Shown here: piece after piece, positions 1 through 54,694 of the stretch
Numbering within the stretch: the stretch's first letter is position 1
Layout of the letters: each line of letters starts with the position of its first letter
Assembly (NCBI GenBank): GCA_021108375.1
Contig: JAIORA010000051.1
Coordinates: 1-54,694 of the forward strand
Source: Anaerohalosphaeraceae bacterium
GTDB lineage: Bacteria; Planctomycetota; Phycisphaerae; Sedimentisphaerales; UBA12454
DNA: 54,694 bases
Direction: 5' to 3'
Made by a program: the position numbers and the translations under genes
Notes under the pieces: generated by a model
Told to the model about the DNA's origin: nothing
The model's input: only the letters and a program-made list of their open reading frames with translations
Database searches by the model: none

Positions 1-2
1 AA

Positions 3-2399
3 ATGGAAAATATGAATCTTGTCGATATAGTAAGTATAGAGCCTTATTTCAATAACGAGCATTCGGACTCGCCCGATACGCCTTTCGAGTTTGAGCTGCC
101 GGAAACTATCGGGATTCTGCCGGTACGAAATGCTGTTATCTTTCCCGGTACAGTAACGCCGTTAGCGGTCGGGAGGCAAAAGAGCCGAAAGCTCCTGGAA
201 GAAATTGAGCCTAACCAAACAATCATAGGCCTTGTAACTCAGAAAAATCCCAAGACGGAATCGCCCACACTCAAAGACCTTTACAACGTTGGTATCGCCG
301 CATCAGTACTGAAAGTGGTTAAAATGCCGCAAGGCACAGCCAACGTAATAGTTCACGGCCTTTTGCGATTTCGGATAATCGAACTCGTCGCCACGAGGCC
401 CTACCTCAAAGCACGGGTCGAACCTCTGGTAGCAAAAACGAGGATGACGAAAAAACTAATCGCCCTAATGGTGAGCGTTCGCAATACGGCAGGCAAAGTA
501 ATATCCCTTAGTCCAAACGTGCCGGAAGAGGCGGCGATTCTGCTGGAAAATATCGAGTCGCCATCAGCGATGGCGGACTTTCTGGCGGCGAACTTACCAA
601 TACCGGTCGCAGAAAAACAGCTCCTTTTGGAAGAACTCCATCCGCAAAAGCGGCTGGAAAAAGTTTCACTTGCCCTGCTTGAACAGCTCGAAGTACTCGA
701 AATGAGCCATAAAATTCAGGGACAGGTCAGGCAGACTATCGAAAAGAATCAGCGGGAATACTTTTTGCAGGAACAGCTTAAAGCTATTCAGACTGAGCTT
801 GGCCAGGACGACCGTAAGACCGAGGAAATCAGCGAGATTGCCAAAAAAATCAAGGCCGCTAAAATGCCCGAAAAAGTTGAGGCCGAGGCGATACGAGAGC
901 TTGACAGGATGTCAAAGACCCCGATGGTCTCGCCCGACTATAGTGTTATAAGAACATATCTGGAATGGGTTTGTGAGTTGCCCTGGTCAAAAAGCACCAT
1001 CGAATCGCTCGATATTCGAAAGGCTCAGAAGATTCTCAATATTGACCATTACGGCCTTGAAAAAATCAAAAAGCGAGTCCTCGAATTTCTCGCTGTTCGC
1101 AAGCTCAACCCTGCCGGCAAGAGTCCGATACTCTGCTTCGTCGGCCCGCCGGGAGTGGGCAAAACCAGTCTCGGAAAATCAATCGCCAGAGCTGCCAACA
1201 GAAAGTTCATCAGGATTTCGCTCGGCGGAATACGTGATGAGGCAGATATTCGCGGACACAGGAGAACTTACATCGGAGCACTGCCGGGCAGAGTTTTGCA
1301 GGAGCTTAGAAAATGCCAGTCAAACAATCCTGTTTTTATGCTGGACGAGCTTGACAAAATCGGCGCAGATTTTCGGGGCGACCCGGCAAGTGCGCTTTTG
1401 GAAGTACTCGACCCGGAACAGAACAACACATTTAGCGACCATTACCTCGACCAGCCTTTTGACCTGTCGCGCACGATGTTCATCGGTACGGCCAATTATA
1501 CCGAACCAATCCCGCCGGCACTTATGGACAGGATGGAAATAATAGAACTGCCGGGCTATACTGAAAACGAAAAACTCAATATCGCTAAAAAGTATCTCGT
1601 TGGGCGACAGTTGAAGGAAAACGGCCTTAAAAAAAGTCAGTTGAAAATAAGTGACCCCGCCCTGCTCGAAATAATCCACAGCTACAGCTCCGAAGCGGGG
1701 GTACGAAACCTCGAAAGAAATATCGCAGCGATATGCAGAACAGTTGCGACAAAAATCGCAAAAGGCTCGAAACTGAAATTCACCATAACCCCCGCAAGTC
1801 TGCACAAAATACTTGGGCCCGTGCGCTACGAATCGGAGCTGGCGATGCGCACCGCAACTCCGGGGGTGGTTACCGGCCTGGCATATACGCCCTCCGGCGG
1901 GGAAATTTTGTTCATCGAAACCGCCACAATGAACGGAAAAGGCGAACTCATACTCACCGGCCAAATCGGCGATGTAATGAAAGAATCGGCCCAGACGGCA
2001 ATGTCGGTAGTTAAAGAAAATGCGGCTAAATTGAAAATCGATGCGGCAAAATTCCAGAAGCACGATTTCCATATCCACGTTCCGGCTGGAGCCGTTCCGA
2101 AAGACGGGCCAAGCGCAGGTGCCGCGATGTTTACCTCAATTGTCTCACTACTCAGCGGTAAAGCAGCCAAGACCGATGTGGCGATGACCGGCGAAATAAC
2201 GCTTAAAGGGCTCATCCTGCCGATAGGCGGACTCAAAGAAAAGGTACTCGCGGCAAAACGGGCGGGAATAAAAACCATTATCCTGCCGTTCCGTAACAAA
2301 AAGGATATAACGGAAGTGCCGGCAGAGGCGAAAGCGGGTATGAAATTCATCTATGTAAAAAATGCGGTCGATGTGCTAAAGGCGGCACTGGAAAACTGA
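3..2399 (+). CDS. lon: Lon, ATP-dependent serine protease
   Basis: Cytoplasmic AAA+ protease that unfolds and degrades misfolded and regulatory proteins. The order is standard: N-terminal substrate-binding domain (about residues 34-230), coiled-coil linker, AAA+ module with Walker A GPPGVGKTS (K387) and Walker B FMLDELDK, then the protease domain. The catalytic dyad is visible as S704 in DGPSAG and K747 in GGLKEK. Their 43-residue spacing equals that of E. coli S679/K722. The length of 798 aa is normal for LonA. The first ATG is only 2 bases from the window edge, so the true start could lie upstream; an alternative ATG is at 12. It is followed by a repeat-rich spacer and is convergent with rsmH. 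Confidence 0.97.
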   Translation: MENMNLVDIVSIEPYFNNEHSDSPDTPFEFELPETIGILPVRNAVIFPGTVTPLAVGRQKSRKLLEEIEPNQTIIGLVTQKNPKTESPTLKDLYNVGIAASVLKVVKMPQGTANVIVHGLLRFRIIELVATRPYLKARVEPLVAKTRMTKKLIALMVSVRNTAGKVISLSPNVPEEAAILLENIESPSAMADFLAANLPIPVAEKQLLLEELHPQKRLEKVSLALLEQLEVLEMSHKIQGQVRQTIEKNQREYFLQEQLKAIQTELGQDDRKTEEISEIAKKIKAAKMPEKVEAEAIRELDRMSKTPMVSPDYSVIRTYLEWVCELPWSKSTIESLDIRKAQKILNIDHYGLEKIKKRVLEFLAVRKLNPAGKSPILCFVGPPGVGKTSLGKSIARAANRKFIRISLGGIRDEADIRGHRRTYIGALPGRVLQELRKCQSNNPVFMLDELDKIGADFRGDPASALLEVLDPEQNNTFSDHYLDQPFDLSRTMFIGTANYTEPIPPALMDRMEIIELPGYTENEKLNIAKKYLVGRQLKENGLKKSQLKISDPALLEIIHSYSSEAGVRNLERNIAAICRTVATKIAKGSKLKFTITPASLHKILGPVRYESELAMRTATPGVVTGLAYTPSGGEILFIETATMNGKGELILTGQIGDVMKESAQTAMSVVKENAAKLKIDAAKFQKHDFHIHVPAGAVPKDGPSAGAAMFTSIVSLLSGKAAKTDVAMTGEITLKGLILPIGGLKEKVLAAKRAGIKTIILPFRNKKDITEVPAEAKAGMKFIYVKNAVDVLKAALEN

Positions 2400-2420
2400 A
2401 AAAATAGCCACGAATTATTT

Positions 2421-2739
2421 AGACACAGATTTCACTGATTACACAGATTTTAAAAAAGTAAAAAACTGGATACCCGCGAAAGCGGGTATGACAAAGTCAG
2501 TAGGTATGATTGATTAAGATGTGAGATTGCCACGGCGATTTTCAATCGCCTCGCAATGACAACAACCTTATCCGGCCGCTTCCGCGGCTCGGCTTCTATA
2601 CGATGCGGGCGGGATAATCAATTCGCAAAACAAACCCCGGCAAACAAGTTGCCAAGGCTAATGGTGATGGGAAAGCAATAAAAAATCCGTGCAAAAAAAC
2701 ATTCCGGCGACTTACGTCGCTCGGCTTTTAGGCGATGCG
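2421..2739. repeat. Cluster of short palindromic and dispersed repeats downstream of lon
   Basis: The 386-bp spacer 2400-2785 holds no convincing gene. Its parts recur elsewhere in the window. A 12-bp-type 'cacagatt' array lies at 2421-2452. A perfect hairpin ATACCCGC-GAAA-GCGGGTAT lies at 2470-2489. A 45-bp unit at 2523-2567 is nearly identical to 5126-5170. Copies of a 'CCGG-stem-CTCGGCTTCTATGCGATG' unit lie at 2571-2605 and 2701-2739. A 'CCCCGGCAAACAAGTTGCC' unit near 2635-2661 recurs at 3957. Between the copies the hairpin stems change sequence but remain self-complementary. Confidence 0.8.
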
Positions 2740-2785
2740 AATAAATAAACTTTTGCGAAAGCGGGTATGGCAACATATTATTTTA

Positions 2786-3859
2786 TCAGGCCTTGACAGC
2801 CCAGCGGAATTTTGCGGACGAACTCCTCGGATTAGCCTGAATCTCTTTCCTCCGTGGCGTTATCGCGTTCTTCTCGGCAAAACTATATACGCCATCAGCT
2901 ACGCCCTGCCGAAAAGCTCGCTTTACGAGGCGGTCTTCCCCTGAATGAAAACTTATTATGCCAACACGTCCACCCGGCCTCAAACAATCCGGTGCGGTAC
3001 GAAGCAACTCTTTAAGCGCACCAAGCTCATCATTTACCAGAATTCGCAGAGCCTGAAATGTTCTGGCGGCAGGGTGAAGCGAGCTGAACCTTGAATCCTT
3101 CTGCTGCTTTTTCCAACTCTGTACGGTAAAACCCTTAACGGCAAAGACCAATCGGACGAGCTGGGAGACCTGCGTAATTGGCTCGGCCTTTCGCTGGTTA
3201 ACGAGCATCTGAGCAATAAGCTCGTGAGCGGGTTCATCAGAAAATTCCCATAAAGCGGCAGACAATTCTTCACGGGACAGACTCGCGAGCAAATCGCTGC
3301 CGGTACTCTTTAGTCTTTTGTCCATTCGCATATCGAGCGGGCCGTCATTTTTATAACTTATGCCCCTGTCAGGGTTATCGACCTGCATACTCGATACGCC
3401 AATATCAGCGAAAATAATATCGCAGCCATCGGGAGCGACTTCGGTAATAATTTTTGAAACGCCCGCAAAGTTACTGTGGTGGAAACTTATTTTTGCTTTT
3501 GCTTTGCTGAACCTTTTACGAGTTTTTTTGAGTTCGTCGCCATCCCGGTCAATGCCTATCAGAAGGCCGTCAGGGCCGATACGTTTTATCAACTGCTTTG
3601 CGTGGCCACCATAGCCTAAGGTGCAATCGACAACTATCGAGCCGGGGGAAGGTTTTAAAAAAGCGATAATCTCATCGGTCAGAACCGGGATGTGTGTGCC
3701 GGCAGGCGTTTTGCCCCTGGCCCGCAGGTGCGTACGGAGAGCGGGATGGGAATCGATGTTACGCTCCTTGTATTTCTGGCTGAACTTTTTCGGATGCGTG
3801 CCGCTATACCGAACTCGCCGGCGAGGCTTATTGTCATTGGATTCATCTGGTTTATTCAT
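2786..3859 (-). CDS. rsmH: RsmH (MraW), 16S rRNA m4C1402 N4-methyltransferase
   Basis: SAM-dependent methyltransferase that N4-methylates C1402 in the ribosomal decoding centre. Family hallmarks are HIPVLTDE (from residue 56), LGYGGHA (81-87), DIGVSSMQVD (from 152), DGPLDMRMD (172-180) and, near the C-terminus, ISFHSGEDR and NPRSSSAKFRWA. The usual SFHSLEDR has Gly for Leu here. About 55 basic residues precede the normal start of the family. They may be a lineage-specific RNA-binding tail, or the start may lie further in. The gene stands alone rather than next to ftsL/ftsI/mur genes, as it does in bacteria that have lost the classical dcw cluster. Confidence 0.95.
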   Translation of the reverse strand: MNKPDESNDNKPRRRVRYSGTHPKKFSQKYKERNIDSHPALRTHLRARGKTPAGTHIPVLTDEIIAFLKPSPGSIVVDCTLGYGGHAKQLIKRIGPDGLLIGIDRDGDELKKTRKRFSKAKAKISFHHSNFAGVSKIITEVAPDGCDIIFADIGVSSMQVDNPDRGISYKNDGPLDMRMDKRLKSTGSDLLASLSREELSAALWEFSDEPAHELIAQMLVNQRKAEPITQVSQLVRLVFAVKGFTVQSWKKQQKDSRFSSLHPAARTFQALRILVNDELGALKELLRTAPDCLRPGGRVGIISFHSGEDRLVKRAFRQGVADGVYSFAEKNAITPRRKEIQANPRSSSAKFRWAVKA

Positions 3860-3914
3860 ATCAGGCTCTAATCATATTACAGGCAATCTGTGAGTCAAGG
3901 GCGAAATTGCGGTA

Positions 3915-3943
3915 TTGACATTTGAGACCAATAAAAGTACACT
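3915..3943 (+). promoter_or_regulatory. Sigma70-type promoter for the RNase Z-like gene
   Basis: TTGACA at 3915-3920, a 17-nt spacer, then TACACT at 3938-3943. The -35 box is perfect and the -10 box matches at 4 of 6 positions. The predicted start near 3950 gives a leader of about 93 nt that contains two of the dispersed repeats. Seen in sequence only. Confidence 0.5.
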
Positions 3944-3956
3944 GTTTATGGATGTA

Positions 3957-4021
3957 AACCCCGGCAAACAAGTTGCCGAGGCTAAATAAAAGATTCCCGT
4001 TTTCACGGGAATGACAAAGTC
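3957..4021. repeat. Two dispersed repeat units in the 5' leader
   Basis: A 'CCCCGGCAAACAAGTTGCC' unit (also near 2635) is directly followed by the hairpin ATTCCCGT-TTTC-ACGGGAAT (3993-4012) and ATGACAAAGTC. The same tail follows the hairpins at 2470 and 5082. The stem differs from those copies by compensating changes. It resembles the widespread ATTCCC-N8-GGGAAT repeat type (for example dRS3 in Neisseria), which may be convergence. Confidence 0.75.
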
Positions 4022-4042
4022 GTTTTAAATAAAGAATAAATA

Positions 4043-4888
4043 ATGCCAAGTCATAATCTTTCGACAATCAATATCGATGGTCTGGAACTGCTGGGCTATT
4101 CAGTGGCAGGTGAGGAAACCGTTATCGGCGTACCGCAACTGAACGTCTGTTTCGATATAGGAAAAGCACCCGACCAACTAATCAGTATCAGCAATCTGCT
4201 GCTTACGCACGGACATATGGACCACGCGGCGGGAATCGCTTATTACCTTTCGCACAGGAAATTTTGCGGGCAAAAGCCGGGCGTAGTTCTGACTCCGGAA
4301 AATACTATCGAGCCTATAAAGCAAATCCTAATGGCCTGGGGAACGCTTGACGGCAATCATATACCGGCAGAGCTGGTAGGTATGAGGCCGGGCGATGAAT
4401 ATAAAATAAAGCCTAACCTGCTCGCGCGGGCCTTTGCGACAAAACATAACCGAGGCTCGCTGGGATATACGATTATCGAAACAAAGAATAAGCTAAAGCC
4501 GGAATATTGCGGTTTGCGCGGGCCTGAAATAGTAAAGCTAAAGAAACAAAATGTTACGATAGACTACCCTGTCGAGGACCCGATAGTAACGTATCTGGGC
4601 GATACCAAAAAAGGGGGATTTATCGAACTGGATTTTGTGGCAAAAAGCAAAATCCTAATCGCTGAATGCACCTTCGTAGTCGATGAGCATATCGGCAGAG
4701 CAGAAGCAGGGAATCATATGCACGTTGATGAGTTCGTTGAAATGATAGACGGCTTTGAGAACCAGCACATAATAATAACACATTTGAGCCAGCGGACATT
4801 CATCGGCCAGGCGAAAAAAGTTCTCAAAGAAAAACTCAGCAAAGAACAATACGAAAAAACCATCTTACTAATGGACAGGCGTAAATAG
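4043..4888 (+). CDS. RNase Z-like metallo-beta-lactamase-fold hydrolase
   Basis: Predicted Zn-dependent phosphodiesterase of the RNase Z/ElaC branch. The metal motif THGHMDHAAG (residues 55-64) gives H56, H58, D60 and H61. Further ligand candidates are the Asp in YLGDTKKGG and the His in IIITHLSQRT. The segment ATKHNRGSLGYTI matches the RNase Z 'H-x-x-x-S-x-G-Y' stretch. At 281 aa it is a little shorter than typical RNase Z (about 305 aa), so true tRNA 3'-end processing is likely but not certain; a related phosphodiesterase role is possible. It has its own promoter at 3915-3943 and appears monocistronic. Confidence 0.8.
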   Translation: MPSHNLSTINIDGLELLGYSVAGEETVIGVPQLNVCFDIGKAPDQLISISNLLLTHGHMDHAAGIAYYLSHRKFCGQKPGVVLTPENTIEPIKQILMAWGTLDGNHIPAELVGMRPGDEYKIKPNLLARAFATKHNRGSLGYTIIETKNKLKPEYCGLRGPEIVKLKKQNVTIDYPVEDPIVTYLGDTKKGGFIELDFVAKSKILIAECTFVVDEHIGRAEAGNHMHVDEFVEMIDGFENQHIIITHLSQRTFIGQAKKVLKEKLSKEQYEKTILLMDRRK

Positions 4889-4895
4889 TAAAGAG

Positions 4896-5233
4896 TAGTT
4901 TTGAGTTTTGAGTCCTTAGTTTTGAGTTGAGGAATCGGCCTTTGGCCGAGACCGACTTATTTATTTAGACACTGATTTCACAGATTGCACTGATTAAAAA
5001 ACAAATAGCCACAGAGGACACAGAGTTCACAGAAGATTATTAACCGCGGATTACGCGGATTTTAAAAAAGTAAAAAGATGGATTCCCGCTTTCGCGGGAA
5101 TGACAAAGTCTTGTGCGAATGGGCCGAGATTGCCGCGGCGATTTTTAATCGCCTCGCAATGACAACAACCCCACATTTGTAAATGTGGGGCTAACTGTTC
5201 CGGCCGCTTACGCGGCTCGGCTACTATGCGATG
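4896..5233. repeat. Repeat mosaic between the RNase Z-like gene and the next gene
   Basis: The gene-free stretch 4889-5323 contains, in order: a 'TTTTGAG' simple repeat (about 4898-4931); a 12-bp-type 'gatttcacagatt / cacagaggacacag / gcggattacgcg' array (about 4968-5066); hairpin ATTCCCGC-TTTC-GCGGGAAT (5082-5101); a 45-bp unit at 5126-5170 that differs from 2523-2567 by about two bases; a palindrome CCCCACATTT-GT-AAATGTGGGG in reverse orientation (5169-5195, also at 42,796); and a CCGG/GCGATG unit (5198-5233). No ORF with homology is visible. Confidence 0.8.
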
Positions 5234-5260
5234 TGAAAGATGTAAACAATTTTTGCGCAT

Positions 5261-5290
5261 AAAAAAAGCCCCGGCTTTGGCGACCGGAGC
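5261..5290 (-). terminator. Rho-independent terminator
   Basis: Read on the minus strand: stem GCTCCGG / CCGGGGC (one mismatch), 9-nt loop, then seven T residues. It lies 33 bp after the stop of the 115-aa gene at 5324 and should end the two-gene minus-strand unit. Confidence 0.8.
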
Positions 5291-5323
5291 GGTAAAAATG
5301 TAATTTGTTTTAATAGCCCCAAT

Positions 5324-5671
5324 TCAACTTTTCACCTCGGCGAACATCGAATCCTGCAACTCATCTAAAGAACAAGGTTCTTCAACCTTGCGATACCCCA
5401 TAGCTTTTATCACTTCCAAAACCTCTGTCCACGTAGGAAAAGGCTTCTGGTTGACTTTCTTATATTCATCAATAGCTATCAAAAACTGGAATTGCTCATC
5501 ACTCATTTGCCCTTCTTCGGCACAGCGGCGGTCTTCAGTGCGTCTCTTGCCCGGGCCTCTACGACGGTCAAGCCCTAAACGCCTGTCAACAACAGAGCTT
5601 TTTCTATTCTGAGAACTTTGCTCTCTCGCGTCTGAAAAACAATTATCCTTATCTGATTCGTATTCGCTCAC
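5324..5671 (-). CDS. Small protein with arginine-rich linker, function unknown
   Basis: 115 aa. An acidic N-terminus (1-20) is followed by a very basic DRRLGLDRRRGPGKRR stretch with spaced DRR triplets (about residues 29-49). The C-terminal half (56-97) is predicted mostly helical and includes PFPTWTEVLEVIKAMGYRKV. I associate this C-terminal pattern with conserved planctomycete proteins of unknown role; that is recall and was not searched. The basic patch could bind nucleic acid or a phosphorylated partner. It lies 48 bp after the DUF2007-like gene on the same strand and ahead of a strong terminator, so the two are probably one operon. Confidence 0.7.
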   Translation of the reverse strand: MSEYESDKDNCFSDAREQSSQNRKSSVVDRRLGLDRRRGPGKRRTEDRRCAEEGQMSDEQFQFLIAIDEYKKVNQKPFPTWTEVLEVIKAMGYRKVEEPCSLDELQDSMFAEVKS

Positions 5672-5719
5672 TTTTGAAAGCCTTTATTAATCATTATCGT
5701 TATCGTGTCTTCGGCAAAA

Positions 5720-6067
5720 TCAATAATCTTCATCACTAGGTCCGAAATCATCGTCATCGTCGTCAAAATGATTGTCTTCCCGGCTGTAATCATCTGTGTC
5801 GTTAAAGGCATCGTCAAGAAAACCATCAAGCTGCTGCTGAGATTCGATAATCTCCTGAGCCTGCTCCAGATAATTTTCCGGAACCATAACCGCAATACCT
5901 ATAATAGCCGACGAATAACTCCTCTGTGTCGCAGTTACCGCGGGAATGTCGTTTTTGGCGAGAATCTCTTTGTACTCTTTGGCTAAGTCCATATCATCTG
6001 CAATGGCAACGGTGATATACTCAGCCAAAGCCGAACGCTCTTTACTCATATCATCACTGTAGGTCAT
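5720..6067 (-). CDS. DUF2007-like small protein with acidic tail
   Basis: 115 aa from the chosen ATG. The core AEYITVAIADDMDLAKEYKEI through VMVPENYLEQAQEII resembles the DUF2007 'putative signal transducing protein' fold (a small ferredoxin-like domain). The C-terminal 35 residues are strongly acidic, including a run of six Asp. The open frame continues upstream to a TTG at 6157. I chose the ATG at 6067 because AGGA lies 9 nt before it and the known fold begins just after it; an ATG at 6097 is also possible. It is divergent from the histone-like gene. Confidence 0.65.
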   Translation of the reverse strand: MTYSDDMSKERSALAEYITVAIADDMDLAKEYKEILAKNDIPAVTATQRSYSSAIIGIAVMVPENYLEQAQEIIESQQQLDGFLDDAFNDTDDYSREDNHFDDDDDDFGPSDEDY

Positions 6068-6308
6068 AATCTTTATTCCTGAATAGCCTTGTACCATTAA
6101 GACGTTATTAACAGTTTCGTCAAAAATCGAAGGCAAAATAACCACAAATTTGGTCAAAATGATGTTATAAGTGTGAAATTTTGATGTTTAAGCAATTTTT
6201 TTATTGCAAAACGTCTGATAAGTAATCAGAATGCTATCAAATGACGGCATTATCGTAAATGGACTGTCAAAAAGGAATGTTTCTTTTATTTACATGGAGG
6301 CTTAGATT

Positions 6309-6512
6309 ATGGCAAAGAAAAAAGCAACAAAGAAAACAAGAGAATCTCTTATCGTGGCAAGCAAGGTTAAAGCCTATATCAAAAGCAAAAAGATGATGAC
6401 CTCATCTGACGCTTTGGGCGCACTGAGCGAACAGGTTTACGGTATGCTCGATGCGGCAATCGTCCGCACAAAAGCCAACAAGAGGAGCACTGTCAAGCCA
6501 CAGGATCTTTAA
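6309..6512 (+). CDS. Bacterial histone-fold DNA-binding protein
   Basis: 67 aa. A Lys-rich start (residues 2-9) is followed by helix 1 (about 12-26, ESLIVASKVKAYIKSK), long helix 2 (about 32-58) and the loop RSTVKPQDL. That loop matches the (R)KTVK-x-(E/D)D(I/L) signature of archaeal and bacterial histones. The protein ends almost at once after this motif, so helix 3 is very short or absent. GGAGG lies 8 nt before the ATG. It is monocistronic, with a terminator directly after it. Small size, high charge and single-gene transcription suit an abundant nucleoid protein. Family assignment is by motif; the DNA-binding mode is inferred. Confidence 0.85.
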   Translation: MAKKKATKKTRESLIVASKVKAYIKSKKMMTSSDALGALSEQVYGMLDAAIVRTKANKRSTVKPQDL

Positions 6513-6540
6513 GAACGAGATTTCAAAGAAGAGTAAAGAT

Positions 6541-6577
6541 AAAACCGGCTTTTGTGATTCGCAGGGGCCGGTTTTTC
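6541..6577 (+). terminator. Rho-independent terminator of the histone-fold gene
   Basis: AAAACCGGC pairs with GCCGGTTTT around a loop of about 17 nt, followed by a T-rich tract. It lies 28 bp after the stop codon. The rest of the spacer to 6802 holds only AT-rich sequence and a small hairpin (CGGT-AAAAT-ACCG near 6750-6770). Confidence 0.75.
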
Positions 6578-6802
6578 TCTTATTTTTCACAAAAAGGGGT
6601 GTTTTAGATGATGTCAAAGTACATTCCGGACTAAATTTTACATAAAACTTCGTTTATTTTAGGTCCTATAACCGAGAGAAATAGCCAAAAACCAGCTTAG
6701 TGATACTGAGAATTTGGTTTTATAGGAACATTTATTAAACTTTAGGCCGGTAAAATACCGATTAAACCGTAAATAGGAGAGATATTTACAAAAGGGTCAG
6801 CT

Positions 6803-8137
6803 GTGAAAGTATTCATGCTTGGATGGGAGTTTCCGCCGTTTATCAGCGGAGGACTGGGAACGGCCTGCTATGGCCTTACGAAGGCAATGAGCGGGCTTGG
6901 TTTGCAGGTTTCCTTTGTACTGCCCAAGCCAATACAGGCAAAAGATTTCGCAACTCACGTCAATATGCGCAGCCCTGCCGACATCACGCTAAGAAGCCGA
7001 ACAGAATTGCTGCAGGGAAAAATGCAGGAAGAGGCTCTGCTGAAGAACGTTAAGTTTGAAACAATCGATTCCCCCCTTCAGCCTTACGCTGACCCGGAGA
7101 GCTATCGTATTGAAATAGAAGAACTTATACGACAGAAACAGTCCCACCTGAACGAAAGCTATTTTGAAGAGACTCAGTTTCATCCGGAAAAACAGTACGA
7201 TTACGGCGGTGATATGTATTCGGAAGTTCGCCGTTACGCCGGGGCAGCTGTGAGACTGGCTCTGGCTGAAGATTTTGATATTATCCACGCCCACGACTGG
7301 ATGACCTACACTGCCGGCATCGCTGTCTCGGCCGCGACCGGCAAACCGCTGGTAATACACGTGCATTCGACCGAGTTCGACCGGAGCGGCGAACACGTTA
7401 ATCAGACGATATATGATATCGAGCGGGCAGGTATGCACGCTGCCGACAAAATTATCGCAGTCAGCTACTTAACAAGGAATATAATCATCAGTCGTTATGG
7501 GGTAACCGGCGACAAGGTTGATGTTGTTTACAATGGCGTCGAAAGAAACGGAACGAGTTTCGCCAATAATAGAATCGGTATCAAAAAGAACGAAAAGATA
7601 GTACTTTTTCTCGGCAGAATCACAATGCAGAAAGGGCCGGAGTATTTTCTTGAAGCGGCTAAAAAAGTACTCAAGGTGATGGATAACGTCAAATTCGTGA
7701 TGGCCGGCTCAGGCGATATGATGAAAAGAATCATCGAAATGGCCGCGGGGATGGGGATTGGTAATAAAGTGTTGTTCACCGGCTTTTTGAGAGGCGAAGA
7801 TGTACGCAGAATTTACGAAATAGCCGATTTATACGTTATGCCGAGCGTTTCGGAGCCTTTTGGGATAGCTCCGCTGGAGGCCCTTAACAACGATGTACCC
7901 GTGCTAATCAGTAAGCAAAGCGGCGTTTCGGAAGTACTTACTCACGTTCTCAAGGTCGATTTCTGGGATGTTAAGGAAATTGCCAATAAAATAGTCGCGG
8001 TGCTGAAATACCAGCCGCTACAAATGACGCTTAAAGAACACGGCAACTTTGAGGTGCGAAAACTCAAGTGGGAAGACGCGGCGAAAAAATGCTGCGAAAT
8101 TTACGAAGATGTCCTTTACGAAACGGTATGCGTTTAG
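6803..8137 (+). CDS. Glycogen synthase-like GT-B glycosyltransferase
   Basis: 444 aa, cytoplasmic. It opens with MKVFMLGWEFPPFISGGLG, the N-terminal donor-loop motif of GT5/GT4 starch and glycogen synthases. DIIHAHDWMT, FLGRITMQKGPEYF and SEPFGIAPLEAL (E351...E359, the E-x7-E pair) follow. It is shorter than classical GlgA (about 480 aa) and nearer the archaeal-type synthases, so the donor could be UDP- or ADP-glucose. The start is GTG preceded by AAGGG. A GH57 amylase and a debranching enzyme follow on the same strand with small gaps, which points to glycogen or alpha-glucan metabolism. Sucrose or trehalose synthesis is the alternative. Confidence 0.85.
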   Translation: MKVFMLGWEFPPFISGGLGTACYGLTKAMSGLGLQVSFVLPKPIQAKDFATHVNMRSPADITLRSRTELLQGKMQEEALLKNVKFETIDSPLQPYADPESYRIEIEELIRQKQSHLNESYFEETQFHPEKQYDYGGDMYSEVRRYAGAAVRLALAEDFDIIHAHDWMTYTAGIAVSAATGKPLVIHVHSTEFDRSGEHVNQTIYDIERAGMHAADKIIAVSYLTRNIIISRYGVTGDKVDVVYNGVERNGTSFANNRIGIKKNEKIVLFLGRITMQKGPEYFLEAAKKVLKVMDNVKFVMAGSGDMMKRIIEMAAGMGIGNKVLFTGFLRGEDVRRIYEIADLYVMPSVSEPFGIAPLEALNNDVPVLISKQSGVSEVLTHVLKVDFWDVKEIANKIVAVLKYQPLQMTLKEHGNFEVRKLKWEDAAKKCCEIYEDVLYETVCV

Positions 8138-8175
8138 AAATAAAGTGTCGGGTTATTCAACAGGGGTAACGCAAA

Positions 8176-9375
8176 ATGGCAAGTGTATGTTTTTATTTTC
8201 AGGTTCATCAACCTTACAGGCTGCGGCATTACACCGTCTTTGATGAAGACCATCGGTACTTTGATGAGTTCAAAAACAAAGCCATCTGCAAAAAGGTTGC
8301 CAATAAATGCTACCTGCCAGCCAACCGTGTTATTCTCGACCTTATCAAAAAGCACGAGGGCAAATTTAAAGTTGCTTACAGTATTACAGGTGTGCTGCTG
8401 GAACAGTTGGCAGAATTTTCGCCGGAAGTTATGAGTACCTTCGATGCTCTTGCCCGCACGGGATGTGTCGAGTTTCTGGCTGAGACATACTACCACAGTC
8501 TCAGCTTTTTGTATTCCCGGCAGGAATTTATCGAGCAAATTCAAAAACACAAGGAAACTGTTGAAAAATTATTTGGGCAAACGCCGCGAGTCTTTCGCAA
8601 TACCGAGCTGATATACAGCAACGACCTTGCTAAAACGATAGAATCAATGGACCAGTTCGACGGCATAATCACCGAAGGGGCCGACCATATACTCGGCGAC
8701 AGGAGTCCGAACTTTCTTTACAGGCCGCCGGGCTGCGAAAAAGTTAAGCTACTGCTCAAAAATTATGCCCTGAGCGACGATATTGCATTCCGGTTCTCGA
8801 ACCAACAGTGGAAAGAATGGCCATTGATGGCTAATAAATTCAGCCAGTGGGTAAACAGAATCAACGGCAACGGAAATGTAGTTAACCTCTTTATGGATTA
8901 TGAAACTTTCGGCGAACATCAGTGGGCCGACACGGGGATATTCGATTTTATGAGACATTTGCCGGATGAAATTATGAACCATCCTGACAATAATTTTTTA
9001 ACTCCGAGTGAAGCTGTCGCAAGATACGATGCCAACGAGGTTGTCGATATACCCGGACTAATAAGCTGGGCCGATACCGAAAGAGACCTTTCGGCCTGGC
9101 TCGGAAATGCGATGCAGTCCAATGCTCTGCACGAAGTTTATAGAATGGAAAACCAGGTGAAAGACAGCGGCGATGAGAAATTACTGGGCGACTGGCGAAA
9201 ACTGCAAACTTCAGACCACTTTTATTATATGTGTACAAAGTATTTCGCCGATGGCGATGTGCATAAGTATTTCAACCCTTACGATTCGCCCTACGACTCA
9301 TACATAAACTTTATGAATGTTATGGGTAATTTGCGGCTAAGGTGCAGTCCTTTAAAAACGGCAACGACTGCCTAA
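8176..9375 (+). CDS. GH57 family alpha-glucan hydrolase (alpha-amylase type)
   Basis: 399 aa. The start MASVCFYFQVHQPYRLR is the GH57 first motif (HQP). FRNTELIYSND carries the likely nucleophile E144 and MDYETFGEHQW the likely acid/base D241. The size fits the short amylase-type GH57 enzymes rather than the longer GH57 branching enzymes with an added C-terminal domain. No signal peptide is seen, so it should act on intracellular alpha-glucan. It lies between the synthase and the debranching enzyme, which supports glycogen turnover. A transglycosylase role cannot be excluded. Confidence 0.9.
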   Translation: MASVCFYFQVHQPYRLRHYTVFDEDHRYFDEFKNKAICKKVANKCYLPANRVILDLIKKHEGKFKVAYSITGVLLEQLAEFSPEVMSTFDALARTGCVEFLAETYYHSLSFLYSRQEFIEQIQKHKETVEKLFGQTPRVFRNTELIYSNDLAKTIESMDQFDGIITEGADHILGDRSPNFLYRPPGCEKVKLLLKNYALSDDIAFRFSNQQWKEWPLMANKFSQWVNRINGNGNVVNLFMDYETFGEHQWADTGIFDFMRHLPDEIMNHPDNNFLTPSEAVARYDANEVVDIPGLISWADTERDLSAWLGNAMQSNALHEVYRMENQVKDSGDEKLLGDWRKLQTSDHFYYMCTKYFADGDVHKYFNPYDSPYDSYINFMNVMGNLRLRCSPLKTATTA

Positions 9376-9438
9376 ATTTACGTTGTCAGTAAATTTTGAA
9401 CTCAATCCAATTCCGGATATTGCTTTGGATACTAAAAA

Positions 9439-11439
9439 GTGCTTATAGCTAAAGAAAAAGAAAAATTGTCGCAAACGAGCCGATTCGAAAAAATGATTCA
9501 GAAAGAATGGCTTTTAACCAATAGCCGTGGCAACTTTGCCTCCGGCACGATATGCGGCAGTAACAGCCGCAGGTATCACAGTATGCTCACCGGCTCACTG
9601 CAACCGCCGGGGCAAAGAACAACATCGCTTTGCGGCTGCGATGAAAAAATATATTGCAATGGAACGGAATACAAGCTCAGCCATTTTGAGTTTGAACCGG
9701 ATTCAAAAACACCTAAAGAACCTCTGCCGGAAAGGTTTCGCAAAGACATCGGGGTACACTTCGACTATTCTATGGGCCAATGTGAGATGACCAAAAGCAT
9801 ATTCCTGGCCGCCGATTCCGATATTACCGCAATAGTTTATGAATTTAAAGAAGTTGAAGAACCATTTGAATTTTCTATAAGGCCGCTGACAACCCTGAGG
9901 GATTTTCATTCTCTTGGTAAAGCCTGCGACAATTTATACGTTGACTGGACTGATGATATGCCGGCTGTAAAAAACAAGCTTATGCCCAATCAGCAGCTCA
10001 TACTCGTCAGCGATGAGATGGCATTTGTTGAAGAGCAAAACTGGTGGTACAACTTTGCCTACCGGATGGAAAAACAAAGAGGGTTTGATCACACCGAAGA
10101 TTTGTTTTCGCCGGGAGTGTTCCATCGGACGATTAACGGGCCGGTAAAAATAGTTTTGTGGGCAGGTTTTGGCGGGGAAGATTTGCCGGAAAAAATGGCC
10201 GGACTTGATATCGATATAATCTGTGATGACCTCAGGCTCAGACACAAACAATTGCTTAGCGAAGCCAAAAGCGCAGACGAAAATGTTCAGGCCCTTACAA
10301 TAGCAGCCAACGCATTCATTATCGAAAGACAACTCGAAGACACCAGGACAAAATCTATACTTGCCGGCTTCCCGTGGTTTTTGGACTGGGGCAGAGATTC
10401 AATGATAGCCCTTCCGGGGCTGTTATTGAGCAGCAAACGATACGAAGATGCCGCAGCGGTGTTGATAAATTTCGCACTCAGCACTGACGAGGGAATGATA
10501 CCGAACTGCTTCGACGATTACAACAGAGGTGCCGCCTACAATAGCATCGACGCATCGCTGTGGTTTGTACACGCAGCTTTTGAATACTACAAACAAAGCG
10601 GCGATATGAGAGGCTTTTCGTCAAAACTTATGCCTGTTATCCGCTGGGTGATAGACTCGTACCGACAGGGAACAAAGTTCGGGATACACGCCGATACTGA
10701 CGGGCTGATAGTCGGCGGAGACAGGGACACGCAACTGACGTGGATGGACGCAAAATCGGACGGCAAAGCCTGCACGCCAAGATGGGGCAAGGCCGTTGAA
10801 ATCAATGCCCTCTGGTACAACGCAATATGCAACGCCGCCGAGTTTTACGCTAAGAAAGACCCCGTTACAGCAAGAAACTTTTCGGAGCTGGCCGAAAAAA
10901 TTGCCGATAGTTTCAAAGATATTTTCTGGAACGAACGTGACAGGTATCTCTATGACTGCATAAACGATGGCTCGGCTGGACCGGATGAAGCGATACGTCC
11001 GAATCAGATATTCGCAGTTTCGCTGCCGTTTTCACCACTGACCTCCGAGCAGCAAAGGTGCGTGGTCGAAACCGTTAGGAAGGAATTGCTGACACCTTAC
11101 GGACTGAGAACCCTTTCGCCAAACGATGCTCGCTATCGCGGACGTTACCAAGGCACGCCGAACGAAAGAGACTCAGCTTATCATCAGGGAACAGTTTGGC
11201 CTTGGCTGATTGGCGGCTTTATCGAAGCATATCTTAAAGTTAACAATAACAGCAAGGCCGCAAAAAAAGAGGCCGCCGCAATGCTCTCGCCGCTTCTGGA
11301 ACACTTAAAAGAAGACGGCTGCATCGGGAACATAAGCGAGATATTTGATGGCGACAAGCCTCAAAAGCCCAGAGGTACTTTCGCGCAGGCCTGGAGCGTT
11401 TCTGAAGTCCTAAGAGCGTATTTATTGGTTAATAGCTGA
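9439..11439 (+). CDS. Glycogen debranching enzyme, amylo-alpha-1,6-glucosidase (archaeal type)
   Basis: 666 aa. The N-terminal domain starts EWLLTNSRGNFASGTICGSN, typical of the archaeal/bacterial GDE family. The C-terminal (alpha/alpha)6 barrel shows WGRDSMIALPGL, NCFDDYNRGAAYNSIDASLW, LTWMDAKSDG, RPNQIFAVSLP and YHQGTVWPWLIGG, all family hallmarks. It should remove alpha-1,6 branch residues from glycogen in the cytoplasm. The start is GTG at 9439; an ATG at 9493 is possible but would cut close to the conserved N-terminus. Its last 28 bases are part of a 30-bp sequence repeated 80 bp downstream. Confidence 0.93.
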   Translation: MLIAKEKEKLSQTSRFEKMIQKEWLLTNSRGNFASGTICGSNSRRYHSMLTGSLQPPGQRTTSLCGCDEKIYCNGTEYKLSHFEFEPDSKTPKEPLPERFRKDIGVHFDYSMGQCEMTKSIFLAADSDITAIVYEFKEVEEPFEFSIRPLTTLRDFHSLGKACDNLYVDWTDDMPAVKNKLMPNQQLILVSDEMAFVEEQNWWYNFAYRMEKQRGFDHTEDLFSPGVFHRTINGPVKIVLWAGFGGEDLPEKMAGLDIDIICDDLRLRHKQLLSEAKSADENVQALTIAANAFIIERQLEDTRTKSILAGFPWFLDWGRDSMIALPGLLLSSKRYEDAAAVLINFALSTDEGMIPNCFDDYNRGAAYNSIDASLWFVHAAFEYYKQSGDMRGFSSKLMPVIRWVIDSYRQGTKFGIHADTDGLIVGGDRDTQLTWMDAKSDGKACTPRWGKAVEINALWYNAICNAAEFYAKKDPVTARNFSELAEKIADSFKDIFWNERDRYLYDCINDGSAGPDEAIRPNQIFAVSLPFSPLTSEQQRCVVETVRKELLTPYGLRTLSPNDARYRGRYQGTPNERDSAYHQGTVWPWLIGGFIEAYLKVNNNSKAAKKEAAAMLSPLLEHLKEDGCIGNISEIFDGDKPQKPRGTFAQAWSVSEVLRAYLLVNS

Positions 11440-11521
11440 TTAAAACGGCCTTTGGGTGTGTGCAATAAAATCGGGTATATCCTGAACTATAAAGAGCGTA
11501 TTTATTGGTTAATAGCTGATT
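11412..11521. repeat. 30-bp exact direct repeat, one copy in the end of the debranching-enzyme gene
   Basis: Positions 11,412-11,441 and 11,492-11,521 are identical over 30 bases and are exactly 80 bp apart. The first copy contains the last codons and stop of the debranching gene; the second is noncoding. Sequence between and after the copies is not alike, so this is not a simple 80-bp tandem duplication. The rest of the 195-bp spacer before pdxB shows nothing recognisable except the AGGGAG ribosome-binding site of pdxB. Confidence 0.85.
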
Positions 11522-11634
11522 TAACCACTTGTCTTTGGCACAACCCCAAAACTGCCGGTTGCCTTTTTTAGCCTGAGCGGTTATCATCACTGCGTAAATT
11601 AATCCCAATTTGGAAATCTCAGGGAGTAAGATTT

Positions 11635-12765
11635 GTGAAGGTAATCGCCGATGAAAATATACCGTTCGTGGCCGAATGTTTCAGCAGTGTCGCGGATGTT
11701 ACAACCGTTTCAGGAAGAAAAATTACCTCCGAAATTCTCAAAGACGCTGATGGCTTACTGGTTCGCAGTATAACAAAAGTCGGGGCAGAACTGCTGGACG
11801 GTTCGGCGGTAAAATTCGTTGGAACAGCCACTATCGGCACTGACCATATTGACCAAGACTATCTTGCCGAGAACAATATCGGTTTCGCATCGGCTCCGGG
11901 TTCAAACGCTAACTCGGTAGCTGAATACATTACATCGGCAATGCTGAATCTGGCAGAAAAATATGGCTTTAACCTCAACGAAAAATCCATCGGTATTGTC
12001 GGCGTTGGCAGTGTCGGCAGCAAAGTCGAAAAAAAAGCCCTTGCACTGGGGATAAAAATTGTTCTCAACGACCCGCCATTACAAAGACTTTCCAGCGATG
12101 AAAAGTATCGGTCGATTGAAGAAATTTTTTCCTGTGACTTTGTAACAATTCATACGCCTCTTACATCTACAGGTATAGACAAAACGTATCATCTGGCAGA
12201 TGATACGTTTTTTAAGGCTTTAAAGCCAGGCACGATATTTATAAACAGCTCGCGCGGAGGCGTTCATAACACTTTAGCTCTAAAAAATACTATAAAAAGC
12301 GGGAAATTGAAAGCCTGCGTGCTGGATGTATGGGAAAATGAGCCTGATATCGATATCGAATTGCTGAAAATGGTCGATTTTGCCTCGCCGCATATTGCAG
12401 GCTATTCCTATGACGGCAAGGTTGGTGGTATGATAATGATTTATGATGCGCTTTGCGAACATTTCGGGATTGAGGCTAAAAACTCGATAGAAAATTTTCT
12501 GCCAGCCCCTGACGTTGAGAAAATTGAAATTGAAACTGATGGCCAGGACGCAATTTTAGATGCGGTCAATATGCTCTACGATATAAAACTTGATGATGCG
12601 AAGATAAGAGAAATTATTACAGCAGAGCCGGGCAAAAGAGGCTCGCTCTTTGATGGCCTGCGAAAGGGTTATCATATAAGAAGAGAATTCCAGAATACTA
12701 TCGTTGCCATCGACAATGAAAAAACGCAGGATATTCTTAAGGGGTTAGGATTTAAGGGTGTGTAA
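11635..12765 (+). CDS. pdxB: PdxB, erythronate-4-phosphate dehydrogenase
   Basis: NAD-dependent 2-hydroxyacid dehydrogenase of the DXP-dependent vitamin B6 route; it oxidises 4-phosphoerythronate. The Rossmann motif GIVGVGSVG is at 120-128. The catalytic triad R207 (NSSRGGVH), E236 (VWENEP) and H253 (SPHIAGYSYDGK) sits one residue off the E. coli numbering. The HIAGYS-x-x-GK stretch separates PdxB from other dehydrogenases of the family. The length of 376 aa is normal. The start is GTG with AGGGAG upstream. It overlaps folP by 8 nt, which indicates co-translation of two cofactor genes. Confidence 0.93.
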   Translation: MKVIADENIPFVAECFSSVADVTTVSGRKITSEILKDADGLLVRSITKVGAELLDGSAVKFVGTATIGTDHIDQDYLAENNIGFASAPGSNANSVAEYITSAMLNLAEKYGFNLNEKSIGIVGVGSVGSKVEKKALALGIKIVLNDPPLQRLSSDEKYRSIEEIFSCDFVTIHTPLTSTGIDKTYHLADDTFFKALKPGTIFINSSRGGVHNTLALKNTIKSGKLKACVLDVWENEPDIDIELLKMVDFASPHIAGYSYDGKVGGMIMIYDALCEHFGIEAKNSIENFLPAPDVEKIEIETDGQDAILDAVNMLYDIKLDDAKIREIITAEPGKRGSLFDGLRKGYHIRREFQNTIVAIDNEKTQDILKGLGFKGV

Positions 12766-13609
12766 GCAAAAAAATAATAATGTTTTAATCTGGCCGAGCG
12801 GTTCACTGGATTTTAGTAACGGCTGTATCGTTATGGGGATACTCAACGTTACGCCAGACTCGTTCAGTGATGGTGGAGATTTTCTTGATGCTGATACGGC
12901 GGTAAAGCAAGCGGTCAAAATGGCAGCTTACGGCGCAAGCATTATCGACATCGGCCCGGAATCTACCCGGCCTGGAGCTGAAAAAGTCAGCCCGCAGGAA
13001 CAAATCAAAAGAGCTGTGCCGGTAATCGAAAAAATCACATCGCAAATAAACATACCCATCAGCATAGATACGCAAAATTACGAGGTCGCAAAAGCTGCGC
13101 TGGATGCAGGGGCTTCAATAATAAATGATATAACGGCTTTGAGTTGTGATAAAATGGCTGGACTGGCGGCGGAAAGAGGCGTGCCGGTAGTACTGATGCA
13201 TATGCAGGGCAGGCCAGAAACTATGCAGGCAGAGCCGAAATACGATGATGTGGTTGGAGAGGTTCTTGAGTATCTACTGGAAAAGGCGAGAGAGGCGGAA
13301 AAAAGAGGTGTGAAAAAAGAGATGATTTTTCTCGACCCCGGCATAGGGTTCGGCAAAACGACAGAACACAACATCCAGTTGTTAAAAAATATCGGCCGAT
13401 TTGTCGAAACCGGCTATCGAATTTTGCTTGGAACAAGCAGAAAAAAATTTCTCGGTGTAATCACCGGAAAAACCGAGCCGAAAGACCGCATTTTCGCAAC
13501 GGCGGCAACGGTGGCAATAGCAGTATCGCAGGGAGTTTCGGTCGCGCGAGTACACGACATTGGCGAAATGGTTGACGTTATAAAAACCATCAATAAAATT
13601 TATCGATAA
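12758..13609 (+). CDS. folP: FolP, dihydropteroate synthase
   Basis: Joins 6-hydroxymethyl-dihydropterin pyrophosphate to p-aminobenzoate in folate synthesis. Hallmarks are MGILNVTPDSFSDGG, DIGPESTRPGA, SIDTQNYEVAKAAL, MHMQGRPETMQ, DPGIGFGKT, LGTSRKKF and ARVHD. About 25 residues precede the conserved core. The start is GTG, overlapping the end of pdxB by 8 nt. An internal ATG just before GILNVTPDSF would be too late for the fold. Its stop is 2 bp from the stop of the convergent KtrA-like gene, so the two transcripts must overlap. Confidence 0.95.
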   Translation: MCKQKNNNVLIWPSGSLDFSNGCIVMGILNVTPDSFSDGGDFLDADTAVKQAVKMAAYGASIIDIGPESTRPGAEKVSPQEQIKRAVPVIEKITSQINIPISIDTQNYEVAKAALDAGASIINDITALSCDKMAGLAAERGVPVVLMHMQGRPETMQAEPKYDDVVGEVLEYLLEKAREAEKRGVKKEMIFLDPGIGFGKTTEHNIQLLKNIGRFVETGYRILLGTSRKKFLGVITGKTEPKDRIFATAATVAIAVSQGVSVARVHDIGEMVDVIKTINKIYR

Positions 13610-13611
13610 GA

Positions 13612-14295
13612 CTATTCGTGAGGCAATTGCGCAAGGTCAGTGTCTGAGCCTGAAACCATTAGCGTATCGCCTTGATAAATTATTGTATCCGGCATCGGTA
13701 CGTTGACTATCTGGCTGGCGAGCTCTTTGCTGGCAGAATTGGCAACCCGCTTAATTGATACCAGATTGATATTGTACTTCTGCCTGAGCTGCAAATCCAG
13801 AACCGTTTTTTCGTGAAAACTGGCCGGAGCGGCAACACTGGCAAGAGAATAGCCCGGAGCAAGTTCTATCTTGTCGGTTATCTGCGGAGCGATAAGCTTG
13901 TAGGCCCACCGCTGAGCGGATTCTATTTCGGGGTAAATAACTTCGGTCGCGCCGACCTTGGAGAGTACCTGTCCCTGTATGAGACTTTCGGCTCGTGCAT
14001 AAATTTTTGTTACGCCGATAGTTCTCAGATTCACAACGGTAAGAATCGCAGACTCAAAACCGCGACTGCCCTGGCCGATACCAACAATGGCAACGTCAAC
14101 CTTGTCAACACCCTGAGCGCGAAGCGCCTCTTCGTCGGTGCTGTCAAGCCTTACCGCGTGACTGACCTGGTCGCCAATCGTCTCTATTATTTCTCTGTTC
14201 TGGTCAATGGCAACAACTTCAGCCTCGGTCATCGCAAGAGCAATGGCAAGCTTTTGGCCGAACCGTCCAAGTCCTATTACCGCAAATTTCTTCAT
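13612..14295 (-). CDS. KtrA/TrkA-type potassium channel regulatory (RCK) protein
   Basis: 227 aa: RCK_N Rossmann domain (IGLGRFG, Gly 8/10/13, about residues 1-125) followed by a TrkA_C domain (about 140-227). Such proteins form cytoplasmic octameric rings that gate KtrB-type K+ channels in response to nucleotides. The single RCK unit fits KtrA rather than the double TrkA. No KtrB or TrkH gene lies in the window. The ATG has GAGGTG upstream. It lies 46 bp after the last glycosyltransferase of the minus-strand glycan locus and could be transcribed with it, although its function is unrelated. Confidence 0.9.
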   Translation of the reverse strand: MKKFAVIGLGRFGQKLAIALAMTEAEVVAIDQNREIIETIGDQVSHAVRLDSTDEEALRAQGVDKVDVAIVGIGQGSRGFESAILTVVNLRTIGVTKIYARAESLIQGQVLSKVGATEVIYPEIESAQRWAYKLIAPQITDKIELAPGYSLASVAAPASFHEKTVLDLQLRQKYNINLVSIKRVANSASKELASQIVNVPMPDTIIYQGDTLMVSGSDTDLAQLPHE

Positions 14296-14341
14296 TTTTT
14301 CACCTCGAAATCGAAAGCAATTATTAGAGCTACCCTATGTT

Positions 14342-15484
14342 TTACCGACAGAAAATCAATTTGGGAATCAATTTTATATAAGAATTTACAACCGCATCAA
14401 TCGAAAATTTATTTTTCGCCCCAATAACAGCATTGGCTTTGATTCGGCTATTGTCGGCGGTAAAGGCCCTGCGAATCGCCTCGGCGATACTCTCAGCATC
14501 CGTGCCATCGGCTAAATAGCCGTTAAAACCGTCAGTAATAACTTCGTTTATGCCAGTAACATCAGTGCCTATGCAGATAAGGCCGCAAGCGGTCGCCTCT
14601 ATAAGGCTTTTTGGCATCGATTCGGCCTCAGAAGCCAGTATAAAATATTGATACCTATTGAGCAATTCTGGAATTTGGCCATTAGGTACGGTGCCTTTAA
14701 AATTTACCGAACAAGACATCGTTTCCGCATAAGATTTCAACTCACCTTCCAACGAACCAGAACCGTATATATCAAGTTCCTTATCACAAAGGCTGGCAGC
14801 GGCTATCAGATTAAATAGATTTTTCTCACTGCTTAATCTGCCAATATAAATCAGTTTGTCTGAACATTTTTCTGCCGAATCATCTGGTTTGAAGATATTG
14901 GTATCAATGTAATTTGGTATGATTTTAATTTTGTCCGGCTCAACAGAGTATTTCTTAGCTATATACTCTGCCTGTGTCTCGGTTGTAATGATGGCGATGT
15001 CGGAGTTTTTATAAGCAAATTTTTCAACTGCCTTAATAAACCACAACTTAAATTTCGATGTCTTTTGCGATTCTTTCAGCCTTGACCACGTGTAGCCGGT
15101 GCGGAAGATTAACGGCCTTTTGTAAATCTTTTTGGCAAGGGCTGCTGCCCAACTGCCGGAGGCCTGATTAGTTTTGAGTACATCAGCTTGTTTCAAAATC
15201 TTTCTTTTCAGCAACGGCAACAAAATACTATAAGCAAACTTGCCGCCAAATGAATTGAAGCCGAAAGACATCGGCACTACTTCTATGCTGTTGTGCAATT
15301 TGGATTGGGATTTTAGTTTCTCAGCCAGCCTGGTATCATCAGTTCCATAGGTTAACCAGAATACTTTTTCGACAGTGCCGCAATCAATCAGCCTTTCATA
15401 AAGCAACTTTTCACGGTCTAACAGGCCGCTATCGTACCATTGTTTCAGGGATACACCGAAAGTAAAAAACAAGGCTAATTTCAT
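14342..15484 (-). CDS. Family 4 glycosyltransferase
   Basis: 380 aa, GT-B fold, cytoplasmic. The C-terminal half shows KLIYIGRLSSEKNLFNLI (donor-domain start) and EAESMPKSLIEATACGLICIG with the E-x7-E pair of retaining GT4 enzymes. Donor and acceptor cannot be read from sequence. It is the last glycosyltransferase of the minus-strand locus. The 147-bp gap before it (15,485-15,631) contains no gene that I can recognise. Confidence 0.9.
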   Translation of the reverse strand: MKLALFFTFGVSLKQWYDSGLLDREKLLYERLIDCGTVEKVFWLTYGTDDTRLAEKLKSQSKLHNSIEVVPMSFGFNSFGGKFAYSILLPLLKRKILKQADVLKTNQASGSWAAALAKKIYKRPLIFRTGYTWSRLKESQKTSKFKLWFIKAVEKFAYKNSDIAIITTETQAEYIAKKYSVEPDKIKIIPNYIDTNIFKPDDSAEKCSDKLIYIGRLSSEKNLFNLIAAASLCDKELDIYGSGSLEGELKSYAETMSCSVNFKGTVPNGQIPELLNRYQYFILASEAESMPKSLIEATACGLICIGTDVTGINEVITDGFNGYLADGTDAESIAEAIRRAFTADNSRIKANAVIGAKNKFSIDAVVNSYIKLIPKLIFCR

Positions 15485-15631
15485 TTAGAGCATTTTAAGA
15501 TTTTATGTACTGGTTTAGGCCGTTATGAGGACAAGGTTGACAAAGAAGATTGCGCAGTGATATTGAAATCTCGCGAGCAAATCTGATGCCGTCAGCCGAA
15601 GCCACAGCAGGCATAAACGGTACACTAAAAA

Positions 15632-16321
15632 TTAAACTGCTCTATGCTCGCAAATAACGTAGATTTCGCCAAAATGTGTTTCGGATTCGAGAATTTTTAA
15701 TCCAGCCGCTGCAAGTTCGCTGGCAAGCGTTTCAATGGTGTATTCTGTGAAATGCGTTTTGTCCAGCCGCCACTCAACGCCAAGTTGCTTTTTATATGCC
15801 ACAAGCCAATCTCTATCAACCGCCGGCACGCGAATAAGAACTTTCAAATTGCCGGGGCCTCTTCGAGAAACCTGTCCAATAATTTTCCTCAGAAAACTAA
15901 CTCTGTTTTCTATATGCTCCAGCACATTTGACAGGACGATGTAATCGAGGAGCTTAATCTTTGAGTAATCAAATTCTGTTGCGTCGGCACATATATACTC
16001 AATGTTGTCGGCAGAATTTCTGGCCTTTGCCTGCGCAACCAATTTGGCGGACAATTCGATACCATAAACAAAGCCTGCCCTTTGCGACAAAGCTTTAGTA
16101 AGTTTGCCGTGGTTGCTGCCTATATCAAGAACCGTCTGCCCGGATTCGATGTGAGATGTAAACCATAACGCATAATCTATTATCGTATGCTTAGGGTGAA
16201 AGCCATCGTTAAGAACTATCGCATATCTGCTGACCCACCGATATGTAGCCGAGTGCAGCCGAGCGAGAGGCTTTATAAAAAGCCCTGCCAAAAACTTATT
16301 TAAAACCAGTTTTTTGAGCAT
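15632..16321 (-). CDS. Class I SAM-dependent methyltransferase
   Basis: 229 aa. The nucleotide-binding motif is VLDIGSNHGKLTKAL, followed by YGIELSAKLVAQAKA (motif II) and YIVLSNVLEHIEN (motif IV). About 60 N-terminal residues precede the core. Its ATG overlaps the stop of the upstream glycosyltransferase as TGATG, implying translational coupling, so it probably O-methylates a sugar added by that enzyme. Acceptor unknown. Confidence 0.85.
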   Translation of the reverse strand: MLKKLVLNKFLAGLFIKPLARLHSATYRWVSRYAIVLNDGFHPKHTIIDYALWFTSHIESGQTVLDIGSNHGKLTKALSQRAGFVYGIELSAKLVAQAKARNSADNIEYICADATEFDYSKIKLLDYIVLSNVLEHIENRVSFLRKIIGQVSRRGPGNLKVLIRVPAVDRDWLVAYKKQLGVEWRLDKTHFTEYTIETLASELAAAGLKILESETHFGEIYVICEHRAV

Positions 16322-17334
16322 CAGCGAAAAATCCTCTTCAAACGGCTCAGTACCTTAATCGTGAAAATTACAGAGACAAGGCGAATATATTTAAAAATGC
16401 CAAATCCTTTAGCCTCAGATTGAGCCACATCGCAGGCAAAATCATAGTATTGCCTGCCAACCTTTTCTATTGCAGGCACTTTTATATTTTTGACATAAGC
16501 ATCATAATCGCCGACTATTTTGTTCAGCAGCAATGGTATCTGCTGTGGCGTTTTAAATAGTTCCCCGCCAGAGCCGATAATTTCCGGATGCCCCCCACTG
16601 TTAAACGCTAAAGCTGGCAGACCGCAATTCAATGCCTCTATCAAAGAATTAGAACAAGGGTCATCCTGAGAGGCCGTAATAAAAATATCACTGGCTTTCA
16701 ACTTCTTAGCCAATTCCAAACTTGGCAAAGGAGCTATACATAAGATATTTTTGAATCTGATTGGTGAATTTCCCACAAAGGTCATTGTATATTTCTGAAA
16801 ATCCAGATTTTCGTCAAGCCACTTGTAAGTATTAAAACCTTTTTTCCAATTACTGGACCAACTCGTAGCTATAATACAAATCTTTCGTTCTGTTGAAAAC
16901 TCACTTCTATCACTGCGGTTAAAAACTTCAGCATCCGCCGCGTTAATAATAACAGACGAAGGCTTATCATCGACAAGGCCGATTTCGCAATTACGCTTTT
17001 GCGACCACCCGGACTGAAACACAGTAGCGTCGGCCAAAAGCCTGTTAGAATTGAAAACCAATTTGTCCCTGCCGTCTCGCAAGCCACTATACAGCCCCAT
17101 TGGGCCATCTATACGATGAAGAAAAATCTTTTGCGGGTATTTGACTTTAAGAAATCCCGCTTCGGCAGTATGGTGATGACTGTTAAACAAAATCACATCT
17201 GCATCTTCAACAGAATCTGAATAAAAACCTTCTGAAGCAAAAAACTTTTTTAAAGCTCTTAAAAATTGATTTCCACCTCCGGATGGTTGCCCTACAGTTC
17301 TGAACAGGATGTGTATTTTTATATTGGAATGCAT
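16321..17334 (-). CDS. Family 4-like glycosyltransferase
   Basis: 337 aa. It begins IKIHILFRTVGQPSGGGNQF, a glycine-rich N-terminal loop of GT-B enzymes, with ASQDDPCSNSLIEALNCGLPALAFNSGG in the donor domain. The first acidic residue of the E-x7-E pair appears to be Asp. KKGFNTYKWLDENLD supports a small GT4-like enzyme. It overlaps the following methyltransferase by one base. Donor unknown. Confidence 0.85.
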   Translation of the reverse strand: MHSNIKIHILFRTVGQPSGGGNQFLRALKKFFASEGFYSDSVEDADVILFNSHHHTAEAGFLKVKYPQKIFLHRIDGPMGLYSGLRDGRDKLVFNSNRLLADATVFQSGWSQKRNCEIGLVDDKPSSVIINAADAEVFNRSDRSEFSTERKICIIATSWSSNWKKGFNTYKWLDENLDFQKYTMTFVGNSPIRFKNILCIAPLPSLELAKKLKASDIFITASQDDPCSNSLIEALNCGLPALAFNSGGHPEIIGSGGELFKTPQQIPLLLNKIVGDYDAYVKNIKVPAIEKVGRQYYDFACDVAQSEAKGFGIFKYIRLVSVIFTIKVLSRLKRIFR

Positions 17335-17348
17335 TTTATAACTGTCTA

Positions 17349-18011
17349 TTATTTTTTAACTGCGGTAATATAAAAACCAGTTGTTATTTTTTTGTTAACT
17401 GGAGCAAAAAATTTGTCTAAATTAATGTATATAATTATAAGTATGGGTAAAATACATTTACGAATCACTTTTCTCAGGCATCGCAGCCTACAGTTTTCGT
17501 CGTTTAAAAAAACACGCCATAAATCATAGAGTACCGAGAAAAAACCGCCCATACACTCTATTTTTATTTCGTCAAAACCAGCTTTTCCAAACTCCATTCT
17601 AACTTTTTCCGGTGTCCATCTCTGGAAATCAAATGGGTCTGCGTGAACAGGATATAGAAACGGCATCGTTGCTATCAGTTTGCCGCCTGCCTTTAATACC
17701 CTTAGCGATTCCCTTAGAGTTTTTTCCGGGTTTTCAAGATGTTCAAGGACTTCTGCTATCAGAACAACATCATAGCTATTGTTATCTACTGGAATTTTTT
17801 CAGATGAACACAAATAGTCCGGCGAAGTCTTCTCATCGATATTCAGATATTCCCAACTATCGGCTTTTGTCATAGACGGACGAAAACAACCTCTCTTGTC
17901 GTTCTTTACTCCACCAACGTCAAGAACTCTGCCACTAAAATCACTTGCCGACAAAAATTTGTCTAACCAATACCGACGAAAACTGATGAATTTCAACTTT
18001 TTGACTCCCAC
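17349..18011 (-). CDS. SAM-dependent methyltransferase with hydrophobic C-terminus
   Basis: 220 aa. FSGRVLDVGGVKNDKRG (motif I) and YDVVLIAEVLEHLENPEKTL (motif IV) place it in the Methyltransf_11 group. A hydrophobic stretch (CILPILIIIYINLDKFFAP) near residues 190-210 could attach it to the inner membrane, close to lipid-linked glycan intermediates. The start is GTG. It lies 14 bp upstream of the glycosyltransferase at 17334. Acceptor unknown. Confidence 0.85.
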   Translation of the reverse strand: MGVKKLKFISFRRYWLDKFLSASDFSGRVLDVGGVKNDKRGCFRPSMTKADSWEYLNIDEKTSPDYLCSSEKIPVDNNSYDVVLIAEVLEHLENPEKTLRESLRVLKAGGKLIATMPFLYPVHADPFDFQRWTPEKVRMEFGKAGFDEIKIECMGGFFSVLYDLWRVFLNDENCRLRCLRKVIRKCILPILIIIYINLDKFFAPVNKKITTGFYITAVKK

Positions 18012-18041
18012 ATTACAATAATCCTAATACTTCCTAAATTA

Positions 18042-19013
18042 CTACTTCTTTCGCACTATAGTCAAATGCATATTCTCTTCTTTGGTCAGTCGTCCTTCAA
18101 CGAGTTCGAATTTATCGCCCAAAAAGTCTATGACAAAGTCTCTCTGTCTTACCGCCTCGGCGGTATCAAGGCCGCCGCCATCACCTTTGATATAGTCAAA
18201 AAATAAAATACCGCCCGTATTTAGCAGCTCGTAAAACTTTTGAGCCGTAGTCATCGGGTCGTTTAAATGCTCGAAAACGGTTATGCAAAATATCACATCA
18301 AGTTTGCCATCAAACTCAAGAACAAAATCATTTTCAGGTTGGAGCAAAATCGGAGTTACGTTTGAACAGTGCCTGAACCTGTAAGAGGCATAGTGAAATG
18401 CAAGTGTAGGAATATCGGAGATATAGATTTGGGCAGAAGATTTGGGCTTGTAAAAATCATAAAGCGAAGCGGTTATCGGGGCTGTGCCACAACCAAATTC
18501 GAGCATTTTAAGGCTTTTAAAATTAGAACTGTAAGATTTGCATTTAGTCAAAATCTTAAGCTGGTCAATAATAGCTTCTCTGCAAACAAGGTGCAGTAAT
18601 TGATAGAGTACTTCAGGCCTTTGCCAGGCCTGGCGATGCTGATTAGAATCTGCAATGTCCGGCACTTCGGTATCCTGAAACTTTGTGCGGTAAACATTTT
18701 TCAGAAAATACAAATCGTCCAATCCCCATAGAGGTCGGCCTTTCAAAACTTCCGACCAGTACTTACGAAATTCAAGAAACCAACCCTGGTCAAGCCTTAT
18801 CTGCCTTAAAGCCTTGCAAGCCAGACTGCGATATTTTAATGGCAAAAGCCTGCTGCGGTATATTCTATGGGCAAAATCTGCCATAGCGGGTATTTTGTTG
18901 CAGACTGAATCCGACCCTTTGACGAGTGGAAAATCCTCGTATAGCTTTTCGACATCAATTGCCATATTGTCATAAAAATTCGCCTTTTGCTTCTGTGAAA
19001 AACCTTCCACCAT
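18042..19013 (-). CDS. SAM-dependent methyltransferase
   Basis: 323 aa from the chosen ATG. An N-terminal region of about 150 residues has no recognised motif. A methyltransferase core follows with KMLEFGCGTAPITASLYDF (motif I) and VIFCITVFEHLNDPMTTAQK. The frame opens at a GTG at 19,022; the ATG at 19,013 has GAGAGGTG about 8 nt ahead and is preferred. The long N-terminal part may recognise the glycan acceptor. Confidence 0.85.
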   Translation of the reverse strand: MVEGFSQKQKANFYDNMAIDVEKLYEDFPLVKGSDSVCNKIPAMADFAHRIYRSRLLPLKYRSLACKALRQIRLDQGWFLEFRKYWSEVLKGRPLWGLDDLYFLKNVYRTKFQDTEVPDIADSNQHRQAWQRPEVLYQLLHLVCREAIIDQLKILTKCKSYSSNFKSLKMLEFGCGTAPITASLYDFYKPKSSAQIYISDIPTLAFHYASYRFRHCSNVTPILLQPENDFVLEFDGKLDVIFCITVFEHLNDPMTTAQKFYELLNTGGILFFDYIKGDGGGLDTAEAVRQRDFVIDFLGDKFELVEGRLTKEENMHLTIVRKK

Positions 19014-19025
19014 TTTTAACACCTC

Positions 19026-20126
19026 TCAGGAATCAATGAAACCTTTAAAAAATTCTTTCCATAACGGCGTATGGGCCGAGTACGTATTCTCTGCAGCGGT
19101 ATTTATTCCGTTTTGTATCATTTTCTGCCGCAACTGGCTATCGCTCAAAATTTTCATAACGGCATCGGCCAACGCCTCAATATCTTCAACATCAATCATC
19201 ATTCCGTTGTGTTCGTTCTTTACCATATCCATAGCCTGTCCAACACGAGTTGTAACCAGCGGCACTCCCGAAGCCAGCGATTCAAGAATCGCCTTTGGGC
19301 CACCCTCCTGCCTTGAAGTTACCATATAAACGTCAAGACAATTATACAACTGTCCAATTTCGGAATAATCTTCAAGGTAAATATGCTGATAAGGAACTGA
19401 TAATTCATCGAGTCCTTTTTTGACATAGCCTCTGGCTGGGCCGGAAAGCAAAATAAAGAGTTCGGGGAGCGAGTCTTTCAAAATCGCAACCGTTTTAAGA
19501 AAAATGTCAGGCCCCTTTACCATTTTGGGAGTCATTCCATCTCCCCAGCCGTCGCCATCCTTTTGAAACGAACCTATTACGACCCCGCTTTGCGGGATGC
19601 TGTATCGCTCTCTTGCCTTTGCCTTTTTGTCGGCATCTGCAACACTAAAAAACTCACCCCGTGTCGCGATTGGAATCAGATGAACTTTAGATGGCTCTAT
19701 GCCGGTATCGAGAATTATATCTCTCATATATGAATGGGATGCCTGTATGCGAGTAACCCTGTGGTGGTACTTTTTCAGATTGTTATAGCATTTTTTCATC
19801 ATAGGATTCTGTGTGTCTGGATAGCCGTGATAATACGGAAAGGCAATTCTTGCTTTAGGGAGCAGATAAAGCTGCGGCCGTCTGAGAAAATATACACTCG
19901 GATAAAAAACCGCCTGCCTTGCAAAACCTATTTTTTGCGGACCCGACAATCGCCACGAGATTCCCAGATTTTCCAGCACGTCCTCTGTGAGGCATTTTAT
20001 CTCCCGGTTTGTTACCCAGTCCATACCTTCAGAAACGAAAAGCACATCACGATAGGGATTGCATCGAAACGATGCCAGCAGATTCCTGCACAGCGAAGGA
20101 TTATTATATAAGAGGTCTTGAGCCAT
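19026..20126 (-). CDS. Family 4 glycosyltransferase
   Basis: 366 aa from the chosen ATG. GT-B features are VHLIPIATRGEFF, VKGPDIFLKTVAIL and SRQEGGPKAILESLASGVPLVTT, where E-x7-E is present as EGGPKAILE. The frame extends 17 codons upstream into the radical SAM gene; the ATG at 20,126, two bases after that gene's stop, is the more likely start. Mid-operon position; donor unknown. Confidence 0.9.
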   Translation of the reverse strand: MAQDLLYNNPSLCRNLLASFRCNPYRDVLFVSEGMDWVTNREIKCLTEDVLENLGISWRLSGPQKIGFARQAVFYPSVYFLRRPQLYLLPKARIAFPYYHGYPDTQNPMMKKCYNNLKKYHHRVTRIQASHSYMRDIILDTGIEPSKVHLIPIATRGEFFSVADADKKAKARERYSIPQSGVVIGSFQKDGDGWGDGMTPKMVKGPDIFLKTVAILKDSLPELFILLSGPARGYVKKGLDELSVPYQHIYLEDYSEIGQLYNCLDVYMVTSRQEGGPKAILESLASGVPLVTTRVGQAMDMVKNEHNGMMIDVEDIEALADAVMKILSDSQLRQKMIQNGINTAAENTYSAHTPLWKEFFKGFIDS

Positions 20127-20128
20127 TT

Positions 20129-21556
20129 TTAAAATTTGAATATCTTTGCCAATTTCTTCATCAAAATTGAATAGCATTTTTGCAGGAAATACTTCGGACT
20201 CAGCAAAAAGAACATAAGAGCCGAGAGATATATACTGTACTGCCGGAATTTAGGATTGATGATATTTCCGTAAGGGTCTTTCATCGCAAAGTATTTACCC
20301 TTAAAATCATAATCCTTGGTAATCCATTGATAATCCGAATTGAGTTTCATAAATCGATTGCACTCTTCAGTGCCTGGATAGATGTCGATACCGACACCAA
20401 TGTAATACTCATCACGGGCAAGCTTTAATTTCTTTATCAGCCTGACAGTCTGGAGTGTTTCGGTAAACTTTTCGCCGGGAGTTGAAGACATAAACGATAG
20501 ACGAAACTTAATGCCGTGCTTGCGGAGAGCCTCAATTATTATTGGCAATTTTTCAAGATTGATGCCCTTTCGCAACCTCTTAAGAACTGCCTTTGAGCCG
20601 GATTCAACACCGATAAAAAGCTGCTCAAAACCGGCTTTTGCCATTGCAGCGATAACTTCCTCGTCCAAACCATCAAGACGTGAATGTGCCTGAAATTCAA
20701 GATTCAGCTCCTCCCTGCAAATCGCCTCACATAACTCAAGACAGTGCTTTTTTCTAAGAGTAACTGTTTCATCTCTGAAACGTACGGTCTTTAAGGGCAG
20801 TCGCGATTTAAGTTCCTTGAGTTCCTTTATCACCGAATCAACAGAACGATTTCTATGAGTTTTATTCCAATAGTGATTGCAATTGCAAAATGTACATAAA
20901 GCAGTACAGCCCCGGGCAGTAATCATATCTATATGAGTAAGATTATCAGAATCTTTATCCGATTCAGAAAAATAATCCCTGTCTATCAGCGGAAGAGCGT
21001 CAAGGTCTTCCATTAACTCTATCTTAGGATTGTCAATTATCCTGCCGTCTTTGCGATAAGTCAGAGCAGGTATTTCAGAATAATTACTATCCTTTGCCTT
21101 AAGTTTGTCAGTGAGCATTTTAAAGGGTATCTCACCTTCAAACTTTATAACCGCATCAACCGCCGGAGTCTTTTGCATTATTTCTTCTGCCATATAAGAA
21201 GCGTGATTGCCGCCAAAAACGATGAAGGTGTTCGGCAACTGTTCCTTTATCACGTTTGTCCAGTACAGACAGTTGAAGATATTGGAAGCATAAGTGCTTA
21301 TTGCGATAACATCAGGGGCAAAATCAGTAATTTGCCTGAGTAGGTCAGGATCGGTTTTGATATACCTAACAACAATTTTTTCGGCCGGCTGATTCATCTC
21401 TATGCCCTTCATCTGGTAATCATCGCTGTCAACAAAGGACCCTAGGCTGACCAGCCCGAAAGGTATCACTACCTGCTCATAAAAAAATGAAGTCGAACTT
21501 ACGCTAAGCAAAAGAATCTTTAATTTGTCGCTTTTCGGTTTTGTGTCGCTACTCAT
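20129..21556 (-). CDS. Radical SAM enzyme with N-terminal B12-binding-like domain
   Basis: 475 aa. Residues about 12-150 resemble the cobalamin-binding fold (PFGLVSLGSFV, DVIAISTYASN, FIVFGGNHAS), but the D-x-H-x-x-G base-off motif is not evident. The radical SAM cluster motif is C217-x3-C221-x2-C224 in TARGCTALCTFCN. It is followed by QLFIGVESGS and RLSFMSSTPGE. Family members methylate unreactive carbons or rearrange rings. In a glycan operon next to gmd it may C-methylate or deoxygenate a sugar; that is inference. The ATG at 21,556 is preceded by an in-frame TTG. Confidence 0.88.
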   Translation of the reverse strand: MSSDTKPKSDKLKILLLSVSSTSFFYEQVVIPFGLVSLGSFVDSDDYQMKGIEMNQPAEKIVVRYIKTDPDLLRQITDFAPDVIAISTYASNIFNCLYWTNVIKEQLPNTFIVFGGNHASYMAEEIMQKTPAVDAVIKFEGEIPFKMLTDKLKAKDSNYSEIPALTYRKDGRIIDNPKIELMEDLDALPLIDRDYFSESDKDSDNLTHIDMITARGCTALCTFCNCNHYWNKTHRNRSVDSVIKELKELKSRLPLKTVRFRDETVTLRKKHCLELCEAICREELNLEFQAHSRLDGLDEEVIAAMAKAGFEQLFIGVESGSKAVLKRLRKGINLEKLPIIIEALRKHGIKFRLSFMSSTPGEKFTETLQTVRLIKKLKLARDEYYIGVGIDIYPGTEECNRFMKLNSDYQWITKDYDFKGKYFAMKDPYGNIINPKFRQYSIYLSALMFFLLSPKYFLQKCYSILMKKLAKIFKF

Positions 21557-21574
21557 CAAAAATATTCCTGAAAA

Positions 21575-22570
21575 TTAAAGGGTAGCCTTATTTTTGTTTG
21601 TGAGATACTCAATATCGTGGTCAACCATACTCGTTACCAATTCATCAAAACTGATTTCTGGCTCCCAGCCGAGAACTTTCTTAGCCTTGGCATAGTCGCC
21701 CAAAAGAATGTCCACTTCTGCGGGACGGTAAAATTTTTCATCTACAATCACATGCTTTTGATAGTCAAGACCAACGTGCGAGAAAGCTTTCTCACAAAAC
21801 TTGCGTACCGAATGGGTTTCGCCCGTACATACTACATAATCGTCCGGCTTATCCTGCTGGAGCATCATCCACATCGCCCGGACATAATCCTTTGCGTGCC
21901 CCCAGTCGCGTTGCGCTTCAAGGTTGCCCAGTGCCAACGTATCTTTCAAGCCCTGCTTTATCATAGCAACGTGTGAAGTAATCTTGCGAGTAACAAATTC
22001 AAAACCTCGCCGAGGCGACTCGTGATTATACAAAATTCCGCTGCACGCAAAAAGGTCGTAAGCCTCTCGGTAGTTTCGTGTCAGGTCAAAGCCGGCACTT
22101 TTAGAAATTCCATAAACACTTCGCGGGTGAAACCTTGTCTGCTCATTCTGGGGTACTTCGCAAACCTTGCCGAACATTTCACTTGATGCTGCAAAATAAA
22201 ATTTCGCTTTCGGAACAATATCATTAACCGCCGAAAGGATGTAATGACTTCCGCTGATATTCGACTGCAATGTCGAAAATTCATCCTCAAAGCTATACGA
22301 AACAAAACTCTGCGCTGCCAGATGATAAACTTCGTCTGGCCGAACTTTTGCAATCGCTTTGTAAACAGAGGGATAGCTCTCAAGAGAGCCGGAGACCAAT
22401 TCCAACCTGTCGTTACCAAACAGATGCTTTATCCTGCTCATCCTGTGCTCAGTATCTTCAAGTGCAACCCGCCTTACAAAGCCGTAAACTTTGTACCCCT
22501 TTTCAAGCAAAAGCTCAGCGAGATAAGAGCCGTCCTGACCCGTGATTCCTGTTATAAATGCTTTTTTCAT
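21575..22570 (-). CDS. gmd: Gmd, GDP-mannose 4,6-dehydratase
   Basis: 331 aa, extended SDR fold. ITGITGQDGSYLAE (G8/G11/G14) binds NADP; FAASSEMFGK and Y153-x3-K157 (VYGISKSAG) form the active site; YNHESPRRGFEFVTRKI is a Gmd hallmark. It converts GDP-D-mannose to GDP-4-keto-6-deoxymannose, the precursor of L-fucose, D-rhamnose and perosamine. No Fcl or Rmd reductase is in the window, so the next step is elsewhere or is done by another enzyme here, for example the DegT aminotransferase at 33191. AGGA lies before the ATG. Confidence 0.94.
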   Translation of the reverse strand: MKKAFITGITGQDGSYLAELLLEKGYKVYGFVRRVALEDTEHRMSRIKHLFGNDRLELVSGSLESYPSVYKAIAKVRPDEVYHLAAQSFVSYSFEDEFSTLQSNISGSHYILSAVNDIVPKAKFYFAASSEMFGKVCEVPQNEQTRFHPRSVYGISKSAGFDLTRNYREAYDLFACSGILYNHESPRRGFEFVTRKITSHVAMIKQGLKDTLALGNLEAQRDWGHAKDYVRAMWMMLQQDKPDDYVVCTGETHSVRKFCEKAFSHVGLDYQKHVIVDEKFYRPAEVDILLGDYAKAKKVLGWEPEISFDELVTSMVDHDIEYLTNKNKATL

Positions 22571-22588
22571 TTTTCCTGTCCTAAAATA

Positions 22589-23398
22589 CTATTGACTGTC
22601 AATAATTTGATAACATTTTTTTATCCACTTTTTTTTGTCGCTTTTGCCAAAATATTTTTTGATTGGCGTAGAAATTAAAGGCACTCTGAACCATTTCATA
22701 TATTTCGCTGCGCCGAGAGAGGCACCTCTGCCAAAATGAGACGCCACAAGTTTGCCATCATCTAAATAGTACTCTTCAACTCCAATAAATTCAGCGAAAA
22801 ATCCATCTCTAAAATCTCTCGTATTGTACACAGTAAAAACTTTACCGTATAAGCCCGCAGCGGAAAATTTTTGCCTCCACTGCCATGAAGTATCCTGGCC
22901 TTTTGTTATGTCGCCGGGAGTACACGAAATTTCGAGTGATTTAAAAATTTCTGTCTCAAAAACAGCAGCAAACGGAAGAGGAAAATCTCCACCGCCCAGT
23001 CTTGGACCAGCTCTGAGGCTCGGCGAGGTAGCCCCGAATATCTTTACTTTTTCGTCCAGATGATTCGTCAGTTCAATATCCCAATTTTTCAGCAAAAAAA
23101 CACAATCGCTGTCCAAAACGGCGGTGTATTTAGATGCCGACTTTTCGATAAGCAAATCTAACGCCTGCCCGTGAGCCATACTCGCTGCGGCATTTTGCTG
23201 TCTGAAAAACAACTCTACTTTTTCATTTTCCTGAGACAACCGTTTAATTTTCTCAATATCTGCTGGATTGGAACCATTGTCACAGACGATGAGCTTATAT
23301 GAATTGCAGGTCAACTTTTTCAGCGAGTAAATTATAAGCTCAACAAAATCAGCGGTATTATAGTTAACCGTCGCTATTGTTATCAATGGCTCAGTCAT
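22589..23398 (-). CDS. Family 2 glycosyltransferase
   Basis: 269 aa from the chosen ATG. LITIATVNYNTADFVELII and KLIVCDNGSN are the N-terminal GT-A motifs; YTAVLDSDCVFLLKNWD holds the DxD metal site. No membrane segments, so it should act on the cytoplasmic face. The frame allows an ATG at 23,413, but the ATG at 23,398, overlapping the upstream stop by 8 nt, fits the family start better. Confidence 0.88.
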   Translation of the reverse strand: MTEPLITIATVNYNTADFVELIIYSLKKLTCNSYKLIVCDNGSNPADIEKIKRLSQENEKVELFFRQQNAAASMAHGQALDLLIEKSASKYTAVLDSDCVFLLKNWDIELTNHLDEKVKIFGATSPSLRAGPRLGGGDFPLPFAAVFETEIFKSLEISCTPGDITKGQDTSWQWRQKFSAAGLYGKVFTVYNTRDFRDGFFAEFIGVEEYYLDDGKLVASHFGRGASLGAAKYMKWFRVPLISTPIKKYFGKSDKKKWIKKCYQIIDSQ

Positions 23399-24398
23399 TT
23401 TGCTTTCTTGCATAAACGGTCATTCTACTCGTTTTGCCAAACGCCGCAAGTAATGAAACAAAACATCTCACAAATGTTTTTCTAACCAATTTATTATGGA
23501 GAACTCCTGTCAACGTTTTGTTACGCAAATAATCAGCCGAGGCAACTAAATCCCTGTCGAAATTCTGATGGATTATCTTTTCGACTTTAAAACCTGCTTT
23601 CTCCAGAACCATCGTAATTGTCTTTGGAGAAAAATGGTTCAAATGTTGCGGCACATGCAATGTGTAGGATATTTTTTTGTATAACTTTGCTTCAAGGCCG
23701 GTAATATCAGGCACGGAAACAATCAATTGTCCGGCAGGTTTCATAACTTTATTTGCCATTTTAAGACTGGCCGCAGGATCGTGCAAATGCTCCAAAACCA
23801 TACCCATATGAACAACATCGAAAAAACCGTTCTGATAATCGCACGTCTCAAATGAACCGATAGAAACATTATTCAGTCCGAGAACATCTCTTGCATATTC
23901 AGCGGCTTTAGCATTAAACTCAAGGCCATAAACATCCCATCCGTAACTTGCCATTTTCGCCAGATGCATTCCCCACGAACAGCCAACATCCAGCAGGCGA
24001 CCGCTTGGCACAAATTTCGGTATGCGAGCCAGTGCTATTTTACGCATAAGCAAAAGTTTTAGCAAAAATGCGGTAAATCTATTATGTGGTGATTCAAACT
24101 CATATCCATAATAATGCGCAAGCATTGTACGAATAACTTTTTCCTTTCGCGAATCTTTATCAGCAAATGGATTGCCCGGAGTATAATAGCCCGCTGAGTC
24201 GGGATAGAAAACCCCTATCGTCTCTTTCGTTGGCCTTGGGTTCGTAAAAACAAAACCGCAACTGTCACACTTGACAACATCGAAAAAATTCTGTGTATCA
24301 TTGTATAAATCACGCGCCTCTTTTATATGGACGCTATAATTATCTGAGCCGCATACAGCACAGGGTACGGTTTCAAGTTTATAATTCATTTCGCCCAT
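23391..24398 (-). CDS. Methyltransferase with N-terminal zinc ribbon
   Basis: 335 aa. An N-terminal four-cysteine zinc ribbon (CAVCGSDNY about 14-22, CDSCGFVFTNPRP about 49-61) is followed by a SAM-binding core (LLDVGCSWGMHL; FDVVHMGMVLEHLHDP). This layout is common in C- and O-methyltransferases of deoxysugar pathways. The nearby gmd makes a keto-deoxysugar substrate type, so sugar methylation is plausible. It overlaps the GT2 gene by 8 nt. Confidence 0.85.
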   Translation of the reverse strand: MGEMNYKLETVPCAVCGSDNYSVHIKEARDLYNDTQNFFDVVKCDSCGFVFTNPRPTKETIGVFYPDSAGYYTPGNPFADKDSRKEKVIRTMLAHYYGYEFESPHNRFTAFLLKLLLMRKIALARIPKFVPSGRLLDVGCSWGMHLAKMASYGWDVYGLEFNAKAAEYARDVLGLNNVSIGSFETCDYQNGFFDVVHMGMVLEHLHDPAASLKMANKVMKPAGQLIVSVPDITGLEAKLYKKISYTLHVPQHLNHFSPKTITMVLEKAGFKVEKIIHQNFDRDLVASADYLRNKTLTGVLHNKLVRKTFVRCFVSLLAAFGKTSRMTVYARKQND

Positions 24399-24461
24399 TC
24401 TGCTTTTTCAAAACAACAAATATCTACAACTCATCTCAAAACTCATAACAAGCTAATCTCA

Positions 24462-25352
24462 TCAATTTTTTCTGAAAAGATAATATATATTATTCATTCC
24501 GAAAAGCTTTTCGTACAATTTCAAAGCCCACAAACTTGACCTGCCCATAACCTTGCAAACTATGGCATTATATGACAATGCTGAGGGTTTCACTGCAGAG
24601 CCACAACTGGGCTTTCTGTCTGCTTTATAGTATTGACCTGCGAGACTTGAATACTCATAATAAATATCCGAAACAGATGCACCGGCATCGGCAAACAACC
24701 GCTTAATCATTTTGACATCAACATAATTAAGCGTATCAATAAATGCGGTAGGCCTTGCCAAAAGTTTGAGATAAATTTTCGCAAGCGGCCTTGGACACTT
24801 AGGCGGAAATAAAATCTTATAGTGTGGCTCTATCGGCAGCCAGTAATTGGGAACCTGAACAAAACCAACCCCTCCGGGCTTTAAAACCCGAACCATTTCA
24901 TTGACAGACTTTGAGACATCCCTAACGTGTTCAAGAACACAAATACTCTGAACATAGTCAAATTCATTATCTGCAAACGGCAAATTCTCAGCGGGAGCCT
25001 GAATTAATTCTGGTAAGACACCATTGATTTTTGCACGCAGACCAGCAACTTCAAGCACATCTTCATCAACATCACAACCTGTAACAACAGCACCCATTTG
25101 AACGGCAGCAACGACATTACCTCCCCAGCCGCAACCTACGTCGAGCATTTTTTTGTCGCTGATATCAAAAGATGCCACCTGCTCTATCACCTTTAAACCA
25201 AGCTTAGCTCTTGCCAATTCATCCTTTCTTGCTTCAATTCGCGATTTCCAGTCATAAAGCCCAAGGCAATCCCAATAATAATGCTTCAAGTGCTTCTTGA
25301 TGGCAACATCGAATTTCTCTTTATCTGTATTTTCTTTTGCAACGTTACACAT
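24462..25352 (-). CDS. SAM-dependent methyltransferase
   Basis: 296 aa. Motif I KMLDVGCGWGGNVVAAV, motif II VTGCDVDEDVLEVA and motif IV YVQSICVLEHVRDVSK identify a Methyltransf_11 enzyme. RVLKPGGVGFVQVPNYW is typical of the group. Its ATG overlaps the stop of the flippase gene by one base. Acceptor unknown. Confidence 0.87.
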   Translation of the reverse strand: MCNVAKENTDKEKFDVAIKKHLKHYYWDCLGLYDWKSRIEARKDELARAKLGLKVIEQVASFDISDKKMLDVGCGWGGNVVAAVQMGAVVTGCDVDEDVLEVAGLRAKINGVLPELIQAPAENLPFADNEFDYVQSICVLEHVRDVSKSVNEMVRVLKPGGVGFVQVPNYWLPIEPHYKILFPPKCPRPLAKIYLKLLARPTAFIDTLNYVDVKMIKRLFADAGASVSDIYYEYSSLAGQYYKADRKPSCGSAVKPSALSYNAIVCKVMGRSSLWALKLYEKLFGMNNIYYLFRKN

Positions 25353-26782
25353 CAGCGACCAATTACTCCTCTAAACGGCATCATCAATTCCTGCAATCGT
25401 GCTTTCGTCAATATGCCGAAATAAATCTCAACAATAATAAATACAACCACTGCCGGCAGCAACGCAAATACAGAATAATTCACAAAATATCCAGCAACAA
25501 TTATAACCGCCAGCGGCAAACCAACTTTCACCAACAAAAGACCTGCCCCGATATTGCCAAAATGATGCCTAAGAATAAACAGCCTTAAAAAACCAACAGG
25601 AAATATCCAAACAACAAACTCAGCCATCGGCAATGCCGCTGCTCCAATATTAACACCCGAAATATTCATTGGTATCAACAAATAGTAAAGCCCTACTGTT
25701 ACAACAGCAGTTAAAGGGTCCAGCATCGCGATTAACTTGTGCTTTTCTATAGCATAAATAATATGTGAATAAGGCCGCCAGAACAAACGGGCAACTATCG
25801 AAAGCCCAAGAAACTTCAAAATAAACCCTGCCCTGACATTCTCTATGCCGAATATGGTTTCGACAACAAAGCCTGAACCAAAGACAAGACATATCGTAAG
25901 CAGCCCGCTGCAAAAACTTAGAACCTGTCGCAGGTCCTGAAACTTTTTATGAAAAAAGCCCGGCACATTAGCTACTCTATGAGCAATTTCAGTAAACATC
26001 GTATTGGTTACGGGCTTAATAAGTCTGTCAAACATTCCATAACATCGCATAGCGACTTGGTAAAAACCGACCTCCTTAAGGCCTATCAAGCTGCCAAGTG
26101 CAATCTTATCGAAATGACTCAAAAACCTGCCGACTATGCTTGAAAAAGCTATCGGCAAAGAATAGCTAAAATACTTGCGGAAACCCACTCTGGTTAACGA
26201 CGAAAAATATGGCAACTTCTTCTTATGGAAATAGACCACACCACCCAAAATAGTTATCAGAGGCAATACGAACTTACTGGCCGCAAGCAAATACAAATCG
26301 GGCTTTACGAAACACACAAATAACGTATAAGCCAAAGCTATAAGCGCCGCAATTATTTCAACACCTGAATAGTACTTAAAATCCCTTTTGCCCACAAAAG
26401 TCATCGTGAAAAACTGCGAAACCAGCTCAGCAATCAAAACTCCGAAAACCAGCCACAACAACTGTCCATCAAGCTGGCCATATCTGAGCTTTAAAAAATA
26501 TGCTCCCGAAAACACAACGAAAGTAACAACTATAAGCAGAGCTTTAAGAAACAAAAAAGTGCTTATATCACGCTCATCATCATCGGAGGCGAGAAATTTG
26601 CTGTAAGCCTGCGACAATCCCAAATCTGCAAAGACGCTGTACAGCCCGGCAATACTGTAATAATAAATAATCTTACCCCACGTCTCAGCCCCAAAAATAC
26701 GAATAACCAAAATCATTGGCAAAAGACCTATCGCCGAAGTCAGGATATTGGAACCAATTCTTATGTAAGTATTCTTTATCAC
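25352..26782 (-). CDS. Wzx-like polysaccharide flippase (MOP superfamily)
   Basis: 476 aa, with about 12-14 hydrophobic helices spread along the whole length. The start ILTSAIGLLPMILVIRIFGAETWGKI and the F-x-D-x-G segment YSVFADLGLSQ are typical of O-antigen and capsule translocases. It should flip undecaprenyl-linked repeat units across the inner membrane. No Wzy polymerase or Wzz is recognised in the window. The start appears to be GTG without a clear ribosome-binding site. Confidence 0.88.
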   Translation of the reverse strand: MIKNTYIRIGSNILTSAIGLLPMILVIRIFGAETWGKIIYYYSIAGLYSVFADLGLSQAYSKFLASDDDERDISTFLFLKALLIVVTFVVFSGAYFLKLRYGQLDGQLLWLVFGVLIAELVSQFFTMTFVGKRDFKYYSGVEIIAALIALAYTLFVCFVKPDLYLLAASKFVLPLITILGGVVYFHKKKLPYFSSLTRVGFRKYFSYSLPIAFSSIVGRFLSHFDKIALGSLIGLKEVGFYQVAMRCYGMFDRLIKPVTNTMFTEIAHRVANVPGFFHKKFQDLRQVLSFCSGLLTICLVFGSGFVVETIFGIENVRAGFILKFLGLSIVARLFWRPYSHIIYAIEKHKLIAMLDPLTAVVTVGLYYLLIPMNISGVNIGAAALPMAEFVVWIFPVGFLRLFILRHHFGNIGAGLLLVKVGLPLAVIIVAGYFVNYSVFALLPAVVVFIIVEIYFGILTKARLQELMMPFRGVIGR

Positions 26783-26799
26783 AGTTCAAAAACAATACG

Positions 26800-27486
26800 T
26801 CAGGACATCTTTTCATCGAATAAACTGATTGACTTAAAATAATCGTTATCCCTGTGCTTTATCACCAGGTTCGGCGAGCTGCCAAAGACTATCGAATTGC
26901 CTGGAATATCTTCATCCTTAACATAGGCATTGGCAGAGATGATGCAATTTCTACCTATTTTACAATTTCCTATCACCATAGACCCGGCAAGCATTGTAAC
27001 ATATTTTTCGAATGTCGGGTACACACCATAATTATTTCCGACAGTGCAATTTTGAGTGAAGTAGAAAAAATCGGAGTAATCAGCTCTGCCCATAACTGAA
27101 CCTAACGGATGGTCCAGCCCGAAAACAGCCGGCAGTTCAACTTCATAATACAAATCAACCGAATTCAAAGCTCGGTTGAGATAATATACCTTATCGGCCA
27201 GCAGAGCATCGCCCAACAAGGCAACCTGTCTTGATAGGTGATATAGGAATATCGTGTACTGACCAGAATGAAACGGATTGAAGTAAACCTGACCATCTTT
27301 TTGGTAATACTTATTTCCTTGATAAGAAAAACAATGCTCGCATTTTTCTATCGCCCCATTTATTGCCACAATCAAAATATCCGGGGACGTCTTTTCAAAG
27401 CTGAAAAAATTCCGTAGTTGGTTCAGTACCAAATCCTGTAACTTAGATTTTGAAATTGACATTAACATTGGCATCACTTTCAACAT
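26800..27486 (-). CDS. Left-handed beta-helix (hexapeptide) acyltransferase-like protein
   Basis: 228 aa. The C-terminal third carries imperfect hexapeptide turns: CTVGNNYGVYP, MVIGNCKIGRNCIISANAYV and DIPGNSIVFGSSPNLVIK. This pattern is like serine O-acetyltransferase and sugar O-acetyltransferases. The N-terminal 120 residues are unlike the usual domains and may bind the acceptor. A transferred acetyl or other acyl group on the glycan is likely; substrate unknown. Confidence 0.75.
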   Translation of the reverse strand: MLKVMPMLMSISKSKLQDLVLNQLRNFFSFEKTSPDILIVAINGAIEKCEHCFSYQGNKYYQKDGQVYFNPFHSGQYTIFLYHLSRQVALLGDALLADKVYYLNRALNSVDLYYEVELPAVFGLDHPLGSVMGRADYSDFFYFTQNCTVGNNYGVYPTFEKYVTMLAGSMVIGNCKIGRNCIISANAYVKDEDIPGNSIVFGSSPNLVIKHRDNDYFKSISLFDEKMS

Positions 27487-27493
27487 TCAAACA

Positions 27494-28756
27494 TTATTTC
27501 AGGCGTTTACAAATATCTTCATAAATCCTGCCACAGGAATTGAAATCACAATACCCGAGAAACTTTTCTATAAAATCGTTCCGTTTGTCAGGATTCATCT
27601 CGTAATCGTCAAAACTTTTTCTAAAAAAAGTTTTGACAAAACCATCCACAGATTCATTATAAACCACTGATTCGAAATTATAGTAGCTACCCGCCCTGAA
27701 CGAATATGCCGAAACGGAGAACCTTGGGGCACAACACTTCCAATCTTTGGGGTCTCTCGCCCCCAGACATATATTTGGAACACTCAAGGCAGAGGATTCT
27801 TTTATAGCATCACTGTAAAAGTGTATGCACAAATCAGCCACATACAAAAGTTCCATAATTGTGTAGGGATAATAGCTTTCATCAAGAATCACTCTGTCGG
27901 CTATGGACTTCAGATAAGGAGGTATTTTGTTCTTAGCTCGGCCCTTGACAACAAAAAAAGCATTATTTCTATCACAGAAATCTCGCAATGTCTGAGCAAC
28001 CTGCTTGTCATCAACTGTATTAAAAACTTTTGGGATGGATGCAAAATCGCCCCTTAACAACAACCTGGCAATTTTTAAGATTTTATTTTGCGGCTTATAT
28101 AAAATATGGCTCCATTTGCAAAATGGTACCCGCCAGGGAAAAGGAAGATAAACAACTACCTTCTTATCTTTAGGTATGCCGTACTTTTCACAAATTGACA
28201 AGCGGTCAAAGGTGGCAACTTGTTCTACTTGTGAAAACCCGGAAATCACCGCTTTTGTATCAATTTGCTTAAATAGAGGGCCTTGAACATTTGTGGGCAA
28301 CAATCCTAATTTAACAACCCATTCTTTCCACAAATCTTTACAACTTTCAGAAAAAAGATACACAACGTCCACACAAGATATGTCCGTTGCAGAAAAGATA
28401 TCACCGCCTGCCTGTAAATGCGCAAAAATAATATCAATTTTTTTTTCTGCTAAAAAATCCTTTGCTTCTTTGATAATGGGATTTATTGCGAGAAAAAAAA
28501 CTACCCGCAATTGAGTGTCTATAATCATCTCTGCAAATTCATTTGCGGTATGAAAAGCCCTGGTATCATCTCGCCCAAAAATACTATGAATATCTTCGAC
28601 GTGAGGGTATTGATATGCTTTATAGCCACAACTTTTTGGGGCTTGAGTATTATCGCATAAAAGAACAATCCTATCCCCTTTTTTACGAAAATAATCGATA
28701 AGTGGGCCAAGATGCCCTAAATAATTCATCCTACCAATATAAAAACCTATTTTCAC
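27494..28756 (-). CDS. Unrecognised protein, possible GT-B glycosyltransferase
   Basis: 420 aa. The start KIGFYIGRMNYLGHLGPLIDYF looks like the first Rossmann strand and glycine loop of a GT-B enzyme or a UDP-GlcNAc 2-epimerase relative. DIIFAHLQAGGDIFSA and the later VVVYLPFPWRVPF and LYVADLCIHFYSDAIKESSALSVP fit a second nucleotide-binding domain with an 'S-S-A-L-E-like' donor loop. I do not recognise a named family. The start is GTG with GAGG upstream. It lies between the hexapeptide transferase and fkbH-like genes, so a role in the same glycan is likely. Confidence 0.7.
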   Translation of the reverse strand: MKIGFYIGRMNYLGHLGPLIDYFRKKGDRIVLLCDNTQAPKSCGYKAYQYPHVEDIHSIFGRDDTRAFHTANEFAEMIIDTQLRVVFFLAINPIIKEAKDFLAEKKIDIIFAHLQAGGDIFSATDISCVDVVYLFSESCKDLWKEWVVKLGLLPTNVQGPLFKQIDTKAVISGFSQVEQVATFDRLSICEKYGIPKDKKVVVYLPFPWRVPFCKWSHILYKPQNKILKIARLLLRGDFASIPKVFNTVDDKQVAQTLRDFCDRNNAFFVVKGRAKNKIPPYLKSIADRVILDESYYPYTIMELLYVADLCIHFYSDAIKESSALSVPNICLGARDPKDWKCCAPRFSVSAYSFRAGSYYNFESVVYNESVDGFVKTFFRKSFDDYEMNPDKRNDFIEKFLGYCDFNSCGRIYEDICKRLK

Positions 28757-28791
28757 GAAACCTCAGAACCCCAATAATAAAAACATACCAA

Positions 28792-30672
28792 CTATTTCTT
28801 AACGGCCCCTTGAAAAACCTTAACATACGTTTTTAAGCTCTCAAATGATTCGACAGCTAAATACCATCGTTCAGAATCATTGCTATCAATCATCCTGAAA
28901 CCAAGTTTTTTAAATAAATCTGCCACATAATTGTTCCTAACTGTACGAATGAATTCCCCACAAATCGTGCTGCAATTCATTTCGCTTGCATAATTCACAA
29001 GATGATTAAATATAAATTGCTCGAAAGTCCTCGAAAAAACCCTGCAACTCATTATCCAGTTATCAATCCTGAGAATGTCTTCCGAAATTTCACCTGTAAT
29101 TGCAGAAACCAATCCATAATCCGCAAACTTATCACAAAGTTTCGAGCACAAACAAAATTTGCTTGTATTCAATATATACTCAGACAAATTTGATGTATCA
29201 TATTTGCGACCTGTCAAATTGAACTGGTTGGTCTTATTAAACATCTGACAAATTCTCGGCAAATCATTTTCAGTTGCAACATCAACTCTGCCAGCCATAC
29301 ATAAACTTTCTAAAAATCCTTCAAGATTTAAAGCCGACTTCCGGAGAGACTCAACCTTACCACGCTGCAAATAAGAATCTGTCCTGCCTAAATCCTCACG
29401 AGTGATTTCAAGCTGATTGAAAAGATGGAGCTTTTCGAGTTTCTCTATGAAATAAGCGGGGTCCCCATCCATTTCAATTACTGCAACTTCAGGAAGAGTC
29501 CTGCTAACTTCGGCACATTCTACAGGATTGTCATCAACGAACACCAGTGAGTCCATCCCGATATTAAGATGCTCAGCAATACTCGCTATATTTTCAGATT
29601 TACTTTGCCAGTTACAACAAAAACATGCAAAATCATCCAACTTGAGAGGCATTTCAGAATGTTTAAGAAAAACTTCTTTGGCCTGCTCTGAATCGTTTTT
29701 ACTACATACCGCCAGAATAATACCTCGTTTTCGGAGCTCCTTAATATATCTGCAAAACCCACTGTACGCCTCTCCTGTAGCAGAGATATTACCTATCTGT
29801 ATCCCTTCAATACCATCATCACCAACTATCCCACCCCAAAGAGTATTATCCAAATCCACGACAAGACACTTCTTCGATTTTCCGGCTATCGCACAATGCA
29901 ACCCCGCAAACATCCTTCCATATTCCCATGACAACTCAGGATTAATACCGAATTTACCAAAATACCACCATCGAGAATCAAGCCATCTGGTCAAACCACA
30001 TCTTACAGAAGAACCAAATATATCCAGCAAATACATTTCTCTGGAATCCATCTGCCATAGGATATTATTCAATGTTTCAACATACTTTGAATGCGACCAA
30101 CTATATTTGAATTCAAGCCTGGACAATAATTGCTCAACCGGATATTCAAAATTGTGCTGAATTATTGTCGCGCCAGTCTTTTCCTTTACTATCTCCCACA
30201 AATCCCGAAATTGTTCCACAAGCGTTTCCGCCATCGCAGTTACTTGCCCTGCGGTACTTCCAGCAAGAGGAAATTCTTCAATATTTACTGTGCCAGTAGC
30301 AAAGAGCACCACTTCTGGCTGAAAAGCATATAAGCCACTCGACGCATCAAGAACCTCTATCTTGTACAAATCATATTCAGATTCATAACTCTCAACAACC
30401 CAACCCTCAGCAAGAAGATGCGTCTTTATGGCATTAACAATTACAGAAGTGGTAAAGCCGCCAAGTACAGCTATTTTTAAGGACTTATTCGACGAAAAAC
30501 TCGAAAGTACATCTCGATAGCGGTCAATAAGTCTGCTAATCTTCTGCATATCACTCGGCAATAAATAAATAACCGAAAGATTTCTGATATATGACATCGC
30601 ATCGGCAACACTGCCTGATGCAAGGCAATCAGAAAAAGTCTTTATAAGATTAGACTTATCCAATTTACTCAA
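28792..30672 (-). CDS. FkbH-like HAD (subfamily IIIC) protein with GNAT domain
   Basis: 626 aa in the full FkbH-like order: an SGNH-like N-terminal domain (about 65-250), a HAD domain with D273-L-D-N-T-LWGG, AVCSKND and FVDDNP, then a C-terminal GNAT-like domain (about 440-610). In characterised polyketide systems FkbH-type enzymes take 1,3-bisphosphoglycerate and load a glyceryl group onto an acyl carrier protein. An ACP gene sits four genes upstream in the same operon, which fits glyceryl-ACP formation. The start is TTG in a TTGA overlap with the preceding methyltransferase. Confidence 0.9.
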   Translation of the reverse strand: MSKLDKSNLIKTFSDCLASGSVADAMSYIRNLSVIYLLPSDMQKISRLIDRYRDVLSSFSSNKSLKIAVLGGFTTSVIVNAIKTHLLAEGWVVESYESEYDLYKIEVLDASSGLYAFQPEVVLFATGTVNIEEFPLAGSTAGQVTAMAETLVEQFRDLWEIVKEKTGATIIQHNFEYPVEQLLSRLEFKYSWSHSKYVETLNNILWQMDSREMYLLDIFGSSVRCGLTRWLDSRWWYFGKFGINPELSWEYGRMFAGLHCAIAGKSKKCLVVDLDNTLWGGIVGDDGIEGIQIGNISATGEAYSGFCRYIKELRKRGIILAVCSKNDSEQAKEVFLKHSEMPLKLDDFACFCCNWQSKSENIASIAEHLNIGMDSLVFVDDNPVECAEVSRTLPEVAVIEMDGDPAYFIEKLEKLHLFNQLEITREDLGRTDSYLQRGKVESLRKSALNLEGFLESLCMAGRVDVATENDLPRICQMFNKTNQFNLTGRKYDTSNLSEYILNTSKFCLCSKLCDKFADYGLVSAITGEISEDILRIDNWIMSCRVFSRTFEQFIFNHLVNYASEMNCSTICGEFIRTVRNNYVADLFKKLGFRMIDSNDSERWYLAVESFESLKTYVKVFQGAVKK

Positions 30673-31574
30673 TCCTGTTTCCTTACGAGAAAACCAACAA
30701 TCGTCGGCCTCTTCTCAATGGGTTTTTGAGGGTAATTAGATTCAATTTGTGTGTCACAAATCTGCCAGCCAGCATTTTCAAGCTGCTGCTGAACCTCTTC
30801 TGGGCTTCGGTAAAGATAGATGTGGTCGGTATGTGCAGCATTGATGGCAGCCGTAATATAACCCCAGCCCCCGCTCCGAACAGCTGAATATAAGGAGTCA
30901 ATAAACAACTGTGGTTTATCAAGATGTTCAAGAACCTCCTGGCTTATCACTAAATCAGCTTTACGCTCAATCGGTTCATCAATAATATTTTGATTTATTA
31001 TCTTATAACGTTCACCGTAACCATGAGATTTCGCCACCCTTAAAGTGAACTCCAGTGCATAATCGCTTATATCATAACCAATACCACATGCCTTTGGTAT
31101 GGTGTTTAAAGCCCACTGTGAATACATCCCGCAACCAACCCCAACCTCATAAAACAGCGACACATTCTGCATTATTTGAGGTAGTAAATTGTTAATAAAA
31201 CGGCGAAGCATCTTCTGGTGATGGGGCCATATATAATGAGACAAGTATTGCCCCGGCAAATAACGCTTCTTCATATAATCTGCGCTATGATAACATTCCT
31301 CAACTGTCTCTTCGTAACTGGTAGCTTTATATGCCCCTGTCTTTTCAAAATAACATTGTGCACGCAATGCCTCAGTACAAAATTCAGCATAACCGCTTAT
31401 CGCTTCATCCCACCTCTCATTATATTCACTACCAAAGACTCTGGATATATTCAGAGATATTTCCTCCTCCCATTGTTCGCCAAATTGCTCCAGGCTTTCC
31501 ATCCACAATGGCGCATAAACAGGATACATTTTGTTCATTCTCTCATAAAGATTTTTAAATACTGAATTAGTCAT
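30669..31574 (-). CDS. SAM-dependent methyltransferase of the ACP cassette
   Basis: 301 aa from the chosen ATG. An N-terminal helical region (1-110) precedes the SAM core: FYEVGVGCGMYSQWAL (motif I), GIGYDISDYALEFTL (motif II) and DLVISQEVLEHLDKPQ (motif IV). The frame opens at a TTG at 31,613; the ATG at 31,574 has GGAG about 11 nt ahead. It overlaps fkbH by 4 nt, so it may methylate the carrier-bound acyl group, for example an O-methylglyceryl; that is inference. Confidence 0.85.
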   Translation of the reverse strand: MTNSVFKNLYERMNKMYPVYAPLWMESLEQFGEQWEEEISLNISRVFGSEYNERWDEAISGYAEFCTEALRAQCYFEKTGAYKATSYEETVEECYHSADYMKKRYLPGQYLSHYIWPHHQKMLRRFINNLLPQIMQNVSLFYEVGVGCGMYSQWALNTIPKACGIGYDISDYALEFTLRVAKSHGYGERYKIINQNIIDEPIERKADLVISQEVLEHLDKPQLFIDSLYSAVRSGGWGYITAAINAAHTDHIYLYRSPEEVQQQLENAGWQICDTQIESNYPQKPIEKRPTIVGFLVRKQD

Positions 31575-31621
31575 AATATTTTTAACTCCATTTTTAAAAC
31601 CAAAACAAATCAAATAACGTT

Positions 31622-32053
31622 TTACTTTTCACGAACAACACTTCTCACCTTGGCAATGGCGACCAATTCGCCATTACCCTTGAAAACCTTAACTTTTATC
31701 AAAACATGATTGACACTCATCGAAATATCCACGATTTCACCTTCTATTCGTATCCTGTCGGGCGGCACAATTGGTTTTTTGAAGTCAATGTCCATATTTG
31801 TCATAATTCCAATTCGACCAGGCAGTCGCATTCCGATAAAACTCGAAATGAAAGCCCCTGTGAGCATACCATGAGCTATTCTGCCTTCGTAACCCTTAGT
31901 CATCGCAAAATCGCTGTCCATATGAACAGAAGAATAATCTCCCGACAATTCAGCGAACCGGTCGATGTCATCTAATGTAACATCAACACTAATTTTGTCG
32001 GACTGACCAACAGTTAAATCAGATATGAAATACTCATTCATTTCCATAATCAT
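31622..32053 (-). CDS. MaoC-like hot-dog dehydratase/hydratase
   Basis: 143 aa from the chosen ATG. The active-site pattern SGDYSSVHMDSDFA gives the Asp/His dyad of (R)-specific enoyl-CoA hydratases (usual form SGDxNPxHxD), followed by RIAHGMLTGAFISSFIG. Single hot-dog domain, so a dimer is expected. An upstream in-frame TTG lies inside the ribosome-binding site; the ATG at 32,053 has GGAGG 5 nt ahead and forms an ATGA overlap with the AAC(3)-like gene. It probably acts on a carrier-bound acyl chain. Confidence 0.88.
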   Translation of the reverse strand: MIMEMNEYFISDLTVGQSDKISVDVTLDDIDRFAELSGDYSSVHMDSDFAMTKGYEGRIAHGMLTGAFISSFIGMRLPGRIGIMTNMDIDFKKPIVPPDRIRIEGEIVDISMSVNHVLIKVKVFKGNGELVAIAKVRSVVREK

Positions 32054-32943
32054 AAATGCCTCCAACTATGCATAATATAACCGGTCCAGTTCATATTATC
32101 CGCCTCCTGCTTACTAAGATGCTCCGGCGTGCCTTCATTGGGGATTATATCATCCCGCCAGACAGGTGGACTCTTAAGAAACGAGTAAATATCCTCTGAA
32201 AGCATATCATATCCCACTTCGAGCTGTTTTTTTAAATCGCTTGAATAAAGAATTCCATCGCCAACAGGATGCTGTTTCAAAAACCCTTTTCTGTCTATCT
32301 CTTCTATATATCGTTTGTAATCATTTTTTATTACAAATCCTTTATACATCACATTAATTGTAAATATCTTATCACTGAGTTTGCCATTCTTGTGAACATT
32401 AGCTTTGACTATCTTGTTATAGTAATACGGCACTGCATAAGTACATTCAACATAATGGGCTCCCGTAACAATATGGCCCTTATGATACTCAAAGCCAAGA
32501 CAAACACTATGCCCACCACGCTTAAAAAGATTGTCAAAAGCACTCCTGATTCCAAAACTGCTTGTGCTTACATTGCCGCATATTTCACGAGCATATTTAC
32601 CAATCGCTGTCAAAGAATGCACCGGATGAAAACTGCGGACAGAAGCCGGGTGCGTTCTGACATATTCAGAAATTACACCACACAGGCTTTCTGTTGTCTC
32701 GTTATGATAGTCTATCCCAAATGTACCGACCTGTTGAGAATAAGTCGGAGTTACTAATGTGCCATTATCGCCAATAACATCAAAAACCGCTTCAAAGTAA
32801 GCCTTGCCAACATCTTCACTGCTCCTACATCCTTCCATTCTGCCCAGTGTATGCAGCCGAACAAACAAAAACACCAAATCTCCTTTGCCTATACCAACTG
32901 CTCGCAAAGCTTTTTTTACATCATCTACGCTATATGTCTTCAT
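32050..32943 (-). CDS. AAC(3)-family N-acyltransferase
   Basis: 297 aa. It shows the family start KGDLVFLFVRLHTLGRMEG, the segment GTLVTPTYSQQ and RSFHPVHSLTAIGKYA, whose His corresponds to the catalytic residue. The family is named for aminoglycoside 3-N-acetyltransferases, but many members in glycan clusters acylate amino sugars. It is wedged with 4-nt overlaps between ACP and MaoC genes, so it is a good candidate to move an acyl group from the carrier to a sugar amine. Antibiotic resistance is unlikely as its role. Confidence 0.88.
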   Translation of the reverse strand: MKTYSVDDVKKALRAVGIGKGDLVFLFVRLHTLGRMEGCRSSEDVGKAYFEAVFDVIGDNGTLVTPTYSQQVGTFGIDYHNETTESLCGVISEYVRTHPASVRSFHPVHSLTAIGKYAREICGNVSTSSFGIRSAFDNLFKRGGHSVCLGFEYHKGHIVTGAHYVECTYAVPYYYNKIVKANVHKNGKLSDKIFTINVMYKGFVIKNDYKRYIEEIDRKGFLKQHPVGDGILYSSDLKKQLEVGYDMLSEDIYSFLKSPPVWRDDIIPNEGTPEHLSKQEADNMNWTGYIMHSWRHL

Positions 32944-33176
32944 TGAATACGCTTAGCCTCAAGAAGCTTTGCCATATCTCCAACGCAGGTCAAAACACTG
33001 ATTTCTTCAGTAGTAAATTTAATATCATATTTTTCCTCAAAAGCCACGATAAGATTTATCTGAGCCATTGAATCCCACTCTGAAATGTCCTGAGCCGTCA
33101 TCTGTTCAGTCACTTCCAAATTAGTGTCATCAAAAACATCTCTAAATACTTCGTTAATATCTTCCATAATGGACAT
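32940..33176 (-). CDS. Acyl carrier protein
   Basis: 78 aa, acidic four-helix carrier. The phosphopantetheine site is S36 in EWDSMAQI (usual DSL). AAGGAG lies about 10 nt before the ATG. It is a dedicated carrier within the glycan operon, with an ATGA overlap into the AAC(3)-like gene. The likely cargo is a hydroxyacyl or glyceryl group delivered by the FkbH-like protein at 28792. Confidence 0.93.
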   Translation of the reverse strand: MSIMEDINEVFRDVFDDTNLEVTEQMTAQDISEWDSMAQINLIVAFEEKYDIKFTTEEISVLTCVGDMAKLLEAKRIQ

Positions 33177-33190
33177 AGCAAGAATACTCC

Positions 33191-34534
33191 TTATAACTTT
33201 TGTATAGTTGATTTACTGAAAAAACACATAGACTTCTTTATTTCTGTTCTATTTTCCCACACTTTCATAAATGCTTTTACTACATCATCCATATCGCTTT
33301 TGCTCATAAACGAATGCATCAGCTCGCTGATAAACAATTCTTTTTCATACATTCGTTCAGCAACAGGGCAAAGTCCTTTATTGTAACTTATGTTATCAGA
33401 AAATTCCAGCTCTGCAAAAGGAAATCCTTTATTGCCATAAGCTATTTTCCTCTGGAAAAGAGGCAGCAAATACAACGGTTTGACATAGCCGCAACTGATT
33501 TTCACTCCCTCGTCTTCTCTCAATTCCGTTGGCATCAGTTCTGCCTTGACCGCTTCAACAAAACAATCTCTCGATATGCCTGCTATTGCTTCATCAAATT
33601 TGAATGGCTGAACATAATAGGAATGTTCACAGTTTTGGCGAACAGCAGGTACACTGATTGCCGGAATTTCAGCCAGCTTTTCGTTGAGATATGCACAGTT
33701 TTCCTGTCGTTTATCAAGCAGCGTTCTTAACTTCTTGAGCTGGCAACGAGATATTGCCGCCTCTATCTCTGTCATACGAAAATTATAACCTATCATATTA
33801 GCAATATCAGCACAGCCCTTGTTTTCAACAACAGCCTCCGCGTGATTTCTAATAAGACGAACCCTTTCAGCGAGTGCATCGTCATTGGTTACCACAACCC
33901 CGCCCTCCCCGCAATGGATATGCTTGTGGTAATTTAAAGAATAAACGCCAACATCTCCAAGCGTTCCCGCATAACGATTTTTATAACAGGCACCAGGAGC
34001 TTGCGCGGCATCCTCAATAACACTAATGTTATATTTTTTTGCTATGGCATTTATTTTCTCGACATTGTACGGCTGGCCAAAAATATCCACTATAATGATA
34101 GCTCTGGTTCGGCTGGTTATTCGCCGCTCCACAGAATCCGGGTCCAGGCAAAAATACTCTTCCTCAACATCAGCAAACACAGGTATCGCGTTGTAAATTA
34201 GAGGCGCGACCGCCGAAGCACTCATCGTATAAGGCGAAACAATAACTTCCTCGCCCGGCTCAATCCCGACAGCACCAACAGCACAATACAATCCGGAAGT
34301 ACAGGAATTGACCGCAATCGCGTGCTTAACCCCAAAATATTCAGACCATTCACTCTCAAGAGCCTGTACCTGCGGGCCACCATTAAACTTATCGCCCCAA
34401 CCGCCTATATACTGAGAAAGCTTTCCGGAATCCAACACTTTTTCAACCGCACTTTTCTCCTCTTTGCCTATGGTGGAATAAGCGGGAAAAAGTTTATTTC
34501 GGACAGGACTGCCGCCATTGATTGCTAACTTCAC
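33191..34534 (-). CDS. DegT/DnrJ/EryC1 family PLP aminotransferase
   Basis: 447 aa from the chosen GTG. Hallmarks are NSCTSGLYCAVGAVGIEPGEEV, VIEDAAQAPGA and the PLP-lysine segment SLNYHKHIHCGEGG. It should transaminate a keto-sugar. It is distinct from the PseC aminotransferase at 39917 and longer than usual (about 370-400 aa). The chosen GTG forms a GTGA overlap with pseF and gives the typical start MKLAINGG; an upstream TTG at 34,555 is open but unlikely. The substrate may be the 4-keto product of Gmd or another intermediate. Confidence 0.9.
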   Translation of the reverse strand: MKLAINGGSPVRNKLFPAYSTIGKEEKSAVEKVLDSGKLSQYIGGWGDKFNGGPQVQALESEWSEYFGVKHAIAVNSCTSGLYCAVGAVGIEPGEEVIVSPYTMSASAVAPLIYNAIPVFADVEEEYFCLDPDSVERRITSRTRAIIIVDIFGQPYNVEKINAIAKKYNISVIEDAAQAPGACYKNRYAGTLGDVGVYSLNYHKHIHCGEGGVVVTNDDALAERVRLIRNHAEAVVENKGCADIANMIGYNFRMTEIEAAISRCQLKKLRTLLDKRQENCAYLNEKLAEIPAISVPAVRQNCEHSYYVQPFKFDEAIAGISRDCFVEAVKAELMPTELREDEGVKISCGYVKPLYLLPLFQRKIAYGNKGFPFAELEFSDNISYNKGLCPVAERMYEKELFISELMHSFMSKSDMDDVVKAFMKVWENRTEIKKSMCFFSKSTIQKL

Positions 34535-35229
34535 AACAGCCCCCTTTTCTTGCAAACCTCATACATTATTTCAGCTCTATCCCAATCTTCGCTGGTATCT
34601 ATATCGACTACAAGGTACTCTGGCAATATAATAGGCATTATTTGTTTTGCGAAAATACTTCCGCTTTGCATAAATTTTTTGACGTTAAGCCAATAAAAAT
34701 GCGCTGCATCGTGATATGCTTCGCAAAGTTTATTTGAATGTGTAAATTCATATTCCGGCCAGAGCAATTCAATCCTCCCCGCATCATCTTTTCTGAACGC
34801 CCTGAATACGGGGTGCGGATATTTTGCGACAGACATCACCGTATCAACGCAATGCTCCTGCATCAAATTGAAACCATCAACAATATATTTCGATTTAATA
34901 AACGGTGCGGTAGCAACAATACAACAGGAATTAGATACCTGCCGGCCCTGATTTTCAAACCAGGCAATAGCGTGTTTAATAACATCAGCAACATTTACAC
35001 TATTATCAGATAACTCTGCCGGACGCATAAAAGGAACAGACGCACCAAAGTTACGGCTAATCTGAGCAATCTCATCAGAATCTGTCGAAACAATAACCTC
35101 ATCGAACAGACCACTATCCACTGCTGCTTCGATGGAATAGGCTATAATCGGCTTGCCTGCAAAATCCTTTATGTTCTTTTTCGGAATTCGGCTACTGCCG
35201 CCACGAGCTGGAATAACTGCGATATTCAA
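34531..35229 (-). CDS. pseF: PseF, CMP-pseudaminic acid synthetase (NeuA family)
   Basis: 232 aa. MNIAVIPARGGSSRIPKKNI and the neighbouring FAGKPIIAYSI are the cytidylyltransferase signature; DEVIVSTDSDEIAQISR follows. It activates a nonulosonic acid as CMP-Pse. Assignment to Pse rather than Neu or Leg rests on the PseB, PseC, PseG and PseI genes upstream. ATGA overlap with the preceding gene. Confidence 0.9.
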   Translation of the reverse strand: MNIAVIPARGGSSRIPKKNIKDFAGKPIIAYSIEAAVDSGLFDEVIVSTDSDEIAQISRNFGASVPFMRPAELSDNSVNVADVIKHAIAWFENQGRQVSNSCCIVATAPFIKSKYIVDGFNLMQEHCVDTVMSVAKYPHPVFRAFRKDDAGRIELLWPEYEFTHSNKLCEAYHDAAHFYWLNVKKFMQSGSIFAKQIMPIILPEYLVVDIDTSEDWDRAEIMYEVCKKRGLL

Positions 35230-36344
35230 AATAATTGTTCCTTAACATTATTCTCATTCAGACAATCTATAAGTAAGTTGCCGATATTGACGGGCGACTG
35301 CATATGCAGTCGAAGCTCATCTCTTATGCTGCTCGGCTTATCCGTTCTTGCCATCTCATTCATCCAGACATCCAATACTGAATCCCACTCAATCTCATCA
35401 ACAAGGCAGTGCAGCCCTTGCCTCTTTTGCAAAAAATTCAAATCCTGTCTGCACAAATTCGGCTGCAGGCTGATTGTAGGCTTGTTTAATAACCACGCTT
35501 CATAAAGCAGAACCGAAACCATTCCCGCGATACCATCCGCTAAAAAAACGGAGTCGCGACCACTGCCCATCTCAAGCAATCCACCTTCTAATGGCCCGTG
35601 GAATTTTTGCCAATGTTCATAAAGCCGGGCACTATTTTCTCTTGGGTGAGCGACAAGTCCAATTTGATATTTATCGGAAAACGGCTCAAGCCTGATACAA
35701 AATTCTTTGAGAACACTTTTCTCAGTGTACCCGCGATACTGAGAACATTCCGACCCGGAACCCTGGTCGTCCTCTACCGGCTCTGAAATAAAAGCTATCA
35801 ATTTCTTATCTTTGTTCAAGCCAAAACTATCAAATACTTCATCTTTGCTTTTGGCAGCCCAATGCTCATAATCTCTGCCAAGCGATGCCATCGCTGGTTG
35901 CCCGACTATCCTGAGCGAAGATACGGAGATGCCCTCTTTGCGGGCCTCTTCAAACGCCAGTTCATCCATCACAAGATATTTATCAGGCAAAAACATTTGC
36001 CCACCATCCATCTCAAGTCTGTTTCTGTAATTCATCCAGTTGTCGAGAAGGAATATAACATAGAGACCTTTTCGCTTTGCGAGTCTGGCGAGTTTTAAAG
36101 CAAAAACATCTTTGACGCTTGAAGTAAATATAAGTATCTTAAAATGACCTTTTTCAAATAAACTTTCCAAAGAGCCTTGCCCTTCCAAAACCGCTGGAAC
36201 TCGTTGCCATTTTTCATCCGCATCACTGCTCAATAAGCCATTTTCCACGATACTAAAAGGCTCATCAATTTCAGAAAGATGACGCAACACCGAGAGCATT
36301 GCTCGCGCACCACCAACATCACCAGATACCGCAAGAATACTCAT
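35226..36344 (-). CDS. Unrecognised protein of the pse cluster, possible GT-B enzyme
   Basis: 372 aa. It begins MSILAVSGDVGGARAMLSVL, a nucleotide-binding-like first strand. LYVIFLLDNWMNYR, DKYLVMDELAFEEA and VVGQPAM-like LRIVGQPAMASLG resemble lipid-A-disaccharide-synthase or epimerase-like GT-B folds. A C-terminal ADGIAGMVSVLLYEAWLLNKPTISLQ stretch fits a donor-binding domain. No named family is recognised. Overlaps of 4 nt on both sides place it firmly within the Pse operon. It could be the Pse glycosyltransferase. Confidence 0.7.
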   Translation of the reverse strand: MSILAVSGDVGGARAMLSVLRHLSEIDEPFSIVENGLLSSDADEKWQRVPAVLEGQGSLESLFEKGHFKILIFTSSVKDVFALKLARLAKRKGLYVIFLLDNWMNYRNRLEMDGGQMFLPDKYLVMDELAFEEARKEGISVSSLRIVGQPAMASLGRDYEHWAAKSKDEVFDSFGLNKDKKLIAFISEPVEDDQGSGSECSQYRGYTEKSVLKEFCIRLEPFSDKYQIGLVAHPRENSARLYEHWQKFHGPLEGGLLEMGSGRDSVFLADGIAGMVSVLLYEAWLLNKPTISLQPNLCRQDLNFLQKRQGLHCLVDEIEWDSVLDVWMNEMARTDKPSSIRDELRLHMQSPVNIGNLLIDCLNENNVKEQLF

Positions 36345-37318
36345 CGGTCAATCCCTACCGCTCGTTCAACATTGTTTACAATGGCAAGCGTCTCGCCAGC
36401 GGTGGTTAAATTGCTTACAGGCTCACGATTTTGTTGATGAGATGTAACAAGGTCGTTCAGGGCCATCAACATTGCTCCTTCAATTCCTCCGGGGCCTAAT
36501 ATATCCGATTCTGTTTCTTCCAATCTGTAGAACCCATGAAAAAGCTTATGCTCTACTTTGGTTTCGACACGCGTTTCCATACCTCCATATAAAATAGCCA
36601 ACCTGCCCTGTTCACAGGTCAGTTCTATATCAATGCAATGATAAGGCAACTTCATTCCTGTTACAAAAACGCTTACTCCGTCTGATGTTTTAAGACAGAA
36701 TGAAGGATTACTGCTATCAGCTATCGAAATATTTTCTAAAGACAATGACGCTTTGTCCCCTAAAATAAGGGAAAGAATATCAATAATATGCGCTCCATTT
36801 GATTGCAGCCCGCGCGAATAAGTTAAATGAATAGATACCGTTTTGCCAAAAACCTGCTCGGCATACGCGCCTTTCAGCCGATTGTAACAATCACAATATC
36901 TCCTCTGATAATTAACAAGTACCGTGCTTCTGCTGCCTTTTTGCATTTCGATAAGTTTTTCCAAATCCGCCAAATCTTCTGCGGGAGGTTTCTCAAGCCA
37001 TATCATAGGCACTCCCGCCTCAATGCAGCGACACGTATGCTCGAAATGCATCTTCGTGGAAGAACAGATACTTACAATTTCCGGCGAAGTCTGTTTCAGC
37101 AATTCATCAACGCTCTCAAACGCAGGCACTTTATAGTGTTGCGAAAAATCCTGACAGTCTTTCTGCTCATTGGAACAGCCCCCAACCAAAATCACTTCGT
37201 TATGAGCCTGATACACGCCCGTATGAGTTTGCAATGTCCCCTTACCGCCGGAACGATTCAAATCATACTTCCAGGCAACATTACCAAGGCCTATTACAGC
37301 TGCTTTGTATTTTTCCAT
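36341..37318 (-). CDS. Gfo/Idh/MocA family oxidoreductase
   Basis: 325 aa from the chosen ATG. KAAVIGLGNVAWKYD is the NAD(P)-binding loop; MIWLEKPPAEDLADLEKLI carries the EKP motif of the family. Typical substrates are nucleotide sugars or inositols. It sits between pseI and pseF, where extra modification enzymes for nonulosonic acids are often found. The ATG at 37,318 is preferred over an in-frame TTG at 37,327. Confidence 0.88.
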   Translation of the reverse strand: MEKYKAAVIGLGNVAWKYDLNRSGGKGTLQTHTGVYQAHNEVILVGGCSNEQKDCQDFSQHYKVPAFESVDELLKQTSPEIVSICSSTKMHFEHTCRCIEAGVPMIWLEKPPAEDLADLEKLIEMQKGSRSTVLVNYQRRYCDCYNRLKGAYAEQVFGKTVSIHLTYSRGLQSNGAHIIDILSLILGDKASLSLENISIADSSNPSFCLKTSDGVSVFVTGMKLPYHCIDIELTCEQGRLAILYGGMETRVETKVEHKLFHGFYRLEETESDILGPGGIEGAMLMALNDLVTSHQQNREPVSNLTTAGETLAIVNNVERAVGIDR

Positions 37319-37346
37319 TGAAACCAATTACCTCAAATAGAAAAAT

Positions 37347-38426
37347 CTATTCATTAGAACCACCCTTGACCATATCCCAATCTATCGGGCTGCCGAACGG
37401 CACATCTTGAGTAGCGGCTTTGCCCAGAATATCAGGCAAATGCCTCGGCAGCAATCCATCAGACGGCCTTACCGAACGAATATTCTTTTCGGTAAAAACA
37501 TCGCCAGCTTTAATATCCTCAGCTGCAAATAACGAACGCCCAAACTTCCTGCTGGCTTTGGCATTCTCTGTCAGCTTGTAATCAACCTCGCCCATCGCGG
37601 CTTCGGTCTTTCTAATGTTATCGACCATACTTTTAAACTCTGTCGGCTCAAGCGAAAATGCGGAATCGAGTCCACCGTTTTTCCTGTCCAGAGTAAAATG
37701 TTTTTCTATCACAACCCCGCCAACTGCCACAGCAACTGCTGGCAGCATCATATCAAGACTATGGTCTGAAAGGCCGACAAGGGTCGAAAATCGCCCTGCC
37801 ATATCAACCATCACACGCAAATTCATATCCTCTGTCTTTGTGGGATAGGCACTCGTACATTTCAGCAGAATCACATCATCATTGCCGACCTTATGACAGG
37901 CATCGATTGCGTCCTGAATTTCAGCAAGCTCTGCAATACCGGTAGAAATTATTACAGGCTTTTTTTTACTGGCAATATATTCAATAAGCCCGACATCAGT
38001 TATCTCGAACGAGGCAACCTTATAGGCAGCAACTCCCATTTCCTCAAGAAAATCCACCGCGGTTTTGTCAAACGGACTGGAGAACAATATCAACCCAAGC
38101 TCTTCCGCTGCTTTTTTCAGTCTCGGCTGCCATTCCCACGGCATAGTCCCCTGCTGATAAAGCTCGTATAATGTTTTGCCGTCCCACAAAGTGCCGTGTT
38201 GAATGCGAAAATATTCATTATCGCAATTTAGAGTCATTGTATCAGCTGTATATGTTTGCAGCTTAACCGCGTCGGCACCAGCAACCGCAGCCGCACGAAT
38301 AATTTCAACAGCATCCTCAAAACTGCCGTTATGATTAGCTGAAACTTCCGCAATTATAAAAGCCGGCCCAGCCTGCGACACTTTTTTGCTGCCTATTCGA
38401 ATTTCTATTTTTTCTGATTTTTCCAT
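37347..38426 (-). CDS. pseI: PseI, pseudaminic acid synthase (NeuB family)
   Basis: 359 aa. The NeuB TIM barrel starts AFIIAEVSANHNG; AVKLQTYTADTMTL, VISTGIAELAEIQ, LLKCTSAYPT and LSDHSLDMM follow. The C-terminal SAF antifreeze-like domain includes RSLFAAEDIKAGDVFTEKNIRS. It condenses 6-deoxy-AltdiNAc with phosphoenolpyruvate to pseudaminic acid. The TADTMTL and YELYQQGTMPWEW stretches are usual for PseI rather than NeuB or LegI. Confidence 0.93.
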   Translation of the reverse strand: MEKSEKIEIRIGSKKVSQAGPAFIIAEVSANHNGSFEDAVEIIRAAAVAGADAVKLQTYTADTMTLNCDNEYFRIQHGTLWDGKTLYELYQQGTMPWEWQPRLKKAAEELGLILFSSPFDKTAVDFLEEMGVAAYKVASFEITDVGLIEYIASKKKPVIISTGIAELAEIQDAIDACHKVGNDDVILLKCTSAYPTKTEDMNLRVMVDMAGRFSTLVGLSDHSLDMMLPAVAVAVGGVVIEKHFTLDRKNGGLDSAFSLEPTEFKSMVDNIRKTEAAMGEVDYKLTENAKASRKFGRSLFAAEDIKAGDVFTEKNIRSVRPSDGLLPRHLPDILGKAATQDVPFGSPIDWDMVKGGSNE

Positions 38427-38449
38427 AAAATGAATTTTTAGAGGTTCTC

Positions 38450-39907
38450 TTAAAGCTCTTTGATATACTTACCGGAACTAAAGCCTTTTATAACAACGGA
38501 CTCAACTAAACTAAATCCGGAATTTTCAAAAGCCGCCGCCGAGACTTTATTAGAATCTTTAATATATGCTGCTATTTTTTTAACTGCCGCCTCCCCAGCC
38601 ATTCTTTTAATCGCCGCAGCAATTATAAAAGCTGCCAATCCAAGCCCGCGTAATTTTTCAGTAAGGCCGATGCTTATTACCGCCATACCGCCGCCGGAGT
38701 CTATATCAAATCGAACCTGCCCAAGAAAATCGTCTCCATCACAAACGCAATACAAAACACATTTCTCGTCAGCAACCCTGTCCTCAAGCCAGCCAATATG
38801 CCCGGGCCACTGAATCGGTTCCGACGAAAAGGAATTCTCTCTGACAACTTCGTCGTTAGCCAAATCAAATAAAGCTCTGGCATCATTAATGCCTGCAGGC
38901 CGTAAATGAATTTTTTTTCTGTAATATCTCCCGCACACCGCCTTAACAACTCTCGCCGCGCCAAGCCCGTCAATATTCTGCATCGCCGCGTCTATGCTAA
39001 CTTTTCTATTTTGCGCACTCTTATAATGCTTTAGCTTCTCATCTAATCGCTCGGCCAAACCCTGTTCAAAGGCCCCGCCAGCATACTGAATAAAACCCGC
39101 CTTTTCCCAGCCGACGATATTATTCAACTGATTATCCGCAAGCGAAACAACAACTGCCGGCGTTCGCGTTACAGCAAGCTCATTCAAACTTTGCCCGCCC
39201 GCAGACACAGCAATATCGCTGCTGGCCATTAACTCAGCCAACTTCTCAACATCCGGACAGCAAACTATTTCGATAGCTGCCCCATAAAGCAATTCCAATC
39301 CCGCCAGCTCCTCACTTGCTGATGAGACAACCACTTTAAGCCTCACCTTGCCGAAACATCTCGTCACCGCTTCCACCGCAATCGAAATAAGTGTTTCTCT
39401 GTTAGCCCCCCCAAAACTTATTAAAACCTGCTCTACCTCTTCCGCAAATTCTTTCGGCGTAACATCAGCAAACTGTTTTCTCACAAGGCCGTATTCGCTT
39501 CCGGACAAATACTCCAGGCCATCCTTTTCAGGGTAAGGCAAAGCCTGTGCATTTATCGCAGCATTAACAACAAAGCCATCAGGATAATCTATCCGCAAAT
39601 CATCATCTAAATAAACCCCTTGTGCGGAGTCGGATATTTTTTCATAATGGGCGAGTCCCGCAAGATAGGAGTCCACAACAACAATATCACCTTCTTCGCA
39701 AATCTGCTGAAAGTATTTTTCGTCATTAACCCAGTCAATTTTTTGATAGTCGATTTCGCTAAGTATCGCCCCCAGCGTATCATCGCCATTTACAACAAAC
39801 GCTGGCTTCAAGCCTCTGTCCTGAAAAGCCTGATAAATAGCTAACGTCCTTGTAACGTGGCCAAGGCCATATTTCCTGCCGCCTTCGGTAAGAATGTAAA
39901 TTTTCAT
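38450..39907 (-). CDS. PseG-PseH fusion: UDP-sugar hydrolase plus GNAT N-acetyltransferase
   Basis: 485 aa. Residues 1 to about 325 are PseG: YILTEGGRKYGLGHVTRTL with H17 at the position of the catalytic His of Campylobacter PseG, VLISFGGANRE and SAGGQSLNELAVTRTP. Residues about 333-485 are a GNAT domain (IHLRPAGINDARALFDLAND, GHIGWLEDRV, IGLTEKLRGLGLAAFII) matching PseH, which N-acetylates the 4-amino group. The PseG product is one step after the PseH product, so the fusion joins consecutive steps. The order on the chain (hydrolase first) is the reverse of the reaction order. Confidence 0.9.
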   Translation of the reverse strand: MKIYILTEGGRKYGLGHVTRTLAIYQAFQDRGLKPAFVVNGDDTLGAILSEIDYQKIDWVNDEKYFQQICEEGDIVVVDSYLAGLAHYEKISDSAQGVYLDDDLRIDYPDGFVVNAAINAQALPYPEKDGLEYLSGSEYGLVRKQFADVTPKEFAEEVEQVLISFGGANRETLISIAVEAVTRCFGKVRLKVVVSSASEELAGLELLYGAAIEIVCCPDVEKLAELMASSDIAVSAGGQSLNELAVTRTPAVVVSLADNQLNNIVGWEKAGFIQYAGGAFEQGLAERLDEKLKHYKSAQNRKVSIDAAMQNIDGLGAARVVKAVCGRYYRKKIHLRPAGINDARALFDLANDEVVRENSFSSEPIQWPGHIGWLEDRVADEKCVLYCVCDGDDFLGQVRFDIDSGGGMAVISIGLTEKLRGLGLAAFIIAAAIKRMAGEAAVKKIAAYIKDSNKVSAAAFENSGFSLVESVVIKGFSSGKYIKEL

Positions 39908-39916
39908 AGAAATTGG

Positions 39917-41077
39917 CTACAATGACTTTAAAATTTGAAAAATCGTCTCAGCCACATACTCCGCATCTTCATCAACCATAGTCGGAAACAGCGGAATGCT
40001 TATAATTCGCTGATAATAATCAGTTGCCGCCGGGCAAATATCGCTGCCATACCCCAGTTCCTGATAGTAAGGCTGCAAGTGAACGGGCAAATAATGCACC
40101 TGCACCCAAAAACCACTCTTGCGAAGTTTTTCAAATATCTCAACTCTGCGACTTACATATTTATCTTTGAGCCTGACAGGATACAAATGCCACGCCGACT
40201 TAGCGTAATCTCTTTCCGAAAGCACATCAAAATAATCATTACCCGCAAACGCCCTCGCATAAATTTCGACTATCTCTCTTCTGCGATTGATAAACCCATC
40301 TAATTTAGCAAGCTGGGAAGTCCCCAGTGCTGCCTGCATATCTGTCAACCGATAGTTGTAGCCCAGACACTGCATTTCATAATACCACTCGCCGCAGTCC
40401 TGGGTTTTATTAACCAGCCTTTTCGGGTCTTTGGTAACACCGTGTTGGCGGAACATCATCATCTTCTCGTAGTAGTCTTTATTATTGGTCAGCACCGCAC
40501 CGCCTTCACCGCAGGCAATCGCCTTGACCGGATGAAAACTAAAAACCGCCATATCCGAAAACTCGCAGTTGCCGATTTTTTTTCCTTTATACTCTGCCCC
40601 CAACGCGTGGCAGGCATCTTCAATCAAAACGAGATTATGCTCTTTCGCCGTTTTCGATATCGCCTCCATATCAACCGGATGCCCGCTAAAATGTATCGGC
40701 ACAACAATCTTTGTTTTATCGGTGATTGCCTTCTCTATCAAATCCGCTTTGATATTACCCGTATCGGATTCGACATCAACAAACACTGGCCTTGCCCCAA
40801 GAAACAACGCCGCGTTTGACGTGGACAAAAACGTCATCGGGCTGGTAATCAATTCATCGCTACTGCCCAGCCCCGCCGCAAAGTAAGCACCGTGAAGCGC
40901 CGCTGTCCCCGATGAAAAAGCAACCGCATATTCTGCGCCGCAATAATCTGCCAACGCTTTTTCAAAAGCCGCAACTGCCGGCCCCTGCGTCAGAAAGTCC
41001 GACTTCAAAACATCGACAACTGCCGCAATATCATCGTCATCGATAAACTGCCTGCTGTAAGGCAAAAACTTAGTCAA
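39917..41077 (-). CDS. pseC: PseC, UDP-4-keto-6-deoxy sugar aminotransferase
   Basis: 386 aa. PYSRQFIDDDDIAAVVDVLKS is the PseC-type start; FSSGTAALHGAYFAAGLG, EDACHALGAEYKG and the PLP-lysine segment FSFHPVKAIACGEGG follow. It converts the PseB product to UDP-4-amino-4,6-dideoxy-beta-L-AltNAc. No ATG is available near the start: the best candidate is TTG at 41,077, overlapping pseB by 8 nt with AAGGG ahead; a second TTG is at 41,065. Confidence 0.92.
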   Translation of the reverse strand: MTKFLPYSRQFIDDDDIAAVVDVLKSDFLTQGPAVAAFEKALADYCGAEYAVAFSSGTAALHGAYFAAGLGSSDELITSPMTFLSTSNAALFLGARPVFVDVESDTGNIKADLIEKAITDKTKIVVPIHFSGHPVDMEAISKTAKEHNLVLIEDACHALGAEYKGKKIGNCEFSDMAVFSFHPVKAIACGEGGAVLTNNKDYYEKMMMFRQHGVTKDPKRLVNKTQDCGEWYYEMQCLGYNYRLTDMQAALGTSQLAKLDGFINRRREIVEIYARAFAGNDYFDVLSERDYAKSAWHLYPVRLKDKYVSRRVEIFEKLRKSGFWVQVHYLPVHLQPYYQELGYGSDICPAATDYYQRIISIPLFPTMVDEDAEYVAETIFQILKSL

Positions 41078-42062
41078 TTTTCAACCCTTTTATCATTTCC
41101 ATAATACCTTTTTCGTCGAGCCACTGTTCATTGACATCGCTCTGAAAAACAAAACCGTCTTTAACCTTGGGACATTTTTCGTATTGCTTTTCCAACTCAG
41201 AGCTTGTAAAAAATTGCGGCATTATAACATATATATCATCAAGAATTTTTGTATCCCTGGCCTCATCACAAGAGACAAGTACCTCGTGAAGTTTTTCGCC
41301 GGGCCGAATGCCGATATTCTTAATCTTACAGCCGGGCTCCATAGCCCTCGCCAAATCGACAACTTTCATTGACGGAATTTTCGGTATAAACGTCTCGCCG
41401 CCCTGACTAATATCGAGCGCCTTGAAAACCAAATCAACCCCCTGGTCGAGCGTTATCCAAAACCTCGTCATCCGCTCATCGGTAATCGGATATTCGCTCA
41501 CGCCCTTTTTCTTTAAGTCCATAAATAAAGGCACAATGCTTCCGCGTGAGCCTACCACATTCCCATAGCGAACAACCGAAAATTTCACCTTGCCGCCGGC
41601 ATATGAATTTGCGGCGACAAAAATCTTCTCCGCAACCAGCTTGGTTGCTCCATAAAGGTTAGCGGGGTTAGACGCTTTGTCAGTCGAGATAGCGACAACC
41701 TTTTTAACACCGGTATCAATAGCGGCATCGACGATATTATCGGCCCCACTGATATTGGTCTTAACCGCCTCGGTGGGATTGTACTCCAGTGCCGGAACCT
41801 GCTTCAGCGCTGCGGCGTGAACCACGTAGTCCACCCCGTCAAATGCTCTGCAAAGGCGGGCTTTATCTCGCACATCACCGAGGAAAAAACGCAGTTTATC
41901 CGTATATTTAGCGAACTTCTGCTGCATAACATATTGTTTGTACTCATCTCGCGAGTAGATAATGACCTTTTTGGGGTCATATTTCGTCAATATCCGCTCT
42001 GTAAAGCGATTACCAAAAGAACCCGTTCCACCAGTAATAAGGACTGTTTTGCCGTTGAGCAT
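41070..42062 (-). CDS. pseB: PseB, inverting UDP-GlcNAc 4,6-dehydratase
   Basis: 330 aa from the chosen ATG. LNGKTVLITGGTGSFGNRF (NADP loop), ISTDKASNPANLYGATKLVAEK and RYGNVVGSRGSIVPLF are PseB hallmarks. It is the first step of Pse synthesis, making UDP-4-keto-6-deoxy-L-IdoNAc. GAGGA lies 8 nt before the ATG at 42,062; an in-frame TTG at 42,077 is rejected. It is the first gene of the minus-strand locus and is preceded by a leader of about 330 nt. Confidence 0.94.
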   Translation of the reverse strand: MLNGKTVLITGGTGSFGNRFTERILTKYDPKKVIIYSRDEYKQYVMQQKFAKYTDKLRFFLGDVRDKARLCRAFDGVDYVVHAAALKQVPALEYNPTEAVKTNISGADNIVDAAIDTGVKKVVAISTDKASNPANLYGATKLVAEKIFVAANSYAGGKVKFSVVRYGNVVGSRGSIVPLFMDLKKKGVSEYPITDERMTRFWITLDQGVDLVFKALDISQGGETFIPKIPSMKVVDLARAMEPGCKIKNIGIRPGEKLHEVLVSCDEARDTKILDDIYVIMPQFFTSSELEKQYEKCPKVKDGFVFQSDVNEQWLDEKGIMEMIKGLKID

Positions 42063-42136
42063 TGCTTTTTTCCTCAATAAATTAAAACACGTAATTTGGT
42101 GTAAATAGCCCGTTAAAGCACAATGTACTAAGAGTT

Positions 42137-42281
42137 TATCCTAATAACTACTCGTTGGCCCGAAACCGAGCGAGTCGATTGTGGCCAAGAAAGGCGAAGC
42201 AGGCAACCTGAAGGTTGTCGATGCAGCCTGACGCCAGCCACGGGCGATGTAGCCGGTTGAAGCCAGAGGGTTTTTAGGATA
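42137..42281. ncRNA. Candidate structured RNA element in the pseB leader
   Basis: The outer arms TATCCTAA (42,137-42,144) and TTAGGATA (42,274-42,281) are perfect inverted complements that would close a domain of about 145 nt. Inside are nested pairs: AGGC (42,201-42,204)/GCCT (42,226-42,229) enclosing CAACC-TGAA-GGTTG (42,204-42,217), an ACTCG/CGAGT pair and GGCC/GGCC pairs. It is transcribed as leader if the minus-strand promoter at 42,425-42,397 is real. On the plus strand the loops are A/G-rich and the order GGC-hairpin-GACGC-x-x-GCC-stem-TAGCCGG is loosely like the c-di-GMP-I (GEMM) riboswitch. That resemblance is by eye and in the wrong orientation for pseB. The 42,282-42,395 stretch shows only small hairpins. 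Confidence 0.4.
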
Positions 42282-42396
42282 GGCTCCTGGACTCCGTCCC
42301 CGTCGGTTGCAAAAAACATTATGCAAAAACCAACAAAAACACATCTAAGTATACCTGCCTTTAAAATTTCCCGACCCTGACCGGGACGATTCCGAA

Positions 42397-42425
42397 ATGA
42401 TACCCACTATAACGGCTTTAATCAA
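42397..42425 (-). promoter_or_regulatory. Sigma70-type promoter of the pse / glycan locus
   Basis: On the minus strand: TTGATT (42,425-42,420), 17-nt spacer, TATCAT (42,402-42,397); 4/6 and 5/6 matches to consensus. The predicted start near 42,390 gives a leader of about 330 nt before the pseB ATG. It is the only strong candidate found upstream of the 27-gene minus-strand run. Confidence 0.6.
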
Positions 42426-42483
42426 GTGTTTTAAAAAGGTTTAACCACCCTTAATAATACTGATATTCCAACTTTTAGAGCAT

Positions 42484-42823
42484 TTAGCCTCGGCCGGTAC
42501 GGCCGAGTTAGTTAGTCCCGCTCCGTTGGGATTCGTGCTTACGAATGGTTTGTGTCTTTCATTTCGCCATTTAGCCCCCAAGCCTGCTTGGGGGTTCGTG
42601 TTTGCGAATTTTAATAACCCGCCCGCACCGCCATTAGCCCGTAGGTCTTGCCCTGCGGGTATCTGCATATTTTACTATCCCGTTCGCACCGCCGCTTAGC
42701 CCCCGAATCACCATTCGGGGGTTCGTGTTTGCGTATGGTTTATTGCATTCCCACCGACTTTGTCATTTCGACCAACGTGGAGAAATCTAAGTTAGCCCCA
42801 CATTTGTAAATGTGGGGTTGCAG
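42484..42823. repeat. Array of six covarying hairpins with a common frame
   Basis: Six palindromes begin with TTAG(C/T)CC and most are followed by (T/A)TCGTG or TCTGC and a short T-rich tail: stems at about 42,489-42,507 (CTCGGCCG/CGGCCGAG), 42,515-42,530, 42,575-42,594 (CCCCCAAGC/GCTTGGGGG), 42,637-42,660, 42,699-42,721 (CCCCCGAAT/ATTCGGGGG) and 42,795-42,817 (CCCCACATTT/AAATGTGGGG). Stem sequences differ while pairing is kept. A 24-base 'tcatttcgaccaacg...' unit at 42,763-42,786 is exact at 54,530-54,553. There is no gene in this part of the 995-bp spacer. Confidence 0.8.
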
Positions 42824-42849
42824 TTTACTTTATCTTTTTACTTTTTTTA

Positions 42850-42922
42850 AAATCTGCGTAATCCGCGAAATCCGCGGTTAAATAATTCGTAAAAATCTGT
42901 GTAATCTGTGAAATCCGTGTCT
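42850..42922. repeat. 12-bp-type 'aatctgtgtaatctgtg' array
   Basis: Degenerate tandem units alternating 'aatctgcgtaatccgcg' and 'aatctgtgtaatctgtg' forms. They are the reverse complement of the arrays at 2421-2452 and 4968-5066. Such arrays are widespread in environmental genomes, with unknown role. Confidence 0.75.
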
Positions 42923-42990
42923 AAAAAATGTTGTGTCTTCGCTGCTAACTTTCCGCAAGGCCGAATGTTCAGGACACTTCAAAGCTTTGG

Positions 42991-43019
42991 TTGACTCAAA
43001 GCCAGAAAGAACCTAAAAT
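42991..43019 (+). promoter_or_regulatory. Sigma70-type promoter of the rml operon
   Basis: TTGACT (42,991-42,996), 17-nt spacer, TAAAAT (43,014-43,019); 5/6 matches in both boxes. Predicted start near 43,026, a leader of about 30 nt, then AGAGGA four bases before the rmlA ATG. It lies outside the repeat arrays. Confidence 0.7.
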
Positions 43020-43057
43020 GCCCTTTTGTAATCTTTTTTGCAGTTCCAGAGGAAAAT

Positions 43058-43783
43058 ATGAACATAAAAGGTATTGTACTTGCTGGCGGCACTGGTTCTC
43101 GGCTAATGCCGCTAACGAAGGTAACCAACAAACACCTCTTAGCGGTAGGCCAAAAACCGATGATTTACTACCCGATAGAAAAGCTCACCTCTGCCGGCAT
43201 AGAGGAAATACTCATCGTTACCGGCGTAGAGCATATGGGCGATGTCGTAAACTTACTTGGCAGCGGCAAAAATTTCGGTTGCCGATTCACCTACAAAGTT
43301 CAGGACACTGCCGGAGGTATCGCTCAGGCTCTGGCATTGGCAGAAAATTTCGCCAAAAACTCCTCAACAGTAACAATACTCGGCGACAACATCTTCCAGG
43401 ACGACCTCCGCGAACATTTACAAAAATTCGCCTCCCAAAAAACCGGTGCCCGTGTCCTGCTAAAAGAAGTCGCCTCCCCGCAACGCTTTGGCGTAGCGGA
43501 AATTGCTGACGGCAAAGTAGTAGCTATTGAGGAAAAACCAAAAAAACCAAAATCAAATTTAGCGGTAACCGGCATTTATTTTTATGACCAATCCGTTTTC
43601 GACATCATCAAAACGCTCGAACCATCAGGCCGGGGCGAGCTGGAAGTAACCGACATCAATAATCACTATATTAAAAAGGGCCGGCTCGAATATGACACCT
43701 TACAGGGCTGGTGGACAGATGCAGGCACCTTTGAATCGCTTGCCCACGCTAACGAACTTGTAAAAAAGGAGCCGCCAAAATGA
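43058..43783 (+). CDS. rmlA: RmlA-type glucose-1-phosphate thymidylyltransferase (short form)
   Basis: 241 aa. KGIVLAGGTGSRLMPLTKV is the nucleotidyltransferase signature; KPMIYYPIEKL, VTILGDNIFQDD, EEKPKKPKSNLAVTGIYFYD and GWWTDAGTFESL are RmlA motifs. It makes dTDP-glucose. It lacks the C-terminal ~50 residues of classical RmlA (about 290 aa), which form the allosteric dTDP-rhamnose site, so feedback control may be weaker. First gene of the rml operon; ATGA overlap with rmlC. Confidence 0.93.
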   Translation: MNIKGIVLAGGTGSRLMPLTKVTNKHLLAVGQKPMIYYPIEKLTSAGIEEILIVTGVEHMGDVVNLLGSGKNFGCRFTYKVQDTAGGIAQALALAENFAKNSSTVTILGDNIFQDDLREHLQKFASQKTGARVLLKEVASPQRFGVAEIADGKVVAIEEKPKKPKSNLAVTGIYFYDQSVFDIIKTLEPSGRGELEVTDINNHYIKKGRLEYDTLQGWWTDAGTFESLAHANELVKKEPPK

Positions 43784-44307
43784 AGAAGAAAGTTGCCGCG
43801 TTAAAAAAAGTTTTCGCAGACGAATCTTTAATAATCTTCGGCTCAAATGGGCTTATAGAGGGCGTTAAAGCAAAAAGAACCAAAGTCATACCTGACGAAA
43901 GGGGCAGACTCGGCGAGATTCTCCGTTGCGATGACCCCTTCTTTGAAAAGTTCGGCCAGAGCTATTTCACTACCACTTTTCCAGGCGTAGTAAAGGCCTG
44001 GCACTACCACAAAATCCAAACGGACAACTTTTACGTGGTCAAGGGAACGGTAAAGGTCGCCCTCTATGACAACCGCAAAGACTCAAAAACTTATCGCTGC
44101 GTTAATCAGGTCTATCTCAGCGAGCACTGCCCCGCCATTTTACAGATTCCCCCGGGCGTATATCACGGCTGGATGTGTATCGGCGACACTCAGGCATACA
44201 TAATAAACATCACAACCGAGGCTTATAATTATGCCGTTCCTGATGAACACCGCTTAGACCCGCACGACAATGACATACCATACGACTGGACTCGGAAAGA
44301 TGGCTGA
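43780..44307 (+). CDS. rmlC: RmlC-like dTDP-4-dehydrorhamnose 3,5-epimerase
   Basis: 175 aa, cupin fold. KAWHYHKIQTDNFYVVKG holds the likely catalytic His and replaces the canonical GLHYQ segment; ILQIPPGVYHGWMCIGD matches the IPPGFAHGF core. The divergent active-site loop means it belongs to an RmlC side branch. Its place between rmlA and rmlD still supports the 3,5-epimerase step. A 3-epimerase or other sugar cupin is the alternative. Confidence 0.85.
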   Translation: MKKKVAALKKVFADESLIIFGSNGLIEGVKAKRTKVIPDERGRLGEILRCDDPFFEKFGQSYFTTTFPGVVKAWHYHKIQTDNFYVVKGTVKVALYDNRKDSKTYRCVNQVYLSEHCPAILQIPPGVYHGWMCIGDTQAYIINITTEAYNYAVPDEHRLDPHDNDIPYDWTRKDG

Positions 44308-45142
44308 TAAAAAAATTGTCATCCTGGGTGCCCGCGGAATGCTCGGCTCAGACATCGCAAAACTTTTAATCAGTCGAGGCAAAAACCCTGCCTGTTTCGA
44401 CTTGCCGAATTTCGACATCACCGATTCTAAGCAGTTACAAAACGCCGCTGGCGATGCCGACATAATCATCAACTGCGCCGCCTTTACGGATGTCGATAAA
44501 GCCGAAACCAAATCAAGCGATGCCTGCGCCGTCAACGCCGAGGCCGTGGGAAGTCTCGCAAAAATCGCTGCGGAAAATAACGCGTATATAATCCACATCA
44601 GCACCGACTTTGTCTTTGACGGCACAAAACACACTCCGTACACCGAAACCGACGAGCCTAATCCGGTAAACGTTTACGGCCAAAGCAAGCTCTCCGGCGA
44701 AAAACTTTTAACCCAAAGCACCTGTCGCAACAGCATAATAAGGGTCCAATGGAGTTACGGACAAAACGGCGACAATTTCATAAAAAAACTCATTTCGCTT
44801 TCAACCCGGCAAGACAGCTTAAAAGTTGTTTCTGACCAGATTGGCTCGCCAACCGCCACCGCTGAAACAGCAAAGGTTATCGCCGAATTCGTCGAAAAAC
44901 AACCGCTCGGCCTTTACCACTTCGCCGCCGCGGGATATGCCGGCAGATTTGAAGTCGCAAAATTCGTCTTTGACAAGCTGAACATAAAAACCGAACTCGC
45001 CCCCTGCCTCAGCAGCGAATTTCCAGCCCCTGCCAAAAGGCCTTGCAACAGCAGGTTCTGTTGTGATAAAATATCACAACTGTTAAACTGCGATATAGAA
45101 AGCTGGAACGGGCCATTAGAAAGGTTCCTGAAAAAATTATGA
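44300..45142 (+). CDS. rmlD: RmlD, dTDP-4-dehydrorhamnose reductase
   Basis: 280 aa from the chosen ATG. KIVILGARGMLGSDIAKLL (NADPH loop), DIIINCAAFTDVDKAE, HISTDFVFDG, YGQSKLSGEKLL and VQWSYGQNGDNFI are RmlD hallmarks. It makes dTDP-L-rhamnose. The frame opens at 44,270, but the ATG at 44,300, overlapping rmlC by 8 nt, gives the standard N-terminus. ATGA overlap with rmlB. Confidence 0.93.
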   Translation: MADKKIVILGARGMLGSDIAKLLISRGKNPACFDLPNFDITDSKQLQNAAGDADIIINCAAFTDVDKAETKSSDACAVNAEAVGSLAKIAAENNAYIIHISTDFVFDGTKHTPYTETDEPNPVNVYGQSKLSGEKLLTQSTCRNSIIRVQWSYGQNGDNFIKKLISLSTRQDSLKVVSDQIGSPTATAETAKVIAEFVEKQPLGLYHFAAAGYAGRFEVAKFVFDKLNIKTELAPCLSSEFPAPAKRPCNSRFCCDKISQLLNCDIESWNGPLERFLKKL

Positions 45143-46152
45143 AAAACATACTCGTAACAGGCGGAGCCGGTTTTATCGGCAGCAACTTTGTGCGTATGCT
45201 TCTGGCTCAGGAGCCGGACTGTCTCATAGTCAATCTCGACAAACTCACGTATGCTGGCAATCTCGAAAACCTTGCTGGCCTGATGGACAATCCACGCCAC
45301 AAATTCGTCAAAACCGACATTTGCGATGGCACTGCTGTTGAGAAGCTCATCGACGAATACAAAATAGAAGCTCTCATAAATTTCGCTGCCGAAAGCCACG
45401 TTGACCGTTCGATTACCGGCCCGAAAATTTTCATAGAAACCAACGTAACCGGCACGCTCACACTCTTGCAGGCTGCGCGGGACAAAAACATAAAAAGATT
45501 TTTGCAGGTCTCGACCGATGAGGTTTACGGCTCTTTAGGCGACGATGGAATGTTCACCGAGCAAACACCGCTGGCACCAAACTCGCCCTACTCTGCCAGC
45601 AAGGCCGCCGCCGACCACCTCGTCGCTGCCTTCGCGCACACCTGGAATATGGACTGCGTCATCACTCGCTGCTCCAACAATTACGGCCATTATCAATTCC
45701 CCGAAAAAATGATTCCGCTAATGCTCAACAACGCCCTCAACGATAAAGCTCTGCCGGTTTATGGCGACGGACTTTATGTTCGCGACTGGCTCTACGTCGA
45801 AGACCACTGCCGGGCAATATGGAAAGTTTTAACTGCTGGCAAAAAAGGCGAGGTTTACAACATTGGCGGCTGCAATGAAAAGACAAATCTCGAAGTCATC
45901 AGAATAATTTTAAAATCACTCGGCAAATCGGAGTCGCTGATTAAACACGTCAAAGACCGGCCCGGCCACGACCGGCGATACGCTATTGATGCGTCAAAGA
46001 TGATGAACCAACTCAAGTGGAAACCAACTGTTACGTTTGAAGAAGGCATCGCAAAAACGATTGACTGGTACATCAAAAACGAAAAATGGCTCACCAACAT
46101 CGTCTCCGGCAACTACCGAAAATACTACGATTCTACGTACAGCAATCGCTAA
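45139..46152 (+). CDS. rmlB: RmlB, dTDP-glucose 4,6-dehydratase
   Basis: 337 aa, extended SDR. ILVTGGAGFIGSNFVR (NAD loop), VSTDEVYGSL with the T-D-E triad (126-128), YSASKAAADH (Y151, K155) and TRCSNNYGHYQFPEK identify it. It converts dTDP-glucose to the 4-keto-6-deoxy intermediate. It is last of the four rml genes; all four steps to dTDP-L-rhamnose are therefore present. Confidence 0.96.
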   Translation: MKNILVTGGAGFIGSNFVRMLLAQEPDCLIVNLDKLTYAGNLENLAGLMDNPRHKFVKTDICDGTAVEKLIDEYKIEALINFAAESHVDRSITGPKIFIETNVTGTLTLLQAARDKNIKRFLQVSTDEVYGSLGDDGMFTEQTPLAPNSPYSASKAAADHLVAAFAHTWNMDCVITRCSNNYGHYQFPEKMIPLMLNNALNDKALPVYGDGLYVRDWLYVEDHCRAIWKVLTAGKKGEVYNIGGCNEKTNLEVIRIILKSLGKSESLIKHVKDRPGHDRRYAIDASKMMNQLKWKPTVTFEEGIAKTIDWYIKNEKWLTNIVSGNYRKYYDSTYSNR

Positions 46153-46160
46153 GAGATAAA

Positions 46161-47318
46161 ATGCTCAACGGCAAAATCATAATAGCTCGGATTTGGACTG
46201 GTTTCGGCGGCGACATCCCCTCCAGAACACCAGTCATTTGCGGCATAGACCCGAAAAAATACGAAACCATTTCGATATATCTCAGCAAAGCCAGCGACAA
46301 CCCCAACATTTTCGAGCAGAAAGGCCAGAAAGTTTTTTACCTGTCTGACAAAAAACACGCCGCGTCATTTAGTCCGCTAATGATTTTAAAACTGGCAAAA
46401 CTGCTGAAGAACCAAAAAGTTGACATCGTACACTGCCACAAACACAAAGCCACCATCCACGGCATCATAGCCGCAAAACTTGCCCGCGTCCCGTTCAGGT
46501 TTTCTCACGTTCACGGCTTAAGGCGCAGCCGAAATCTCAAAAGACGCTTACTTAACAGAATAGTATTGAAACACGTTACAAAAATTTTGACCGTAGGCGA
46601 CGCCGTAAAACAAGATGTACTCGCCGCGAACTCTTTTCTTAAAGACTGCGACGTAATTTCCATAGGCAACTCGATAGACCACGACAAATTTTCAGCCGTT
46701 AGCAAAAACCCCTCCGCCAAAACAAGTATTTTCAATATCGACCAGAACAATTTCGTATTCGCCTCTGTCGGCAGACTCAGCCAGACAAAGGGGCAAATTT
46801 ACCTGATAAAAGCATTCGCTAAATTGAATCAAGCCTATTCCAAAACAAAACTTCTCATCGCAGGCGACGGCCCGTTAAAACAATCGCTGCAAAAAACCGC
46901 TGCCGATTTGAATTGCGAAAAAAGCGTTATCTTTCTCGGCCAATTCGACGACATCTCACTGCTTTACAGCACAGCGGATTGTTTCGTCCTCCCCTCAATC
47001 GCCGAAGGCACGCCGAGAGCTCTTTTGGAAGCAATGGCAGCAGGAATTTTCTGCATCGGCACTACCGCTGGCAGCATCGGCGAAATTCTCGGTAACGGCT
47101 CACTTGGCTTTGTTGTGCCAATAGAGAATCAGAACGCGTTAGCCGAGGCAATGCTCAAAGCCTTGCAAATGACTCAGGAAGAAAAAAAACAATATGCACT
47201 TTCAGGACAAAAACATATTTTCGAAAACTACAGCCACCCGGTCATAATAAAAAAACTCGAAAAAATATATGATGACCTGGCAAACATACCCACAAGCCCG
47301 GCTATGGACAAATCTTGA
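46161..47318 (+). CDS. Family 4 glycosyltransferase
   Basis: 385 aa from the chosen ATG. VDIVHCHKHKATIHGIIAAKLA, FASVGRLSQTKGQIYLIKAF and SIAEGTPRALLEAMAAGIFCIG (E-x7-E) are GT4 motifs. The frame runs 25 codons into rmlB; the ATG at 46,161, nine bases after the rmlB stop, fits the family start. It may use the dTDP-rhamnose made upstream, but the donor cannot be read. Confidence 0.9.
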   Translation: MLNGKIIIARIWTGFGGDIPSRTPVICGIDPKKYETISIYLSKASDNPNIFEQKGQKVFYLSDKKHAASFSPLMILKLAKLLKNQKVDIVHCHKHKATIHGIIAAKLARVPFRFSHVHGLRRSRNLKRRLLNRIVLKHVTKILTVGDAVKQDVLAANSFLKDCDVISIGNSIDHDKFSAVSKNPSAKTSIFNIDQNNFVFASVGRLSQTKGQIYLIKAFAKLNQAYSKTKLLIAGDGPLKQSLQKTAADLNCEKSVIFLGQFDDISLLYSTADCFVLPSIAEGTPRALLEAMAAGIFCIGTTAGSIGEILGNGSLGFVVPIENQNALAEAMLKALQMTQEEKKQYALSGQKHIFENYSHPVIIKKLEKIYDDLANIPTSPAMDKS

Positions 47319-47330
47319 AAGGCGGCTTAA

Positions 47331-47987
47331 ATGCACCAGCACAACAAAACTAAGTCGTATTATAAAAATCCAAGAGCAACTATGCTAAAATATATCCCTG
47401 AGAACATAAAAACCTGCCTTGAGGTCGGCTGTGCCGATGGTAATTTTTCTTTATTGGTACAGGAAAAATTTAACGCTGAATGTTGGGGCGTGGAAATTCT
47501 CAAAGATGCCGCAGACGTTGCATCGCAAAAATTGCACAAAGTCTTGAACTGTGACATTAACGACGCAATGGAACAACTGCCAGACAACTATTTCGATTGT
47601 ATTGTTTTCAATGATGTCATTGAGCATCTTCTTGACCCGTATAAGGTTTTGGAAGATATCAAAATTAAATTAAAAAAAGATGGGATTATTATTGCTTCAA
47701 TACCAAATGTAAGATTTTGGAATAACATTAAAGCCTTGTTTTTTGCGGGTGAATGGAATTATAAAGATTCCGGGATTTTAGATTGGACACATCTGAGATT
47801 TTTCACTTACAAGAGCATCATTAAAATGTTTGAAAAAACCGGCTATAAAATCATAAACATAGAAGGCCTGCGACCTACGAAGAGTTTTTCTTTCTGCATA
47901 TCTAATTTTTTGATGTTCGGAAAGTTAAGCAATGCTCGCTATCACCAGTTTGCCTGCGTTGCTAAGCAAGCAACGGAGAAAATATAA
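47331..47987 (+). CDS. SAM-dependent methyltransferase
   Basis: 218 aa. CLEVGCADGNFSLLVQ (motif I), CWGVEILKDAADVASQ (motif II), FDCIVFNDVIEHLLDP (motif IV) and IIASIPNVRFWNNI place it in the Methyltransf_23 group of glycan clusters. The base composition is a little more AT-rich than its neighbours. One-base overlap with the next gene. Likely O-methylates a sugar. Confidence 0.87.
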   Translation: MHQHNKTKSYYKNPRATMLKYIPENIKTCLEVGCADGNFSLLVQEKFNAECWGVEILKDAADVASQKLHKVLNCDINDAMEQLPDNYFDCIVFNDVIEHLLDPYKVLEDIKIKLKKDGIIIASIPNVRFWNNIKALFFAGEWNYKDSGILDWTHLRFFTYKSIIKMFEKTGYKIINIEGLRPTKSFSFCISNFLMFGKLSNARYHQFACVAKQATEKI

Positions 47988-48973
47988 TGCGTAAAAAACT
48001 ACTCATCCTTAGCAGGCACTTAAGCAGCGCGAGTTTCCGCCAGAGAATCGCTCTGTATTTTGACGCATTAACTCAGGCAGGCATCGATTACGAAATTTGC
48101 GAAATACCTAAAAAAACCCCTGACTGCATCAGGCTGTACTCCAAAGCCAAAAACTTTGACGGCGTGTTACTGCACAAAAAAAGGCTCAATTTTTTGGAGA
48201 GCTTTTTCTTGCGCAGCTCCGCAAAAAAAATTATATATGATTTTGACGATGCGGTAATGTTCGATAATCTCCAGCCGGAAAAACTGGACAGAAAAAAACA
48301 ATCGAAATTCGCCAGAACAACAAAAATAGCGGACACCGTCATTGCCGGCAACAACTACCTGGCTTCACTCGCCGCCGAATATAACGACAATATCAAAATC
48401 ATCCCTACCGGCCTGAACGTAAAAAATTACTCTGCTTGTGAAAAAACCGTAACCGACAATAAAATAAGACTCGTTTGGATAGGGAGCGGCAGCAACCTTT
48501 TATACCTTGAGCAGATAAAACCGCAGTTGGAACATATCGCAAAAAAACACAGCAACGTTGTACTCCGAATAATCTGCAACAAATTTTTCAGCCTTGATAA
48601 TATGCCCGTAGAAAAAATCCCCTGGTCGCTCCAAACACAAGCTAAAAACCTGAAAGCCTGCGACATTGGCCTTGCCCCCCTGCCGGACGACAAGTTTACC
48701 AGAGGCAAGTGCGGCTTCAAAATTCTGCAATACGCCGCCGCCGGCTTACCTGCAATAGCAAGCCCGGTCGGAGTAAATTCCGATATTGTTACCAATCGAA
48801 TCAATGGCTTTCTCGCCAAAAACGACAACGACTGGACAGAAAAAATCTCCATTCTCATAGAGGACGATAATCTCAGAAAAACAACTGGCCGAAACAATCT
48901 TCAAACCGCCGCAAAATACGATATTTCCACACTCGGCAAAACCTTTACTAATATAATACTGGAAACAATTTAA
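47987..48973 (+). CDS. Glycosyltransferase, GT-B (family 4-like)
   Basis: 328 aa. KKIIYDFDDAVMFDN is a recurring motif of this GT4-like group; RLVWIGSGSNLLYL starts the donor domain and GKCGFKILQYAAAGLPAIASPVG is the donor-binding loop, with Lys-Phe-Lys in place of the first Glu. Start overlaps the methyltransferase stop as TAATG. Donor unknown. Confidence 0.87.
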   Translation: MRKKLLILSRHLSSASFRQRIALYFDALTQAGIDYEICEIPKKTPDCIRLYSKAKNFDGVLLHKKRLNFLESFFLRSSAKKIIYDFDDAVMFDNLQPEKLDRKKQSKFARTTKIADTVIAGNNYLASLAAEYNDNIKIIPTGLNVKNYSACEKTVTDNKIRLVWIGSGSNLLYLEQIKPQLEHIAKKHSNVVLRIICNKFFSLDNMPVEKIPWSLQTQAKNLKACDIGLAPLPDDKFTRGKCGFKILQYAAAGLPAIASPVGVNSDIVTNRINGFLAKNDNDWTEKISILIEDDNLRKTTGRNNLQTAAKYDISTLGKTFTNIILETI

Positions 48974-48975
48974 AT

Positions 48976-49947
48976 ATGAGTCCAACCGTTTCAATAATAG
49001 TAGTAAACTATAACAGGCGGGACTTGCTGGCCCAGTGCCTTAAAAGCATCGAAAATTGTAGCGGCCAGCTCGACATTGAAATCATCATCATCGACAACGC
49101 AAGCACCGACGACTCAACAAGCTACACAGAAAAACACTACCCTCAGGTCAAGCTCGTAAAAAATAAAACCAACAGGGGCTTTTCCGCCGCCAACAATCAG
49201 GCAATCGCCATCGCTTCCGGGCGGTACGTTCTTTTCCTGAATTCCGACACTGTCATTTATGACGGCTCAATCGAGGCGTTGCTGGCCGTTTTCAAAAAAC
49301 ACCCGCGTACAGGCCTATGCGCCCCAAAACTCCTTAACACCGATGGCTCTATACAAAAAAACGTTTACCACTTCCCAACTTTCAAAGCGATATTTGCACG
49401 ATATACTTTCCTCAAGTATTTTGGCTTATTCAAAAAAGCCAGAGACTTTTACCGCGTACGCGATTTCACTTACGACAAGCTCGCCGAAATTGACCGCCCG
49501 ATGGGAGCCGCAATGCTTACAAGCAAAAAAATTCTTGAGGAAGTCGGCCCGATGGACGAAAGTTTTTTCTTCTATTTTGAGGACGTTGACATTTGCAAAA
49601 GAATCAAAGATGCCGGCTATAAAATTTATTTCGCTCCCGAAAGTCTCATTACACATCACGGCCAAGCCAGTTCAGCATCGCTCGGCAGCAACAAAACCCT
49701 TATAATGTTTTTCGAGAGTATGTTCTATTACTTCCGCAAACATTCGCCCCGCAAAAAAACGTTTCTTTTCGCCCTCGCCTTCAAGCCAGCCGTACTAATC
49801 TATGTGATAATAGAAATGCTCCTTGGCGTTTTGCGCGGATTATTAACAATGTGTTTGAGTAGAAAATCAACCGTGAAAAATTTTATTATCGCAAAACAGG
49901 CTTGTCTTTTTTTGGTTAAGTACAGCCTCAGGTTCATATTTTGTTAG
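48976..49947 (+). CDS. Family 2 glycosyltransferase, rhamnosyltransferase-like
   Basis: 323 aa. VSIIVVNYNRRDLLAQCL, IIIIDNASTDDS, YVLFLNSDTVIYDGS (DxD) and the WbbL-type segment IDRPMGAAMLTSKKILEEVGPMDESFFFYFEDVDIC are clear. One to two hydrophobic helices lie near the C-terminus (ALAFKPAVLIYVIIEMLLGVL), suggesting membrane attachment. The similarity to WbbL-like rhamnosyltransferases and its place at the end of the rml operon make dTDP-rhamnose a reasonable donor. Confidence 0.9.
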   Translation: MSPTVSIIVVNYNRRDLLAQCLKSIENCSGQLDIEIIIIDNASTDDSTSYTEKHYPQVKLVKNKTNRGFSAANNQAIAIASGRYVLFLNSDTVIYDGSIEALLAVFKKHPRTGLCAPKLLNTDGSIQKNVYHFPTFKAIFARYTFLKYFGLFKKARDFYRVRDFTYDKLAEIDRPMGAAMLTSKKILEEVGPMDESFFFYFEDVDICKRIKDAGYKIYFAPESLITHHGQASSASLGSNKTLIMFFESMFYYFRKHSPRKKTFLFALAFKPAVLIYVIIEMLLGVLRGLLTMCLSRKSTVKNFIIAKQACLFLVKYSLRFIFC

Positions 49948-49980
49948 AATACTTTACCGATTATTAAGTGCGTTATTGTC

Positions 49981-50011
49981 ATTGCGAGCGCAGCGTGGCA
50001 ATCTTTTTTTT
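49981..50011 (+). terminator. Repeat-derived Rho-independent terminator
   Basis: ATTGC (49,981-49,985) pairs with GCAAT (49,998-50,002) around a GC-rich loop, followed by C and eight T residues. The hairpin belongs to the 'cattgcgag...ggcaatct' repeat type, so a dispersed repeat appears to end the rml operon 34 bp after the last stop. Confidence 0.6.
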
Positions 50012-50160
50012 AGCCCCTGGGTCTTGCCCCAAGGGTATCTACATACTGTTTATATCTTTCATATCGCCATTTAGCCCCCAGGCAAGCCTGAGGACTCGTG
50101 CTTACATATTGTTTATCACTTTCCCATCGCATAGAAGCCGAGCGACGTAAGTCGCCGGAA
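50010..50160. repeat. Composite repeat: two TTAGCCCC hairpins plus a CCGG/GCGATG unit
   Basis: Hairpins at 50,010-50,041 and 50,071-50,103 have the TTAGCCCC frame and TCGTG/TCTAC tails. They are followed by a TTTCCCATCGC...GAAGCCGAG...CGCCGGAA unit at 50,121-50,160, the reverse of 2701-2739. The same order of hairpin, spacer and unit recurs at 54,555-54,650. The 216-bp spacer holds no gene. Confidence 0.8.
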
Positions 50161-50163
50161 CAG

Positions 50164-52254
50164 TTAAAGCCCAAGAATTTTACTGTAAACTTCGATAGTC
50201 TTTTTAGCGGTATGCTTCCACGTAAATTTTTGGTTCCGCGTTTTGCCTTTGCTCACAAGCTCAGCGGCAAATTTTTCATCGGAAACAACTTTAACAATCG
50301 CCTCTGAAATTGATTCAACATCATATGGGTCAACGTAAACCGCCGCCGCACCCGCAACCTCCGGCAGCGACGAATTATTGGATGTTATAACAGGCACATT
50401 GCACGAAAAAGCCTCAAGAACAGGTATCCCGAAACCCTCATAAAGGCTGGCAAAAACAAAAGCTCTCGCGCACGCCAACCACGGCCAAAGCTCATCTACC
50501 GTCCCCATACAATAAACATTTTTATACTTGCCGGATTTTAGTTGCGAAATAAACTCCGGCTCTCTCTTGGGCAACTGGCCTATAATCAAAAGCTTCATCT
50601 CCTGGCCGAGCCTCTTTGCGGCAATCTGAAAAGCCTCTACTGTTCTCTGCACATTCTTCCTGCTATCCGGCGACGATATCACAACCAGATAATCACCAAG
50701 CTCCAGCCCCGACCGCTTTGACAATTGAGCCTTTATTTCAACTTTTCGCCCCGACGACAATTCCACCAGCTCCAGTCCAGAGGCAAGCGGCACGACACTA
50801 ACTTTATCTTCAGGTACATCAAACACATTGCAAAGGTCTGTCTTTGTCGATTCAGATATAGCTATGAAGTGGTCAGCACGCTGAACAGCAGTTTCAAAAA
50901 AAACAAGCTTGGACTTTCTATAAATATCCGAAAGCACATAGCGTCTCAGGTCATAAACGGTCATTATTTTAGACACACCATATGTCGGCGGCATCAGATG
51001 ATGCAAACAGTGATAAATATCAAAATCCCCGGTAAAGTATTGCAGATTCGGACAATTGAAATGGTTCCAGAAATTCTCTAACCATCGCATTTTGACCGCA
51101 AGGGTAGCCTGCTGAGTTACCCCCTCTATTTCCGTTTTCAAAACTTCCTGAGACCGGGCCGTATATCTGTTTGAATGAAACAAAAGCATCTCTGGTTTTT
51201 CTTCAAGCTGGGCAAAACCCCTCAGCAATCCTGTGCCGAAAGTATAAAACCCTGAAAACTTATTCACCAATACCGGATTAAAATCCACCGCTATTTTAAT
51301 CTGATTTATCGGCACATTCCCAGCCGCCAATTGCGAAATCCTTTTCTGCCGTTCTACCCCGGCCTGTTTTCTGAGTCCGGGATAGAGGTTGTTCTTTGCG
51401 ACCAATAACCATAAAAAAGATTTCAAATTGGCATATTTATCTAAAGATTCACGCAGATATTCTCTTGCCGTCTGGGCCATCAATTCAGCTATCGCCGACC
51501 TGCCCGCACGGTATTGTTCTTTACTAAGCCTCTTCATCGCCCGCGGGCGCGGAATTACATCTTTTCCGCCACCGTTGCAATAAAAATTCTCAAGGACTCT
51601 AAATTCGGTATCACGATTTGCAAAACATATCCGGGAAATGTTACCCGAATGACGGCGACGTTTAAAAACCGGCTCATCGACGGCTATAAAATCATATTTC
51701 AGCGACAGCCTCAGCCATAAATCATAATCGGAACACACCGGCAGCGACGGGTCAAACCCCCCCGCATCCAGCAGCGCTTTTTTAGGAAACATCGAACCGC
51801 AGGAATGAATGAGAATGTTCTCAAAAAGATAATTTGTAATGTTCCCACTGTACAGCTTCTTCTTTTTCCGCTTCAGAACACTCCCTGCCGCATCAATTGC
51901 AACGTAAGGCCCATAAACAATCACATCGTCTTTATCATCAGGAATGACACTTACCATTTTCTCAATTGCACTCGGAAAAAGCAAATCGTCCGAATCGAGA
52001 AAGGAAATATACTTACCCCCGGCCAGTTTTATCAGCGTATTCCTGGCCGCAGCATCTCCTGCATTCTCCTGCCAGTGATACCTGACATCGTAGCCGCCCT
52101 CTTCGAGCATTTGCCTGGTCCCATCGGTCGAGCCGTCATCAACGATAACAACTTCAAAATCCGTATAGGTCTGAGCGAACACACTCGCAAGCGTTTCCCG
52201 CAGCAGGTCTTTCCTGTTATAGGTAGGAATGCAGATACTTACATTCGGAGCCAT
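50164..52254 (-). CDS. Two-domain glycosyltransferase: GT2 fused to GT4
   Basis: 696 aa. The N-terminal GT2 domain (about 1-240) has VSICIPTYNRKDLLRETLAS, VVIVDDGSTDGT and YISFLDSDDLLFPSA (DxD), with QEN-AGDAAARN close by. A helical linker follows. The C-terminal GT4 domain (about 325-696) has KIAVDFNPVLVNKFSGFYTF, SSPDSRKNVQRTVEAF and SLYEGFGIPVLEAFSCNVPVITS (E-x7-E). It could add two successive sugars, one inverting and one retaining. It lies 27 bp after the ABC exporter gene on the same strand. Confidence 0.92.
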   Translation of the reverse strand: MAPNVSICIPTYNRKDLLRETLASVFAQTYTDFEVVIVDDGSTDGTRQMLEEGGYDVRYHWQENAGDAAARNTLIKLAGGKYISFLDSDDLLFPSAIEKMVSVIPDDKDDVIVYGPYVAIDAAGSVLKRKKKKLYSGNITNYLFENILIHSCGSMFPKKALLDAGGFDPSLPVCSDYDLWLRLSLKYDFIAVDEPVFKRRRHSGNISRICFANRDTEFRVLENFYCNGGGKDVIPRPRAMKRLSKEQYRAGRSAIAELMAQTAREYLRESLDKYANLKSFLWLLVAKNNLYPGLRKQAGVERQKRISQLAAGNVPINQIKIAVDFNPVLVNKFSGFYTFGTGLLRGFAQLEEKPEMLLFHSNRYTARSQEVLKTEIEGVTQQATLAVKMRWLENFWNHFNCPNLQYFTGDFDIYHCLHHLMPPTYGVSKIMTVYDLRRYVLSDIYRKSKLVFFETAVQRADHFIAISESTKTDLCNVFDVPEDKVSVVPLASGLELVELSSGRKVEIKAQLSKRSGLELGDYLVVISSPDSRKNVQRTVEAFQIAAKRLGQEMKLLIIGQLPKREPEFISQLKSGKYKNVYCMGTVDELWPWLACARAFVFASLYEGFGIPVLEAFSCNVPVITSNNSSLPEVAGAAAVYVDPYDVESISEAIVKVVSDEKFAAELVSKGKTRNQKFTWKHTAKKTIEVYSKILGL

Positions 52255-52281
52255 AAATAACCTTGTAAATTTCTAAGTGCG

Positions 52282-54489
52282 TCAGTGGATAATCTGAGTT
52301 TCGTAAAGGCTCTTATACAGCGGGCAGTCCTTCACCAACTCTTCGTGAACGCCCTGGGCAATAACTTTGCCGTGATTCATAACAACGATACTGTCTGCCG
52401 AAATTATCGTACTGAACCTGTGGGCGATAACCAGACAGGTTCTGTCCAGCATCAATTCTGAAAGTGCGTTATGGATTTTCGCTTCGCTGTCTGCGTCAAC
52501 CTGGCTCATCGCTTCATCCAGAATCAGGATTGACGGGTCTTTCAAAATCGCACGCGCGATAACAATCCTTTGTAATTGCCCGCCGCTAAAACCACTGTTG
52601 TGTTCACCAATAATAGTTTCGTAGCCATCTGGCAAGGGCGTTATAAATTCATCCGCAAACGCTCGCTTCGCCGCTGCAACAACTTCCTCCCTCGTAGCGT
52701 CCAGCTTACCATAGCCGATATTGTCCGCCACGGTATCATTAAACGTAACCACCTGCTGACTGACCATACCGATTTGTTCTCTAAGACTCGTCAGCGTAAC
52801 ATCCTTAATATCTTTTCCGTCAAAAATAACCTGCCCCGCCGATGGGTCATAAAATCTCGGCAACAGATTAATCATCGTTGTCTTGCCCGAACCATTTGGC
52901 CCGACAACCGCAACCGTCTGCCCCGCCTTTATCGTCAGATTCACACCATCGAGTACCGGCTTATCACTTTTGGGATACGAAAAACAAACGTCATTAAATT
53001 CGATACTCTCTTTAAGCGTCCCTGTGGTGCCTGCGTTTGGCTTTTCCGTCTCAGATGGATTGTCCGCAACCGCATAAATTCTCTCCGCCGCCGCGTTCGC
53101 CTGCTGAACCTTGTTCCAAATATCGCTAGTCTTCCTCGACGACTCCGCCGTCGCACCCAGTGCTACCAGCAGCGTAAAAAACTCTGCTGATTCCATATTG
53201 GAATTCATAACCCAGTAAACGCCAAGAATCATCGCCGCCGAACCTGCTACCATACCGATAACTTCCATAATCGGACCCGTAGCCGCATCGACCTTTGTAA
53301 CCTTAAGAATCCTGCGAAGATACGTTTTATTAACATCATCAAAAACATCTTTTTCGTATTCCTGACGATTATAAACCTTAACAACACCAATAGCGTTCAT
53401 CGCCTCCTGAAGTTTACCAAGCACAAGAGCACTGCTCATAAGCGAACGCTTAGTCGCTTTTTTTATCTTCCTGCCCAGCACGCCCGCAAGCACTATCACT
53501 GCCGGAGCACTGGTAAGAAAAATCAAAGTCAACTGCCAATTTATCGCCAGTGCCAATACCAAAGTTGCTATCGCTTTTGAAGGCTCTCTCAACGCTTTGC
53601 CAAGCAGAATTTTAAGGCCCTTACTCGTCCCTGCAATATCGTTAATCAACCTGCTCGTAATATCGCTCGTTCCCTCGCTGGAAAAGAACCCCATCGGCAA
53701 CGTCATCGAGTGCGCAAAAACATCCGTCCTAAGATTAGCGATTGCCGTTTGCACAATCTTTCCACCTATATAGGTATGCAAAAACGTTGCCAGACAGCGA
53801 AAAATCGTAACAACACCCATCGCCAAAATTATAATTACCACTGTTTTAGCGACAGCATCCTTCGACTGGTCATAAGGTATAAATTCCGTCGCATCCTGAA
53901 TGGCCCCCATAAGAAGATTCTTTTTCCCTGTCGGCACAATTATAGTTTCAATCTTTTCAGAGACAATCCCCTGCAAATCAGTTCTGCGTACCTGCACAAC
54001 CATATCGTGATTTTCCTGCGAATTAGCTAATGCCTTCATCAACTCTGGAGAGAGTATTTTATCAGAAGAATCTTTAAGCAGCACGGTATCTGCCCCGACA
54101 ATTCTATCTTGCGCCCGCAGCCCCGCCTCATATGCTGCGCTGTCTTCTTTAACGGACGTAACAAGAATATAATATGCGATATGGTCGCTATCTTCTGCGA
54201 GAAAATCGGCTTTGCCCGGAACATAAAATTCCACTTCGTATTGTTTTTGGCAGACGCTTCTGTCAATCCACCCGCGCAGACCTTCTTCACCCATCATCAC
54301 TTTCAGTAAGGGCAAAATGGTTGCAAAGCTCAAAAAGAACAGCACGCCTATCATCAGCGTCGTAACGCAGACTACCAGCAGGCTTGCCTTTTGAGGCCAT
54401 ATATACGCAAAAAGGCGTTTAAATGATTTCACAAACTCTTCTCCAGCGTTAAGCATAATTAAGAACAACCGAAAGGGTAACACATACAC
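52282..54489 (-). CDS. MsbA-type ABC exporter with PDZ-like insert
   Basis: 735 aa half-transporter, about 150 aa longer than MsbA (about 580). TM1 is at about 37-63 and TM2 only at about 213-235. Between them lies a soluble segment of about 150 aa, expected in the periplasm. Residues about 107-187 of it resemble a PDZ domain (VTSVKEDSAAYEAGLRAQDRI is the carboxylate-loop-like part). The nucleotide-binding domain has GPNGSGKTT, signature FSGGQLQR and Walker B ILILDEAMSQVD (usual DEATSALD). It probably flips lipid A or a lipid-linked glycan. The start ATG has GGGGGT upstream; an ATG at 54,456 is possible. Confidence 0.9.
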   Translation of the reverse strand: MYVLPFRLFLIMLNAGEEFVKSFKRLFAYIWPQKASLLVVCVTTLMIGVLFFLSFATILPLLKVMMGEEGLRGWIDRSVCQKQYEVEFYVPGKADFLAEDSDHIAYYILVTSVKEDSAAYEAGLRAQDRIVGADTVLLKDSSDKILSPELMKALANSQENHDMVVQVRRTDLQGIVSEKIETIIVPTGKKNLLMGAIQDATEFIPYDQSKDAVAKTVVIIILAMGVVTIFRCLATFLHTYIGGKIVQTAIANLRTDVFAHSMTLPMGFFSSEGTSDITSRLINDIAGTSKGLKILLGKALREPSKAIATLVLALAINWQLTLIFLTSAPAVIVLAGVLGRKIKKATKRSLMSSALVLGKLQEAMNAIGVVKVYNRQEYEKDVFDDVNKTYLRRILKVTKVDAATGPIMEVIGMVAGSAAMILGVYWVMNSNMESAEFFTLLVALGATAESSRKTSDIWNKVQQANAAAERIYAVADNPSETEKPNAGTTGTLKESIEFNDVCFSYPKSDKPVLDGVNLTIKAGQTVAVVGPNGSGKTTMINLLPRFYDPSAGQVIFDGKDIKDVTLTSLREQIGMVSQQVVTFNDTVADNIGYGKLDATREEVVAAAKRAFADEFITPLPDGYETIIGEHNSGFSGGQLQRIVIARAILKDPSILILDEAMSQVDADSEAKIHNALSELMLDRTCLVIAHRFSTIISADSIVVMNHGKVIAQGVHEELVKDCPLYKSLYETQIIH

Positions 54490-54529
54490 CCCCAGCGGTC
54501 AAATATTTAGTCTCCCGCACAAGACCCTG

Positions 54530-54675
54530 TCATTTCGACCAACGTGGAGAAATTTATTTAGCCCCTGGGTCTTGTCCCAGGGGTACCTGCAAATTGTTTA
54601 TCATTTTCCCATCGCTTTAGAAGCCGAGTCGCGTAAGTCGCCGGAATATTTAACCCCCTGATTCATCAGGGGGTT
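54530..54675. repeat. Composite palindromic repeat upstream of the ABC exporter
   Basis: A 24-base unit (54,530-54,553) is identical to 42,763-42,786. A TTAGCCCC hairpin (54,558-54,590, CCCCTGGG/CCCAGGGG) follows, then a degenerate CCGG/GCGATG unit in reverse (about 54,605-54,646) and a perfect 10-bp hairpin AACCCCCTGA-TTCA-TCAGGGGGTT (54,652-54,675) followed by more T residues. The first unit lies where a minus-strand promoter for the exporter would be expected. No gene is seen in 54,490-54,694. Confidence 0.75.
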
Positions 54676-54694
54676 TTCTGTCATTGCAAGGCCT

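Follow-up and report, generated by a model that had tools for sequence, protein, structure and literature searches.

A recurrent FkbH–carrier protein–MaoC gene cassette beside pseudaminic acid genes: a predicted route to C3 N-acyl groups on an amino sugar

Six adjacent genes at 28792..34534 of the Anaerohalosphaeraceae DNA analysed here (the window, 54,694 nucleotides) raise the question of what acyl group might be built, and for which sugar, by a carrier protein, an FkbH-type protein, a methyltransferase, an acyltransferase and a MaoC-like hydratase/dehydratase lying next to pseudaminic acid (Pse) genes. The six genes, and all others whose coordinates are given below, are on the reverse strand. 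An open reading frame check confirmed their coordinates, with a single terminal stop in each. A preliminary description had nearly all of them overlapping by 4 nt; this holds at three of the five junctions (ACP/AAC(3), AAC(3)/MaoC and methyltransferase/FkbH), whereas gaps of 14 nt and 47 nt separate DegT from ACP and MaoC from the methyltransferase, respectively. Directly outside the six-gene unit, PseF and DegT also overlap by 4 nt.

The pseudaminic acid context that had been claimed is borne out by matches above the NCBIfam equivalog cut-offs for the dehydratase PseB (41070..42077; TIGR03589, 508.8 bits against 407.75), the aminotransferase PseC (39917..41077; TIGR03588, 522.4 against 423.5), the pseudaminic acid synthase PseI (37347..38426; TIGR03586, 488.8 against 340.25) and the CMP-pseudaminic acid synthetase PseF (34531..35229; TIGR03584, 281.1 against 205.7). 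The PseG hydrolase (38450..39907) scores 121.9 bits against TIGR03590, below the cut-off of 153.55, and is fused to a GNAT domain (PF13302, residues 333–465) that is probably PseH.

We propose, at a confidence that we would place midway between doubt and acceptance, that five of the six genes (ACP, AAC(3)-fold, MaoC, methyltransferase and FkbH) make an O-methylated, likely dehydrated C3 acyl group, with which the AAC(3)-fold enzyme amidates an amino-modified pseudaminic acid. The observations beneath this proposal are gene content, conserved gene order, gene fusions, retained catalytic residues and, at some of the loci, accompanying pse/neuB genes. The family assignments made earlier for DegT, the AAC(3)-fold protein, MaoC, the methyltransferase and FkbH are upheld by profile searches; the ACP matches NCBIfam models only below their cut-offs.

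The FkbH-type HAD-IIIC protein (28792..30672, TTG start) is full length, with both N-terminal and C-terminal regions. It has the attributes of an FkbH-type glyceryltransferase/phosphatase, scoring 287.1 bits with TIGR01686 (cut-off 146.65) and 38.8 bits with the N-terminal domain PF21211 (cut-off 27), and its sequence contains the HAD motif DLDNT. It is the sole FkbH match in its genome. By analogy with its family, it is predicted to load D-glyceryl from 1,3-bisphosphoglycerate onto S36 of the ACP, which is encoded in the same operon with the AAC(3), MaoC and methyltransferase genes between them. Within the phylum, FkbH scores above cut-off in 30 of 392 genomes, and an ACP lies within 6 kb at 23 of the 33 FkbH places, none being detected at the other 10, a point against the proposed route. 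The ACP itself (32940..33176, 78 aa) matches the NCBIfam models at E ~1e-6 and no Pfam family at E ≤ 0.001; its phosphopantetheine serine, S36, stands in a W-D-S36 motif and is invariant across the 11 ACPs that were aligned.

The SAM-dependent methyltransferase (30669..31574, ATG at 31574; PF08242, 39.5 bits) is predicted to O-methylate the ACP-bound group, and would do so at the 2-hydroxyl of the glyceryl; enzymes of the same type lie near FkbH in L002/L024, L003, L028, L029, L086, L092 and L104. Removal of the α-hydrogen and the 3-hydroxyl by MaoC would then give 2-methoxyacryloyl-ACP or, if methylation did not come first, an enolpyruvoyl/pyruvoyl-ACP. The acyl group may be 2-methoxyacryloyl, pyruvoyl or lactoyl.

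The final transfer, an amide bond to the sugar amine, would fall to the AAC(3)-fold N-acyltransferase (32050..32943; PF02522, 94.5 bits, above cut-off). No other gene of the genome matches PF02522, and the enzyme's H163 is kept in 16 of 16 aligned sequences, its own included. FrbF and the AAC(3) acyltransferases share this fold and are its sequence relatives of solved structure; the window enzyme differs from them in its predicted donor, an acyl-ACP. It falls far below every aminoglycoside AAC(3) resistance cut-off that it was matched to in NCBIfam, the best match being 60.6 bits against 270. In the phylum, the AAC(3) profile is matched in eight genomes, six of which (seven places) have no adjoining FkbH or MaoC, which counts against the route.

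The MaoC protein (31622..32053, ATG at 32053) is a single hot-dog hydratase/dehydratase of 143 aa. A score of 62.1 bits with PF01575 (cut-off 27) and the Asp and His retained on alignment with PhaJ (1iq6) identify it as PhaJ-like. These residues, the catalytic pair D39 and H44, were kept in 10 of 10 sequences and then in 27 of 27. From fusions and neighbourhood we predict that it dehydrates the ACP-bound glyceryl-derived group. Its closest relatives of solved structure are (R)-specific enoyl-CoA hydratases, which counts against the proposed route and favours one in which MaoC hydrates a fatty-acid 2-enoyl thioester to a (3R)-hydroxyacyl group such as 3-hydroxybutyryl for AAC(3), while FkbH serves a separate modification. 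3-Hydroxybutyryl-Pse occurs in rhizobial K antigens. The cassette, however, has no enoyl source, and many proteins unite FkbH with AAC(3) in a single chain, which implies that the two share one route; we judge this reading highly improbable.

Is MaoC an oddity of this locus? The distribution of the genes says that it is not, and that MaoC is a recurrent partner of FkbH/AAC(3) genes. Loci that contain both FkbH and MaoC number 17 and span four phyla. In the window's own phylum, MaoC lies within 6 kb and on the same strand at eight of the 33 FkbH places, while the 25 without it count against the route; with the two profile-building places left out, the count is 6 of 31 against an expectation of about 0.02. 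The order ACP–AAC(3)–MaoC–methyltransferase–FkbH is shared with a Rhodospirillaceae MAG (L003) and a Bdellovibrionales MAG, in the latter across two contigs (L002 and L024) that break inside the methyltransferase. Its recurrence in two distant genomes from two other phyla is beyond chance.

Fusions tie the same enzymes together. AAC(3) is joined to FkbH in Maritalea, to FkbH and ACP in L101, to MaoC in L016 and to DUF4910, the domain of a Cj1295-like protein, in P0080. Among the 63 homologues listed for the L101 fusion, the query's own record included, at least 41 are AAC(3)–FkbH fusions, having PF02522 and aligning over 84% or more of the query. These fusions support the earlier suggestion that an FkbH–ACP route may feed the AAC(3)-fold acyltransferase.

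That suggestion had been coupled to a test set in advance, the co-occurrence of the cassette with pse genes, which it survives with a divided outcome. Of ten loci with FkbH, MaoC and AAC(3), four (the window, L003, L026 and L124) have NeuB/PseI in the region; the other six, which speak against the route, have none within the stretch examined, and in two of these genomes (L040 and L042) NeuB/PseI is on another contig. In Sinorhizobium sp. RAC02, PseI and PseF above equivalog cut-offs share a region with AAC3::FkbH, MaoC::SDR::ACP and DUF4910. The Erwinia/Rahnella cassette lies in a gene cluster in which no nonulosonic acid gene was detected, so that sugars of this kind are not the acceptor in every case, a further point against the route.

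In Campylobacter jejuni, Cj1295 is needed for 5-(2,3-di-O-methylglyceroyl)amino-Pse, and an N-acetyltransferase gene, Cj1296/7, lies in its region (PMC3068675); cj1302 is an fkbH-domain gene (PMC7099621). As these sources present it, the locus resembles ours in uniting pse genes, an fkbH-domain gene and an N-acetyltransferase. Cj1295 appears to carry DUF4910. The flagellin locus also has ACP, AAC(3)-type and methyltransferase genes. The window matches this gene set with PseB, PseC, PseI, PseF, FkbH, ACP (below model cut-offs) and the AAC(3)-fold protein, and differs in the addition of MaoC, in a Wzx-type flippase near the cassette and in lacking a Cj1295-like amine-freeing protein: PF16254 (DUF4910) has no match at E ≤ 0.001 in its genome (G000, 93% complete).

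There is some chance, a minor one in our estimation, that the window follows the C. jejuni pattern outright, FkbH and the methyltransferase yielding (O-methyl)glyceryl-ACP that AAC(3) passes on unchanged, with MaoC off the path as an editing enzyme or a hydratase of another substrate. Besides the Cj1295-dependent sugar, L043 speaks for it, having FkbH–ACP–AAC(3)–DUF4910 beside pseB/pseC and no MaoC, as do L092, L028 and L029, with FkbH, ACP and methyltransferase but again no MaoC. Against it stand the fusions of MaoC to AAC(3) in L016 and to SDR–ACP in three loci, the excess of MaoC beside FkbH in the phylum and the invariance of the catalytic pair. L016, L026, L043, L044 and L124 each encode, close to AAC(3), a DUF4910 protein similar in size to Cj1295.

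DUF4910 is unmatched in the genome, and the amine would come from a Gfo/Idh–DegT pair. DegT had been counted as a member of the acyl cassette; it belongs instead to a separate sugar-side module. The aminotransferase (33191..34534, GTG start, 447 aa; PF01041, 293.8 bits), whose lysine in HKHIHCGEGG sits where PseC has its lysine (HPVKAIACGEGG), is accompanied by a Gfo/Idh/MocA oxidoreductase (36341..37327; PF01408, 62.3 bits) and by a third member, the unnamed conserved protein gp35226 (35226..36344), which has no match in Pfam or NCBIfam at E ≤ 0.001. The same DegT subfamily (438–547 bits) has Gfo/Idh and gp35226 alongside in L136, L138, L139 and L140, and the module as judged from Gfo/Idh is present in L002, L041, L136 and L138–L141; elsewhere the three-gene module adjoins the nonulosonic acid genes pseI, neuB or pseB. 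This module likely makes the amine for AAC(3) acylation, replacing DUF4910. Gfo/Idh would supply, by oxidation, the ketone for transamination by DegT, and the pair would act on the nonulosonic acid around CMP-activation, likely, and most simply, at C8.

Gfo/Idh and DegT pairs make diamino sugars in known pathways, and the acceptor might instead be a UDP-2,3-diamino sugar formed as by WbpB/WbpE or GnnA/GnnB, or a dTDP-Qui4N or GDP-perosamine formed by DegT. The rml-type and gmd-type genes read in the window's sequence would suit this, as would the match of Gfo/Idh to UDP-GlcNAc 3-dehydrogenase (NF040723), although at 53.4 bits it is far below the cut-off of 450. PseF, however, is flanked by Gfo/Idh and DegT both here and in L041, the two genes lie near NeuB-family or PseB genes in L136, L138, L139 and L140, and DegT, whose best solved relative is 8gyh (225.1 bits), is closer to the second best, the 8-amino-Kdo transaminase 5k8b (180.9 bits), than to WbpE (128.6). 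We think such an acceptor distinctly unlikely.

Equally doubtful, in our opinion, is a route to lactoyl, in which MaoC yields enolpyruvoyl/pyruvoyl-ACP and a reductase converts it to lactoyl-ACP, the methyltransferase perhaps giving 2-methoxypropionyl. The chemistry fits, β-elimination from glyceryl leading to the enol of pyruvoyl; MaoC and an SDR reductase form a single open frame in eight loci, three of them also with ACP, and MaoC–methyltransferase–SDR–FkbH–ACP stand side by side in L086. No SDR gene is present, however, among the cassette genes of the window, L002 or L003, which leaves the reduction step in the window unexplained unless a housekeeping FabG-type enzyme stands in. The MaoC sequences do not form one clade (three label changes), which counts against the main route. 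That of the window groups with those of L003, L002, L086 and L123, apart from the SDR-fused ones; this weighs little against lactoyl because in L086 and L123 the SDR is encoded by a gene of its own.

Glyceroyl-Pse is already known: Tannerella forsythia is reported to make Pse5Am7Gra, with a glyceroyl amide on Pse (PMC6388019) akin to the amide predicted here on a Pse-type sugar, through a gene that, in one account, 'remains elusive' (PMC6120980). What is new is the recurrent MaoC or MaoC–reductase step. Somewhat more tentatively than the route itself, we suggest that in at least four phyla a stand-alone FkbH–ACP–MaoC machine resembling a polyketide starter, often with a methyltransferase and/or ketoreductase, draws on glycolytic 1,3-bisphosphoglycerate to make C3 acyl groups that feed AAC(3) or MBOAT acyltransferases, here giving an unsaturated amide on a new amino-nonulosonic acid. 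The palette would then comprise glyceryl, O-methylglyceryl, 2-methoxyacryloyl, pyruvoyl and lactoyl, and the transferases would be interchangeable, the AAC(3)-fold serving amines and MBOAT hydroxyls. The sugar of the window, for example 8-amino-Pse formed through Gfo/Idh and DegT, would bear a dehydrated acyl decoration not yet described.

Carrier-bound glycerate and its O-methylation are known from polyketide and peptide starters (tetronates, suomilide/varlaxin; PMC4979870, PMC10143770, PMC4552970). Compared with these FkbH–ACP(–OMT) modules, the window enzymes are free-standing, no ketosynthase is seen in the cassette, and the product would go to AAC(3) or, elsewhere, to MBOAT acyltransferases. 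The OocJ module, DH–MT–FkbH–ACP, has its set of components in common with the window; its own authors think the DH and MT non-functional (PMC4552970), which counts against the route. Aeromonas group III flagellin islands contain Pse-type genes, Gfo/Idh, PLP-dependent transferases, a methyltransferase and an 'acyl dehydratase'; the group III legend names no ACP, FkbH or AAC(3), and the part of that paper drawn on here proposes no mechanism (PMC7874193).

In a further contrast with the C. jejuni locus, PF01973, the Maf family though named MptE-like in the profile library, had no match here, which is a weak test. At 27494..28756, a gene without Pfam matches has a weak match to the BFO_1060 family (NF046086, 20.8 bits against a cut-off of 200) and is a possible glycosyltransferase.

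The six genes of the preliminary description (window 28792–34534) all lie on the minus strand, within a long same-strand run that includes the complete pse gene set. The 4-nt overlaps claimed for nearly all of their junctions are present at three of the five inside the unit and absent from the other two. PseB, PseC, PseI and PseF score above their equivalog cut-offs, and PseG, at 121.9 against 153.55, is below its own and is fused to a GNAT domain that is probably PseH. The source genome, G000 (2.36 Mb, 93% complete), has a single FkbH and a single PF02522 match, both in this locus. The GC content is 0.38–0.40 at window 26001–34000, which takes in the cassette, compared with 0.40–0.43 at 14–26 kb and 0.42–0.49 elsewhere, and among 392 genomes of its own phylum (Planctomycetota) G000 alone has a close AAC(3) match; for these two reasons, acquisition of the cassette by horizontal transfer is possible. 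A drug-resistance role for the AAC(3)-fold acyltransferase (AAC3) was ruled out by a score far below the AAC(3) cut-offs. As read from the sequence, rmlA-, rmlC-, rmlD- and rmlB-like genes adjoin pseB divergently (window 43058–46152), a gmd-like gene lies downstream (21575–22570), and a radical-SAM-like protein with a CTALCTFC motif is encoded inside the glycan locus (20129–21559).

Scanning of species genomes with an AAC(3) profile returned five loci, two of which contain the whole acyl cassette (window 28792–33176) in the order ACP–AAC3–MaoC–methyltransferase–FkbH. These are from a Rhodospirillaceae MAG (L003) and a Bdellovibrionales MAG, where the cassette is split over two contigs (L002 to L024) by a break inside the methyltransferase. 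A 3-kb locus, L004, has AAC3 and ACP; in L005 and L006, AAC3 is present and FkbH and MaoC were not found. Of the 392 genomes sampled from the window's phylum, eight match the profile at E ≤ 1e-20, the best after G000 at 2e-33. The only one of these eight besides G000 with a cassette beside AAC3 is G159, whose locus, L016, comprises FkbH, ACP, a MaoC::AAC3 fusion (double colons denote domains fused in one protein) and DUF4910, a few kilobases from a fliS gene. Neither FkbH nor MaoC lies beside AAC3 in the other six genomes (seven places), one of which, G040 (L019), has a DUF4910 gene on the opposite strand and a weak ACP match. Among 398 genomes from the Rhodospirillaceae MAG's phylum, nine match, and FkbH and MaoC accompany AAC3 in three (L003, L040 and L042). 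L043 has FkbH–ACP–AAC3–DUF4910 with pseB and pseC, without MaoC; L041 has ACP, AAC3, DUF4910, Gfo/Idh, PseF, DegT and gp35226 (an unnamed protein; window 35226–36344), with FkbH not found in the 13 kb examined; L044 and L045 have NeuB-type genes, and one also DUF4910, without FkbH or MaoC; and none of these partner genes was found in L046 or L047.

A second survey was anchored on FkbH, which exceeds its cut-off in 30 of the 392 own-phylum genomes, at 33 places, each of which was inspected for same-strand neighbours up to 6 kb from FkbH. ACP is present at 23 places, MBOAT at 7, a methyltransferase at 6 (one at 21 bits only), and AAC3 and a reductase of the SDR type at 5 each. MaoC is found at 8 of the 33, or 6 of 31 without the window and L016, both of which were used in the profile; it is joined by SDR at four places and by a methyltransferase at four (one being the 21-bit case). 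The number expected by chance in 30 FkbH regions is about 0.02, from 89 MaoC places in the 392 genomes at E ≤ 1e-8, assuming a mean genome of 4.9 Mb and with the 89 places drawn from a profile containing cassette rows. Left uncounted were G212, with MaoC on a contig end (L111) and FkbH on another contig (L082), and a weak opposite-strand MaoC match in L093. No FkbH, AAC(3) or ACP match was found in the examined stretch around MaoC in seven own-phylum genomes (L112–L117 and L120) or in L118; in L119 (G164), MaoC adjoins AAC(3) and MBOAT, with no FkbH within 10 kb.

Beyond this phylum, FkbH has a MaoC neighbour in L002/L024, L003, L026, L040, L042, the near-identical Rahnella (L121) and Erwinia (L122) plasmids, L123 from Subdoligranulum (Bacillota) and L124 from Sinorhizobium sp. 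RAC02, bringing the total to 17 loci in four phyla (Planctomycetota, Pseudomonadota, Bdellovibrionota and Bacillota). AAC3 is also present in ten: the window, L002, L003, L016, L026, L040, L042, L121, L122 and L124. The co-occurrence with pse genes anticipated earlier extends to part of this group, NeuB/PseI lying in the region of four of the ten (window, L003, L026 and L124) and not being found in the stretches examined for the other six. The L002 contig also carries the sugar-side module discussed below, and NeuB-type genes occur elsewhere in the L040 and L042 genomes, on separate contigs (L135 and L136); NeuB/PseI was not found in the examined stretches of L016, L121 and L122. In L122 (Erwinia rhapontici plasmid pERA53, 2543–13535) and L121 (Rahnella sikkimica plasmid), AAC3::FkbH and MaoC–SDR–ACP are clustered with genes for a CDP-alcohol phosphatidyltransferase, HAD, nucleotidyltransferase-aminotransferase, ATP-grasp and MFS proteins and with no detected nonulosonic acid (NulO) gene; the acyl machinery there seems to serve a small-molecule product.

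Gene fusions are the strongest sign of a common route for the parts of the cassette, and they point directly to the loader, carrier and transferase of N-glyceroyl-type NulO groups. AAC3::FkbH occurs on a Maritalea plasmid (L026) and AAC3::FkbH::ACP in L101. Among 63 scored homologues of the latter in the protein database, at least 41, including the query's own record, have PF02522 and at least 84% coverage, the scoring being over the 7999 candidates with most shared words. The MaoC::AAC3 protein of L016 is also in the database, where a homology search matched nothing but itself. MaoC::SDR is a single open frame in eight loci (L026, L040, L042, L096, L103, L106, L122 and L124), with a C-terminal ACP in L026, L122 and L124; the calls rest on our own profiles only in L106 and L124 and on Pfam in L103, and the L122 MaoC scores 23.6 with Pfam, below the cut-off of 27. 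AAC3::DUF4910 is represented by the database protein P0080.

The Asp and His aligned with those of PhaJ, which we take to be its catalytic pair, are kept in 27 of 27 MaoC rows, cassette or not. In the MaoC tree, where long branches leave the details unsure and L119 was counted with the cassette rows, the window groups with L003, L123, L002 and L086; the cassette label needs three changes, which suggests that MaoC was recruited on more than one occasion. β-Elimination would fit a glyceryl thioester, converting glyceryl to the enol of pyruvoyl, from which an SDR could form lactoyl by reduction; the same elimination on 2-O-methylglyceryl would give 2-methoxyacryloyl. Beside MaoC, SDR is a domain in the eight fusion loci and a separate gene in L086 (Pfam-confirmed) and in L121, L104 and L123 (weak profile scores of 21–27 bits). 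The window, L002 and L003 have no SDR among their cassette genes, the methyltransferase standing in its place, and none was seen in L016 or L094. Gene order in L086 is MaoC–methyltransferase–SDR–FkbH–ACP–MBOAT. This locus (G017, 2195–16161) has an FkbH–ACP cassette on each strand: AAC3 and a methyltransferase accompany one, and MBOAT, MaoC, a methyltransferase and SDR the other. The OocJ polyketide module has the order DH–MT–FkbH–ACP, of which its authors think DH and MT non-functional (PMC4552970, in excerpt), and an FkbH plus O-methyltransferase domain is proposed to yield O-methylglycerate in suomilide/varlaxin (PMC10143770, in excerpt). Since the same methyltransferase family accompanies FkbH and ACP in L028, L029 and L092, where MaoC and AAC3 are absent, its predicted action is most likely on the acyl group. 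The acyl masses predicted from the MaoC and SDR additions (84.02, 70.01 and 72.02 Da) can be sought in the named isolates Sinorhizobium sp. RAC02 and Maritalea myrionectae.

DegT (window 33191–34534), previously assigned to the acyl cassette, belongs elsewhere: with Gfo/Idh (36341–37327) and gp35226, it forms a module that occurs without the cassette in L138, L139 and L140. The gp35226 family has no Pfam or NCBIfam match and travels with Gfo/Idh and DegT in NulO loci; an AlphaFold model built from two sequences was unusable (mean pLDDT 40.5). Its profile matches in 8 of the 398 genomes of the Rhodospirillaceae MAG's phylum. Window-subfamily DegT and Gfo/Idh adjoin it in five of the eight (L041, L136, L138, L139 and L140), and a NulO-type gene (NeuB, PseB or PseF profile) lies in the region of seven; L137, at a contig end, has none, L135 (G442) has NeuB without DegT, and L003 has Gfo/Idh and NeuB. 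PseI in L139 and PseB in L140 exceed equivalog cut-offs, and the NeuB proteins of L136 and L138 fall under both the PseI and NeuB cut-offs. The AAC(3)-profile and gp35226 genomes overlap in four, or, leaving out the seed G393 and also G578, which is in the profile, in two (hypergeometric p 0.004). All three module genes share a region with a NeuB-type gene on an Azospirillum plasmid (L141); on this plasmid (A. argentinense p6, 9995–12337), the DegT subfamily is found in a 780-aa protein whose C-terminal domain is methyltransferase-like (UbiG-type match).

Campylobacter jejuni requires the aminopeptidase-like Cj1295, whose role, in the view of the authors, is to release the C5 amine (PMC3068675, in excerpt). 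DUF4910 proteins of about the size of Cj1295 lie near AAC(3) in L016, L019, L026, L041, L043, L044 and L124; no DUF4910 match was found in G000, and the acceptor amine here is therefore likely, by prediction, to be made by DegT. An 8-amino-Kdo transaminase is among the best solved relatives of DegT; 8gyh, presumably the aminotransferase Fic25, was given no weight. C8 of pseudaminic acid (Pse) is known to be modified, being epimerised by EpaA (cytidylyltransferase and reductase domains) and EpaB (PMC12053666, in excerpt). From this and the transaminase relationship, we infer that the new amine is at C8. Among the matches listed in a literature search for 8-amino NulOs, none was to the point by title.

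The glycan is more likely a surface polysaccharide than flagellin-borne. The window contains a Wzx-type flippase and, as read from its sequence, glycosyltransferase-like genes. G000 has two flagellin matches and no match to PF01973, a model that matched archaeal controls only and so says little on Maf-type transferases.

N-Glyceroyl and O-methylglyceroyl NulOs are reported structures, their enzymes not pinned down in the portions of the literature examined: a 2018 paper describes the Tannerella gene for glyceroyl addition as 'elusive' (PMC6120980, in excerpt), and the genetic basis of glyceroyl substitution was 'a major challenge' in a 2019 review (PMC6388019, in excerpt). Already known are glyceroyl-Pse and the presence of fkbH in its locus; new are the MaoC or MaoC-reductase step that recurs across loci, the full fusion set and the separate amine-making module. 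Among the open-access matches listed, seen in part, none showed MaoC, which is not proof of absence, and a single paper (PMC7099621) combined FkbH with pseudaminic; the matching portions of PMC4875605 and PMC3765264 name ACP or fatty-acid-type genes, and not FkbH or MaoC by those words. The split into an acyl side and a sugar side provides a simple genome rule for predicting unusual bacterial sialic-acid relatives. On plasmids of the model symbiont Sinorhizobium meliloti (L027 and L030), same-strand MBOAT, ACP and FkbH genes cluster as a candidate O-glyceroylation system.
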